This document shows, piece after piece, positions 1 to 64,000 of a stretch of 64,000 bases of DNA. How positions within the stretch are numbered: position 1 is the first letter of the stretch; every line of letters begins with the position of its first letter. Location: the NCBI GenBank assembly GCA_030272585.1, contig BSYQ01000013.1, forward strand, positions 806,001-870,000, in the 5' to 3' direction. Made by a program: the position numbers and the translations under genes. The DNA comes from Bryopsis sp. KO-2023. Lineage: Eukaryota > Chlorophyta > Ulvophyceae > Bryopsidales > Bryopsidaceae. Under the pieces are notes generated by a model. The model saw only the letters and a list, made by a program, of their open reading frames with translations. It was not told the origin of the DNA and did not search any database.

Positions 1-1105
1 CCAGCATCGCTGCGCCCACAGTCTGCTCATCAATTAGGACAACCCACGAGCTATTTCGATTCAATGCTTCACCATGCCTTCCCCAGTGCCAAGGTGTGTG
101 TGTTTTCTGTAATGCTGGGGAACATTATGAACACAGGTCCGTCGTTTCTCGAAAAAAATCAGAGTGCGCCCAAATGGAAGCTTTCGTTTTCTGTTTTTTT
201 GGCTTCTTGACACTCCCCACCCAATGTTCTAGATCTTGGAAGAGTGTATGACTGGGGTTAAGCAACAAGTCGAAAAAGGGCGTCCATCGTCCACTCGATC
301 TTCGGACTTCGGGTACCTCTCGTGCGCGCGCCAAGATGAGGGGAAAACAGGCTACCTGAGACAGCATGGAAAAATCCCACACTATTTTCATATCGAACCA
401 CCTAGACAAGCGAAGAAGCGAGCGAGGAGCGCAGCATCCTCACAGCGTCCATCAAAAGCACGGCCGGAAACGGCGAGGATCTACGCCAAAAACATTCTCA
501 GCATCATCAATGAAGCGAACCAAAACGCCAGGAAGTTGAACAGCAGATATCGCTACAGGCTGGACGATAGGCCAGGGTGCCATGAAGTGTATCTCCAGGT
601 GTTCGATTCCTCGAAAGGGGAATGGCTGGCCAGGCCCTGGACGATGAAGAGGTTTCTTGGAAAGCACTATCTGATGCAAGAGAGAGTCAAGTTCATGAAG
701 GTGGGGGGAAAGGGGACTGGAAGCGCAACCGCGACTCCAAGGGGAGGGAAAAACAGTGCGAGATCGAGTCTGAGGGGTTGTGACTTTGACGAATTTGGCT
801 TCGTGCCCACTCATCGTATACCCAATCCAAAGCCTGTGTCCTCTGATTATTGCGACAATAGAGAAATTGATATTGCATTCGAGCAAGAAATGAAACACCA
901 AGCCGAGAAAAGAGGGAGCATGGCGGATGATTGTGCCCGAAAGGCTTTGGTGGATGCGCTCGCTTCCATTGATGGTGTTGGGCAGAATAGAGTGGACTTT
1001 CCCATGTCTCCGAACATGCGGAAAATGAGGTCTGAACTCGTAGAGATTGAAAAGCTTTGTCGTCAGGTGTCGACGCAAGTGCGGTTAACACGGGAGTTTG
1101 TTTAG
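1..1105 (+). CDS. Unknown protein, 3' part of gene (5' end outside window)
   Basis: Two exons can be read, 1-93 and 233-1105, joined in phase 0. The donor is AAG|gtgtgtg at 94 and the acceptor is ttctag at 231-232 after a pyrimidine-rich stretch. The coding frame is already open at base 1, so the start lies upstream. The visible 321 residues end at a TAG at 1103-1105. The middle is very basic (KKRARSAASS and KARPETARIYAKN), suggesting a nuclear or nucleic-acid-binding protein. A more compact, aromatic-rich block follows (GEWLARPWTMKRFLGKHY). The C-terminal 80 residues look helical. I recognise no family. A long opposite-strand frame (452-1078) is a shadow. Confidence that this is coding is fair; function is unknown. 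Confidence 0.6.
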
Positions 1106-1828
1106 GAAGGGAGGGTCGTGAGGTCTCTCTTGGTGTAATGCAAAGCATGGGGAAGGAAGTAAAGGGAACTCATGTAACGTACGAGACGTTTGTGTTTCGT
1201 GAATTCGTGGGTAGTTGAGTTGGCGAGAATATCAGTGTTGGAAGCCCTTCCCTTCGATCGACTTTCTCTTCTCCAACCATAGGTATAGCCAGAGAGGGCC
1301 TGGGGCCCAAGCCCTGGGCTCCCAAAAGACGCCTTGGCCCCTTCCAAGATTTTATGGCACCCCAGGAAAAAAGCACAAATTGTTCTTTGATCTGTGTTGT
1401 GTTTCTGCTGCACCTAATGTCCCCATTTTCTTATTTAATTGTTTTAGGCCTCCCAAACCCCCAGGATGCTTATTCAACTTTTGTGAAAACGAAGATCGGT
1501 GCCCTCACCAGTTGGGAGGACTTCCCATAAAACACACACCAACTCCTTCACTGTTGCTGCAAATTTGGCCATGATTCACAAAGGAGGCTGTGAGCCCCCT
1601 TTGAAATCCTGTTCAACAGGAAATCGTGGGCCTATTTTGTACAAGGGCGCATGATGATCTTAAATCGAGCAAAAATTATCACACGTGTGAGCGTGTGCTT
1701 TATCATTCGTTTTTATTCTTTTTTGCACTCTCGAGGTTCTGTTCGACGTTTTGCGCGTTTTCTGTCGTTGGATAGGGAAGCGGGTTTGTAGAACCGTAAA
1801 AGATTCTGAAAACTGTTAAACAGCAAAT
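1106..1828. other. Gene-free spacer
   Basis: This is the 3' flank of the first gene and the 5' flank of TMEM50. I see no convincing exon, RNA gene or element. Frames here are short and lack splice context. Confidence 0.5.
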
Positions 1829-4778
1829 ATGTCGTGGCTATGCCCTGACGCTTTCTGGGACACCGTGGGCACCTTTTGGGAAGATAAGGTAATTTTTTTC
1901 GACCCAACATTTGTGAAACGTGCGTTCACCACGTTATTTCGACTACTGTTTATTTTCTATTTCAATCCCCCCTCTGGCCAGCGAATAAAACCGAAATTCG
2001 TGTCAGGAAAGAAAGCGCCCACTTTCGGTTGGGGTATCTACCGGATTCCTGCGCAAAATAAACGATAAAAAATTTTGCTGAAGGCATTTTTCTTTTTTTT
2101 TTTTTTTAAGAGAGTCTGTGTTGGTTGGCGGTTGCCATTTGTTTTGAGTATTGGCTGATATCAGTTTTTTTAGTTTTTTTTCCCAATTTCAACTGTGTTT
2201 GTCTAGGCCAAAGAATATGGACCTGTAATGTCTGGCATGCTTTTTGGATGTGGATGGTGGATGTGGATGGATGCTGTGTTGGTAAATGGAAAGGATCACC
2301 ACATCCCAGCTGTCCAAGTAAGAGGCTAATTAACCACCGAATAGTGTTCCAAGAATTTATTGGTTTTTCAAGTTTTTGCTTTTTTTTGGAATAAACTACA
2401 TAGAGGCAAACAGCCCCATACTGTGCAAATGAGGGGAAAAAAAAGTGTTTATTACCGCTCTAGAATAAATGAAACCACGATCCCTGGATCCCGTTGTCAA
2501 AATTTTGTATTTATTTAATATGAAAAATATATATAGTATTTGGGACCGAATTAATGAACCCTATCCACCACTCATGATTTCATCCACCTATTTGGTGTAG
2601 GGAGTATGGTTTGAAAAATGATATTTTTGAAAAATGATATTTAAGTTTTTCAAACTAAATGAGGGAAAAAACAAAAAATTTAAAAACGAAGGATCAGAGG
2701 AGCTAAACATTTGTGTTTGTTCTCGTCCATGCAGTAGCAACAAAAAAAAAAGTTCTTAGGATATTGGTGGAAGGGGATGTTTTCCCAACAGTATCATTAA
2801 TTCTTGAAAAATAGATAAAGTACTTTTTTCGAAAATCTTGGCCAAGGTTCTTTTCAGAGAAGTCGGTGCGTTTGTTTCGTTCAGTTTTTTCCTGGAATCA
2901 TAGCCACGCTTGCAGTAATTGTCATGAGCTGCATCAGCAGGTGAGAGAATATTTTAATCAAACATAAGCGTTCAGACGTTCCTTTTTTTTTTTAATTCGT
3001 TTTGAATTTAAAAAAAAATCACAGAAAAGACCTGCAGACCTGGGATCCAATCCGGTCGAAGACATCGATTTAAAAAAAAAAAAAAAGAGAGAGAGAGAGA
3101 GAAAAAAAAATCTGCTGGACAGATTGTCTCTCATTTTATTTTGTTTTGTTGTTGAGAGCAAAGTATTATCTGGACAGAGATTCTTGAATTTTGTGCGTGC
3201 TCCTCGATCATCCAAATAGAAAAAATAAAATGAAAACCAAAATCCTGAACTTGAAAGAAAAAACGCCAGTATTTTCATCTTTTTTGCACAATTCCTTTGT
3301 TCGTTTTTTCCATTTTTTTTTGCTTTCTTTGCGACGCAAACAGGGAGGATGTACGAGAATACGACCCATTTGACGATGATGCTATGTGCCGGTATTGTTG
3401 AAATACTTTGAAATAAATTTTTACTCAGTTTTATTTATTTTTTCTGTTTTCTTTTGTTTGAGTAAGGAACCAATCGAAAATATTGAACGAAATTATTTTT
3501 TCTTCGTCATTTTTTTTGTTTCACGTCCCCTGTAATGAACAGAAAAGTCGAAAATTTCTGTTTGGGGAATTTCCAATTTTCGAATTTTGATGTGGTTTTT
3601 GCGATCGTTCTTGGTGTTTTTTTGGAAAAAGGTTATATTTTTTCATTATACATACATGCATTATTTTAATTTGTTGGGTGGGGAGGTCCTACAGACAGAG
3701 TGGTTTTGAATTTATTTGGATATCGACAGGTCAAGATTTTGGCTGTTGATTTCCTATATCTTGTCGCTTGGAGCGGTAGTCGGCGGCGTGTGGATGTTGG
3801 TGCAAGATTATGGTGAGTGGGGGAAAACCAAGAATATTTCTCTGGAAAAATATGATATTTATTGTTTATATTTATACATATATGGGAAGTGCTGCCTACA
3901 ACCAAGGATTGGAAAGCTCCAAAAAAACCAAACCAAAAAAATTAGGGAAATAATATTTCCTAATTTTATCTATTTTTTTCTTTTTTGAATTCGTCATTCG
4001 AAATTCGACGAGGATAAGAAACGCAACAGATGTCGGAAAGAGATCTGTTGCTTCTGTTAATATCATTATATGTTTTTTACAAACCATTTTTTCTTTCTTT
4101 CGTAATTTGTCCAGCACACTTTTTTTTTTTAATACAAAAGGCTGCTTGTCAAGCAAGATATGCAATGCTGTACATCTCCTTACAGTACAGCGTGTTCATT
4201 TTCCCACGTTCAGCCAGAGTTGATTACATTTTCCTGAGCATTTTGTGTGCAATCTTTTTCAACCGTTTAATATTTGTTGGATGCAGCTACGAAGGATGGT
4301 GTGGATATATGGCCTGGAGTGGTGAGCTGCCCATGACTGCTCAAATTGCCAAAAAATTTCTTTATGTTCTTTTTTTTTGTGGTCAACGCCAATCCCCCAT
4401 CCATATATATACATATACATAGCTAAGCTTTTTTAGGGACATGTTTTCCTGTCTGAATTTGTTCGAAATTTATTGAGGCTGGAAGCTCCATGCAGTTCTA
4501 ACATTTTCTAACATTTTCATTTTCTAAAAATAAATAAATAAATGAATAAATCTGGGCCTACCGCTCTTCACAACCAATATATAGTGTTGCCACTCAAAAG
4601 GAAAAAATGCAACCTTTCTTTCGAGAACCACCTTCACACTTAAAAACAAAAAATGTGAAAGTTCTCTTTGTGTTTGTCATATCAGGCTGGGCTCTGCCAA
4701 GTTTTCATGGTGTTGGCGAGTGGCCTGGTATTCTTTTTGTCCCGAACCTCTTCTGACAGTGGTGGCAGCATATTCTAG
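1829..4778 (+). CDS. TMEM50: TMEM50/UPF0220 family four-pass membrane protein
   Basis: Seven exons keep phase throughout: 1829-1888, 2207-2317, 2885-2940, 3344-3391, 3730-3812, 4287-4321 and 4686-4778 (TAG at 4776). The product is about 160 aa, the usual TMEM50A/B length. The order of segments matches the family: a short N-terminus (MSWLCPDAFWD), TM1 with the Trp-rich MLFGCGWWMWMDA, TM2 beginning FFPGIIATLAVIVMSCIS, an acidic loop (EDVREYDPFDDDAM), TM3 RFWLLISYILSLGAVVGGVW, a loop with DIWPGVAGLCQV, and TM4 with GLVFFLSRTSSD. TMEM50 proteins are small ER/endomembrane proteins of poorly defined function, found from plants to animals. Introns are 318-570 nt and T-rich. A run of C follows the stop codon directly. 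Confidence 0.88.
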
Positions 4779-5621
4779 CCCCCCCCCCCCCCTCTCACTT
4801 AGCCGTTAACCCAAGGCCAATATAGCCGCCAAGAAAACACACAGGTTGAAAAAAAAGGACATCAGGAACTATTGTTCACGGATGAGTTTAACTACCCCCC
4901 CCCCACTCTTCCCCCCAACTGTCCAAGAAATGTGGTGTGTGTGTGAGGGGGTGATTTTTGGTCGATCGAGTGGTTTGATTGCGTGTGAACGGAGCCAGGT
5001 TGAATAAGGGGAGTGGATCGAAAAAACCGAAGCAACGTTGTTTTTCTTGGCTTCGATAGATATGTAAGGTGGTGTGTTTCTCGGGTGTTTTTTTTTTTGT
5101 TTCGAAATTGTTGTTTTGAGGTGTGGATCGAAGGGCAAGCAGCGAGTGTTTTTTTTTCTTAAACCCCGCTGAGTCTGAATGTAGCAGCAGGGAGTGGGAG
5201 TTGGTTTTGGGGGTGTAAAGAGTAAAGAAGGTTTTATTTTGTCTTTTCGTTTTTTTTTTCCCTCTAGGCTGGTTCCACTCCACAAAACGCCCAATTTGAC
5301 ATACAGGGTGGTTTTGCTGTAAGAAGACTGTGCATACCTCTCTTCTTCTACACTGCTTAACACTAACTCTGTTTACCCAACACCGAAACTAAAATGCCCA
5401 TCACTGCAATACTCCTTTCCTAAACGCCCTTCCCCCCCCCCCCCCCCCCAAAAAAAGGGAAAGAAAATAGCATACCTCGAAGCGATTTATCATAGAGCTT
5501 TTCGAAAATGAACCTTTGAATCTTCTAAAAACAGTTCTAAAAAGAGAACTATTTTTCTCAACTAGTCGTTCCTTGCTAGTCTCTGTACTCCACCCCCCAC
5601 AATCTGACGCACCTAATCTTT
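4779..5621. other. Convergent 3' spacer
   Basis: This lies between the 3' ends of TMEM50 and EED. It contains C-runs at 4778-4792 and 5431-5449 and T-runs. The long minus-strand frames here are low-complexity Lys/Thr/Pro and I do not accept them as genes. Confidence 0.5.
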
Positions 5622-8600
5622 CTAATTCACAGTTTGCACCCCCTCCATATCATTTCCGTTTTTGTCATTTTCTTGACCCTCAGATGACTCATCCTCTTTG
5701 GCCCCCTTCTTGTTGGGGTCTTTAGGATCATATTCGAATCGGAAAATGAAACCATTGCCCACGCAGCCCAGCACATGCATGCCGTCGTTCGACACCACAC
5801 ACCGCTGAACGGCACCCCTTATCCTGTCGATTTCCAGTCTGGAAATCTGGGCCCCCGTCCAAGTGTTGAAAACGTAGATCATGCTGGAGTGGTTTCCTGG
5901 ACACCCAACAGAATAATACCTCATGACAAATGGTGAATTTAAAGAAATCTGGTGGCCAAGCCATTTCCACAACGGGGGAAATATGTATCATAATTTTTCT
6001 GGGCCGGGGGCAAATGAACAGCTCATTGATTGAGACTTGAAACAGGCCCCAGGTGTACAGCTGTGGCGACCTACTCAAGTGTGAAAAGATTCCAGATTCC
6101 AGATAATAAACAAAATTTTCTCATTATTGAGCTCTTTCTTTCTTTCTTTCTTTCTTTCTCCCCCACCCCTTTCTGACACCACCAGCAACGATTTAATTAT
6201 AAGTGGAAAAAAAAATTCACCTGCACATATGATGCCGCCATCTGTGGTGGCCCCTAGTCCGCATGGAGGGCCCCCGACGCCCAGGCCACACCCAGGCACT
6301 TTGAATTTGGAAATCGACACCTCCATACGTAGATCCCATACCAAAATCGCCCCGTCCCCCCACCGAATAGCCAATCGATTTTCTGATAAAGTTCCCAGAA
6401 AAAAAGCAGAAAAAGGAAGAAAAAAAACGTGAAATTCGTGAAAAACGCAAATAGTCTACGTTCCTGTGAACATTTGGAACAAAAAAGACTGTAGGAAAAA
6501 ATAAAAAAAATAAAAATGAATGCAAAATAAAAAATTTCACCCACCCAAAAAATGCCAGCATGAAAGCTTAAGGGAAGGGGAAAAAAAGTAGTATCACAAC
6601 TGCGAGCTAAAACATACCGAACGACCGTTCTTATGTGGTTTAGGGCCAGGAAAAAGAAAATTAAAAAAATACAATGCACAATCTATTTTTTTTTCTCTAA
6701 TCCTCATTGAAGATACATAAATGATGGAACCCTGCATCCGAGCATTTCTCCCCTGCATCAATTCACTGCCGCTTTGACCAAACGGGGTTTTTTCCAAAGA
6801 TTTGAATGAAATAATTTCACATTGCTATATGGCAGGGTTGCAGACGCATCAAACCGAGTTGAATTTCATTTTTTATTTTTTTTTCATTTTTTTGTTATGG
6901 GGAGGGGGGGGTTCATTACCTGGCAATGCTAAGACGCACTCGACCGGAAAAGAGCAAGACACAGCCCCTCCAAAATCAATCTTTTCCATTGAACTGTCGA
7001 TCACAGAAAATCCTTTGGAAAATTGCACCCGAAGCTCCGACACTTTTCCCTTTTTGGAGCCCAGGTATACTGAACACCCCTTTGATGCCTGCTCTTTCAC
7101 AAACCAACAGAAAATTTTTGCATATTTAATAAAGAATCTTGGAAATGTATCAGCACTACTTTTTGGGTTATTTTTTAACACTTTCTCACACTTTCTGGTA
7201 GTTCAATTATCGATGGGTGGTCTTTTTTCGGAAAAAAAAATAAACATTGTAGTGGCGAAACAATTTTCTTATCGATGCACTACATACACAGATCGAAAAA
7301 AAAAAAATTGCATGCCATAGAAAAAAAAAAGAATCCACCGCTTTTTTTTTCCCTTTGAGAAGAATTGTTCTTCATTTTTCCCGATTGAACCACAAGCGGC
7401 CAATTTCTTTCACCTCTGACAAAAAAATTGTCAATTGTCGAAAGGGTAAAAAAAAATGGCGAAATAAAGTCTCCAATGGAACAAAAAAAGCAAGTACATG
7501 TGGATATACGTCGGTTGGTGTTTTTTTTTTGGCTTTTTTTATAAAGAATTCGCAACTCACCATGGTCGAGCCTTCGGTATCCACCGTTAATAAGCATTCG
7601 GAGGAAAAGCGATTCCATAAACGCAACTCCCCCTCTTTGGATAAGGAAACTAGGATTCCAGGCGAAATCATGGGCTCGCTCAATTCGATAACAGGGTGTT
7701 TGTGCCCTGCATGAATATTAGGTCAAATTCAATGTCAAAATTAAAACAAGTCAGGGAAATTCCTTTTTCGTATCTTCTTCTGTGGACAGTGTGTGTAATA
7801 AACTGAGTAAAAAATAAAAAAAAAGTGGACAATAGACAGATCGAGAAACAAATATGAATGAATGTTGTTGCTTTTCAAATGAAAGGGATTTTTTTTTTAT
7901 TTTTTTGTGGGCTCTTCCAAGGGTATTTTTTTTCTTCAATCAATGCATCGTTTTTGTTTTTTTCTGTCCAAGGGAAGGGGGAAAAAAACAAAAGGGGAAA
8001 AAATTGGGCAACGATGGGGCTCCTGGAACAACAAATGAATAAAACAAATAAAATTCAAGTAACATTTTACACCGAAATAAAAGTATAGTTAAAAAAAATA
8101 AAAAATCATAAGACGGATGATCCGAAACGTACCTTTTAATACACTCGTTGCTCTTGATTCCACCAAATTCAAAATCGTGATGTTTTTATCGACCCCGGAC
8201 ACTGCCTGGGAAGAATCAGGAAAAAAAGGAGGAAAAACAAAAAAGTGTTGAATCGTATTGGATCTTCTCTGTTTTGTTTCAGAAAAAAAGATTGATCTCA
8301 TATGTTTAAATACACAAGAAAAAAAAATAATTGAGAGAAAAAAAAAATGTTTTTTTTTTGAGGAGCACAAGCTTTATTTTCCGTGCATTTTGTTTTTTTC
8401 ATATGTTTTAAAATATATATTCGGGGGGGGGGGAAGTTATACCTCTTTGGATTTTTTCTTTTCCCTTAAAATTCCCCCCCCCCCACCCACACACACACAC
8501 ACGAAAATTAAAAAAAATTCTTTTTCAATTTTTTCCTTACCAGAATGGCATCTCCGTATGGATTTCCGATATCGTCGTCGGATCGCATCCAGCAGCAACA

Positions 8601-9816
8601 CAGCAATTCCTGAAAAAAAAATAAAAAAAAATCAAACATTTTCAATGCAGAAATCTTCTTGAGAGGGTTTAAGGTTCGAAAATACACATATTCAAAAAAT
8701 ATATTTTTCAGTTTTTCAGGATAACGAGATGCAAAATGATAAAACGGAAAACTGAAAAAGCCCCAGCTCCCCCAAGCAACCAAGGAATTCACCCAATGCT
8801 GTGCGGCATGAACTCGATAATAAACAAAAACAAAAACTAGGAATAAAAACAAAAAGTGAAACTATGTCAAAAAACTTGTCGCTTACCCCCCCAGGAACTT
8901 CTGTCGTTTCTTCATTGGTGAATTGTCCAACCACGTTGATATAACTTTCCAGATAACGATTATTATAAACCATGGCCTGCGACAAAACATATAGATGTTG
9001 ATATTCATGCCAACTCGGCGGAAAACCAAAAATTTGGGGAAAAAAATAAAAAATAATTTAATTTGGACCAATTAAAGAAAATAAAAAAATCCTTCCAGCA
9101 TTTTATATTTTTCTTGGGCTCACTTATTTATTTTTCTGGTTTTCTCTCTTTTCCATCCTCTGTTTTTTTTAAATAAATCAGTCCAAAGAAAAACATTTAT
9201 TTTTTTGTAAAAATACATAAACAAAAAAATTAGAAAATGCATATGTTTATTTATTGTTATTTATTGTTATTTAAAAAACTTTTCTGAAACAATGCATCAG
9301 GACTAACCATACTTGATTTCCTCCGACCGATGCCAGGAGATTTTCCAACTCCTTGTCCGTTTGATTAAACGCTAGACATTTCACAGGGCTTTGATGGCTT
9401 TCCTGAAGACTGCCAGAAAATTTAGTCAGTCAGGAAACGGCAAAAAACACTGTGCAAACTCACATATTGAAGAAAAAATTGAGCAACTTCCTGCGATTTA
9501 TTTTAGCTTGCTTCAAAAGTGATTCATTTTTCATGTTTTTGGGAAGCAAATCCACTTGCTGTGTGCATGTATGCTGAGACCAAAAATGTCCAGAGTGTGT
9601 ATGACGTCCCGTTACGAGAAAGGCGTCAGCTCGACTGCAAACGCAGATGGGAAGAAAAGTTATATTATGAACGATACCACGGCGCCGCGCGCTCACCCTG
9701 ACGATGCTCTGCAATTTCAGGTTGCACAGAGCGCGCATCCGGAAGGCGTCATCGCTGCCTTCGCTTGCGACGTCGCGTTCCACGGACTTTGCAAACTTTA
9801 TGGCTGCGCTGTTCAT
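5622..9816 (-). CDS. EED: EED/ESC-like WD40 protein, core subunit of Polycomb repressive complex 2
   Basis: Exons on the minus strand: 9816-9697 (ATG), 9402-9313, 8976-8887, 8609-8541, 8205-8133, 7706-7561, 7088-6920, 6382-6221 and a last exon of about 5990-5622 (TAG at 5624-5622). The first eight are phase-consistent. Conserved blocks follow the order of animal EED and plant FIE: LLASVGGNQ then YLESYINVV (first blade), CCCWMRSDDDIGNPYGDAIL joined to AVSGVDKNITILNL, GHKHPVIEL then LVSLSKEGELRLWN, KIDFGG then VECVLALP, DGAILVWDLRM, and YYSVGCPGN then MIYVFNTWTGA. EED reads H3K27me3 through its propeller and activates the EZH methyltransferase. The acidic Lys/Glu tail after the last blade is extra. 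The junction into the last exon is a problem: no AG acceptor gives the right frame, see findings. A frameshift, sequence error or unrecognised splice site is possible. Confidence 0.75.
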
Positions 9817-11354
9817 GATATTCACCAAAAAGAAACGAGGAAAGTGGCTTCCCCAGACACTTTTCCCTCGTAAAATGAGAACATGCAGTCCATCCCAAAT
9901 AAATCGCAAGAATTGTACAGAAAAGAAGTTTCTGTCATTTCGATAAAAAAAAAGGTTCTGGAAAGTTTATCGGCGGCGGAGCATCTTGTGTGCGTTTTCG
10001 TCTTTCGGGAGAGGGAAATTCGTACGACAGTTTCGACTTCTGTGAGCGTTTTGATGACGACCGGGTAGTAGGAATTCTTTGGTTTGGTATGATCTTTATC
10101 TAGGAAACTTTTGTCGTTGCAATAGAGTCCTGGGCTTCTACGCATGTAATATTGTTTGTTTGTTTGTTTGTTTGTTTGGAAACAAATGTAATTTGATGTT
10201 TGTTTTGTTTTGGAAAAAAATCACAGCATAAATGTTTTGGGAAAACATCCATTCAGAGGGAGTGCATCCATTTGTTTCCATTCCTTTATCTCTTTGTGGA
10301 AATTGCATGTCGATGCAAAAAACACTGTTGAAACACAATTCATTATCATCATAACTCCTTACACACCTTGATCCCTATTCTAGAAATCACACACACAAGA
10401 AACCACATTCGACCCCAAATAACCCCCAACACTTTCATCAACATACCTAAAACTCCTAACACTCTCTCTACGAATCCACTTCCTGTTTTTATCAAAACAA
10501 ACAATTGTAGGCAAACTGCTCCACAAAACATCGACACGTTTTTCTTCTTTTTAATTTATTCCCGACTCGTGACATGCAATAGAGGGAAACAGAAAAAAAA
10601 ACATTTCCCATACAAAAAAGAAAAACACTAGCAGCAATCCAATCATCATCCCCGTACTCCACAATTCACCTCCTCCTCTCTTTTCCATAACTGGAAAAAA
10701 AAAGATCCACTCACATATCTAATTCTTTTTCTTTTTACTCATTTTCTTGTAAAAACCCTTACATTAAATACATATCCCCGCTGCCATCATGATATCACAT
10801 CATCAATTTTTTTTATCATATTGTTTTTTTTGAAAAGAGAATAATCAGTCTCTTTTTCCCCACTACTTCACTGCTACTTCAAATTAAAAGCACAACAAAA
10901 AACCTACTGTCGATATTTTACAGAAAACGAAAGTAGCTCTTTTTTTGCTGTTTTTTTTTGATTAATTTTTAAGTACTCGACATCATTCCAGATCCCACTG
11001 TAATCACAGACCCAATTCAGGTTTCCTTCATATCACAAGTCCCCATGTGTGGTTTGCCCAATCAAACTCCCCTGCTCCTAATTCCCAAATCGAAAGCCTA
11101 TACTCTAAAGCAAAAGACCTCCACATCATTGTATCCATCAATCGCAATGCACACATGATAAAAAAAAGCACACCGAAGAAATAAATATTCATCATAAAAC
11201 AAGTCCATGGCCATAATTGTGTGTGTGTGTGGATTCCCCCTCTCCCTTTAAAAACACCAGGCATTATTTTTCATCCATGCAAGAAAAAAAAAAAGAAAGG
11301 AACAGGCTCGAGCGAAACTTGGGATCGCGAGGTTGGCGCGCGCGCCAAACACGT
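9817..11354. other. Gene-free spacer with TTTG microsatellite
   Basis: This is the 5' flank of EED and 3' flank of the repeat-protein gene. It holds a (TTTG)n run near 10,150-10,178 and AT-rich DNA. No gene is seen. Confidence 0.5.
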
Positions 11355-12179
11355 TTAGCGGTCAGTCAAATCATCGAAGAATTGCAATGTCTGGTCTTCT
11401 TCCTTGGCGGCGGCGGATGCGTCTTCTGGCATTGGCGCGACAGCCATCAGCTTCCTACCGCTGTCGAGATCGTCGAGGTCGCCCACCAGCTCCTCAGCGG
11501 CGGGGGCTGCAGCGAGGAGTTTCCTGTGATTCATCGAGGTAAAAGACATCAGCTTCCTGCGGGATCCCAGGTCGTCGATATCCTCCGCGGAAGCGGAAGG
11601 CATCTCGACAACCGGTGCAGCTGCCAGCAATTTTCTTCGGTTTCCCAGATCATCAACGTCCGTCTGTTCCATGGGCGACGATTCGCTCATTGGAGGCGCG
11701 CTCATCAAGCGCCTTCGGTTGCCAAGATCATCGACGTCCGTCTGTTCCATGGACGCAGGTTCGCTCATTGGAGTGGCAGCCAGCAATTTCCTTCGGTTTC
11801 CAAGATCATCAACGTCTGTCTGTTCCATGGGCGACGATTCGCTCATTGGAGCGGCAGCCAGCAATTTCCTTCGGTTTCCAAGGTCATCAACGTCGCTTTC
11901 TGTAGAGGAGGTAGACTCGCTCATTGGAGGTGCGCTCATCAGCCGCCTGCGATTGCCAAGATCGTCGACGTCGCGCTCTTCCGTAGTCATAGATTCGCTC
12001 GTGGGAGGCGCACTCAGCAGCCTTCTTTTGTTCCCCAGATCATCAACGTCCGCCACTTGCACTGCAGGCGCTTCAGCGGCTGGCGCGGGAGCCAGGACGC
12101 CGCCACCAGCTGTTTCACCCGCCGCCGCCGCCGCAGATATAGTGGCCGCAATGACAAGAAGGACGAACTGAGACTTCAT
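11355..12179 (-). CDS. Secreted tandem-repeat protein, candidate peptide precursor
   Basis: A single open frame of 274 aa starts at the ATG at 12179. An earlier in-frame codon exists, but this Met is followed directly by a signal peptide (KSQFVLLVIAATISAAAAA, likely cut before GETAGG). After a short Ala/Pro linker come six perfect-length 26-residue units starting DVDDLGN (residues about 44-199), then three degenerate units. Each unit has an acidic head (DVDDLGN), a basic triplet (KRR, RRR or RRK), a hydrophobic pair (LL or LM) and a Ser/Ala/Pro/Met tail such as SAPPMSES. The basic triplets are potential prohormone-convertase/Kex2-type sites. No Cys repeat or globular domain is seen. This could be a processed multi-peptide precursor or an extracellular matrix repeat protein. 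The family is unknown to me. Confidence 0.7.
   Translation of the reverse strand: MKSQFVLLVIAATISAAAAAGETAGGGVLAPAPAAEAPAVQVADVDDLGNKRRLLSAPPTSESMTTEERDVDDLGNRRRLMSAPPMSESTSSTESDVDDLGNRRKLLAAAPMSESSPMEQTDVDDLGNRRKLLAATPMSEPASMEQTDVDDLGNRRRLMSAPPMSESSPMEQTDVDDLGNRRKLLAAAPVVEMPSASAEDIDDLGSRRKLMSFTSMNHRKLLAAAPAAEELVGDLDDLDSGRKLMAVAPMPEDASAAAKEEDQTLQFFDDLTDR
11583..12050 (-). repeat. Six 78-bp tandem coding repeats
   Basis: Six consecutive 78-bp units encode the 26-residue repeats. On the plus strand each carries a recurring block close to CAGATCATCAACGTC. Units 3-5 are most alike, sharing the ...PMEQT tail. This implies recent unequal crossing-over or gene conversion within the array. Confidence 0.85.
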
Positions 12180-12650
12180 GGTGATTTCAATCTGCAAAAC
12201 AAACTCCGCATTGGTCAGCACAGCCTTCAATACACCACCGATCAATTTAGCAGCAGGCAGAATATGGAGCCAGCGAGCTAGGGTGCGCTACCTGAATCAC
12301 GAGAAAAAACGATAATAAAGCGATCACCCAGCGCTTGGGAGAAGGTTGTGCGCAGAGTAGTTTTTTTTTTTCGATGCAGAGCAGAGAATAGCAATTTCAA
12401 ATACGATTTCGAAATGCGGAGTTTGGGATTTTATGGACTGTGCGCCCAGACAGCCAGTAAAATCAATCGTTTCAGGAATGACACCCCCAATGTTTTGCCA
12501 CATCAAATCAAACCATTATTACACACGAAAAAGGCACCCAAAAATTGCAAAACAATGATGATGATGGATATCCAGGATCAGATCAGACCATGCATTGCTA
12601 ATCGATGTCTGCATTCTCACATGTTGTTGTTTTCACACCAGGACCTCTGA

Positions 12651-13213
12651 ATGTCGCCTGTGGAGACTTCTCCTGAGTATGGTTCGGATGTCCATGGGGG
12701 AGATCGGTCTGGTTTCGTCAATTACTATCATATCGGTGATAGTGAAATTAGTCACTGCATCAACCCTGAATGTTTCTTCGACATCTGAGCATGGCTTCTT
12801 CCAATTTCAATTTCAATTGGCGAATTTAATTTTTGCATTTTTATTTGAATATTTGATGTTTCATTTTTTTTTTTCTCTTGAGAAAAAAAATTTGGTGCAA
12901 TGGTTAGGGAAGTGAAGCGGTTGTAGCACCATGGTCGTTGAACGTTTGGCCAGAGATACTTTTTTATGTATTGATTTTTTATGTAAAGGTCATTTTTTTT
13001 TAATTTTTTTTTCAAGCATCTATTTTTTGGGTGAGCCAATTTATTATATTTATTTATATACAGAAGGATGTGTCGCCCGTGTGGAAAAAAATTATTAACC
13101 ACAAAAACACACACTTTTATCCCCAACTCCCCATTTCAGGAGGATTTGTTACAGAGGACGCTTTGCCGGCCGCGTTGAACTGGGCCCAAATTCCTTCCAG
13201 AGGTTATTTCTAA
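12651..13213 (+). CDS. Small two-exon protein (52 aa), unknown
   Basis: Exon 1 is 12651-12735 (ATG; donor ATCG|gtgata) and exon 2 is 13140-13213 (acceptor cccatttcag, TAA at 13211). Phase 1 matches on both sides. The product begins MSPVETSPEYGSDVHGG and ends NWAQIPSRGYF, with an aromatic middle (FVNYYHI). If the intron is retained, a different 45-aa product ends at a TGA near 12,786. There is no signal peptide or TM. The clean splice phase is the main support; I know no homologue. Confidence 0.4.
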
Positions 13214-13588
13214 CCCTGTTTTTACTGTTACAAATGTACATTCACCACACGGAACAAAACAAAAACAGCCCTACTCATATATAACCATAGCATCACATCC
13301 TAATTCTTGCCAATCTATTCCCCAACAGCTCCAGCCCCCCCCCCCCCCTCTTGAAACAAACAAAATTGTCCTCCAAACAAATTTTGGAACAAAACACTTG
13401 CCCCAATTCTCCCCTCAAAATCCATTATTGCGTTCAGTTCATATATCATACATCAAATGAGCGTTATTGACGATTCTAGCGTTGCAGGTACCGACCCTCA
13501 CTCCTTCCCACGCAGCCCCAACCAAATCAATAACCTAAGCAGCTCTCAACAATCCCCCCCCCCCCCCAAACCTTTTCCCCAGCATCAT

Positions 13589-15010
13589 TCATTTTGCACC
13601 CTGGAGGTGTTCTTTCATAAGCTTTTTGGTTTTCTTTCCGGACATCATCCCAGTTTTGACCACCCTTTGCACTCCACGTTCCGACGGTGAGTTTGCAAAC
13701 AGCACCTCTGGCCGATTTCCACCGGAAGGACTGCCGAATTCTTGTTGCGTCGCTGCAAAACGACCCACCTTCCCCAAAGCATTCAGAAGATCGCTCTTTT
13801 TGATGGATTTGGTGGCAAACTTCTCCTGGGAAACCATCGTATCCATCGCACTCAAGATGTCCAAGGCTTGATGCATGTATTCGGTCAGTTTCTTGGTGTT
13901 CCCTGAGCATCGGCTCTGTCCGATCGTCACTCCTTTCATTTCTTCCAGCGCCCCCATCACAGAACCCTTGAGCTGGTGCACCCGTTGGATAAACGCAGCC
14001 TGTCCAGCAAGAAAAACAGGTTGCAACCTAAATACAATCTTCCGACCCCCCCAAATGTGTGCTTTAAAAAACTGGCACTCGATGGTGAAGGAGCGCCCAC
14101 TGATGTTGACTCACCCTGTTCTCATGCAAGTCATGGAGCAGGCCCCCCACCGCCTCTCCAGATTTTGCCGAACGAGCTTGCGCTTCAAACACCATCTTGG
14201 TCTCCTTCAAATCCTTCAGGTCGTTCTGCAGCTCGCATGACTCCACCGTAGCATCCCCCCCAAACTGGATTTCAGCCTGGAAACGTCACAGAAATCTTCA
14301 GACAGCGAAACAAACCAGCAGCCCTTCCCAAAAAAATCATCAGAGACCGGCGCTCATTGATGCAAGCAAATTTTTGACCAGAGGGGTCCGATTCAGGTAA
14401 CCCTTCCTTCAGCCACATACCCCCTTCTTGTGCTCGGCTAGGGCAGCTTCCAGTTCTGAACGGACCAGCCCCCACTGCAGCTCGAAGCACCTCAACGACC
14501 CCATGGCTCTTTTCAAATGCCAAAGCTGCGCTTCCTCATCAGTTTTAGCATGATCCGTATCGCTCCTCTTGGGAACTGTATATGGTCGACCGACGAACAC
14601 CCCCACAGGTAGAGCTGCCGATGGCCGGATGGGGTAACCAAGCTCATCACTCAAGGTCTCTGCCCCCAATCCCTGAACACATGCACCTGGAAGCCAAAAC
14701 CAATGCCGGAAATTTCAGCGGGGAAATTTCCACCACCTGTGAAAATAACAGGACTCAATCAGAGAACGCTGTCGTTTCAGGATCACTTTTTCATCGACCA
14801 TGAGCGCTGCCAATGTCCCTGTCGGAAAAACCAACTGGAGCTGGTCCAGACATGTCTTTGCGTTTTCCTACCAGCAGTCACTTGCTGGGTGCAATTTTGC
14901 ATCCTTCTCGGAGACAGCCTTGCAGAAGCTACGCGAGGTGTCAGAGACCCCGATGGTCGCCCTGTCGATGCAAGTGTTACCAAATTCAGTCGTCTGGCCG
15001 GTTTGGCCAT
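13589..15010 (-). CDS. Coiled-coil protein, possible HAUS8/augmin-8-like
   Basis: Five phase-consistent exons: 15010-14882 (ATG), 14834-14750, 14686-14421, 14276-14115 and 13999-13589. They give 350 aa with short introns of 47, 63, 144 and 115 nt. The N-terminus is basic and rich in Ser/Pro/Thr (SLTPRVASARLSPRR). A Trp-containing helix follows (LRCFELQWGLVRSELEAAL). The rest is helical or coiled-coil (ESCELQNDLKDLKETKMVF and LKGSVMGALEEMKG). The C-terminal tail is basic (KKTKKLMKEHLQGAK). A basic, unstructured microtubule-binding N-terminus followed by a QW-containing helix resembles plant AUG8/QWRF and animal HAUS8, but similarity is weak. An opposite-strand frame at 14800-15018 overlaps exon 1 and was rejected. 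Confidence 0.55.
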
Positions 15011-16067
15011 TTCCCTGACGACTCTATTCTTGTTGTTGCCCCTGGAATTCACACAGAAATCCAAATTTTCGATTTTTTTTTTTTCAATATTCTCTCAATA
15101 TAATGGAAAAAAAATCTAAATTCATTGTTTCGACACTAGTTTTTCCCCAAAAAAACTGGAAATTTTAGGGAGGAAAGGAAGCATAGTCAAACCAACTGCC
15201 CAACTGCAGACTTCAGTACATCAATATGATTTCATGTCTGGGAAACTCAGCACAGCTAGGTAGCTACCCAACACTTGTAACCCCAGTTTTTTTTTGCTAT
15301 GGTCACTTTGGGGGACAATCAAAAGTCGGAAGTCTTCGGGCGTCATAAAGACGTCTCCTGCCGACGTCTGGCAATCTCAAAGTCGTCGTCCGTTCAAGGA
15401 GGCCCCTCGCCAACCATCCAGTCAGCGCAACAAAGATCCTGAGCAAACAACTCCCCACCTTGGTCTAGGAAAGTTTGGCCGCGGGGAGAAGGCTATGGAT
15501 GGATCTTCCGCAGCTCTTGTGACCCTCATCCTTTTTTCGACGTCCTTTTCCTTTACGACGCGCGCTGATAGTCTTATTTTTCCACAAAAAAACAGGATAT
15601 ATCGCTCGGGCTCGACCAAATAAAATGCTGTATTTGTTGACTCTAAAAAGACTCCACCAAGGCCTCCCCACGCACGAAGCGTTACAAAGTCAAAGAATCA
15701 CGTGTTCCGTTAGCCACGTGGGTTTTACGGCCTATTCCGTTCGTTGTTTTTTTTTCTGTTTTTTTCGCAGTCGGCGAATGCAAGTACACCTAAACAAAAC
15801 CGCAGCAAAAAATACCGACGCCTGTTCTTTCCCCAACTATGAATATTCGGAAAAACAAAAAAGAGGAGGTTCCTTCCACATGTGTGGGAATCCTGCTGTT
15901 TGGTCAAAAAGAAAACCACGTGATTTTGCCGTCTGACATGCATGCCCACCTCACTCCCCAGTATTTTTCGATCTGTTTTCAGTCTGGGCGGACGTTTTCT
16001 TTTGTCTTTCTGGGTGGTTTTCGACTCTGCGACATTGCTTTGAGGAACAGGCCTCGGGGGAAAAAAA
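15011..16067. other. Divergent 5' spacer
   Basis: This lies between the coiled-coil gene and cornichon. An ORF with a signal-like start (ATG 15495, MDGSSAALVTLILFS, stop at 15623) is open far upstream but has no other support. Otherwise nothing is seen. Confidence 0.4.
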
Positions 16068-19000
16068 ATGACGCTGGATTTGGTGGTATGGTTGCTGGCG
16101 ATGTTTATGCAGTCGGGGCTGCTCGGGATGACGATGTATACGGTAGGTTCTCCAGCCAAAAGCGCGGGCGGTTGTCTAAGTTGGGTTCGCAGCGTATCTG
16201 TATTCAGCCGCATCATCGTTCCAATCTTTTTTTTTTTTTCTGGCGCTATTCTTTTGTGAGGAGCGCGACAATTTTTTCGTTGTAAAAGAATGGAGACGTC
16301 GTGACGTTTTTGTTGGTACCCAAAAAGGGATTTTTTTTTCTACAAATCAAATACACTCCCTCTGTATTTGGCTCGAAAAAAGTGAAAAAAAATCCATTGT
16401 TGAAAAAAAAGAAATACGTGTATGTCTTACATATATTTTTGTCACATATGAATGCATGATGCCGTTATTACAAATTGAAATACTGTATTTTGCTGTCGTT
16501 TTCGCCCCCGACTCGCCCAAACGCAGCTATTTCGATTAGTAGTCACGTTGAAATAGTGTTTAGCGTTGAATTGCTGAACATCCCTATTATATAGATCTTA
16601 GCATTACATAAGGGGTGGTTTGGGTTAGGCTGTTGTGCAATTGGATGGACAAGTTCCCCGAAGGGGTGCCCTTTGGAATTATCGCTAAAACACCTTGTCG
16701 TGAAAAAAAAAAAAAAAAGTCTAAAAGTGTAAAGAAATCGAACAGAATATTGTGAGTGGTGTGTGCAGTTGATATGTCTGACGGATTTGGAGAACGATTA
16801 CATAAATCCTCATGATGCTTCGGCCCGAGTGAACAAATGGGTGGTAAGCTGCATCGAAACAGATTTTTTTCTTTTTGTAATAAGTAACAGAATCTATGTA
16901 AACAAAATCCATGTCAATGAATAGGAAATCAAACCATGTGGATTTGGATTCAATGCACAATTTTTTTGTTTGTTTGAGTTTGAGTGTTATGGGGAACCCC
17001 TAATGAAGCTCTTTCTCTTTTTTTTTTTTTTTTGGATGCCGGCGAAATGTTTCATCGATCGGATTGTGTGGGTGTAATTTTTTATTTTTATTTCTAAATT
17101 GTATTATATTTATTTTTCCCTTGAAAATTTAAATTTGCTGAAAAAAGAAAAAAGATTCAAATTGCTGAATCACAGCCCACATGCACGACACCAACATAAA
17201 CTTTCTTTTCATTTTTCCATTTATTTTTTGATTTTTTTTCATTGCACCGATAAGGCTTCGATGCTGATTTAAAAAAAATCAACATGAATATGTTTTTTTT
17301 TTCTTTTTTTTTAAATTAATTTCTAGATCCCTGAGGTGGTGCTGCAATGCACCTTTGCTGGAATTCTTCTGGTGGGGGGGAAATGGATTGCTGGAATGCT
17401 GCCTTTGGGGTTGGCGGCATGGTGCATCCGATCTTTCACCAAAGGAACGGCGTATACCGACGTAACAGAAATTTTCAAACAAGTTTCCGAGGAGAAGAAA
17501 AATCGATTCATCAAATTGGGCGTGCATTTGTTCATGTTCGTGCTAACGATCTACAGGTGGGTGGGAGATATATTTTGAATTATATTCTTTGAAACGGGTG
17601 TTTTGTTGGGTTTTTTTTGGTCAATTTTTTTTGTTTTTGTAAATCGCATGTTGGTTTTCACAATGAAGGCTTTGTGGCACTCCGCTGATCGACGCACATA
17701 TTTTCGTCCAATAAATCAGAAAAAAAATGCATATTTTTACATTGCTGATATGATGTTATGTAATATTCTTTTTTTTTTGGCCCCACCAGACTTGTAAACG
17801 CAGCAGTGCATGGGTTGCTTACTGATGAGGCTAAAGAAGTGGCAAAGGTACGTGAGGGGAAGCTGATTTCTCGCTCTACGAAATTATGTCACTCTCTATA
17901 CAACTCTTTTTTTTTTTTTTTGACCCTGTGTGACCCCCCCCAAAAAATAAAAAGTAAATAATCAGAAATTAGTTAATAATAATATACAACTACTTACTCC
18001 GTCCGTGAATAACTGTCCACTTATGTTTGGGTTACAGTTCATGAGTGAGACGTCTAATTGATGTGAAATTTTGTGGGCAGCATCTCTGATACACGTAGAT
18101 GAAGCCCACAAAATTCTAGATTCATTGGTGTACAGGCTGCGATGCAGTGACTCCGAAACCAGAAACGAAGCAAAACCCCCATTTTCACTTCGACGACTTT
18201 TATTTTTTGCATACCAAATTAGCCCAAAATTGTAAGATACTGTTATCAAGCAACAATATGCACTTCTTATAGTGTATCCCCAAAATTTGCTCTGAAAATT
18301 CCACCTGGCCTCTCATGTAATGGGCTTGGCATTTCGTATCAAAGTCCCATTTTCTAGGCAGCTTGGTGACTTCCGCTCCTATTTTCGAGCGAACTGGCGC
18401 GAAAAGGTATCTTGAGTTCCGTTTCCGACGTTTGCGAGGTCGAGGTGGAGTTCGCGCATTGCGCTGCTATTTTCGGTTTCAGAGGTCGACTTTCCCTCGG
18501 TTTTATAGTCGTCACGATTAATGAGCGACGACATCATGCTTTACTCACTGGTTCAATTGCGACGAAATTTTTTGAGCTCGCCACAGAACATCTAAAGAAT
18601 GTGTTCACAAAAGTTTGTGGCAAACAATGAACGTTTGACGTGTCAAAACGTTCACAGGAAGGTGAAAATGGGGGTTTTGCTTCGTTTCTGGTTTCGGAGT
18701 CACTGCATCGCAGCCTGTACACCAACGAATCTAGAATTTTGTGGGCTTCATCTACGTGTATCAGAGATGCTGCCCACAAAATTTCACATCAATTGGACGT
18801 TTCGCGCGTGAACTGTTACCCCAAACTAAAGTGGACAGTTATTCCCGGACGGAGTAAGTATTTTATATTTATATTATGCAGTGATGGATGCTCAATCGCC
18901 TGCAGTTTTCCTGTGGAATATCTCGCTTTTTTCTTAGTGGTGATTTCTGTTCATTTATGAAAAATTTTGTTTCTAAATTTAAATAGTGAGTTTGTTTAAC

Positions 19001-19072
19001 AATTAAAGATTTGACGTTTTTTTTTGGGTCCAACAGAGATTACTTCAAGATTCGATTGGATCTCCATACTGA
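16068..19072 (+). CDS. CNIH: Cornichon-family ER cargo receptor (plant/Erv14-like)
   Basis: Five exons: 16068-16142, 16769-16843, 17327-17556, 17790-17847 and 19037-19072 (TGA at 19070). The encoded 157 aa match the cornichon layout. TM1 is in MTLDLVVWLLAMFMQSGLLG. It is followed by the signature ICLTDLENDYINPHDASARV, then PEVVLQCTFAGILLV (TM2), and the strongly plant-like DVTEIFKQVSEEKKNRFIKL. The last TM is FMFVLTIYRLVNAAV, with a short C-tail ending GSPY. Cornichons recruit transmembrane cargo into COPII vesicles at the ER. The acidic and hydrophobic cargo/COPII-binding loops look intact. The last intron is unusually long (1,189 nt) because it carries an inverted-repeat element. Confidence 0.94.
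17993..18858. mobile_element. TA-flanked long-TIR element (MITE-like) in cornichon intron 4
   Basis: The sequence starting TACTTACTCCGTCCG at 17991 is exactly mirrored as CGGACGGAGTAAGTA ending at 18860. The two arms, about 17991-18188 and 18662-18860, are near-identical inverted repeats of about 198 bp. Examples are the GTGGGCAGCATCTCTGATAC and CAAAACCCCCATTTTCAC blocks in both. The ends can be read as CTTACTCC...GGAGTAAG with a TA duplication, as in Tc1/mariner and Stowaway-type MITEs. The roughly 470-bp interior has no transposase frame and is more GC-rich than the host intron. It is presumably non-autonomous. Confidence 0.8.
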
Positions 19073-19839
19073 TCCTGACATCGATGCTGAGCGACAGCGT
19101 AGGTCAGGTTTCTTTTCTTTTTTTTGAATTTAGCCCTTTTTTTTTGGTAGACATCCTTGTTTTACGGATTTTTTTTCATTGGGATTGGAACAGGCGGATG
19201 CATGTGGCAGAATCGAATCTTAGATTAAAAACAAAACAAAAAAAAACAAACACAAGAAAAAACACAAAAATTGACGAGGGTGCTTCTTGCTGCAGTGAGT
19301 TTGATGGGAAAAATGGATTTGTAAAGAGACAACTCCTCCTCTATTTGCTTTTTTTTGCAATATTTTCATACTGAATTTTTAGTTATTTTTGGAAAACAGT
19401 TGTAGATGTCAGGAGCCCCAACCCATATTGTGTGAGGTGTGCTTTCCTATTCCACCACTGTTTTTTGTTCCCTGAAAAACTGTGAAATTGTATGATTTTC
19501 ATTCCAATTTTTTTGCTTTTTCCATTATAATTTTCATGAGCGCTGGGGACAGTGGCGGTACCCACTGACTGACATGGACAACTTAATTCCAGCACTCAAT
19601 TTTTATTTTAGTTTCGTTTACCCTTTTTCTCAACTCCCCCCTCTTCCCCCGTGCACGAATCATAGACCCACCAGTTGATGCAGAATATAATATCCATTCT
19701 CGAGCCACCCCCCCCCCCCCCCAAAAAAAAAAAAAACTTGAAAAAAAACAATTTTGCCTGAGTTGACCCACGTATATGTACCCCGATCCTCTTTGTGCAA
19801 TCCAAACATGTATTTTGCACGTTTAGCGACTAGGTCTAG
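19073..19839. other. Convergent 3' spacer
   Basis: This lies between cornichon and WDR34. It contains a C-run/A-run at about 19,709-19,735. No gene is seen; the plus frame after 19,072 runs into low-complexity Lys/Thr. Confidence 0.5.
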
Positions 19840-22801
19840 TCACTTGCTTTGAATTTGCTGGAATATGTTGGTTCCCGGTTGACCTGCGGATGCTGCCTCC
19901 GAAATGAATTGAACTAGAGTGGGTTCAACGCTTTGCTCCCTCGTCAAATGTTGCCCCAGTTCCCAAATCTGCAAAAAGTTGCCAACAAACTTCAATAACT
20001 TGGTTAATGATCGCACCCGTTTCCATCTTAGACCTGGCATTCTTTGAGGGATGCAAGACTGGGAAATTTTATTAACAAACTGCGAAAACCAAAAATCTTG
20101 AACTGTGAATGGGGCTGTATGATGGAGCATTAGCTTGTGCAGGACTGACTGCCATGAGCAAGTTGCAACATTCAACAATGGTGCAAGTTTGGACAGACTG
20201 AGGGGACTCGAACAATGCAGAAGAGACGAGCTGGGGTAGACAAACTTGAGAATGGCTCCCCATTTTTTGCAGCTGATTCCATTTCTTGTGGCATGTTCTT
20301 TATATTCCTTCTCTCTTGCGTATCGTTGCATGCATCTCAAACAAGCATTACATGCATTACCTTGGTGGTGCTCCCCTGGGCTGTGGCGAACCATGAATCG
20401 AACTGCTTGTTGAAACCCATAGAACTGACCGAGCCAGAGACCTCGCTTGCATCCAGAGTTTCGCTTGGGTGGAAGCTGCTTTTCCCAAGATCGTAGAAAA
20501 GCACTCGGCCATCATCTGGAAGGTTGATCCTTAGCCGTTAAAACTCAGAGTGCAACTGAACAGACGTTAATACTTTAGAACATCCCACATGGTTGCTTTG
20601 GGAAAACGCCTACCAGTTGCGACAGCGAAAACAAGGGGTCGGGATGGTGACCATTTCACGGACGATAAGCCATGGGAGGCCGGCTCCAGGCTCAGGATCG
20701 AATGCCCATTCAATAACGAGTACATGTGAATCGTTCCATCCGCCCCACAGCTCAAAAACAAATCCCTCTGCAAGACAATCGCACCCAAAGTAACCCAGTG
20801 CACTGGGATGGAGTGTGTGTGTGGGGGGGGGTCCACGTTCAACTTCAGGAAAGCACTCTCGTTCACCTGAAATGGCGAGCAGTCTACCCCACAAACAGGA
20901 CCAGCGTGCGACTCGAATTCGGTTTCCTTGATGGGGGATCGCCAATGCAAATCAGGCGCCTCGTTTGCTGTGGCGGCCTCGTTGAATCTCTTGCACATCG
21001 TCTCGTTATGGTCCAGGGAGCAATGAAACACCTGACCAGCAACCGTCCCCACCACCGCTGTGATTCCATCCTGTGAGACGCACAAGTTCGAATTTGTGAA
21101 ACACTCCCATCAGGCAGTGCTAAGTTCGGCACCCAACCTCCACTGAAAAGATATATTGGAATGCATACCTTTGGGAGCCCCATCGACGATCCACCCCACA
21201 AGGCCATACCATGTCCCCATGGAACTCCCGAAGACAGCTCAAAACTGCAAAAAATCAAAATCAATGTGGATGGAGTGTGAAGAGGCAAAAACGAAATGTT
21301 GATTTCTCCACACAAAACGAATTAACTTACCCGAAAAGTGGGTTCTCTGTTGCGCTCCAACTCCAGATCAGCAACCTCCCATCCAACCCCAGGGTCAAGA
21401 TCTGATACATCTGATCCTTTCGCCCTCGTCTGGCGCCGAGCTGTGGACTAAGGAGCCAGGAAATCTGAAAAGGGTGAACCCACCTCAAAGAACTGAGCTC
21501 CCCTTTATCAATCCCAGAAAGAACCTGTAAATGCTAGCCTTTTCAAAAGAGGCCAGAGCTTAAGGTGGATAGCGAACCTCTGAAATGGAGTCTTGGTGGC
21601 TGACATGGCTGATTCCCGATTTCCCGATCTGGCAGCCGCCATCCTCCCCAGTGTCCCAAATGTACAAGTCGCCATTGAAAGTTCCCCCTGCGATCAACGC
21701 CTACACCAAAATCTGACATCAGCAACGCAAGCAATTTTGAAGAGGAGTAAAACCTGAGTCTTTGCGGTGCCTGCTGGCATAACGTACTGGCTTTTCTGGG
21801 TGGAACGCACAAGCAGTGAGACAACAATCACAGTCGATTTTTGCTTCTGGCTTTTCTTTTGGTCCCTCTCTCCCAAGGTTCCAAGTCGCGAGCGCTCCAG
21901 GAATCCCGCACCACCCATCCAGGTCGTTTCTGAAAGCAATATGATGCTTAGGACACTGAATTCAACGATCTGTCTGGGCAGCAGCGACAAGCGCCTCACC
22001 TGCCATAGGCAACTGCGATCGTTCTGCCGGTGGAATTCCAGCTCACACAGGTGCAGACCAAATCGTGTGGATTGTCGTCAAGGCAGTCGAGCACGTGCAG
22101 CAGCTTTGTCGGTGCCTCAAAAACAGTGGCTCCCCAGCTAATAAATCGAACGGCCATCAAAAGACGCGCGCAACATCAAGGCAAAGTACACAAGGGAGGA
22201 GCTGTTTGAAGGCAGGATTTTTTGAATGCTTGACATTGATACCTTGGGTGCGAGTAATGTCAAGGGTTCCCCACATTTGATCGACGCGAAGTTGTCCCCC
22301 TGGTCCAGCGCCGCCAGCAAGCGGGGCTCCACTCTTCAGAAATGCATAAAAACTCACCACATACCTCGTTGCATGCAGTTGCAGAAACTCTACCATTTAT
22401 GAGGTTCACCACGCCGTCCTCCGGCTCTCACCTCAGCAAGAAGCGCTCAATATCTTCTGCTTGAGATGCGAAGTCGATCTCCGCCAGAGTGTATTCGTCT
22501 GTTTGCGCGAAGCCGTTTTCCTTGTGCGTGGTTTGGCATGTGACGCTTCTTATCTTGATTGGCTCCGTGCAGACGCTCGCTGCGCTCGTCGCTTGCGTTT
22601 TCGTCCGCCATGCTGATGCGATGTTAACCTTCGAAATCCCTCAATTCATGACCATTCGCGTTGAGAAAGCTCGCCCAAGGGATCGCAGAAGAGCTGGGGA
22701 CATATTTGGACGGTTGCGGTCACAGTGATTACTTGCATCCCGTCGGAATCCGACAGCGCGAAGTCTCCCGAGAAGCTCTCTGCACCATCAGGCCTCTCCA
22801 T
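19840..22801 (-). CDS. DYNC2I2: Dynein-2 intermediate chain WDR34/DYNC2I2
   Basis: Twelve exons: 22801-22733 (ATG), 22628-22432, 22333-22235, 22137-22000, 21929-21788, 21700-21578, 21464-21331, 21244-21169, 21103-20867, 20767-20614, 20515-20361 and 19968-19840. They sum to 1,653 nt, 550 aa, close to the roughly 536 aa of human WDR34. N-terminal CQT and AQT motifs (VTCQTTHKENG, GFAQTDEY) resemble LC8-type light-chain sites. Then EIDFASQAEDIERFLLRVEP leads into a C-terminal WD40 propeller with VSWNSTGRTIAVAYG, CAFHPEKPALIAGG and LYIWDTGEDGG. The hallmark GPVCGVDCSPFQRDLFLSCG is followed by KWSPSRPLVFAVATG. The protein carries the retrograde intraflagellar-transport motor, so the organism builds cilia. 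The boundaries of exons 3 and 9 were chosen to keep phase and are less certain. Confidence 0.9.
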
Positions 22802-23122
22802 CCTGTGTTTCCTCAGTTTCCCAAAAAGCCCGTCGACACCACCGCCCAGGGACGTTTTGGCTCGGTTTCCCAAAAAACCCCTTCCCCACACAGATTGAAT
22901 TAAAGGTTGGAAATGGGTTTAATTGAGGGGGGGGTTCGGCCCTTTCAATTTCGGATTGCCACCTTTTGTCAACGAACGACAATGTTACTCAACGCATGCT
23001 TACGTCTGCGCGTCAGAAGACAAGGGCCGTACCTCCACCCTTTTTTCTTTTGTGCAAGAGCATTGCGCGAAACACTTTGCGCGCTCGAGGCATGAACTGC
23101 TAGAGTGTCGGCCCGCTTTCGC
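22802..23122. promoter_or_regulatory. Short divergent promoter region
   Basis: Only 321 bp separate the start codons of WDR34 (minus) and the GAF-like membrane protein (plus). Both promoters and 5' UTRs must lie here. No TATA-like box is obvious. A G-run occurs at about 22,927. Confidence 0.45.
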
Positions 23123-26100
23123 ATGGCTGAAAACCTTCCTCGCCAGTTTGGGGCCCTAGCTGCGGACACCTGCGTGGTCCTTTGTCTGATCATCCTGCGC
23201 GTGATTGTCGTCGCTTTATGCGTGAGCTACGGAAAGAGAATGTCAGAGAAAACATCCGGCGACTCGACGACTGAGGTGAGATAGCACAAGAAAAAATGAA
23301 TGAATTCCTCCGACGCCAACGCTCGCAATTATTCGACGGAGGGAGGGATTGGCGTGGGAGGTCGGCATGGCTGAACGCTGCGCGAGAGTGGGGGCGAGAG
23401 CAGCAGAAACGTGGAATCTCTTCCTCTCGATCGTTAATTTCGCTTCCTGCTTTTGAGTACGGAGCGGACGAGGGGTCACGCTCTGGGATTTTAGATTGTT
23501 GTGGGGTTTTTTTCCCTTGGGACATTTTTTTTGTGAAACAAACTCGCCCCGCTTCGTATTGGATGCCTCCTTGCTGCCAGCCAGCTCCCGGCGCGCATTG
23601 ACCAACCAATGCCCCTGCCCTTCGCTCATACTTCCAGCGAGGAATAATTGTTTCAGTATTGGACAAGACGGTTGGACGCGTCTGCGAAAAAAAGAAGAGA
23701 AAAAAAAAGTGGAAGAATTTTCCCACTCCAGAATTGCGAGGGTGGCTGGACGAGTTCTCATTCCGCTTGTTCGTTATATTTCTTTATTATTCTTTCGTTT
23801 TTTGTGTGTGTTTTTCTCGCTGCCTGTTCTGATAAAACCACGTGTGTCGCGCAGACGTACTTAGAGGTTTCTGAGGTGGTGGAATTGAAAAAGCAACTGA
23901 CGCACGCCAGAAATGCCTCCGAGCGTTTCGGAGTTTTTCTGGAGCAAGTCGAAAGGCTGTTTCCCTTTCTGATCCACGCAAGGTGAGCACGGGTTGCCCC
24001 CTGCACTGTGACGAACGCATCTTTTCAGCTTCACAGATTTCCTGCAGTCCAGATCTTGGAAAAGAAGAAACAACAGCAGTTTCAGTTTGATTTCTGCTGC
24101 TGGCTTGCTGGTGGGTAACCAGTCAAACCCGCTTGGGGGGTGTCGGGGAGGAGTTCTGCAATTATTTTCTGTAAGCAAAGGGTTCAAAGAAACACAACGT
24201 ATTGACACTCTCCAGTTCTAAATTCTTTTCCTTCTGCTCATCCTTTCACGTTTTTTTTTGTTTTTGTTTTTCTTTCCCCTCCTACCATATTCAGCATATT
24301 TCTTCTTCCAAAGGATTTCAAGTCCCACTCCAATCATCAGCACAGTTTCACCTTTGCATCTGGCAAAAACGGTGGAGCTGCTGCTGGTGCAGGTGCTGGC
24401 GGTGCACAGAAAAATGCCCCCAAGCTACCTATGTCGGCCTCCTTTGCAGGGCCGGACGACGCCATTCGTCAATTCGTGGAGAAAGTGCTTGCCTTTCGAT
24501 CGTCCAATAATCTGGATTGGAACAACTGCTGCGTGTTTAACCTCTACAAGGGCCGAGGTCCGGTGGTGCAGTCCCCGCCTCAATGGCCGGTTTCTTGCGT
24601 AGCTGCCTATCATGCCGGGGTGGTGGTGTCAGACATCGTGTCGACGGGGGACTATGCAAAACAGTAGGTGGAGGAATGCATGCACCCCACACACCAATGG
24701 ATGGATTTGATGGATGGCCTAGTTGGTTGGTTGGTTGGTTGGTCAACTTCTCGATTCCAGTGGCAGCAGCAGAGTTTTGGCCGATTAGTCATGATGTGGA
24801 CATATACCCATGGTCAAAAACCGTGCAATGTATTTGAAACGTACAACTGTTCGTTGGGATTTTTTCAAGGAATTTTCCTTGTCTATGGGGAAGGAGAATG
24901 CCACATCTGTTTGGGGTGTTTTTGGTTGTTTTGAGAACTTCAGGTCAGAAGAGTTAGTTCAACCGTCACGTTTTTTTTGTTTTTTTTCAGGGGCCCCCAT
25001 TTTTTGGACTGGAAGGCGCTGCATGAGAAGGGAGGCCAGTCGATGATTGCCGTTCCCATGTTCTCGAACAAGCAGGTCATTGCGGTGCTCTCTTTGGCGT
25101 CGTCAGTAGCTAATGCCTTTGAAAGGTGAAAAAAAGATATATTTAAAAATATAAATGTACACACATATATATATTTTAAAAGTATGAAAATATAAAAAGT
25201 CAATGAGTAAACATCAAATCATGAAGACCAGGTTGCTTTGATGTCCAACAAAAAATGCTTTGTTGTTTTTTTGTTTTTACTAGGTTCTTTCTGTCTCTCT
25301 TTCGTTTTTTTTTTGTTCACGGGGCTGAATGCTGTTTTTTTTTTAATCTTTGTGATTGAAACGTTTTTCAGAAAGGGCGTAGTGAGTTTGCTGGGCGCAA
25401 CTCTTGCCCCATATGCAGAAATGTTGAAGTACACAACCCGCCGAATGGTGAGAAAATTCTCCTTCAGGATTTCGTCTTGCATCAGGAAAAATAACAAATG
25501 CGCGTTTTATTGCGCATTTTAATGGGGGCTTTCCTGTATCTGAACACATTTTTAATTCGCTATTCTTAATCCGCTGAAAAAAGTTGTGTTTTTGGATGTA
25601 TTCGTCAGATTTTTTTAAAATAGAATAAACTTGTGCACAAAATCTATATATTTTTATTTTGTGTTTTGTTTTGCGTATTGGTGAAATGAAGAAATAATTC
25701 AATGGCTAAAATTTATGTAATTAACCAATAGTGGATTAATTATTCGTTATTTTTATTGCAGGAAATGCAAAAGATTGTAAACGACATCATAACTCCGCTT
25801 GAACCACACTTGAAGCAAAAGGTAAGACATGGACCAAATTTGTCGCTCGGATGTTTCGTGCTTTTCGTGCATTTGAGTGGATCATCCTTCCATTCAAAGA
25901 AAAAACTCACAATAATATATCCTGGAGGGTTTCGCCTCACAACCCCCCCTGCTGGGTTTGACGACTTTAATTTTTTTTCCTCCAAAAGCTTGGGGGCTTT
26001 TAACATAGAAAGAAGAAAAAGCATTGTTATTTTTTAGAAGAACCTTCCTTTCTTTTTCCTACATAAAAAGAAAAAAAGAACATTCTTTGTTTAATGAAGT

Positions 26101-26380
26101 TTTTTTTTTTATTTAAAAGACAATATATATATATATGTGTGTGTATTTTTTCTATAAATAACCCCTGACCCCAACTTCTATTTTTTTTTCCCCACAGAGA
26201 GGTTTGCAGTATGCGCAACACCAAACCCACCATCACTATCAACACCCCCATCCACAGCAGCAGCAACAACCAGTACTGCAAGCTGGCGAATGCTCTCCGA
26301 CTTTGAACGATGACTCATCCATAGAGGAGGGGCGGCAGGATCAGGAAGGCAAGGTGGGCGAAGGGCCAAAGTCAGACTGA
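23123..26380 (+). CDS. Membrane-anchored coiled-coil plus GAF-like domain protein
   Basis: Eight exons: 23123-23275, 23855-23982, 24029-24115, 24295-24663, 24991-25125, 25372-25447, 25762-25821 and 26198-26380 (TGA at 26378). They give 396 aa with matching phases. A single N-terminal TM (residues about 17-37, CVVLCLIILRVIVVALCVSY) precedes a short helical stretch (EVVELKKQLTHARNASERF). After a Gly/Ala linker comes a domain with GAF-like signatures: FVEKVLAFRSSNNLDWNNCC, then MIAVPMFSNKQVIAVLSLAS with NAFER. The C-tail is His/Gln-rich then acidic. The predicted topology places the GAF-like domain in the cytosol. GAF domains bind small ligands, but no specific ligand residues can be named here. 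The family is unknown. Confidence 0.65.
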
Positions 26381-27034
26381 CCGATTCGCTCTGTTAGCGG
26401 CGTGCGAGACGTGAGAGGATTTTCTGGGGTGTTCATGCTTTTTTTTTTTTTTTTCTGTTCTTTTCCCTTCCACACTTGATCGCACAAATGATGCATTTGC
26501 TCTGCTCGCCAATTTTTTTTTGTTTATGGGTCTTTGATGGAACATTGATTAGTCATGCTGATGCTGTACTGAGTCTTTTTATGGAAAAAAGATCATTTCG
26601 TTCTGGGTGGGGGATGGGGGAAAGAGTGGAAAAAAGAACACAACCCATTAATAATATAATGATTTGTTAAAATACAGGGTGCATTTTTAGCTAAAAAGTC
26701 TGGAATTCGGATATTGTATTGTTTCCTCTACTTTCGTCTTCCAATAAAAAAAAGGAAAAGAAATGTCATGGTTGAATCATTAGTGGCGGTGGGTCCATAT
26801 CAAACTCTTTTTTTCCCCAAGAAAAAGAAAGTGTGATTTTTTATAATGGATTGGCTTTTTAGGTCCTCCAGCCTCAATACAATACTCGAAAAGACGATAA
26901 AATGAGTAAATAGGTTAAACTAATTGTGGGGTATTTTTTTTTCCTCTTCGGCCCATACGCGGTTGCACATCGAATGGATCCAAGAAGTCGTCTTGAAATT
27001 GGAGGGAAAAATAAGCAAAATTGAAATCGTTTCG
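26381..27034. other. Gene-free spacer
   Basis: This is the 3' flank of the GAF-like gene and 5' flank of the next gene. It is T-rich and no gene is seen. Confidence 0.45.
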
Positions 27035-27097
27035 ATGCAGGTGGTCAGAAGATCGAGTAGCTGCATCCAAAGGCAACACGAAAAGGCAGCTGGCCTC

Positions 27098-29387
27098 ATG
27101 TCGCACTGCCGTTCCCGATCCAGCGAATTATCTCTTGGTGTGAATCCGGCCCCTGCAACAACCGAAACCAGCGGTGGCAGTAGGGAGGGAAAGCAGCTGT
27201 CCAGACGAAGGGAACCGGGTGTGTGTCTTTTTTCACAGTATTTTTCCTCCTTGAGAGAACTTCTGTGAAAAAGCGGTTCGATCGGGGTTGGGTTCTGTGT
27301 GAAAGGGTTTTTTTTGTTGTTTTTTTAATTGTTTTTGGTCCTTTTTCGGGGGGGGAGGGGCTTGTGCATCTTTTTTTTTATGTAATCCATTTCTTTTTTT
27401 TTTTTTTTATAAAAGAGTTTTTGAAAGCCTCCGTGTGTAGCCCCCTTTGCTCAGACAGTTGCGTTCAAAGGCTGAGCAAATCTCAACATGGAAAAAAGAA
27501 ACAAAAAAAATGGACAGAAATAGGATGAGGAAACCGATGGGAGAGATCTATATAACCTTTCCAAGAAAAAAGCATCGAAGTTTGATCATCACAGATAATT
27601 CTATCTTGTCGCCCCTTCTGGATCCTGGGCATTTTCTACTGCACAAAAAGCTATAAAACATCCCCATAAAAAGAAAAGAAGGGAAAAAAAAATGATGTAC
27701 ATTGACAAACAAAAGGCAGTGAAACTTGGCAAAAAAAAGTAAAAAATTGACGTAATGGACGAATGTCTGCATGTCAGGCATCGGGAAGCACCATGCCTTC
27801 GAGATCGATCAGTATGGATCGCAGGATTCCGACCTGGACTGGGGGGATTTCTTCTTTAACCTGGTCAGCATGATCATCGTTTACGTGTATTTCTCGAAAG
27901 TGGCGGTCAAGGGGGAGACCCTGATCGCCATTTTGCTGTGCATGGGAGTGGCAGCCCTGGACGTAATCCTATTGCTGATGCGATGGCTGTGGTTTGAACA
28001 GTACATTCATTATGGGTGAGCCCAATAAAAAAAGAATGGTGAAATAGGAATTAAGAAAAAAAAAAAGAACAGAGCAAGATTTTTGACCAATGATGCGTAC
28101 GGATGGATTCTTGGTGAAATTACCAGCTCCGTGCGGTAACTTTTCATTTTGGGGAAAACTTGGCGGAAAATCTGACCCATAACATGTCGATCGTGTCCAA
28201 ATTTTTGCCAGGAATAATATAGGTTTTGAAAACAATATTCATTCTTTTTTTTTCTGTTTGGGTATGAGAAACTCCCAGCCAAGTCACGAGGCTTCTTCAG
28301 ATTTTTTTGTTAATCTTCTATTTGAAAAAGAAATCAGTGCCGTCGCTGGCTGCTGATTTTGACTGTTTACTGCTCGCTTCAATCTTTTGATTTTTTGATT
28401 TTTTTTCAGGTTTGTGCTGTATGTCTTCCAAATTTACCGGGTGATCGTCGTGCCTGTTGCAAACACTTGGATGTCATGGCGTGTTCTACACAACATGAAC
28501 TTCCAGCCGGAGCTCCACATCATTGTGTTGCTCGGGGTTTTGCTCATGCTGTGCGTAGTTTTGGGAATTCAGGTGGGATCTGCTGAACGCCTCATGCTCT
28601 GGTCATGTTGAAAAAAATCAAGATGTGGTTTAAAAAAAAAAAAAAAAACAGAAAATGTTTATCAGAATTTTGGGGCTTTTTTTTTGTGCACGATCTACCT
28701 TTGAGGACCTTGGACATCCCCTCCAAAATAAATAAAATAATGCTGATAATATTAATAAATGAAAGTCCTTTTTCAAAAAAAGAAAAGAAGAAGGGAACTG
28801 GGCACGGTTGCATAATTGCTGTTTTTGTCAGCACGTCTTTTTCTTTGATTCTTCAAATGTCAGCTAAAAATAGAACAGAATTCTTTTTTTTTTTTAAGGG
28901 TTAAATTCGAAAAAAAAGGGGGGTTGGGGGTGGGGGAGAAATCAAAAAAGAGAAAAACAAGAAAGCATAGTCAGATTTCGCTTTTTTTTTATTTTGTGGA
29001 GCAGACGACGGATCGGGGTTCCTCAGCTTCTTCTGCTTCTTCCTCTGCATGTGTCAGGTGCGGTTCCTCCTGCACACACCGGTGCAGCTGGTGTCCATCT
29101 TTTTTGCGGCCATCAGCACCCCCGACCTGTGCGGAAACCCCAACCCCGACGACGGTCAATCCTTTTCCCACGGATTCACGTGCGTCGGATTCATATCTGC
29201 AGTGCAGCTCTCGCTGGGGTTCGTCCTGCCAGCTTTAGTCATGCATCTGCAGGATAATTCCATAGGGATGGGCTGGGGAGGGGAGCACAGCTCAGGAGGG
29301 GGAAAAGGCGGCGATTCGACCGACAGGGATGCCAGTCTGACATCGATACCCCACACCCAAGCGAAGAGATTGCTGCTCGCTGATTGA
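27098..29387 (+). CDS. Multi-pass membrane protein, unknown family
   Basis: Four exons: 27098-27218, 27778-28015, 28410-28572 and 29058-29387 (TGA), 283 aa in continuous phase. An in-frame ATG at 27035 would add 21 residues. The N-terminus is Ser/Arg-rich and cytosolic in character. Hydrophobic segments follow in DWGDFFFNLVSMIIVYVYFS, ETLIAILLCMGVAALDVILL, YVFQIYRVIVVPVAN, HIIVLLGVLLMLCVVLG, PVQLVSIFFAAIS and GFISAVQLSLGFVLPAL. That makes about five or six TM helices. The last loop has a Cys-containing PDLCGNPNPDDGQSF. The tail is Gly/Ser-rich. The acceptor at 29,057 was preferred over one at about 29,003 because only it keeps the hydrophobic frame. No family is recognised. Confidence 0.6.
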
Positions 29388-31963
29388 CTAATGGACAAGA
29401 AAAGGAAAAAAAGAGAAAAAAAAACTGCGCATGCATGGAAGGATAAGGAATTTGGGAAAAAAAAAGCAACAGGAATCATAAGGAGAGAGAATGTTGTGTG
29501 TGTGTGTGCATGTGTGGAGGGTGGTTTTGTTTTTTTCTTCCGTTTCGGGGGGTATTTTTTGGGGATGTGGGGGTGGGGAAATGGGATGGATGCACTGGTA
29601 AATATAGAATCCTGCTCGTTTCTGTCACTCTTCCTGGGAAAAAAAAAAGAGTGAGAAAAAGGAAAGAAAAACTGTGTTGTACTGTTTTCTCTGTCACTGT
29701 TTTCTTTTGGGCTACAGACTGTTTTCTTTTGGGCTACAGTTTAATGCTACGTGAGGGGTGGGGGGTGAACCGATCGAAATCTTTCTTTTGCACATATTTG
29801 TTGGGGGAAAAAAAAAAGAAAGAAATTAAACAAAAGAATTGAACCCGCTGTGTGTCCCCGTTAGTTAAGTTTGATCTTTCTTTTTGAACTCGGATGGCCG
29901 AAAAAGAGTGAGAAAGGACAAAAAAAGGGTGAGGACAAGAAGAAAAAAGAGGGAGAGAGAGTTGCTAGTGTTGAGTGTGTAGGGGGGTTTATCGAGTGGG
30001 ATATGAAAAATGACCGTGTTGCGTGGTTTCCTTGTTTTTCGGAGAGATTGATTGGGGTTTTGGGGGGGGAGGGGTTGGCATGAACAAGTGTTAATTTTTG
30101 GGTGGTTTTGTCTGGGGAGTCCACGTTTGTTTGTGTGTGTGTGTGTGTGTTTCATTTTCCCTTCTGTTTCTCGATTTTCTATTTTTTTTCCCTTTCACGA
30201 TTTGGCCTTGGATGTGGTTTGGCAATGATTGGCAGGGTGGGTGTATATCTGTTTTGTTTTTTTGTTTTTTGTTTGGGGGGGGGGGGTACCCACCCTTCTC
30301 TTTGCTGATTTTGCTGCCGTCTATTTATATCTCCACCCATCTGTGCATATATGTGTGTTTGTTTTAAAAGAGTGTCTGTGGTTGAAATTCAGGAAAGGAA
30401 AGGGTTGAATCAACTTCAGAAAGAGGGATTTAAAATTAAGGTCATGGACAACTCTCTTTCCTTCTGTTGCTTTTGTTTTGCATCAAGGGGAAAAGAAACA
30501 AGCACAGAAAAAAAGAAATCGATGTGCTGGGTTCTTGTTTCTTTTCTGGCTAGGATTTTTTTTGGTTTTGAATGAAAAGCAGCAGTGAAGGAAGCTTATG
30601 GGTGTTTGTTTTTGGAGACGGGTGGATGCATGCCATCAGTTTTTTGGAGATGGTATGTGTTGTGTGTGTTTTTGGCCAAAGAAAAGGATAAAAAGAGAAT
30701 TGACGAGCAGAAGGGACAAAAAAAGAAAAGGGAAGAAACAAGAGGAAACACGAGTTATCGATTTCAAGCACTCGAGTTTAGGAGAAAAATGGTTGCATTT
30801 TTTTTTTTAAAAGCCAGGGGAACACTCACTCACCTTCCGACTAATGACCTTCCACCTGCTACCCAATGATGTTCACTCTTTTTATTGTTGCCCGAAAAAG
30901 AAAAAAAATAGATTCGTAGAAGAAAAAAAAAAGCTTAGTGAAATTGATGCACAGCTCTGTGGCTTCCAGTTTCATTTTTGAGGTGACCACTGCTATTTGG
31001 GGGGGGAGGGAGGAAAAGCCATGGAAAATCGAACATTCGCTGCCAGTTGTTAATTTTCTGTGAAGAAAAGGCGAGGGTAGAAGAGCATAGGGGCTTTTTT
31101 TTGTGTGTGGGGGGGGGGGATTGGAGATATTTGAGAACATGAACTAATTAGAAAGGAGGTGATGATTCCTCTCGAACAGGGGGGTGGGGGTAGCAATTTG
31201 CAAACCTAGGGGGAGCAGGAAAAAGGAAAGCGAGAACTCATATGAGTTATGGAGTGTGATGTGATAATTGAACCGATTTTTCAGTTTTGTCTGGGGTTTA
31301 CTTGGGGGGAGAGGGGGGGGGGTTGGTTCAGCTGAGGTCAGTAGTGTGTGTAATGCATGACTTCGGTGTTTCTTAAACCTTGCTGTCTCTCTCTATTTCT
31401 CTTTCTTTTTTTTCTGTCTATCTTTATTTATTCCTAGCACATTTTTTCCCTACTCCATATTGATTCCTTGGGATATTTGGTTCAATTTTTTGTCCCGACA
31501 GTGGGGGGGGGGGGGGAGGAGGGGAATCCTCTTGCTGAGTTTTGGCTTTTTTTGTCGATAGAAAAAGAGTGGAGGGACAAAAAGGCAAAAGTGGGGGGGA
31601 GAAAATGAAAAAGGAAAGGAAAGGATTGAAGGAGTGAGAGGATGTCCCGTTCAATCCTGTTTGCTTGTTGTGCAATAAGACAGATGGTGAACTTCATAAA
31701 ATTTGTTTGTAAATTGCTGAAATTTGCACTTTGTTTTGGTATTTCTACGCACCATCAGCCAACCAGACACGGCCACCCACGCACCACTGGTTGTATCACG
31801 GACATTAAAGAGAGTAACCCCACCCTTTGAACACCGATACATTTTTTCGAACCCAAAGAAACATAAACAGTAGAAAAGTTGTCTTCACACCATACCCCCC
31901 TTCCAGGCCACCAACCTCCACCCCAAACCACCTCCAAACTGAAAGCTCAGCTCTCTCTCTGCC
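29388..31963. other. Long convergent gene-free region
   Basis: About 2.6 kb between two convergent genes. The plus strand is G/T-rich with A-runs, a (TG)n at about 30,131-30,150 and G-runs at about 30,276, 31,109 and 31,502. Frames are low-complexity. I find no exon with splice support. Confidence 0.5.
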
Positions 31964-34900
31964 TCATTCCTCCCCTTGAACCGAACTGTGCACACAATCG
32001 ACGATTTCGACCTCATCACTCAGCCGCCGCCCTCCCGTCCATTCAGCCAACCCCTTGGGGCACTTTATGACGTCTAGATCATGTTCTTCATCAAAATTGG
32101 GGATATTCTGTGGCAATTTCAGCATGATCCCATTTCCATCCCCTACGCCTTCGTCACAGTTGCCCGTGTCCTCGAAGCATTCCGGTTCAGGGGAGACTGT
32201 GAGAACGTCCGGCTCTTCTAAACGGCCTTCCCTTCGCCAAGACAAGCACGAAACTTCCGATTGAACTGACGACCCTTGTCGGTGATACCTCTCCTGAGTG
32301 AAGTTCAACCTATCTTCGCCTGACGGGGATTCCCTGCCACTGAAAGCAGGGGAAGGAAACTCCGAATCACCACTGAACCCACCATCTCCGTGACGCAAAG
32401 AACTGATCGCTTTTAAGCAGCCGTCTACAGAACTCTGTTCCTCATGACAGGCTCTCTGCTGTGGAACGGTTGACGTTGAGGCGTCGCCATCGTGGTGAAT
32501 GCTATCGTCTGAGATAGCGATGCTCTCCAGCAATTCGTCTAGTATCACGTCTTCTTCTGCTGGGCCCTCCTGGAGAGACGATTGATTGCAATCACTGGCT
32601 TGGGCCCGTCCTTGACTTTGTGATGGAGATCCACGCTGCCACTCGAGAAGCTGATTCGGTGCATTAACACTACTGCAGGGTTCTGGATGTGGAATCGTTG
32701 CTGTGAGTCCAGTGCTTGACTGCGGCGCATCAGGTGTAGTGGCAGGGTGACATTCGTTTTGAGAACTGTCTGGTTGGGGGGCTTTCTTTTTCTTTTTCGG
32801 TTTTTTCTTCTTCTTTTGCTTTTTCCTGCCCGCGTCGTCATTGTCTCCAGTCAAAATCGGCTCCATCCATCCTTCGACAGGGATCCCCGCATTGCTGGGC
32901 ATGGTGTTCTGTGCATCTGGTGAGACACTCTCTGGAGAGCCGCTCTTTGAAGCTCTCTCTGGAACTTTCTCTGCAGGGGTAGGTTGGATAAATTTGCCAA
33001 CTGCAGTGTGTACTGTTTGGAGTTCCGGTCCTTTGGCAAAACTTTCGTAAAAGGAACAAAAGGAACTTTCTGCGACAGCGTGGACGACTTCTGTCGCAGG
33101 CTTCGTTTCTTCGCAGATTCCAGTCTCGGGTCCGCCAGAATCAGGATCCCCACTTTGCGCTTCTGGAGCTCCCTGGTCGTTTTCAGGTGTGTCTGTTGTT
33201 CCTCCTGGCATCTCCCTCACTCCATCGAGAACGGCTTGCTCCGCTTTGATCGTCACTCCATCGCAGCCAGGAGCCAAATCTTCAATTATTTCTGGAAGAG
33301 GTGCTTCCTCTTCTCCATTTGGGGTTGTGTCTAGGGGGAAGCAGCTTGTTTCAGGTTGTGGTGGGGATGTGAGATCCCCGTCTCCTACATCAGCTCCAAT
33401 TTCTTCTGATTGTTGTGTTTGTGTTGGTTCTTCACTGTCACCTTCCACAACTTGAGTTTCAATTTTCTCCTCCACAAGAGAATGCGGATCTTGTGTATGG
33501 TCGCCACCCTCGACCACATCCGAGCTGGTGTACGTCGGGCTCTTGAAAACAGCGATACCGTCTTGTTGAATGGGCAGGGACGGCTCCCTTTCGCTGGTGG
33601 AGACACAACTTTGAAGGGTATATTCACACTGCGAAGCATCGACCGCATCCGGCGTCGATTCCTCTTGTTGATTGACAAGGCTCTCTATGATCTCCTCATC
33701 CTGAAACACCTCTTCACCTTGGTTCCCATTGGCCACAGTATGCTCCTCTGAAACAGAGAGTGGAATCAAGTCGTCGTTCCCCTCCGACCTTTGCTGCTGA
33801 CCGGCAACTCCCTCTTGACTACTTAGTGTATGGACATTTGGTTGCAAAGTCAAGCTTTCTCCACTTGCTGCACCCTCCCCTGAACGTTGAGTTTCGATGT
33901 CATGGGCTCCACACGTATCCTCGTCCTCGTTTCCTTCTTCCGTGCAGTCTTTCTGTTGGGAGTCCGAATTATTTGGAGGTGGGATGACTTTCGTATCTTC
34001 AATTGCTTCGACGTTTTGGGCTTTTACCTCGTTGTCTGGAGCACTGTATGGTGCCGCTACCTGTGACGTCTGCCCCTCTTCGATGGGGTCGTCGTCTATC
34101 ATATGTATCTTATCAACGCTGGTGGAGAAACTATCTTCGTGATTTTCACAGGATTCATTCCAATTCCCAGCATCTTCTTCTGACTCTTCTATTCCACTCA
34201 GACGCCTTTCTATCTCTTGGGAGCTTAATCGATGCTGTGGCTTATCTTCAGAAGCTTTTGAAACCCAGCTAGATAGAAGGATATTGAATGGGACTTCGCC
34301 ACCCTCAACCACATTCGCCTCCATCATCTGTTGTTCCGAATGTTCCCCCCCAGCACCAGCCTCTGATCTCCCTTCATCAAATTTGGCGTGCTGCGATTTT
34401 GCCATTTCTTTTTCATACTTTGAAAACGAAGGAACGGAGGGCAGTGTCTCCTCGCGCGCCTGAATGAAGGAATTCGGACAAGTGCCGCTATTTTTCCGCG
34501 ACGTGCACGACATCCCCGTGTTCAGCTCCGACCGCATCCCATCGTTGCTGGTGCAGAATGGCAGGCTCAACGAGGACACGCCGGTGTGTGCATTGCACTG
34601 GTATTTTTCGGAGGGATTCGAACTACGGAATGGCTGCATCTGGAAATAAGGTCCACCCAAAGAGTGCGTGCTCGCCACATCAGAACCTGGAGATGTCACC
34701 CTTTTTGAGTAGAGGGGGTTTGCATTCACCATGAGCATAGGATTATGCGGGGACTCCGGGGATGCAAACTGATCGCCAGACGACTGTTTCAAGGTCTCCA
34801 GCAAACGCAGCCTTGATGGGCCGTCGCTGAAGTCAATTCTTTCTCTGAGAGCGTCCAAGTTCCCCATAGACTTCGACATCACGTCTTTCCTCAGGTCACG

Positions 34901-35915
34901 GTAATTCTTTGAAACAGCTTCTGACCAATCCTCGTCAGCGCCCTGTCCAACTCTGGACGCCTCTTGCTCAACTGGGCTGCTCTCTGGTGCTTCAAAACGC
35001 ACATTCTGTGGTCGTCTTTCTTGCACAGGAGAATACCATTGCCGGTGGCTGAAATCAGGAGACTGATCGGCATCAGTCTCATACTGCTGCAATGAAGACT
35101 CATAGGTTTGAAAAAAACTCCTTTGCTGGGCTTGTGACCGATGGTAGTATTGGGCCTGCATATCGTGGTAGAATTGTGCTTCCTCAAAGGAATACTCCCC
35201 AATTCCGTAACATTTCGCCTGACATGCTCGGAACTCTCGTTTCACAGTCTTCAGCTCCTCCATGAGTTCCTGGCTCCGAAATCCAGTAAACACGTGAAAA
35301 GCTTGGTGCCGTGCGTAAGTGTGCGCCCCGAGTTTGCGCATCTCTTCCAGCTCGCTCCTCAATACTTCCATCCTGTGGTTGAAATCCGATACGTAGAATC
35401 TGTACACAGAGTCTATCCGATGTGGTCCCATGAACATAGGCCCTTCGTCGACATAGGGCGCTGCCTCGGGTTGCGGGGGTCTCTGCGTCCTTTGACATCT
35501 TTTGAACAGTTTTCCGAATCGCTCCCGCACCCTGCTGGCGGCGGTTTGATGTGGTTTATTGTCCACTATCTTTTGGTTGTCTTCCCATGGGTCGAATTCC
35601 TGTGAAGGAACAGCTGGAAACGTCAAAACGAGAGGATAAGAGAGTTTAGCTGACCTTCCACAACCGCTCGCAATATATCTGTCCTAATAAAACGGAACAT
35701 CCAATCATAACTGGTCCCCCTGAGTGGGGGACACCCTCCGTAACAGCGGCGCAACGAATTATTTCAGACTCGGGAGGTGTTTCATTATTAGCAACAAGGG
35801 GAGCGTTGTTTTGACTGCAGTCAAAACTGGGAAGACTGCAGGAATTCAGTGACAAGATCTGGCTACCGAAACTGTGCCCCCTATCATGCACCTTATGCGT
35901 TTTTCTTCCTAACAT
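31964..35915 (-). CDS. Large disordered, acidic protein (1,298 aa), unknown
   Basis: Exon 1 is 35915-35655 (first in-frame ATG at 35915; donor AAG|gtcagc). Exon 2 is 35599-31964, after a 55-nt intron. Phase 0 joins CERLWK to EFDPWEDNQK. The N-terminal 300 residues hold a basic segment (RVRERFGKLFKRCQRTQR) and helical, Gln/Tyr-rich stretches (EEAQFYHDMQAQYYHRSQAQ). The remainder is Ser/Glu/Asp/Gln-rich and predicted disordered. It contains a strong Lys tract, a likely nuclear localisation signal (GRKKQKKKKKPKKKKK). No globular domain is seen. A scaffold or chromatin-associated role is possible but not shown. Confidence 0.7.
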
Positions 35916-36664
35916 TGACACACTCGTCTCTTCCTTTTCGGCGGCGGCTACCACAAGAAACACGCGCAGGTCTTTTCATTTCTGTCCGAGTTTGGTCGTT
36001 CAACCTTGTACAACGAGGGAGTTCAATACTTTTGGTTGAAGTTCTGGTCAACACCACTCGCAGCCGCCGCCACTGGAAAGCAACAGAAAAGCAACAGCCG
36101 CGCTCGTGGCTTGTGAATGGTTTTCATGCTCCTGTGTCGTGTGACGAAACATATGGAAAAGTGACGAATGTGACGTTGCGAAAGTGATTGTGAATGGGGG
36201 AAACGGTCGTGAAATTCTCCGGAAGTCGCGCGAAAGCCGCCCCGCTTGTTTTTTTTCTCCCCAGACGAGACGTTTTTTCTGTCAAGTTGTCGCAACAGTT
36301 ACGATTAATCACCAATCCATAAGAACGTTCCACGGACACCACTCAAACATCCCTTGAAATTTTGTTGTAGCCTTCCCATAACATGATAGGGGAGATTCTG
36401 GCCTCCCTTGTTGCATTGGCGTGGCTGGCACAAGGGGTGCGAGCAAGACGGAAACACTTGGCTTCTCACTCGGGTTAGTTATTGGTTTTTCTCATTCCAC
36501 CCCTCGAGTCTCGGAAGATGATGGCTCCAGCGAGCTTTCGGGTGACGTGTTTTTGTTTTTCGTTTTCGTTCAGATAGCCCGCGACCGACACGAGTCCGAC
36601 GCACAACTCGGGAAAACGTTATCCAGATCGGACGACGAGAAGTCGAACTGGGCGTGCTGAAACG
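35916..36664. promoter_or_regulatory. Divergent promoter region
   Basis: A 749-bp gap between two divergent genes, richer in CG than the surrounding spacers, consistent with paired promoters. No defined site is recognised. Confidence 0.35.
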
Positions 36665-37066
36665 ATGACTCCAGCGAGCGCTTGTCCGGTTTTCTCGACA
36701 GGGGAAGACCCTGCCGAGGTCACTCTTTCCACGCAACGAAATAAATCTGAGTCTGACATAGAAGCTCCTCAGGTGGCCAAGAGAAGTGTGAGGAAAAAAG
36801 GGAAATACACCATGAAGGAGGTACGAAGGCATAAAGCAAAGGATGATGCTTGGATTGTTGTCCATGGAAAAGTGTATGATATTTCGGAGCATATCATAAA
36901 CCACCCGGGTTGGGAAACCGCAGCAATTTCGACCGTGTTGAGCATCATAGCCCACAGTGGAATGGATTGCACTGAGGAGTTTGTGGACATTCATCGGCCC
37001 TATCCAATCGCCTGGAGCCAATTAAAAGCGTATTATATCGGGGAGCTTGTGGAGTCCGATGTGTAA
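36665..37066 (+). CDS. Cytochrome b5-like heme-binding domain protein
   Basis: A single exon encodes 133 aa. After a 45-residue polar, basic N-terminus comes a cytochrome b5 fold: YTMKEVRRHKAKDDAWIVVH, GKVYDISEHIINHPGWE, and DCTEEFVDIHRPYPIAWSQL ending in YYIGELV. The two axial His candidates are in NHPGW and in DIHRP. The usual HPGG is HPGW here, and a Gly that normally follows in the loop is replaced by a longer hydrophobic stretch. The C-terminal pattern is closest to the b5 domain of nitrate-reductase-type and soluble b5 proteins. There is no C-terminal membrane anchor. The protein probably transfers electrons in the cytosol, if heme is bound. Confidence 0.85.
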   Translation: MTPASACPVFSTGEDPAEVTLSTQRNKSESDIEAPQVAKRSVRKKGKYTMKEVRRHKAKDDAWIVVHGKVYDISEHIINHPGWETAAISTVLSIIAHSGMDCTEEFVDIHRPYPIAWSQLKAYYIGELVESDV

Positions 37067-38073
37067 GCAAGAAAAAAAAAAAAAGAACTGGAAAAAAAGT
37101 TGCTGTGGTGAAATAGCTGGCAGGATTCGATTTTCTAAGGAGAGTGAAAGCATCACTCCATCAAGAAACCTTGATTTGTAATTGTATGGCGGGAATTCGA
37201 GTTCGGTGGGTGGGTGGGTGGGTGGGGTTGAATTTGGTGTTCCTTGGATAAATGCAGATTTGTTTTTGCTGGTAATTTTTGGACTCTTTTGTGTCTGGGA
37301 GGTCGGACTGATTTTTTAAATGCTTTCTAAATAAGTGTTGAGGAGTGGGATGAACAAGGGGAAAAAAAAGCTTTGGTGACTGCCGAATGAAAAAATCTAA
37401 AAATTCCGTGGAAACGGATGGAAAGAGCATGTGGGAAATTAACAAATCAAATAGACAAATTGCTACTTTTTGTTTTCTTGGTTGAAACCATTCATTCAAT
37501 TTTTTTCCTGTAAAGATTTGATGTTTTTTTCTCCTGCATTTGGACAAAAAATTTGCTTAGTTTTTTTGGGGGGGGTTCCCTTAGTTGTTGCCCTTGCTGA
37601 AACAATGGACTGTGATTTTGCATTCAGTCCAAATATGTATGCATCTATAAATATATGTCTAAATAGATTTTGTGAATATGGTTGTACGTATGCATGGGGA
37701 TCCAGTCTATGTGGCAATTTTTGCCGAGTTCAAGTTTTTTTTGTTTTTTTTTCAAGTTTAAGGTTTTTTATGTGTGTTCCTGGCTTTTGGAAGGATTCGA
37801 TCACCTCAAATTGCAAGTCAACGTTGCGTAGGTATTACCCTAATCTTTTTTTTGTTGTTGCATCAGTCCCCCTCACTATTGGTATGTTTTTTTCTTCTTT
37901 CCAAATTTCAGCTCTTTTTTTAAAACACTTTTTGAAGGGTCAGTTCTTTTTTATTTCTGGGTTAGTTTTTTTTTTCCAGTCAGATACTCTTCGCTGTGAA
38001 CATGCTTTTTTGATCCTTTCAAAAAATGGATTTGAAATAATAAAATTATGGCAACAAGAAAAGCGCCATGCAG
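37067..38073. other. Convergent gene-free spacer
   Basis: Contains a (GGTG)n tract at about 37,204-37,227 and T-rich DNA. No gene is seen. Confidence 0.5.
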
Positions 38074-39318
38074 TCATGCAGTCATCCTGAAATTTTCCAG
38101 AAAATCCGGCATTCTTGAAATAACGCTTTGAAAGTCGGTGAAGGTCAGGCCGGCATCCATGGGGTCCACCTCGTGAAAAATTCTTTCAACCACCTGGCAA
38201 AAGAAAAGGAACAAAAAAAGTGAAAACCCCTATTCAGCATGTTCAACTCACCAGGGCATTGCTGTCCAGGAGCGTTTCGGAGAACCCAAAATATCGCATA
38301 TTTCCAGGATTCGAACTGAAGTAAACTCAGCCACAGACAATCCTGCCGTCCACTGAAACGTTTCATTTTTTCCCTGAAACTTTTTCATCCTTTTAGTTTT
38401 TCAATGCCTGAAAATCTGTTCGATCGGGATGGAAGCTGATGAAAACAGTGCATCCATTGTAAAATCGACAAATACCATGTCCACATCTCGAGGGTCTAGC
38501 GCTGTTTCCTGTTTTGCCTTTCTTGTGGAGGACAGCATGGAGGTCTTGCTTCTGGACGACGCGAACGAAGCTTCAGAATCACTCACTCCTCCCGTCAATG
38601 AAGGATCGTTGGAGTGGTGGCTGTGATTTTGATTGGCCGATGATGTGGTTATGAGACGGAGCCCTTCTTTGATGTCCTCTGGGCTGAGGATATCATCCCC
38701 TGAATGCAAAAGATACATCGTTTTGAGAATAAAGAGGGCATTTTTGTCAGTTTGATTTCGAGCAACAGCTGGGCCTTGGATAACCCACGAGAAAAAAACC
38801 CAACCAAAACAGGACTGTTGGGACGAAAAAGTCTTTTTTTCTGTAGAGTGTGTGTTATTTTTTTTTTTGGGGGGGGGGGGTTGGGGAAGAGTCAGATGAC
38901 TATATTTATCATTTTGAGGTGGAAAAGTAAGTGAGTTATTGTTGCAAGCAGGAAGTGTGTCCCCCAATTCATGAGATCGAACTCCAGAGAAGTGAAAAAA
39001 AAATCTTCTCAAAAATGGAAAAAAAAGTGCTGGCTCGTGGGAGAAAACAAGGGGAAAGTGCACCGACCGTCGAAATCCCATATCGCAAATGCCCATATGG
39101 TTTTCAGCTCCAGACTCGTCCTCTCGCAGAAAATTCCCATCATGTTGATGAACTGGAAGAAAGTCAATTGACCGCAGCCGGTTTCGCTGAAAAGCAGACA
39201 CATCCTGGGTCCGAAAGGATTTGCTCGAAGTTCTGGAAGAGTGCATAGCTCCTGTGTGGAATACGTGGCCATCCCAGATTTCAGACTTTTGGGTTTTACA
39301 GGGAACAAGGCGCTGGAA

Positions 39319-39355
<37 letters not shown>

Positions 39356-39732
39356 AGTGTGATATGGGTGAGTGTAAAGAGTGAGAGTAGCTTGGGTCAG
39401 AGTGGGCATTGTTTGCTTGCAAAATCCAGTATGTTGCATGTCTGACAGGCTGACTGTCACAGATGGACACTTGACCCACCCACAGTGAATTTTTTTCTTT
39501 TTTTTAGTGTATTCTGTAGATACATTTGTGGAGGGCTTTGGAGTCCACAACATAAAAGGCTGCAATTGGATTACGTCATCACCTGTGTGGATAACGTCCC
39601 GCTGCCATCCTCGTCCAGTTCAGTGAACTTCGTGGACAAGCGCAGCAACTCGCTGAAAGTAAACGGTGTCCTTTTCGCCACCTCTTTCAATTTCTTTGCA
39701 TCGGGGGTCAAGCAGCAGTCGCAATGGAACAT
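38074..39732 (-). CDS. CIB: CIB-like EF-hand calcium-binding protein
   Basis: Exons: 39732-39583 (ATG), 39251-39068, 38699-38476, a short exon ending at 38252 whose 5' boundary is unclear, and 38193-38074 (TGA). The family signature is clear: ELCTLPELRANPFGPRMCLL (compare LPELKANPF in CIB1), WAFAIWDFDGDDILSPEDIK, and the C-terminal FQSVISRMPDFLENF. An EF loop DEDGSGTLSTQE spans the first intron and looks canonical. The third (DFDGDDILSPED) also looks competent. The fourth (DPMDAGLTFTDF) has lost key ligands. A Ser/His/Asn-rich insert of about 50 residues separates EF3 from the last helix. CIB proteins bind integrin, TMC and ciliary partners in animals; the partner here is unknown. Confidence 0.82.
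39303..39358. repeat. (GAGAGT)n microsatellite in CIB intron 1
   Basis: About six or seven perfect GAGAGT-type units lie just upstream of CIB exon 2. Confidence 0.8.
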
Positions 39733-40251
39733 CGCGTCCTAACGTAGCGCTCGTGACGTCCGAGGCGACGACTTTTTCCTGACGCGATTCTTTCCTGTTT
39801 TGGCCATACGAGAGAGGTTTTCAAGACTCTCTCAATTTCAGCTTTTTGACCTGACGCAGTGCAGGAGAAACGTTCATTTGCAAGCAAAACCCTCAGCTCG
39901 ATGTAACGTATTCGAACACAAATCTGCGTTACGGGTGTAACGCCGCCTCTGTTACCTTCAGCCGTTCTCTTCTGCGAACGAGCCCCCTTCCATTTTTCTC
40001 GACTTCTGTTTCTGCTTTTTCTGCGAGCGCTGCTGGCGTCCACTCCTCGACGAACAGAAGAGAAGGGGTGAGCTGACCCCTTCCTTCAAAGTTAATTCTG
40101 TCGTTGCTCCGCACACCCTGCCGACAAAACAGGGAGGGTTACGAAATCCATCCGTCAGCTCATTCCTCCCACCTCCTCCCCGAGAAAAACACGGTCAGGT
40201 TTGCTCCACCCACAAAAAAGAACCCAACAGAGAAAAAAAACGACGAATCGT

Positions 40252-40540
40252 ATGGAATTCACGACACCCAGCGACGGCGCTGGGATTGGCCTGGACTTTT
40301 CCAATCTCCCTTGGCCGTTTTGGAGAGCCACTTTTGTGCTGTTGAATTCTGCCGATTTCAAGGCAGCCAGTCAAACGTGCAGGACTTTGAAAACGGTGTC
40401 CGAGAGCCCGTCTGCCTGGAGCTGGGAAGTGAAAAGGGTGTACTCCGTGATCGCGTCCGTCGAAAGAAAAGTGAGGTCGCTGAAAGCCAGAAGGAAAAAA
40501 GTGCACTCCGTGTTGAAATCGTTGCACCTGTTTGAACCAG
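40252..40540 (+). CDS. First exon of an F-box-like protein (rest not resolved)
   Basis: ATG at 40252 opens 96 codons ending at a donor CCAG|gtacgg at 40541. The sequence LPWPFWRATFVLLNSADFKA with ASQTCRTLKTVSESPSAWSW looks like an F-box (Leu-Pro start, Cys-Arg pair, Trp near the end). A basic helix follows (ERKVRSLKARRKKVHSVLK). A following exon at about 40,695 can be joined in phase but gives a short, unconvincing tail. The downstream structure is uncertain. An F-box would link to SCF ubiquitin ligase. Confidence 0.4.
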
Positions 40541-42963
40541 GTACGGCCGAGGAGCGTTTTTGGTAGGATCACGTGATATTTTATGCAATTTTGGCAACAA
40601 CACATGGAAACCTCACCCCCAGCCACCCAAAGTTTCAAGATATCAAAACAGGGGGATGGGGGGGGGGATATCAAATACTGATGCTATCTTGCAGGGGGGA
40701 ACAATCACTGGAGTTTACAAATTTCCTGGTGGTTGCACCCACTACAGTGGTTGGAAAACCCACTCCATCAGGAATAGATTTAAAGAAAAGCAATCATTGT
40801 TGCTAAACGAAAAACTTTGGATGTCCTGGTTCATCAATACTTTCTTTTTAATATTTGTTCCTTTCGCTCGATATCGAAGAGTCAGACTCCCTCTGAGAAG
40901 AAAAAAAACTAGTCCCCCTTGAAAAAAGTAGGAAAATAAAAAAGTAATAATTATTATTTTTCACAGATAAGATATTTTGGAGCCTGTTTGGCTTCCCCAA
41001 AATATCATTGCCCTGTGTTGAGTTTCTCTTCATCTTCTTTTTTTAAAGGAAAGGAGTGTAAATATAATTTTTTTTTTGCTTGTTTTTTAGCACTTGGCAT
41101 TTTTTCTTTTTTGTTCAGGGGAACTGTCCTGCCAAAAAAAAGTGCAGCTGATGGAGCGTTGATTTTTGTTTTTTCCATCGGAAAAACCCACTGGGATACA
41201 TTTTTTACATTTTGTTTTTTTTAATGAACGAGGGAGGAAAAAGAGAGATCTTTTTGATCCAATGGATCAAAAAAGAAGTATGCATTGCTGTATATAGTAA
41301 CCTTTTGAGGTATTGGGGTAGGAGAAAACTTGATTAGATAGAAAACAAAGGAAGTTAATTCGAAAAAATGTCGAAAAGAAAAAAAAAAGTTAATAAAAAA
41401 GGGAATTGAAATATCAAGGTGTGGTATGGGTTGCTGATGCGAGTCGAATTTCTTTTTTTTTTCCCTCGTCGATATTATTTGTACTTTCAAAAGGAGCGGT
41501 GAGGAGTGCTTTTTGTGAAAGGGGGGGGGGGCATGTGGTGTATGTTGAAACTATACATTTCTGTAAAAGAGGAAAACAATGGTAGTAAGGTAAACAGTTG
41601 AGAAGGTTTCTGAAGCTAAATTCTCCGCCCAATGATCGATCAAGATATGTCTATATATATATATATATTTTTTTTTGCTCTTTTTCATCACTATTATTTT
41701 TTGTCTTTTTTTTTGGGGGGGGGGGAGCCTATTTTCCATCCTTCAACGGATTCTCCTTCAACACATTCCGCAGGCATTCAATTCTCTGGAGACTGGTCTG
41801 TTGGCTTATTTAATTTTTCACAGAGACAGCTCCACGAAAAAAATAAAGTACTGGATTTGAATTGTTGACCACATACAAATATCTTGCAACGATGGACGCT
41901 GAGCCATAGATTCCCTAGATTCAATGATCGATTTCTGCAGCTTCAGTGACAACTATGATAATGATCGAATTCTCCTGGGTGGCGTGATCTATATGTTTCA
42001 TCCTGCATCCACACCCCGATAAATTCTATATATATATACATTGAATTTCAGCGGGTTTCTTGGAGATTCTCGAATGAGTTCCCTTTTTTTCTTTTTTCCC
42101 TTTGGGGCAGAGAGCTAGATATGGACATTGTGATGATACGGTGTTTTTTTGCTTCTTTCCTGAGTCAGCCCATAACGGGTTTTTGGCCATGTGCAAAATC
42201 ATTTCAGTTTCAAATTATACTGAATTGAAATATTATAGGATTATATTATAGGATTTGAATAAAAAATCCTTGATGATAAATAGTGTTTTCAACATCCTTT
42301 GTGTGCAACACCTTTTCGAACTCGACAATATTGCAAACTTGACAAATCGTGATGCAGCATCTCATTACTGCACAACATACCATCTATAAACTCGCAAGAA
42401 AACAGGGAAAAAGAAACAAAAACAGAAAACTACAAAGGGCCATATCACTTATTTTTCATAATGGGAGCGGCAGACATGGGTTTTTTTCAGCCTCGAAGGG
42501 GAAAAAAAAACGATTCTGTTTCTTTCAGTTTTGTGTTGTGCAATGAACAGAAAAAGCTCTCTTCAAAAGCAAATCTTAAATACTCCAAAACCATCAACCA
42601 ATCGAACCCCCTTGTCAAAACTAAAAAACATGGACTCTTTCTCAGCTTCTTTTGTTCTGTCGCAAAAACGAACTGGGACTTTTTCTTGTTTGGCAAAAGA
42701 AAATGCGATGTACACTCTAAAGAAGAAACCACCCCAGGACTTGAGTTCAAGATACCCCCCCAAAAAAAACTCAACTGCTCCTCATATCTTATTTTCCAAC
42801 TATTACTGCAACTAAAACACAACAATTCTCTCCCCTGCTGGCCTTGAATGACATTCCGGACTTGCACCCTAACATCCCATGTAAAGAAAAGAAAAATCGA
42901 TTTCCCCCACCCCCCCCCCAAAAAAAACAAAACAAAACCCAGAAAACTCTTCTCTTCAAATTA
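40541..42963. other. Region without a resolved gene
   Basis: May contain later exons of the F-box-like gene and the 3' flank of HDAC11. It holds a (TA)n at about 41,654-41,666, G-runs at about 41,521 and 41,717, and A/T-rich DNA. I could not place exons with confidence. Confidence 0.4.
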
Positions 42964-44533
42964 TCACCCCACATTCTCCCCGCCACCAATCAGCCCATAG
43001 GTTTTGATCAAATTAGTAATCGAATTCGAGATCACTTCGGCACTGGTCCGCAAATACCCTCCTGACAACACCATGCATATCGGGACATCCAGTTCCTTTG
43101 CAAAACCAAACACGATTTCATCCCTTTCCACCACATCTCTGCTGGAAAGACACACCCGCCCCAACGGATCACCCTCCAACACATCCGTCCCCGCATTGAA
43201 AAAAACCATGTCGGGTTCGAACGCCTCCCGGGCCGATTGCAACGCTTTTCTCAAATTGGGTAGATAGGTTTCACCGCTTTCCCCACAGCCGAAACTGACT
43301 TTCGTGCCGATGCTGGGCATGGCTGGGAGATCCCGTGGAAATATTTCGGAGTTGTACATGTCCAGGATGAAAAGATCATCGTCTTGGAAGTGCATTTTAT
43401 CACGGGCGATTCCGTTCCCTTGATGGACGTCCAGATCTATGACTAATACTTTCTGGATTTCGCCCGCTGTTGCCTGGGAGCATTGGTGAATTCAGTACAT
43501 TTCAGCTGGTTACCAGAATGTCAAAACTGGAGCGAAACTGCAGCAAAATTCGGAAGATGAAGTGGGGTTTTCGACATGAATTCAGGGGCTGATCCTCTCT
43601 CCTAGGTGGAATACCTTTCATTTTGCAATTTGGTCGGAATGAGGAAAATGCAAATACCTGTTGATAACCTCGGGGGGGAGGGGGCGGGGGGGACTGACCT
43701 CTCGAACTCGTCGCACCGCCAAATAGATGTCCGAATAGAAACACCAGCCCATGCCTTCGTTGTGGCATGCATGATGCATCCCTCCGCCGAGATTTATGGC
43801 CCACCCCTTTTCCACCGCCATCAGTGCAGCCAGCATCGTGCCAGCCACGTGAAATCGCATGGGCACCATCAACTTGTTTTGCACCAGGAAATTCGGCACG
43901 AACAGCAAAGGAAACAGCTCCACCACCTTTGGTTGTTTTTTGAAAGAAATTTTAGAATCTTACACAGGTCCTTTTACACAGGAGCTGTACATGCTATAAG
44001 AATCCCTCCCCCCCCCCGAAAAAAAAAGGGATAATAAATAAGAAAGTCTTTGTGCATGTGTGTATGTCAGACCCACCGAATATCTACCCATAATGAGTAA
44101 TCAGAACCAAAAAAAAATTGATCGAATTGATATTGCGACACCCACCCCTCAAGTCCATTTCGATTATCGATTCGACCCTCTGCTTTGTTCTGATGGAAAT
44201 CCCTACCTGTACGACGTACAGTTTATTCCTTTCCAGTTTTCTCAAGTACGACGCTTCATGGACGTCCAAAAGGACGTCTTTGGGCACCTCGACCGGTTCC
44301 ACGCATTCACTTTTCGCCACCAGCCCAGCATCGCTCAATCGACCGATGATCGAGCGAAACTTGCAGGAGTCAAAGGGATGCAGCTTCTCGATGCCCCAAA
44401 ACTGAAAGTTGTAGCGCTCGCTGTACACGAGGGGTATTTGGGTTTTCGAAGTCCATTTGCCCAAATCCGTCGATTTCGTTCGCAGCGGTTCCGCCAGATT
44501 CGGTCGGGCACCGAAGGGCATCCTTCTCGCCAT
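42964..44533 (-). CDS. HDAC11: Class IV histone deacetylase (HDAC11-like)
   Basis: Three exons: 44533-44207 (ATG), 43926-43699 and 43473-42964 (TGA). They give 354 aa against about 347 in human HDAC11. Conserved order: LVYSERYNFQFWGIEKLHPF, the lid residues VPNFLVQNKLMVPMRF, GWAINLGGGMHHACHNEGMG (catalytic His pair), VIDLDVHQGNG (zinc-binding Asp and His), FFNAGTDVLEGDPLG (zinc-binding Asp) and ICMVLSGGY (Tyr). All catalytic and zinc residues are present, so the enzyme is probably active as a lysine deacylase. Animal HDAC11 removes long fatty acyl groups from Ser-hydroxymethyltransferase; the substrate here is unknown. The plant homologue is HDA2. Confidence 0.93.
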
Positions 44534-44883
44534 CACGTCGAAGGCTTTCTTCGAAGCCTTTTTTCAATCCACTCATTGATGTCGTTTCGCAGGGTGTATC
44601 GACACCTCAAAAACTGACGCGAGCGTTTCACCTGCGTTCTTCAAAAACGCCTGCAAAAATACACACCATCGCCATCTGAACAGGAATAAAAATAGACAAA
44701 ATATCAAAAATTGGGGAAGAAAACGGAGAGAATATTCTGAGGAAGGGAAAAAAACATATTTGATGTTTGCTCTTTGTACATTTCGGGATGCAATGGACTC
44801 ATGGAATTATTGGCATTATTGGAGCGCTTTCAATGATTTTTCGTTTTCGCATGTTAATAGAAATGCATTAGTGATATTTCACT

Positions 44884-45312
44884 TTATTTTAAAATAACAG
44901 AATGGACCTTTATTTTTTTCTTCCGTTTTTTGGGCGGGACAAGACCCCAGAACTCTGAATAGCTTCCACTGTCAAAAGCCTCCCAAAAATCAATCGATAG
45001 GGGATGGATCCAACACCCACTACATGTCGGATTGAAAATTTGGATCAATCCACTCGACGCAACCGCCGCCGTTTTGAGAGGAGAGATTCGTTGGAGGAGG
45101 GATCGCGACGACTTTTCGATCTCGTTGTCACCTCGACCCGAGGTTTCATGCCGTTTTCGGCCGGCTGACATCGACCTGTCTGCTCCAAGTGACCCCCCCC
45201 CCCCCCGAGGCGTTTTCGATTTTGAACCCTCTGCGACCACTTGTGGGATGCGTTGCTCCAGTTCATGCAGACTGCCCATCACAGGATGGCTTGGAGATAC
45301 AATTCGTATCAT
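44884..45312 (-). CDS. Unknown basic protein (142 aa), candidate
   Basis: The first ATG in an open frame is at 45312, with the stop at 44884. The sequence has Ser/Arg/Gly-rich stretches (MSAGRKRHETSGRGDNEIEK), a Cys/Trp-containing middle and a basic C-terminus (PPKKRKKKIKVH) that resembles a nuclear localisation signal. A competing plus-strand frame (45032-45649) covers the same DNA. Neither has splice or homology support; the minus one was preferred for composition. Confidence 0.3.
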   Translation of the reverse strand: MIRIVSPSHPVMGSLHELEQRIPQVVAEGSKSKTPRGGGGSLGADRSMSAGRKRHETSGRGDNEIEKSSRSLLQRISPLKTAAVASSGLIQIFNPTCSGCWIHPLSIDFWEAFDSGSYSEFWGLVPPKKRKKKIKVHSVILK

Positions 45313-45768
45313 ACGAAGACGCGCGTCACTCGACGGAGGCGTCGCCACGACGCAGTTATCAAGGCTTCTTTTTTTTTTGTTCACTTCGCTGTTGGAATGT
45401 CATATCCGGTTATTCGATTATTCGCGATCGCTCGGTGGCTGGGCTATCGTTTGTTTACGGGCTGGAGGGTTAAAAATTTTGCTTCCTCGCCTATCGAATG
45501 TAGTGGGTTTTCTTTTGTTACTATCGAACCCGTTTTTCGTCGACTTGGAAAATTCAGGGCGGCGCGGCAGCCCGGTTCGGGTTCGACCCCTGAGCGCTCT
45601 GATGTTGGTTATTTTGACAGTATCAAAGGAGTTAATTAACTTACCCTAACCGTAGCATTCCCGCCCCCCTTACTTATTGGCGGGCTGGTCGTTTTTCTTC
45701 ACGCGCGCATATTGTCTACAGTTCACCTGCCCGCGTTTAAAGTTCAGAGACATCGACAAGGAAGAAAC

Positions 45769-47516
45769 ATGTTCGGGAATACCATGACGCTTCTGATGTA
45801 GGGATGCATGCACAAAGTCGTCATCGCATGTGATGTTTTTCTTGCTCTTTGACGACCATGCACTTTTTTTCTACAGGGAGGACTGGCTACATATCCTGCT
45901 CATACTATTGGGGATGTGTTTTCTGGAATTCGGTTTCGGATGGCTGTCAAAGAAGGTACAGTCTGTGGAAGTTGAATCTCCTTACAAATCTTTGGAAATG
46001 TGGTCCAGTCCATTGATCGAGGTTTCCTTTTTTTTTTGCTTGCATTTTCTACACAGAGGGCTGCCACCAAGACTGACCACCGAGTCGTGGCACTGGAGGT
46101 GATTCCAATTTCTCAACCCTCTGCATTCTTCTTGTATCCCTTTTCCTATTTCCTTTTCTCGGCACTGAACATAGCTGGGGTCATCTCTTTCAAAGCCTGA
46201 ATGAAAAAAGCACTCCAAACTGTGCACTGGGGGTGGCACCTCTAAATTCCCGAAGTCAGTCATTCATTCATTCAACCACACATATGACTCAACAGCGATC
46301 ATTTGTTACTCAAGTGCATTCTCAACCCTGTCCAGCACCTTCAATTCAATACGCATGAGAGGTTTCACTTGGAGTGTTCTTTTGGACTGGAATCGTTACA
46401 ACCAATTTTTTTCCTGTGTTTGACATTCAATAGAAGCGGATCGGGGACCTGCAAAGGAGCTTGGACGAGCTACGAAAGGAAAAGGTAAAACTTCTCAGTC
46501 TAGTTAAAATAAGAAGCTACCAATACAGAAAAGAATGTGAAATAAAGACTACGACTTTTTGTTCATCAGATTTTCAAATCATGCTTAAGAAAACCTTGTG
46601 CTATTTCTATATAGAAATAGCACAAATATATTTGGGAAAGCGTTTTTTTTTTTTAATTTCGATTCTTGGCCAGGAGCCTTGTACCTCTTTCATGGCTGAC
46701 ATGGTGCAATCAAGTTTCTTTGTTTAGTCATTCTTATTGTTCCTGTTCCTCAGGAGGAGATGCTGGCCTCGGAGCTTACCGCCACTAAGACTGTGCTGTC
46801 ATCGTTCGTCAAGGAGCAACAAGAGCTGTTGAAGAAATGGTAGGGGGAAAAGAGAAAGAAATGGGGGTTTATTATTAAAGCACCACAGGCAAAATTATTA
46901 TTAACAACAGCAAATAGATTTGCTTGAAACCCAGTTTCCTTTGTTTTTCACACAATTTTCGTTTCGGTGGAACCATGAGTAAGAACCTTGAATGAGGGGT
47001 TGAAGATATATCTGTATATATATATAACAGTCCCTCATTACCTAGATATCAGTAACAAGTAAAGCTGTGGAAAAGAAAATTTGGTTCCCTGACGGGGGAT
47101 TCAGGGTTTGGGGGTTGGGTTTTTTTTTTCTAAATGTGTGTCTTGACAGGTTTGTTGGTTTATTGCTTTGATTCTCCACAGGCAAAACCTGCTCATCGCC
47201 CAAGAAACCAAGCACAGGGAAAGCGTGGAGAGGAACTCATTCGCCCATGGGACTGCAGAGAGGGTTCCTGCTTTTTTTCCGGCAAACCATCAACAAGGCT
47301 TCAACTTCAGTGCCCAGGTACAAGTTGATCGCAATCATTTCTGCTGCATGTGCATGAAAAAAAGGAAACCTACATGATTGCTGGTGTTTTTTTTTTCTTT
47401 CCTCTCGATTCTCGTTGGGTGAAAAAGATTCGTTTGTGTGTGTATCCTTTCAGCCTACACACAAAGGAAAGACCAACCAGCCACCAACTCCATTCAGCTT
47501 TACTGCGGTAATGTGA
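45769..47516 (+). CDS. Single-pass membrane coiled-coil protein (about 161 aa)
   Basis: Exons: 45769-45797 (ATG), 45877-45955, 46057-46098, 46434-46484, 46754-46839, 47182-47317 and 47454-about 47516. The last exon either stops at TGA 47514 or splices at 47508. All phases agree. An N-terminal TM (DWLHILLILLGMCFLEFGFG) is followed by a coiled coil (KRIGDLQRSLDELRKEKEEM, then FVKEQQELLKKWQNLLIAQE). The tail is disordered with Phe/Pro (PANHQQGFNF, PPTPFSF). Several exons are very small (42 and 51 nt). No family is recognised. Confidence 0.6.
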
Positions 47517-48633
47517 ATGATAAATGTTTTGTGAAAAAAGAATCAAAACGTTTTAAAGCGTAGAACATGTAAACTCTGTTTCGGAATGGGGCTGAAAAAA
47601 TTGGGTGTTGCACTATGGGAAAACCCGCTCTGTGCGGGGTTGGTCGAATCTCCGCCAAATATCGAAGAACGTCGAACTGACGAATTAAGACCCGAAACAG
47701 AACAGAAACGTATCAGGAACGGTCGGATGTACCTGGGTTCGACTCCCAGGCGTTCCAATCCCCTTAAAACTGGGGTCGCGAAAAAGTCGTCAGCGACTGG
47801 AATTCGCGACCCCGCACAGATGTATGTGCGGGGTTATAAACACCGCACAGGAGATCAACGCCGCACAGAGCCCTGTGCGGGGTGACCGTAAAACGAGGGA
47901 ATTATCTTAAAACAAAAACACACACAAGTGCCCACAGTCCCCGAATCCCAAGCAACCCATCTGTTCATCCAAACCCACAAGGTTTAATAGCCCAAACACC
48001 ATCCACACAATGTACCCCGCACAGAAGTCCACAACCCCCGCCCACACAGCCACATGACCCGCACAAACACCGCGAAGAAAAAGAAGGAAGATCTTTTGAC
48101 TCTTTCACTTGCTCTTTCGAGCAGTTTTCGGGGTTTTGGGGGAAATTCATTCAAAAAAACACACACACAGTTGTGCCCCAGTCTCCGAATCCCAAGCAAC
48201 TCATCCGTTCATCGAAACCCGCAAGGTTTAATAACCCACAATATCATCAGAAAAAACTATAAGAGCACGCACGTTAGTCGGAATAAAAACAGGCCGCAGA
48301 GGGCTGTGTGCGGCGTTCCGACTCCGCACGATACGCATTCATAACAATACCAAACAGGAAAACCCAGTCCCCGAAGCTGAAAAAAACCTTGACGTTCATC
48401 CAAATCGATCAACTTCGGCTAATCTTGCCATGTCGAACCAAAAATGCCACACAAAAAACATCAGGAAAACAACCACCACCGCACAGAAACCTCAACAGCC
48501 ACGCACATGAACCCATATACCCCGCACAGACCTACTTTTTTCGGAACGAGCGACGTTTTGGTGACGGCGAACGTTCCTCCTCGGCCACAAAACAACAGCC
48601 CCGCACACAGGCGCGTAAACCCCGCACCGCCGT
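47517..48633. other. Left flank of the motif-rich element region
   Basis: No gene is seen. It holds the first CTGTGCGGGG/CCCCGCACAG copies (47,624 onward), a tRNA-3'-half-like hairpin (47,716-47,756) and two diverged copies of an approximately 85-bp direct repeat (about 47,916-47,995 and 48,154-48,239). It could be the terminal or subterminal part of the mobile element whose genes follow. Confidence 0.45.
47716..47756 (+). other. tRNA-3'-half-like minihelix with perfect B box
   Basis: GGAACG at 47716 can pair with CGTTCC at 47751. Inside, CCTGGG and CCCAGG close a 7-nt TTCGACT loop, the form of a T arm. The stretch GGTTCGACTCC fits the pol III B-box consensus. The D and anticodon arms are missing. 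Confidence 0.55.
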
Positions 48634-51393
48634 TTACTTCTTGCGCGACGACCTGCGTTTTTTTGGTGAATCCTCCTTCGCCTTCTTGGACCTCCGCGTT
48701 TTCTCGGCCTTTTCCAGAGCCTTCTGCCTGATGGACTTCTTCCCACTATCGTACAACCGATCCCTGTCCCTCTTTTTTTTGGGCGGTTCATCCTCCCCCG
48801 CACTTGACTCGTAGTCGGGTTCGGGCTCGGCATCGTCGCCAATGTCCTGTGCGGGGTCCATGGGATCCTGTGCGGGGCTGTCGTGATCGTCACCAGCGCC
48901 GCACTCTGTGACCGAATCCTCCAGAACTGGTGCTGGAAGACCGTGAAGCGCTGCCTCCGCGCTCTCGGAGAAAGGGCCGCCGGAGGTACCGGAGGCACCG
49001 GAGGGACCACCGGTGTCATGACTTCCGGATACCTCTCCTAAGCCGCACACACTAGTTTTAGCCCCGCACACACACATAGAAACCCCGCACACCAGAACAT
49101 GAACAAACAGGTTACAAACACTGACTTTTTTGAACCACGCACAGAAGTCCTCCGACCCCGCACGAAACAGGAAAAAACATGTGTCGACAACCAATCAATC
49201 CCTCACCTGGATCCAGTGGAGGCGGCTGCAGTACACGGGGAATGGTGGGCTCCCTTGGCTGCTTCCCACGGGCGATCTCCTCCGGGGTCTCCTCCTCGGG
49301 TGGTGGTTGACAAACCTGCGCGCACACGAGAAATCAGTTAGCGCACGAAGTATCATAAACCCCGCACAGAAGACCTACCACCCCGCACAGAGACCGAAAC
49401 AGCAACACTTGACCAAACACGCACAGACACAATCGAGGCCCGCACAGAACAATTCATAACAGCCACGCACATAAACGTCCCAACCCCGCACAGCGACATT
49501 TGAGACACGCACATCAAGTCTTGCACTCACCATGGAATCTTGGAGCAGCGTTCCCGTCTCCGCGAACCTACGCCTCATCGCCTTCACCTCGTCCACCCAC
49601 GCTACCTCGGTCGTGTACCACTCGTCGTTCGGGACGAGGGTGGCGCGCAGGTGGACGGTGTCTTGTATTTTCTCGGTGCGGGTGGCGTTTTCAGTCTCGA
49701 GGGCGTCGATTCGCTTTTTATGCTGCTTGATGTTGCGCCTGCTATCCTGCACCCTACAGCCCCGCACACACCGGGGTTAGACCCGCACACACACACACGA
49801 ACCCCGCACACACACAACACCCCGCACACAGATAAAACCCCCACAGCCCCGCACACACGCGTATACACCCCGCACAGAACAGGAAAAGGGCGCTTACCTG
49901 TCGACCACTCGTTGGCAGAGCGTGCGGTACCCGATGACGAATCCCATGCGGCCCCCAACCACGCCTTCTTGATTCTGGGCGTGGAAGAGGATTCGGAAGA
50001 TCGCCGCCCCCATCATATCAATAAGGCGTGGGCGAGTGGTTGGCGAGACCACATTTCCTCCGACCTGCCCACCACGCACACACAATGATTAACCCCGCAC
50101 ACACTAACATTACCCCCTCCCCAACACCCAAACACCGCACACACACACAACAACCCCCCGCACACACACAACCGAACCCCGCACACACGTACTGCAACCC
50201 CGCACAGCTTATAGTTCTCTGTTTTTTACTCACCGTTATCCCGTCAGGCATATTTTGCCTTGACGCGAGCATCCTCATCGGGTTGCGGAGCGTCGGAACG
50301 ATTTCCTGAGCCCAGTATTGGTTGATCAGCTGTTATACAAACACACATGAGGAAAAAAGTTAATTAACCAACCAGTACCCCCGCACGAAGGTCGTGGAGC
50401 CCCGCACAGACGTTACTTAGCAAAACATTTGAGGAAGGGGTGCATATAATTTTGTGCACCGCACCTGACCTTGAGGACCCCGCACAGGACTTGCCTTACC
50501 TTGTTTAGCCACCCAAACTCTTTTTCGTTCTTGTAGCGGCGCCTGGTTTTCCCGTCCTTCACCACCTTCACTATGAGCCTCGTGTCGAGTCTGCCCGTGA
50601 TGCTCTCTGCCTGGGTACTCTTGATAGATGGCAAACGAGCAGGCGTGGGAGTCGCCATAGCGACGAGCATCTCCTTCGCCGCCTCGACGACAGCCTGTAC
50701 ACCGCACAAAGGCGTCACCACCCCGCACCACAATGTTTCAACCACGCACAGAGACACAAAAAACATAAAACACGCAACACCGCACACAACAGCACCGCAG
50801 ATGAGAACATCCACCCCGCACACTCACCATATCGATGGGCTCTACCACTGCATAGCCAATGGATTCCACCACGTGCAGGTAGCTCTCCATATTTTGGATG
50901 GTGGAAACGAGGGCTTCGTCGATGACATTGAATATGGGCTTGTTTATCGTCTTCGTCGACCAGAAGTGTATTTTTCTGCCTGTGAAAGTCTGAAAAAAAA
51001 GACAACATAGAATTTAGAGACAACCCCGCACACGGTCCCTGTGGCCCCGCACAAATCGAGAAGGAATTCCTCATACCCCCGCACAACAATCCGTGAAGCC
51101 CGCACGGAGATATGGACACCCCGCACAAAAACCCTGTACCCCGCACAGCGTAAAACGTTTACCACACAGATCACAAGTTGTTAAACCGAGCCGCCTTTGC
51201 GAATAACAGTCGTCTTCGTGGAACCAGATTTTTTCCTCACCGCAATAAGAGCCGACGCCGTAAAAGGCCTCAGTTCGCCGTACTCCTCGAGGATCTCGCG
51301 CTCCCTGCCCTCGTTGTCGCCAGTCATTTTGTTAAGCACTTCCTCAAGTGCTCCGATCTCGTTAAGGGTAAGCACAAGAAAGAAAACAATCAT
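48634..51393 (-). CDS. Unknown 520-aa protein, divergent partner of the transposase
   Basis: Eight phase-perfect exons: 51393-51187, 50989-50828, 50694-50500, 50329-50234, 50064-49898, 49753-49531, 49315-49207 and 49037-48634, summing to 1,563 nt. The start codon at 51393 is the least certain part. Features: a helical N-terminus (EEVLNKMTGDNEGREREILE), a compact middle (GRKIHFWSTKTINKPIFNVI and RLIDMMGAAIFRILFHAQNQ), a coiled coil (NIKQHKKRIDALETENATR), a Pro/Glu linker, and an acidic then very basic tail (PPKKKRDRDRL ... KKRRSSRKK). The last exon encodes DSPAQDPMDPAQD from two copies of CCCCGCACAG-like sequence. All seven introns are loaded with the complementary motif. It could be the element's accessory DNA-binding protein, by analogy with TnpA of CACTA elements. 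Confidence 0.7.
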
Positions 51394-51587
51394 TTTTGCA
51401 AAACGATAGAAAGGTAGACCGCACACACTGAGTTCACCAGGGTTCTCGAGCTCGATTGCCCCGCATGAAGCGCCAGGGGTGGGTTACATTATTTATAAAC
51501 TAATTAGTGTGACTTGCGTAATGTGGACTGCTTTAGTTTCTGTCCCATTCCGTCTCACCTGTTGTTTCCTTGCCGTTAGCGTTAAAG
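51394..51587. promoter_or_regulatory. Shared divergent promoter of the two element genes
   Basis: About 195 bp separate the two start codons. It contains an AT-rich TTATTTATAAAC block near 51,490 and one motif-like copy (CCCCGCATGAAG) near 51,461. Confidence 0.4.
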
Positions 51588-52052
51588 ATGCCCAAGCGCG
51601 TGGGCTACACCGCCTTGAAGAGATACCTGCAAACTGAAGACCCCTGCTGCCCAGCATGTGGACAGCGAATCGGCAGCGACACTTCCTGGAAGAGACATAA
51701 GCGCGACGGTGGAACTTGCCCGAACAAGGATCGCCTTGAAAGGGAGCTGCTCGAGATCGCTGCAGGTTAGTCATAACCTTGGAAATATGTTTTTTTCGCT
51801 TCCTTTCCACACCTGACGCGCGTGCGGTGTCCCGACAGCGCGTGACGGCGGCACAGACCCGGCACAGAACCAGGTGGACCCCGCACAGAACACGGTGGAC
51901 CCCACAGGAACATCCGTGGTGCCCGTACAGATTGCGGTGGACCCCGCAGGACCATCCGTGGTGCACGCACAGGATGGGGATGCGCCTCTTTTCGAAGACG
52001 GCTTTGCTGATGACATTCCTGATGATGTTGCTGATGAACATGTTGAGGAGGG

Positions 52053-52062
52053 GGATGAAGAG

Positions 52063-52097
<35 letters not shown>

Positions 52098-52098
52098 G

Positions 52099-52133
<35 letters not shown>

Positions 52134-52138
52134 GGAGG
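52053..52138 (+). repeat. GAG/GAA tract encoding poly-Glu
   Basis: Purine-only GAG/GAA tract in transposase exon 2, encoding an uninterrupted acidic run. Confidence 0.9.
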
Positions 52139-52826
52139 ACGGGGAGGAGGAGTTTGACGTACAGGGAAACGCCGCCCTCAGGCAGCCCCTGTACGCCACA
52201 TGCAGCATGTCCCTGGTCCAGGTACGTGTGCGACGCATTGTGACTTCTGTGCGGGGTTGATTGACAGCCCCGCACAGAGAACCTGGGACCCCTTCACAGG
52301 CAACCAGAAACCCCGCACAGAAGTCATTTTACCTTTTTCCCTTCTCATTGCTCTTCTAACCCTTCTAACCTTCTGTTTCAGGTGATGTTGGTCCTTTGGC
52401 ATTTGAAAGTCCAATCGGGGATGACACGGGAGACATTCGAGACCCTGCTGAGGTTGATGGCCGCGGTACTTCCGAAGCCCAACTCCTTACCGACGACTTT
52501 CGCATCGTTCAAGGGGATGATGAAGGTGCGCCACCTGAAGAAGCAGACTTACCTGATGTGTCAGAAGGGTTGCCGAGCCTACAAGGAGAACAGGTGAGAG
52601 GATACTCTGTGCGGCGTGAAAGCATCCCTGTGCGGGGCACTATGGTCCCTGTGCGGGGTCAAGCTGGAAAGTAGTCAAATGTGTTTGTGGGCTAGGAGTC
52701 CTCTGTGCGGGGTAAACGAAGCCCTGTGCGGGGTATATTGGCTGTTGTGCCGGGTCAGGCTGCAGCAGGAAAATAACAAAGAAAAAAAGGATAAAAAAGT
52801 GAACCCACAGAGTTCAGAGCGTAAGG

Positions 52827-52854
52827 GGACTCGAACCCACCACCAACTAAGCTA
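52827..52854 (-). other. tRNA-derived unit with A and B boxes almost fused
   Basis: On the minus strand TAGCTTAGTTGG (perfect A box, 52854-52843) is followed after only 5 nt by GGTTCGAGTCC (perfect B box, 52837-52827). The anticodon-arm region is missing. Confidence 0.6.
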
Positions 52855-52988
52855 CAGTCATGCATTCTAACAACGCGGACCAGGCGAACACGATATCTTT
52901 CAATCTAAACGCTCCCTAATCCCCTTTAGCGTTATAACTTATGGGATAAGTCACAAACACTCAGCACACACACAAATTGTGCTCTGGG

Positions 52989-53052
52989 GGAATCGAACCC
53001 TCGACCACACCGCCTAAGGTTATTCACCTTATCGGTGGAGCACCCTAAGCCA
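52989..53052 (-). other. tRNA-derived SINE-like unit
   Basis: The minus strand has an A-box-like TGGCTTAGGGTG (53052-53041) and a perfect B box GGTTCGATTCC (52999-52989), about 41 nt apart. Confidence 0.6.
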
Positions 53053-53158
53053 CGATACTTCACCGATGTTAAGTTATTTTGTAACACTGTTAAATTTTAA
53101 TTTTACGGAATTGCTAAAAGATTAAGGCATATGATTGCAACACCCAAGATTCTAACGC

Positions 53159-53232
53159 GTTCCGCTTGGCTTAGTGCTTAGCGTAGTATGTCTTGACACC
53201 GTGTGGGACGGTGTTCGAATCCTACTCTGTTC
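53159..53232 (+). other. tRNA-derived SINE-like unit
   Basis: The plus strand has TGGCTTAGTGC (53167-53177) and a B-box-like GTGTTCGAATCC (53211-53222). Confidence 0.5.
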
Positions 53233-53311
53233 CCTTGGGTTTGGTTTTGTCTTCGTACATGAGATGTGTGGAACCCGTTTTAACCTGTTTTAACCCACAC
53301 TAAACCATCGT

Positions 53312-53380
53312 GGTGCGGTGGCTTAGAGTATTAGAGTGTATGGTTATAGTCTTAGAGGTTGTATGTTCGAATCTTAATAG
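53312..53380 (+). other. tRNA-derived SINE-like unit
   Basis: The plus strand has TGGCTTAG (53319-53326) and a B-box-like TGTTCGAATCTT (53364-53375). Confidence 0.45.
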
Positions 53381-53783
53381 GTTCTCACGAGTTTAGGGTT
53401 AGAATTGTGTGCCATTGCAACGGTTTTCCGTGATCTGATCGGGGATCGGAACAGTCGGTCTCCGGTGTCGGATCCCTAGTATGGAAAGAGTTGCCATATT
53501 GAATTCTTTGTTGTTCTTAATCGATGTTACTCTTCAGGACCACCGCCACTCCCCAGAGCGTTTGCGACTGTGGCCTTCCTTTGTTCCATCTCTCCGGGAC
53601 CGTCCTCACGCCGGTGAGAAGGATCTTCTACTTCGGCGTGAAGTCCGTCCTTCGCATCATGCATGGTAGCTATGCATTTTGCGAGGCGAGGATTCACGCC
53701 GCGATGAGATCCTTCTCGGTGAAGTCCACCCCTGTCATGCAGATATTGGGAGATTTGCTTCCCGACGGGGTGGATCTTCAGGA

Positions 53784-54304
53784 TGATACCAGCTGCTGAC
53801 GTCCAGGGACGTCAGACGTCAAAGGCGTCATGCATCTGACGTCTGTGAAGCGTCAGATGCATCCCCGGTAGATGACAGCATTCCCCTGAGGAGATACTAC
53901 TGAACTACAGCGAGGAAACCACCGCAAGAGCACCTGGTCAAGACAGTGGTTCGATCAACTAAAGTGAGACTCGCGAGGTGGAGGTCTCGGGTTTGAATCT
54001 GAGTGGGAACGTGCTTTAGTCTGGGCTTGTGTGTGAGTGTGTGAGTGAGTCAGGAGTAGAACTGGCGGCTGTGAGTCAGGGTAGTGGGAGTGTTACGGCT
54101 GGTTAGTCACCCTCGGGAAAGTCGAACGGGAGTTAAAAGAATGGGACGCTTGATGTAACCTTGCTTGTCAGTAATTCTGTGAGTGCAACTGTGGACCCCG
54201 TGTGCGACTCGATTCGATTTTGTGTGACCCTGTGGAACTCAGCCGCCACCCTCTCTCACTCTTTACACGGAAGTGCGTCGGCGTACGGAGCGCCTCGCGT
54301 AACA
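53784..54304 (+). repeat. 5' LTR (521 bp)
   Basis: Same length as the 3' LTR. The visible difference is C versus G in TTACG(C/G)GGTTAG-type context near 54,086. The first 60 bp hold four GACGTC palindromes. Confidence 0.97.
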
Positions 54305-54308
54305 TTTT

Positions 54309-54392
54309 TGGTTTCGGAGCTCGGACTCGAACTCTGGCGGCGAAAGTCAACTCAGGAAGCGTTAGTGCACTAAGCCACTGACGTGCAAGGTA
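54309..54392 (-). other. Primer-binding site within an extended tRNA-like sequence
   Basis: TGGTTTCGGAGCTCGGACTC begins 5 nt after the LTR, so its complement ends CCA, as expected for a tRNA 3' end. On the minus strand a B-box-like GAGTTCGAGTCCG (54334-54322) and an A-box-like TGGCTTAGTGC (54377-54367) follow with tRNA-like spacing. The similarity therefore extends well beyond an 18-nt site. Confidence 0.7.
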
Positions 54393-54718
54393 TATCGGCG
54401 GACGGTTATACGCCTGGTCGCTAGTTATACACTGAGGGGACTTTTACTAGTTCTGTCGGAAAAACAAACACACCCGCGAAAAGGTTCGCACGAAAAAGAG
54501 GGTGTCCGACAGCAGTTTGTGTGGTACCCAGAAACAGACGACAGGAAAAAGGTTATCCTGTAACTGTCGTTGTGTGGCGGGGAGGCCACAAAACTGGTAG
54601 CTTAGTCGCTGGGAGTTTGTCGTTAAACGTTTGGACGTAAAGGCAGTGAGGGAAAAGTCAACAGTCTACTGTTGACAGTAACTGTCGGAAAGTCAACTGA
54701 AAGTCAGAGGCACACAGT
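54393..54718 (+). other. Retrotransposon 5' leader
   Basis: Untranslated leader between the primer-binding site and gag. It is CG-containing and no ORF of note is seen. Confidence 0.6.
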
Positions 54719-56992
54719 ATGGCGTTAATACCAAGTGGATCAGGAAGCCAGATGGTGGCTTTTGAAGACTCCACTATGGACGAGTCTGCTATGCAGGTTG
54801 TTCACAACACGCAGAACATTCAGATAAACCGGACGGAGTCTGGTTCTGAAGGAGGAGGTCAGCTGCAAGCTCAGCTTGCAGTCTGGCGCGAAACAGTAGC
54901 AACGGACTTGAAAAGTTCCTTCCAAACTGTTCATACAGACATGGAAAAAGCCATAGTGGCTGTCGACCAAAAGACGGAGCAAAATATTCAAGGTCTCCGT
55001 GAGTTCGTTCATCGAACTCAAGAAAGTCAGCAAAGGGTCGAAACTGAAGTCAACGACCTCCAGGTCGTTCTGCGACAGAATGTCGAGTCGACGACAGAAA
55101 AGCTAGCACAGCTTACAGACCATCTACAGTCAATGAAGCAGTCATTTGTGACTGATGTGCAAGAGCAACTGAGTACACATTATGCACAGTTGAGAGAAGA
55201 AATCCTGGAAACAGGAAAATCTCATGCACAGAGTATTGCATATCTGAAAGATCAGATGCAACAGGAACAGGGGCTGTTCCAGCAATCTCATCAGACTGTA
55301 CAGAATAAGCAGATGCAAGACTTGTTTTCCGAACTGCAGACAATTAAGGGACAAGTGCAGAAGGAAGAACAAATGCATCAGGAACAAGGAATGTTCCAGC
55401 AAACTTATCAGAAACAAATGCAAGATTTGTATTCTGAATTGCAAGCAGTGAAAGGACAAGTCCAAAAAGAGGAACAAACAGCCCTTGTACTAGTGGAAAG
55501 AGAAAGAGAAGCTAGACAGAAAGAAGAGCTATCTCTTAAGCACACAATGGATAGAATGCTGAAGGAGTATGTACAGGCATCAGTTGTGCCTACACAACCA
55601 CTGGAAGTCCCAGTGTATATGATGCAAACAGTCACAGAAGGACTGAGTACAGAGGGACAAGAAGAACAGGAAATTCAACCTACTTCAGCAGCAGAGCTGG
55701 TGCTACCACCAGTTACTAATGGAGCACCTGCAACTGTGGGGTTACTACCACCCACTCCAGCAGTTCCATTACCCCCAGGACCTTCTTCTTTGGGTCTTAT
55801 AGACCTAACCACAGGACAATCACTTCCAATGGGATCACCAATCCCCACATTGTCCCTGTCACCAGCCACTGTAGTTCCACCAGCTACATTTACAGTGGGC
55901 ACTACCCCAGCACCATCAGGCATGGGAATCAGACCACCAAACCCCTTTGAGCAATTAACAAGTCAAAGAGCACCTAGTGGTGGTGCACCTGGAGGAAATC
56001 CAGGGGATCCAAATGGATCAAATGGCCCAAATGGACCAGACAGGCCAAACATGCCTAGAGCATCTGGATCTGGATTTCCAGGGCCAGGAAATGGTGGAGG
56101 TGGTGGTGGAGGTGGTGATGGAGGACCCCCAGGAGGAGGACCACCTGATAGAGATCCTAGTGGCACATCAGGAGGTTCAGGACAAGGTCCTGATAGACCT
56201 TACAGCAAACAGATTAAGCTCACTCCCCCAGAGAAATTTACAGGAGATGAAAGGATATCTGCAACAGAATGGATACTAGGAATGAAGAGATGGTTGCAGA
56301 ATCAACACATCTTAGAGAGAGACTGGTTATCCTGTTTTCAGTCACATCTCCAGGGAGATGCACTTAGCTGGTTAAACCTGATGGATATACAGATCATGAA
56401 TCAGGAAAAAGCAGAGTATGCTAGCTGGCAAGAGTTCACTCAAGAACTAAGGAATGTTTTTGAGCCAGTCTCCCTAATAGAGACTGCCAGAAAACAGTTA
56501 AGAACTCTAAGGCAGACTGGAACTGCCTTAGGCTACATCAGGCTCTTCAGAAAGCTGATGTTTAGACTCCCCAACCTACCTCAAGAAGAAAGATATGCAG
56601 CTTTTGTGGATGGGCTCTCAGATAGAAATATGCAAGCACAGGTTATGACCCTGTGTGATGGGGATCTGGATAAGGCCATCCTCACAGTTCAAAGACTCTC
56701 TGCAACTATAGGCAGTAGAGGTGGCACTACTAGCAGCTTTAGAGGCAGAGGTAGAGGGAGGGGAAGATTTGGACAAAGGAATACACAGATGTCAGCAGTG
56801 ATAGCTGCTGCAACACCACAACTACCTCTTGCAGCAAACTCAGTTAAAGCTGTGCAACAGAGAGGTCAGATGGGATCTAGACCCTCAAGGGGAGGATCCT
56901 TTAAGTGTTTTCTATGTGGAAGCACAGAGCATGGGGTGAGACAGTGTCCCAAACTGTCCCAAGCTCAGAAAGCCCTGAAGAAGGGAAACTAA
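54719..56992 (+). CDS. gag: Gag polyprotein
   Basis: 757 aa from ATG 54719 to TAA 56990. The N-terminal third is a long Gln/Glu-rich coiled coil (residues about 50-280), with an internal duplication of about 35-38 residues (units around QEQGLFQQSHQ and QEQGMFQQTYQ, each ending KGQVQKEEQ). A Pro/Gly-rich linker follows. The capsid-like retrotransposon gag domain has ATEWILGMKRWLQNQHI, LQGDALSWLNLM and RLPNLPQEERYAAFVDGL. An Arg/Gly-rich stretch precedes one CCHC zinc knuckle, CFLCGSTEHGVRQCPK (C-x2-C-x4-H-x4-C). Gag assembles particles and packages RNA. The stop codon is preceded directly by a slippery heptamer that leads into pol. Confidence 0.93.
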   Translation: MALIPSGSGSQMVAFEDSTMDESAMQVVHNTQNIQINRTESGSEGGGQLQAQLAVWRETVATDLKSSFQTVHTDMEKAIVAVDQKTEQNIQGLREFVHRTQESQQRVETEVNDLQVVLRQNVESTTEKLAQLTDHLQSMKQSFVTDVQEQLSTHYAQLREEILETGKSHAQSIAYLKDQMQQEQGLFQQSHQTVQNKQMQDLFSELQTIKGQVQKEEQMHQEQGMFQQTYQKQMQDLYSELQAVKGQVQKEEQTALVLVEREREARQKEELSLKHTMDRMLKEYVQASVVPTQPLEVPVYMMQTVTEGLSTEGQEEQEIQPTSAAELVLPPVTNGAPATVGLLPPTPAVPLPPGPSSLGLIDLTTGQSLPMGSPIPTLSLSPATVVPPATFTVGTTPAPSGMGIRPPNPFEQLTSQRAPSGGAPGGNPGDPNGSNGPNGPDRPNMPRASGSGFPGPGNGGGGGGGGDGGPPGGGPPDRDPSGTSGGSGQGPDRPYSKQIKLTPPEKFTGDERISATEWILGMKRWLQNQHILERDWLSCFQSHLQGDALSWLNLMDIQIMNQEKAEYASWQEFTQELRNVFEPVSLIETARKQLRTLRQTGTALGYIRLFRKLMFRLPNLPQEERYAAFVDGLSDRNMQAQVMTLCDGDLDKAILTVQRLSATIGSRGGTTSSFRGRGRGRGRFGQRNTQMSAVIAAATPQLPLAANSVKAVQQRGQMGSRPSRGGSFKCFLCGSTEHGVRQCPKLSQAQKALKKGN
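56983..56989 (+). promoter_or_regulatory. Putative -1 ribosomal frameshift site (GGGAAAC)
   Basis: G-GGA-AAC in the gag frame is a classical X-XXY-YYZ slippery heptamer, placed immediately before the gag stop TAA (56990). Pol lies in the -1 frame and stays open through this point. Confidence 0.75.
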
Positions 56993-59900
56993 AAGAGGAG
57001 GCTAGTGTTGGGTCAGCTAAGCCTCCTGATGATATTGAAATTAAAGAACCCACTACAAAAACACCAGCCTCACTAAATGATGGTGTTCAAGAGACACCTG
57101 TGGTTGCAGCCCCTATTGCAACAGAACAGGAAGCAAACACACTGGATGGGGTCACTCCAGAAGTGTTAATTCAAAAGAAAAAGCAGTCTCAAAAGAGAGT
57201 GGATAAACAAACAGAGGCCACTGTGAGTTTACCCACTAGAGTGGAAGGAAATGTTGAGGGAAAGGAACCAGTTCAAACTGCAGTAGCTCAGGCTACAGCA
57301 GCATATAGAGGATATGAACTGGCAGGATTTATTGGTGCAAAGAAAGCTACAGCATACATTGATACAGGATCCACTGCTAATTATATTAGCATGGATGCAG
57401 TCAAGGAACTGGGACTGCAATACAAACCACAAGAAACTCCTGTTAAGTTTCTAGATGGTACAGAAAGGAAATCAGTGGGGAGATGTTTTGGCATCCCATT
57501 TGTCTGTGGAAAGATTCAGCTTTCATTTGATGCTGATGTCTTTCCAGACAGTAATCACCCAATCCTGCTGGGATTGCCCTGGCTCATACACTACAATCCC
57601 AAAGTGGATTTTAAGTCAGGAATAATCACAGTAAACAAGGGCAGAAAGAGTGTAAAATTACCACTCTCAGTGATGCCTGAATATCAACTCAAGCCCACTG
57701 GAGCTACAGAACTTTCCTTTTGTTCTAGTGGCAGAATCAAAAGACAGATAGAAAAAGGGGAAATCAAACACATCATCATGGTGGTGATTAGGCCAGAGGA
57801 TGAATCAAAGACTGGAGTAGAAACAATCCCAGAACAAAGGGAAGGGGATGATCTACAGAAAATCCTGCAGGAGGATATGGATCCCAAGATTAAGGAAGTA
57901 CTGACTCAGTACAGAAAAGTATTTGCAAAAGATTTGCCTAAAGGTGTACCTCCTACCAGGCTGGGTCATGAATTCAGGATTGATCTGGAGGAGGGTACTG
58001 AACCCATGTACAGGCCACTGTATAAACTGTCTCCTCTTGAGTTAGATGAGGTTAAAAGACAGTTAGATTACCTTTTGGAGATGGATTTCATTGAACCATC
58101 ACAATCACCATTTGGGGCACCTATTCTGTTTGTCCCTAAGAAAGATGGAGGGCTCAGAATGTGCTTAGATTACAGATGGCTGAATAAAAAAACAATTAAA
58201 AACAGATACCCTCTGCCCTTACCAGAGGAGATGATTGACAGGGTGCATGGGGCAAAATACTTCACAAAGATAGACTTGAGATCAGGCTACTGGCAGATGC
58301 CTCTAAGGGAAGAGGACAGGCCTAAGACTGCCTTCAGGAGCAGATTTGGACACTACCAGTTCAAAGTACTCTCCTTTGGACTTACTAATGCTCCAGCACA
58401 ATACATGAACATGGTTAATGATATCTTCAAGGATATGCTGGATATCTTTGTGCTGATCTTCATTGATGATCTCTTAATCTATTCTAAGAGCATCTCTGAG
58501 CATGTAGAGCATCTAGCAGCAGTCTTAGCCAGGCTACAGAAGTATAGTCTATTTGCAAAGGCCACTAAAAGTGAAATCTGTGTGAGGGAAACAGATTTCT
58601 GTGGATTTTGGTTGAGTGAAAAAGGGATCTCAGCAATGGATGTGAAGGTTAAGGCAATCAGGGATTGGAAGCCCTTAAAAACAGTTACTGATGTCAGGAG
58701 TTTTCTGGGGATGGTATCCTTCTATAGAAGATTTATTCCTGATTTTGCAAAGATAGCAGGCCCCCTGCATGACTTAACTAAGAAGGATGTCATGTGGGAG
58801 TGGGGATCTGCTCAGGAAATAGCCTTCCAAACACTGAAAACTGCATTGATGGGGAAACCAGTGCTGATCCATCCTAATCCAGTAAAGGATTACACTGTGA
58901 TTAGTGATGCATCTGGGGAAGCAACTGGAGGAGTTCTCTGTCAGGATCATGGCTCTGGATTACAGCCCATAGCCTTTTGCAGTAGAAGATTATCAAAATC
59001 AGAACAAAATTACTCAGTGTATGAAAGGGAACTCCTGGGAATAGCCTACTGCTTGATGCAGTGGAGGCACTACTTAGAAGGCTGCCCAGGAGAAGTCACA
59101 GTCTTTACAGACCACCAGCCACTAACAAATTTTATGGATCAAAAGATGATGTCAAGACCCCAAGCCAGGTGGCTCAGGGCAGGACATTTCCTCAGCATCA
59201 AACCAAAAATTCAGTACATCCAAGGGAAACTGAATCTGGTTGCTGATGCACTATCAAGAAGCTTACCAGCAGAGAATCAAGTGAATGTAGTGAGCTCCTT
59301 ACAACCTAGTGTGGAGGAGATTACACTCTGGGAGCAAGCAACACTGGCAGATGTTGAAATCAAAGACATCTACAATCAAATACTGGATGGGGAAAGAATT
59401 CCAGGATATGGAATCAATGAATCAGGGTTGTTGATTTATCAAACTCAGGATGGACTTATGAAATTATGGGTTCCTCAGGAACTGAGAATGAAAGTCCTTA
59501 CTGAAGGACATGATAATCAGATCTCTGGACATCTGGGGATAGAGAGAACTCTGGAGCTGATGTCCAGGAAATACTACTGGAATAATATGAAAAAGGATGT
59601 CCAGGAATATGTTAGGACATGTGAGGTTTGCCAGCAAATGAAACCTGAGTTGAGGGCTCAGAAGGGATTGCTGCAACCTATTCCAGTAGCTGATAAGAAA
59701 TGGAGTCAGATCACTACTGATTTAGTGACTGATTTACCCCCTGTTGATGGATTTGATTCCATTGCAGTATTTGTTGATAGATTGACTAAGATGGTGAAGT
59801 TCATACCCTGCAGCAAAACAATAGATGCACCAGGGTATGCAAGAATATTCTTTGATCACATCTTTAGGAATCATGGGATTCCCAGTGTGATAATCAGTGA

Positions 59901-60774
59901 TAGGGACACTAGATTTACAAGCAAATTTTGGCAGGAGTTAATGAAGTGTGTGGGCACTAAAGTGAGGATGTCCACAGCCTTCCATCCTCAAACTGATGGA
60001 CAGAGTGAAGTCAGTATCAGAACCTTAGAGAATTTCCTCAGACCCTATGTTGAGGATCATCCAGAGACATGGATGCAAGGCTTGGGGATGGCTGAATTTG
60101 CAGCCAACAATGCTGTACACACTGCTACAGGGTACAGTCCCTTTTACTTGATGTATGGAGTGCATCCCCAGTTACCAGGGGATCTACTGGCTGGAAAAGC
60201 TCAAGCAGAAGCAGAGTCAGTACAAGAGATGATATCTCATATGCAGGAAGTCATCAATGATGCCAAAGACAGATATAAAACAGCCCAAGAGAAGATGAGG
60301 CAGCAAGCAAATAAAAGGAGAAGAGATGTACAGTTTCAAGTGGGAGAAAAGGTGTTGCTCTCCACAAAGACATTGAATTTATCAGTCTTGAAACATATTC
60401 CAGTGAAAATCAGAAGAAGGTATATAGGGCCTTTTGTTATTGCTGCTGCAGTGGGATCTGTGGCATATAGATTGGTGTTACCAGATGGATGGAAATTACA
60501 TCCTGTATTTCATGTATCAAAGTTAAGAAAACTTCAAGAAAGTGCTAAGTTTCCTAGGGAGGTAATGGCACCTCCAGCAGAATTAGATTCTGAGGGAGAA
60601 GAGGAATTTGAAGTTGAGGCTGTAGTAAGACATAAATTTTCAGGAAGGAAAAGAAGATTTTTAGTAGTCTGGAAGGGGTATCCACTTAGTGAAGCAACAT
60701 GGGAACCCCAAGACAATTTATTGAATGCATCAGAGATCCTGGCTGATTATAAGAGGAGAGCTGGGATCAGGTAG
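56984..60774 (+). CDS. pol: Pol polyprotein: protease, RT, RNase H, integrase, chromodomain
   Basis: The frame is open from 56905 to TAG 60772. Expression is probably by -1 frameshifting at 56983-56989, giving a Gag-Pol fusion. Domains in order: aspartic protease (AYIDTGSTANYISM, DTG active site), reverse transcriptase (FVPKKDGGLRMCLDYRWLNK, catalytic FIDDLLIYSK), RNase H (VISDASGEATGGVLC and FTDHQPLTNFM), integrase zinc domain (HLGIERTLELMSRKYYWNNM, CEVCQQMKP), integrase core (ITTDLVTDLPP, SVIISDRDTRFTSKFW, HPQTDGQSEVSIRTLEN), and a C-terminal chromodomain (EEFEVEAVVRHKF, FLVVWKGYPLSEATWEPQDN). All catalytic residues that I can locate are present. All Arg codons I checked are AGA/AGG, in line with the lack of CG. 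Confidence 0.95.
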
Positions 60775-61012
60775 AAGTTAGATGCACTTTTGATTCTGTG
60801 GCTGAAGGATCAGGAATCCCAGTGACTAGGGGATGGGTTGCATAAGGGCAGTGAAGTGTTTTCTGAACTTCTGTGGGTTAAGGATTTTATGGGGATCTAA
60901 TTATCCTTTCAGAAGTGCAGGGAGCTTGGGATTTGCATCACCCTAGTTCAGAGTTACTTTTACAGAATCAGAAGGATGCATTTGATGGATACTTGGTGAG
61001 GGCACCAACTGC

Positions 61013-61030
61013 CCCCAGGGGGGAGGCAAT
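61013..61030 (+). other. Polypurine tract
   Basis: AGGGGGGAGGCAAT directly precedes the 3' LTR, in the place of the plus-strand primer. Confidence 0.7.
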
Positions 61031-61551
61031 TGATACCAGCTGCTGACGTCCAGGGACGTCAGACGTCAAAGGCGTCATGCATCTGACGTCTGTGAAGCGT
61101 CAGATGCATCCCCGGTAGATGACAGCATTCCCCTGAGGAGATACTACTGAACTACAGCGAGGAAACCACCGCAAGAGCACCTGGTCAAGACAGTGGTTCG
61201 ATCAACTAAAGTGAGACTCGCGAGGTGGAGGTCTCGGGTTTGAATCTGAGTGGGAACGTGCTTTAGTCTGGGCTTGTGTGTGAGTGTGTGAGTGAGTCAG
61301 GAGTAGAACTGGCGGCTGTGAGTCAGGGTAGTGGGAGTGTTACGGGTGGTTAGTCACCCTCGGGAAAGTCGAACGGGAGTTAAAAGAATGGGACGCTTGA
61401 TGTAACCTTGCTTGTCAGTAATTCTGTGAGTGCAACTGTGGACCCCGTGTGCGACTCGATTCGATTTTGTGTGACCCTGTGGAACTCAGCCGCCACCCTC
61501 TCTCACTCTTTACACGGAAGTGCGTCGGCGTACGGAGCGCCTCGCGTAACA
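61031..61551 (+). repeat. 3' LTR (521 bp)
   Basis: Starts TGATACCAGC and ends GTAACA, matching the 5' LTR. It is followed directly by the second CAGGA copy at 61552-61556 and the rest of transposase exon 4. Confidence 0.97.
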
Positions 61552-64000
61552 CAGGATATCACCACCGGCCTCTATGAGGTCGGTGGTGACTATTTCGGCC
61601 TGGGGACAGGGAGGCGCCGCAATTACTCGATCGGCGCCTTCTTTATCAGATGTGGTGAGCTGATATATATGTATATATTGGTTGTTTCTCGTTCCTATTG
61701 AGGTGATTGATGTGAAAAAACAATGGTGTACTGAAAGTTTTAACGTGTGTTCGAATTTTTTCAGACGACCTCCATGACTCCGTCCGGATGCAGGTGGAGA
61801 ACCACTACCCCATTGCCCTCATCCCCGGTCCAAAGGAGCCCGAGAGCTTACAGGGAGTCCTGCGGTTGATTGTGCAGGACTTCCTGAAGCTCATACCTGG
61901 TGGGCCGGGGATGAGGTTGAGGGGATGGTCGCCCCCCGCCACCGGATCCGTTGGACCCTTGACGCGTTCTGACAGTGTGGAGCACTGGGCGTTGCTGTCC
62001 AGTGTGACCGGTGATACTCCTTGGCTTGCGAAAGTCGAGTTAGCACGCGGTCACACTGGACGCAACGCCTGTCCTGACTGTCATGGGACTACGAGCGTCG
62101 TCACCACTCGCTCCGGGGTCACTACTCACAGGTGTGAAGATACGTGATGTTGATCCAGTTGCCTTGGTGAACCTGATACACAGTTACGTGGAAACTGACG
62201 TGTTCGTCATTCATGTAGGTACATGGGGTATCTTGCGCCAACCAGGCGTTCCGAGGAGGACATGAGCGAGCTTCTGACACTCCGGTCGGGGCAGGTGTGT
62301 CCTTGTTGTCCTTGTTTTTATTATTGTTTTTGCGACTTCTTCGTTATTCTCTCTTCTTTGCATAAAGTGATCTCATGTTTTTTTTTAAGTCAGGAATTTC
62401 TCGGTAATTTGATCCTATTTGGTGTTTTTATAGGACCCCAACTGGACGCCCATCGATCGTGACACGCACAGGACACGTGAGGAGTATCTGCACTTTGCAG
62501 CGCTCGCGGACACGTCTGCCTTGGACCCCGTCGCTGCGCATGTCCGCGGACGATCGGTTCTCCACGACCTTCCGTACTTCGCACCGGAAGTACTGAAGGT
62601 CGTGGGGGCCTCTCATTTGATGCTCTTTGGCCTCGTCAAAGACTTCTTATACGAGGTATGTGTGTTTCTCTTGCTTATGTTTGATATATATTATGAATGC
62701 AAAAGGCTATTAATTGTGTTGTTGAAACCACAGTTTTTATAGAGTAAAGTTGTTCCCCACTCACTTCCTAAATACACAAACTCAAACTCGACTAACATCC
62801 CTCAGCCAAGCGGCGCTTTGACTTGCGCGATCCACATGTGTGACTAAACCGCCCCATCCGATCCCAATGGGTTTTACAGTGTGTATCGATAGTAACATAT
62901 GTGTGATTGCCAAGATCCGGAGCCGTCTCCTTGGAGCTTCGCGGCGTGCAGACCTTGCCCAGTACCGGAGGGCACTTGCCGGCGTTCGACTCCCGACAGA
63001 CTTTGGGGGTCTGGTGATCGACATCTGTGCTGACAGGAAACAGCACACGATGTACGATTACGCGTTGCTGGTTCGGTGAGTTAATTCTTCAATAAGAAAG
63101 CAAAATGTGTCTGAAACGAAACAGGAATACCAAAGGTCTCACTTTCATGTACGCTGTACGTGTAGGAGTTATGGGGCTTTCGTGTTCCATTCCTGCCTGC
63201 ATAGAGACGAGTTCGTGGCGTGGGACCAGCTCTGCACTGCCGCCACCCACTATACCTCCCACCGAGCCATGGCTGGAGCTACCATGGATGACTGCATCGA
63301 GAGAGGCCGTGTGATTCGGGACACGATGTACCAGTATGCTCGGTGAGCGACGTTGTGCGGGTGAAAACATTGGCGATTTCGTTTACTGTCATGAGGTTTT
63401 CCTTGTTCTTTCGATTGCGACAATACAAAGGCGACGATTATTCAGTGAACAATATTCACGTCTTAATTTTCACGTTTACAGGAACGTCCAAACCCTTTTT
63501 GGGGCGGGGATGTGTACCTTTAACCTGCACAAAATCATTTGTGTGGGTTATCGGCAAGAGAGCGTACGTGGGGCGATTTCACGTTCGGGGGAGTCGTGGG
63601 TCGAGCGAGCGGTTGGACACATCAAGCGTGTTTCCGCGGGACGTGTCAAGAGATGTGCGGGAGAAATGATTGCAAACGATGTTCTCTCCGACATGTGAGA
63701 ACTACAGCCAAGTCTCCAACACTTTCGTATGCTCAAACTAAGAGAACCCAAGAAAAGCAGATAAACATGTTTGTACTATTCCTTTCTTTATGTTTTCAAA
63801 GTGTTGAACGATTCGATTTGTGGTTTTAAAGGGCGTTGAGGGCAAACGCAAACATGCTTTCGCAAGACGAGCAAAGTGTGGTGGACGCTATCATTACTCC
63901 CCCGCCGAGGAAGCCGTTGGACACCATCACCACCCTGGAGTACACGTTTTCCTTCCTCCCTCGACCTGTATCGGCATCGGACATTCGGACATTCGTGGAC

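Follow-up and report, generated by a model that had tools for sequence, protein, structure and literature searches.

A short-motif array in the arms of a Bryopsis transposon with CACTA-type ends, one-sided in the introns of the accessory gene

A transposon with two divergent genes

The window (the whole stretch of 64,000 bp analysed, from the green seaweed Bryopsis sp. KO-2023) contains the larger part of a DNA transposon with CACTA-type ends, which carries a short-motif array, a leftward accessory gene and a rightward transposase gene (Table 1). The element spans position 47611 to the window-equivalent position 68980 (C13:874980), including an LTR retrotransposon, which we take to be of the Gypsy type and which interrupts the transposase gene; the latter, modelled with its annotated relatives BSKO_08195 and BSKO_04839, resumes at 61552. 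The start of the terminus has 71 exact matches in the genome plus two with one mismatch, and the flanking DNA is different in 28 of 30 fetched copies. An uninterrupted copy of 13,432 bp lies at C2:155043-168474, and a family B element measures 4,694 bp. The terminal inverted repeats are imperfect and begin with CACTA (left CACTATGGGAAAACCCGC, right CACTATGGGAAGTCGCG or CACTATAGGAAATCGCGC), all three copies with both ends read are bordered by a 3-bp target site duplication (TSD; TTG in the window, CAT in the C2 copy, TAA in family B), and short subterminal repeats are present in direct and inverted orientation, as in CACTA (En/Spm) elements. At E up to 10, neither the pieces of the transposase nor their composite nor the annotated proteins matched the tnp2/TnpD profile PF02992, whose genome matches fell on C12 (two places) and, weakly, on C1 (one place) and coincided with none of these copies; because this profile was missed, we speak of CACTA-type ends rather than of firm superfamily membership, and it should be noted that distant homology may escape a profile search. 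PF18758 (KDZ) had five genome matches, all away from these copies, and none in the proteins.

The accessory gene encodes 502 aa in our model, not 520 aa as initially described. Its seven introns are all GT-AG, and since the reading frame and all intron positions hold in five of five modelled copies, including one whose protein is just 43% identical, these intervals are in all probability true introns. The dN/dS values of four pairs of copies (0.28-0.37) were determined for this gene, and by eye its product has a coiled-coil-like stretch and a basic C-terminus. A 480-aa version without the first 22 residues matched no Pfam family at E up to 1, the TnpA family PF03004 included; the protein database (5.8 billion proteins, of which the best 7,994 word-sharing candidates were scored) rendered no match at E up to 0.001, and the best PDB match had an E of 0.22. 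Neither a DNA-binding domain nor a relative was detected in Pfam, the protein database or PDB.

Table 1. Features of the element within the window (sense and antisense refer to GTGCGGGG copies relative to the transcript)
Feature	Position	Strand	Basis
Part of the transposon that lies in the window, from its left terminus	47611..64000	+	Terminus matches, right terminus, TSD TTG on both sides
Left terminal repeat, holding first motif copy	47611..47639	+	Terminus reading
Left motif array, 44 GTGCGGGG (10 +, 34 -)	47611..52760	.	Exact-match counts and shuffles
Accessory gene, 8 exons, 502 aa	48634..51393	-	Gene model
Accessory intron 1, 5 sense/0 antisense	50990..51240	-	Gene model
Accessory intron 2, 2 sense/0 antisense	50695..50827	-	Gene model
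Accessory intron 3, 3 sense/0 antisense	50330..50499	-	Gene model
Accessory intron 4, 4 sense/0 antisense	50065..50233	-	Gene model
Accessory intron 5, 5 sense/0 antisense	49754..49897	-	Gene model
Accessory intron 6, 3 sense/0 antisense	49316..49530	-	Gene model
Accessory intron 7, 3 sense/0 antisense	49038..49206	-	Gene model
Pair of exon motif copies with a step of exactly 21 bp, antisense to accessory gene, read as PAQ...PAQ	48849..48877	+	Sequence and gene model
Transposase exons 1-4	51588-51765, 51839-52221, 52382-52593, 53538-53784	+	Gene model, annotated relatives
Transposase intron 2, 1 sense/2 antisense	52222..52381	+	Sequence and gene model
Transposase intron 3, first part, with two 21-bp pairs of sense copies (4 in all)	52594..52744	+	Sequence and gene model
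LTR retrotransposon inserted in transposase gene, no motif	53785..61551	+	Sequence reading
Middle of transposon with transposase exons and introns, free of GTGCGGGG	61552..64000	+	Gene model

Distribution, orientation and spacing of the motif

A nine-letter DNA tag occurs in dozens of copies, mostly within introns of the element's genes. Between 47611 and 52760, the 8-mer GTGCGGGG was found 44 times against a mean of 0.4 and a maximum of 3 in 300 dinucleotide shuffles (both strands counted), an enrichment that bears out the preliminary description; its estimate of about 60 copies fits the core GTGCGG, of which the left arm has 64, but not GTGCGGGG itself or CTGTGCGGGG (23), and TGTGCGGGG occurs 39 times in the same interval. 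No GTGCGGGG lies elsewhere in the window, be it in the host DNA (1-47610) or in the retrotransposon (53785-61551); the element's middle (61552-67400; 5,849 bp) also lacks it and has two GTGCGG cores. The array keeps to the terminus and arms of the element (5.1 kb on the left, 1.3 kb on the right), where it extends beyond the introns into the left flank (3+/5-) and the right arm (8+/27-), with 22 copies per kb in the right arm versus 20 per kb in the accessory introns. The motif is present in all seven accessory introns, as first described; in the transposase gene, introns 2 and 3 carry it. Intron 1 has no 8-mer and a single GTGCGG core, and in intron 3 (944 bp) all copies lie in the first 151 bp, the other ~790 bp having none; intron 2 includes a canonical inverted pair, GTGCGGGG-N11-CCCCGCAC (52249-52275). 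The nine later transposase introns of the uninterrupted copy F contain no 8-mer and one GTGCGG core. A different motif in the introns of the distant transposase family P0003 (30% identity) was considered and rejected, no intron array being found at two loci (L077 and L078), where a coding, partly 21-bp-spaced repeat lies in exon 2.

All 25 GTGCGGGG copies in the accessory introns read in the sense of the transcript, as do five of the seven in the first transposase introns. Four other copies of the element gave 26:0, 23:0, 24:0 and 9:0, so that no antisense copy exists among 107 in five related elements. For GTGCGG, the accessory introns of five copies (150:0, with sense cores in every intron even of the copy with the 43% identical protein) stand against 164:67 (majority to minority) in nine stretches outside gene models; these counts, like those of spacing, are not independent, because the copies are related, and in the window element alone the contrast is weaker (33:0 vs 53:12, Fisher p 0.007). 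The proposed flip of orientation with gene direction thus rests on two transposase introns, and one of them, intron 2, is mixed, as had been recognised from the beginning. The absence of antisense copies from the accessory introns suggests some transcript-level constraint, and the motif may have a side role in splicing. The accessory introns are G-rich in sense (skew 0.33-0.39) and contain 22 AG versus 52 by shuffle, but a control, GA, is nearly as low (28), so that the AG depletion is no specific sign of acceptor avoidance. In exons, three of the four 8-mers in the window are antisense, and these code for (D)PAQ; the copy with the 43% identical protein has three antisense cores (GTGCGG) at 21-bp intervals in its last accessory exon, where they code for DPAQ...DAAQ.

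Spacing shows an excess of 21 bp: among neighbouring sense GTGCGG cores in introns, 17 of 31 are separated by exactly this distance (5,000 permutations gave a mean of 0.58 and at most 5), likewise 9 of 21 neighbouring 8-mers (mean 0.37, maximum 4) and, genome-wide, 387 of 1,304 same-strand 8-mer pairs at spacings of 13-42, as counted by the search program. The step is kept by the accessory exon copies, which appear in the RNA as the opposite strand. Outside introns, the right arm of the window copy (15) and L038 (9) have many such steps, the other seven stretches few (window left flank 1, copy F right arm 1, flank of the 43%-identical copy 0, family B 2 and 0, family D 2 and 3). The introns of the 43%-identical copy mix steps of 21 (11) and 22 bp (6); in exon 2 of its transposase the steps measure 48 bp. 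Inverted pairs are separated by exactly N11 in 176 of 265 cases, these fixed pairs being mostly in the arms.

The motif is under sequence constraint. Its core is identical between copies at 165 of 175 positions (~94%), the rest of the introns at 719 of 1,006; the intron background diverges at about the synonymous rate (dS 0.29), and the conservation profile has a ~9-bp footprint at the motif, which the motif-anchored alignment may inflate. Spacers of the 17 21-bp intron pairs are on average 31% identical versus 26% for shuffled spacers, and plain tandem duplications occur in copy F intron 1, as 34/45-bp units and as 52-bp units in L005.

Recognition sites and competing readings

Judging from the sequence, the motif probably marks sites, spaced by the turn of the helix, at which an element-encoded protein binds DNA, comparable to TnpA with its subterminal repeats or to VANC21 arrays; a transcript constraint would set only its direction in introns. 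The repeats would be the recognition sites of the transposon, and TGTGCGGGG would be bound most likely by the 502-aa accessory product, our candidate for the motif-binding protein. As 21 bp correspond to two helical turns, several molecules might line up along one face of the double helix across the element ends, in cooperation, serving end synapsis and transposition and/or keeping the element unsilenced; tandem duplication of a 21-bp unit could, however, produce the spacing without cooperation. Because the left-end array overlaps two divergent genes and coding forbids sites elsewhere, the sites would gather in introns. There, splicing may decide their direction: the antisense form CCCCGCACAG resembles a 3' splice acceptor and would be purged from introns, while exons would tolerate it as (D)PAQ codons.

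The preliminary description had named two options, an intronic splicing enhancer and an element-encoded factor, of which the latter fits best, given the motif in the terminus and both arms, the 21-bp steps and the inverted pairs. G-run intronic splicing enhancers are G-rich motifs in sense orientation in short introns. Sense G-runs (UGUGCGGGG) could accordingly define short introns with weak pyrimidine tracts, splicing selection maintaining their number and orientation, and the uniform sense of all 107 accessory-intron copies and the sense G-richness agree with this, as do, by eye, weak pyrimidine tracts at several accessory acceptors and a long one in transposase intron 2, which bears the two antisense copies. 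However, we consider this reading unlikely and reject it as the main role, as the motif is missing from nine introns of the transposase gene; moreover, the motif is not confined to transcribed introns, as the terminal repeat, left flank, exons and the equally dense right arm carry copies, and exact, often helical spacing with inverted N11 pairs is unexpected for RNA enhancers.

Plain tandem duplications in some stretches would also be expected if a functionless 21-bp satellite had spread in the element by neutral drift, each intron inheriting the orientation of its founder copy. That is very improbable, since motif bases are conserved and spacers evolve at the synonymous rate, which is hard to reconcile with drift, the spacers of 21-bp pairs are barely more alike than shuffled ones, and GTGCGG keeps its sense in every accessory intron even at 43% protein identity. 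There is scarcely any probability that the array promotes R-loops, with clustered Gs on the non-template strands of the two genes favouring RNA-DNA hybrids that hinder methylation of the element's DNA: in the accessory introns the transcript strand is rich in G, the motif's G-rich side is mostly on that strand in transposase introns 2-3 and each motif contains one CpG, but orientations are mixed outside introns, most right-arm copies run against the transposase and a fixed 21-bp spacing would be unnecessary.

Relation to known transposon systems

VANDAL elements are a Mutator-like family, whereas the Bryopsis element has CACTA-type ends. According to the accessible parts of PMC5735166 and PMC10398659, VANDAL21 of Arabidopsis, with its protein VANC21, carries the motif YAGTATTAY densely and with uniform orientation in its introns and in intergenic and terminal noncoding DNA, in arrays that are bound by a transposon-encoded protein and that gain and lose tandem repeats. 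Same-orientation short motifs in introns and noncoding parts of a DNA transposon are thus common to both, and the initial statement that no such system had been described does not stand (PMC5735166). The likeness to VANC concerns array features; Pfam and the 7,994 candidates scored from the protein database gave no relative of the accessory protein. The 21-bp phasing, the inverted pairs with N11 and the motif copies in exons of Bryopsis are unmentioned for VANDAL21 arrays in those parts of the papers, and anti-silencing, as by VANC, would apply here by analogy. Among the papers listed in literature searches, no title or abstract opening told of such an array in Bryopsis or another green alga. 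Tentatively, and with considerable doubt, one might see here an independently evolved VANC-like, sequence-specific anti-silencing or synapsis system of a green-algal transposon, in which an orphan protein encoded by the element coats its own genes via helically phased intron sites, shaped by splicing such that the acceptor-like orientation is scarce in the intron transcript. If so, recognition sites inside an element's own introns would not be peculiar to one Arabidopsis family but would arise in other transposon types and green lineages, and one short site would serve predicted DNA binding, protein coding and splicing in a clean natural case, where the result could be read from the orientation.

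En/Spm and other plant CACTA elements, as far as described in the available parts of PMC2613891 and PMC8195511, combine CACTA termini, a 3-bp target duplication, a transposase gene and a multi-exon second gene with TnpA (family PF03004, named in PMC8195511) and short subterminal repeats, direct and inverted. The Bryopsis element shares the termini, the 3-bp duplication, the subterminal repeats, a transposase gene and the multi-exon second gene; it differs in that its transposase misses PF02992 and its accessory protein misses Pfam, its two genes are divergent, and its left array, of ~5 kb, overlaps the whole accessory gene.

The motif array and the transposon that carries it

The 8-mer GTGCGGGG occurs 44 times in 47611-52760 (10 copies on the forward strand, 34 on the reverse), against a mean of 0.4 and a maximum of 3 in 300 dinucleotide shuffles, and is absent from the remainder of the 64-kb window. 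The array is real and lies far above chance expectation; the excess over shuffled sequence is borne out, while the some 60 copies of the preliminary description hold for the shorter core GTGCGG, of which the left arm carries 64, and not for the 8-mer. The motif is a component of a transposon terminus, since the first 18 bp of the left end recur across the genome searched (91.1 Mb, 28 contigs) in 71 exact copies and two with one mismatch, with differing flanks among the 30 copies fetched, except L012 and L014, which have a common flank. The transposase gene of the window copy is interrupted by an LTR element, which we take to be of the Gypsy type; the two matches to L068, a stretch of another genome copy, share 6 bp, the pattern expected of a target duplication. 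A separate family (L001-L007, e.g. L005:1290-3024) has the terminus CACTATAGGAAAAAGCGC, and in L005 the GTGCGG cores alternate in orientation within 52-bp units (3-kb stretches covered in L001-L007). Elsewhere in the window, a leftward frame at 11355-12245 contains tandem DVDDLGNRRKLLAAAPMSESSPMEQT-like units (78-bp DNA repeat).

Features of the window element and its relatives
Feature	Position or size	Details
Left terminus, window element	47611	CACTATGGGAAAACCCGCTCTGTGCGGGGT
Right end, window element	equivalent of 68980	TTG at either side
Accessory gene	leftward (-)	eight exons, seven GT-AG introns, 502 aa
LTR element in transposase gene	53785-61551	gag-like frame 54719-56992, pol-like frame 56905-60774
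Copy F	13,432 bp, uninterrupted	CAT at either side
Family B	4,694 bp	TAA at either side

The motif occupies 5.1 kb at the left end of the element and 1.3 kb at the right, the middle (61552-67400) holding no GTGCGGGG and two GTGCGG cores. In copy F the transposase gene continues beyond this point through ten exons, whose nine introns (65-247 bp) contain no 8-mer and one core. Dense at both arms and lacking in these introns, the motif varies in density with the element ends rather than with introns as such. Where transposase exon 8 begins is uncertain, and this gene model departs from the splicing of the annotated P0001 and P0002 proteins near exons 7-8 and where exon 11 ends; whichever splicing holds, the region has no GTGCGGGG. 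From the transposase stop of copy F to its right array there are about 2.8 kb (9568-12400, L072 and L073), partly within the annotated BSKO_08195.

Introns, orientation and constraint

The seven motif-carrying intervals of the leftward gene, previously proposed as introns, are supported comparatively: the open frame and all seven positions are kept in four further copies, hence in five, including a divergent copy with a 43%-identical protein, and dN/dS is 0.28-0.37 in four copy pairs, which indicates true introns of a gene under selection. Its product measures 502 rather than the 520 aa first given. In these introns the 8-mer is exclusively in transcript sense (sense:antisense 25:0 in the window; 26:0, 23:0, 24:0 and 9:0 in the other copies). 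Transposase introns 1, 2 and 3 of the window show 0:0, 1:2 and 4:0, so that the claimed flip of orientation with transcription depends on two introns. Introns 2 and 3 have 5:1 and 4:0 in copy F, and 1:0 and 7:0 (cores 2:1 and 10:0) in the divergent copy. The exception noted earlier, intron 2, does carry one sense and two antisense copies, part of which is an inverted pair with an 11-bp spacer (52249-52275), the spacer of 176 of the 265 inverted pairs with 5-34 bp spacers genome-wide. The motif-free part of intron 3 contains tRNA-like stretches, judged by eye (52800-53540, L075:1070-1520), and in the divergent copy several repeats of a unit of about 140 bp.

Accessory exons hold antisense and sense 8-mers at 2:1 (window) and 2:1, 1:1, 2:1 and 1:0 (other copies), and transposase exon 2 of the window one antisense 8-mer; the antisense exon copies encode (D)PAQ, or DPAQ/DAAQ/AAQ in the divergent copy. 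In a distant transposase family (BSKO_04839; L077:1500-1900, L078:7170-7520) the place of the DPAQ repeat is occupied by an exon 2 coding repeat, ACAACGATG(G), with several copies at 21-bp steps. Across nine stretches for which no gene was modelled (two each from families B and D, L038, and four flanks or right arms from the window family) the majority and minority orientations of GTGCGG stand at 164:67, versus 150:0 in the accessory introns of five copies (Fisher's test, 6e-17, descriptive only, as the copies are kin). The window element alone gives 53:12 outside and 33:0 inside the accessory introns (p 0.007). Among these stretches, the left flank belonging to the divergent copy is a local tandem array and nearly one-sided (19:1).

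Motif-core columns of the aligned introns are identical at 165/175 positions between the window element and copy F (other columns 719/1,006), 168/175 between the window element and the further copy L076 (802/1,006), 163/168 between L076 and F (714/983) and 172/175 between the window element and a further copy, E (949/1,006). With 244 differences in 963 aligned bases, near the synonymous distance of 0.29, the intron background seems to evolve neutrally, unlike the motif. The conserved footprint spans about nine bases (offset -1 to +7), which the motif-anchored alignment may inflate.

Spacing and possible functions

Neighbouring sense GTGCGG cores in introns lie exactly 21 bp apart in 17 of 31 cases (5,000 permutations: mean 0.58, maximum 5) and 8-mers in 9 of 21 (mean 0.37, maximum 4); spacers within those 17 pairs average 31% identity, versus 26% when shuffled, so most are not recent duplicates. 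Genome-wide, 387 of 1,304 same-strand 8-mer pairs spaced 13-42 bp fall at 21, with 0 in a backwards control, inverted pairs keep to their 11-bp spacer just as strictly, and the accessory exon-8 copies hold the step, though the RNA there carries the opposite strand. Outside introns it is frequent in the window right arm (15) and L038 (9) and rare elsewhere: F right arm 1, B right arm 2 and left flank 0, family D 2 (L005) and 3 (L001), divergent copy flank 0, window left flank 1. This scarcity in seven non-intron stretches, the mixture of 21- and 22-bp steps in the divergent copy introns and the 48-bp steps of that copy's transposase exon 2 count against a reading by DNA geometry.

The array has a good probability of a DNA-level function. 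Most simply, a protein encoded by the element would recognise the copies as spaced sites in DNA; the transposase would require the element ends, and the conserved accessory protein, with its basic C-terminus, is the natural candidate for the binder. An element-encoded factor, one of two options raised earlier, fits best with a motif that lies in the terminus and both arms and is often spaced by 21 bp in the introns. The antisense CCCCGCACAG resembles a 3' splice acceptor and as such would harm introns, which could leave them one-sided. AG is depleted in the accessory introns and GA is nearly as rare, so AG depletion is no proof of acceptor avoidance. A benefit to splicing from sense G-runs would yield the same orientation lock and may play a side part. 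As the main role, the other option, a splicing enhancer, is at odds with the nine later transposase introns free of the 8-mer; the array gives no grounds for proposing a new splicing code.

Comparison with known systems

Profile searches for PF02992, PF03004 (on the accessory protein) and PF18758 detected none of them in the Bryopsis element. Its CACTA ends, target site duplication and repeats agree with plant CACTA elements; its membership is tentative at the protein level. VANDAL21 of Arabidopsis carries YAGTATTAY arrays of one orientation in introns and other noncoding parts, which VANC21 binds and strips of methylation (PMC5735166, PMC10398659), and TnpA of plant CACTA elements binds direct and inverted subterminal repeats (PMC2613891, PMC8195511). 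The layout of the Bryopsis element resembles both. As far as these papers describe them, it differs in a 5-kb left array that engulfs a whole gene, in the exact 21-bp step, and in one-sided introns with reversed coding copies.
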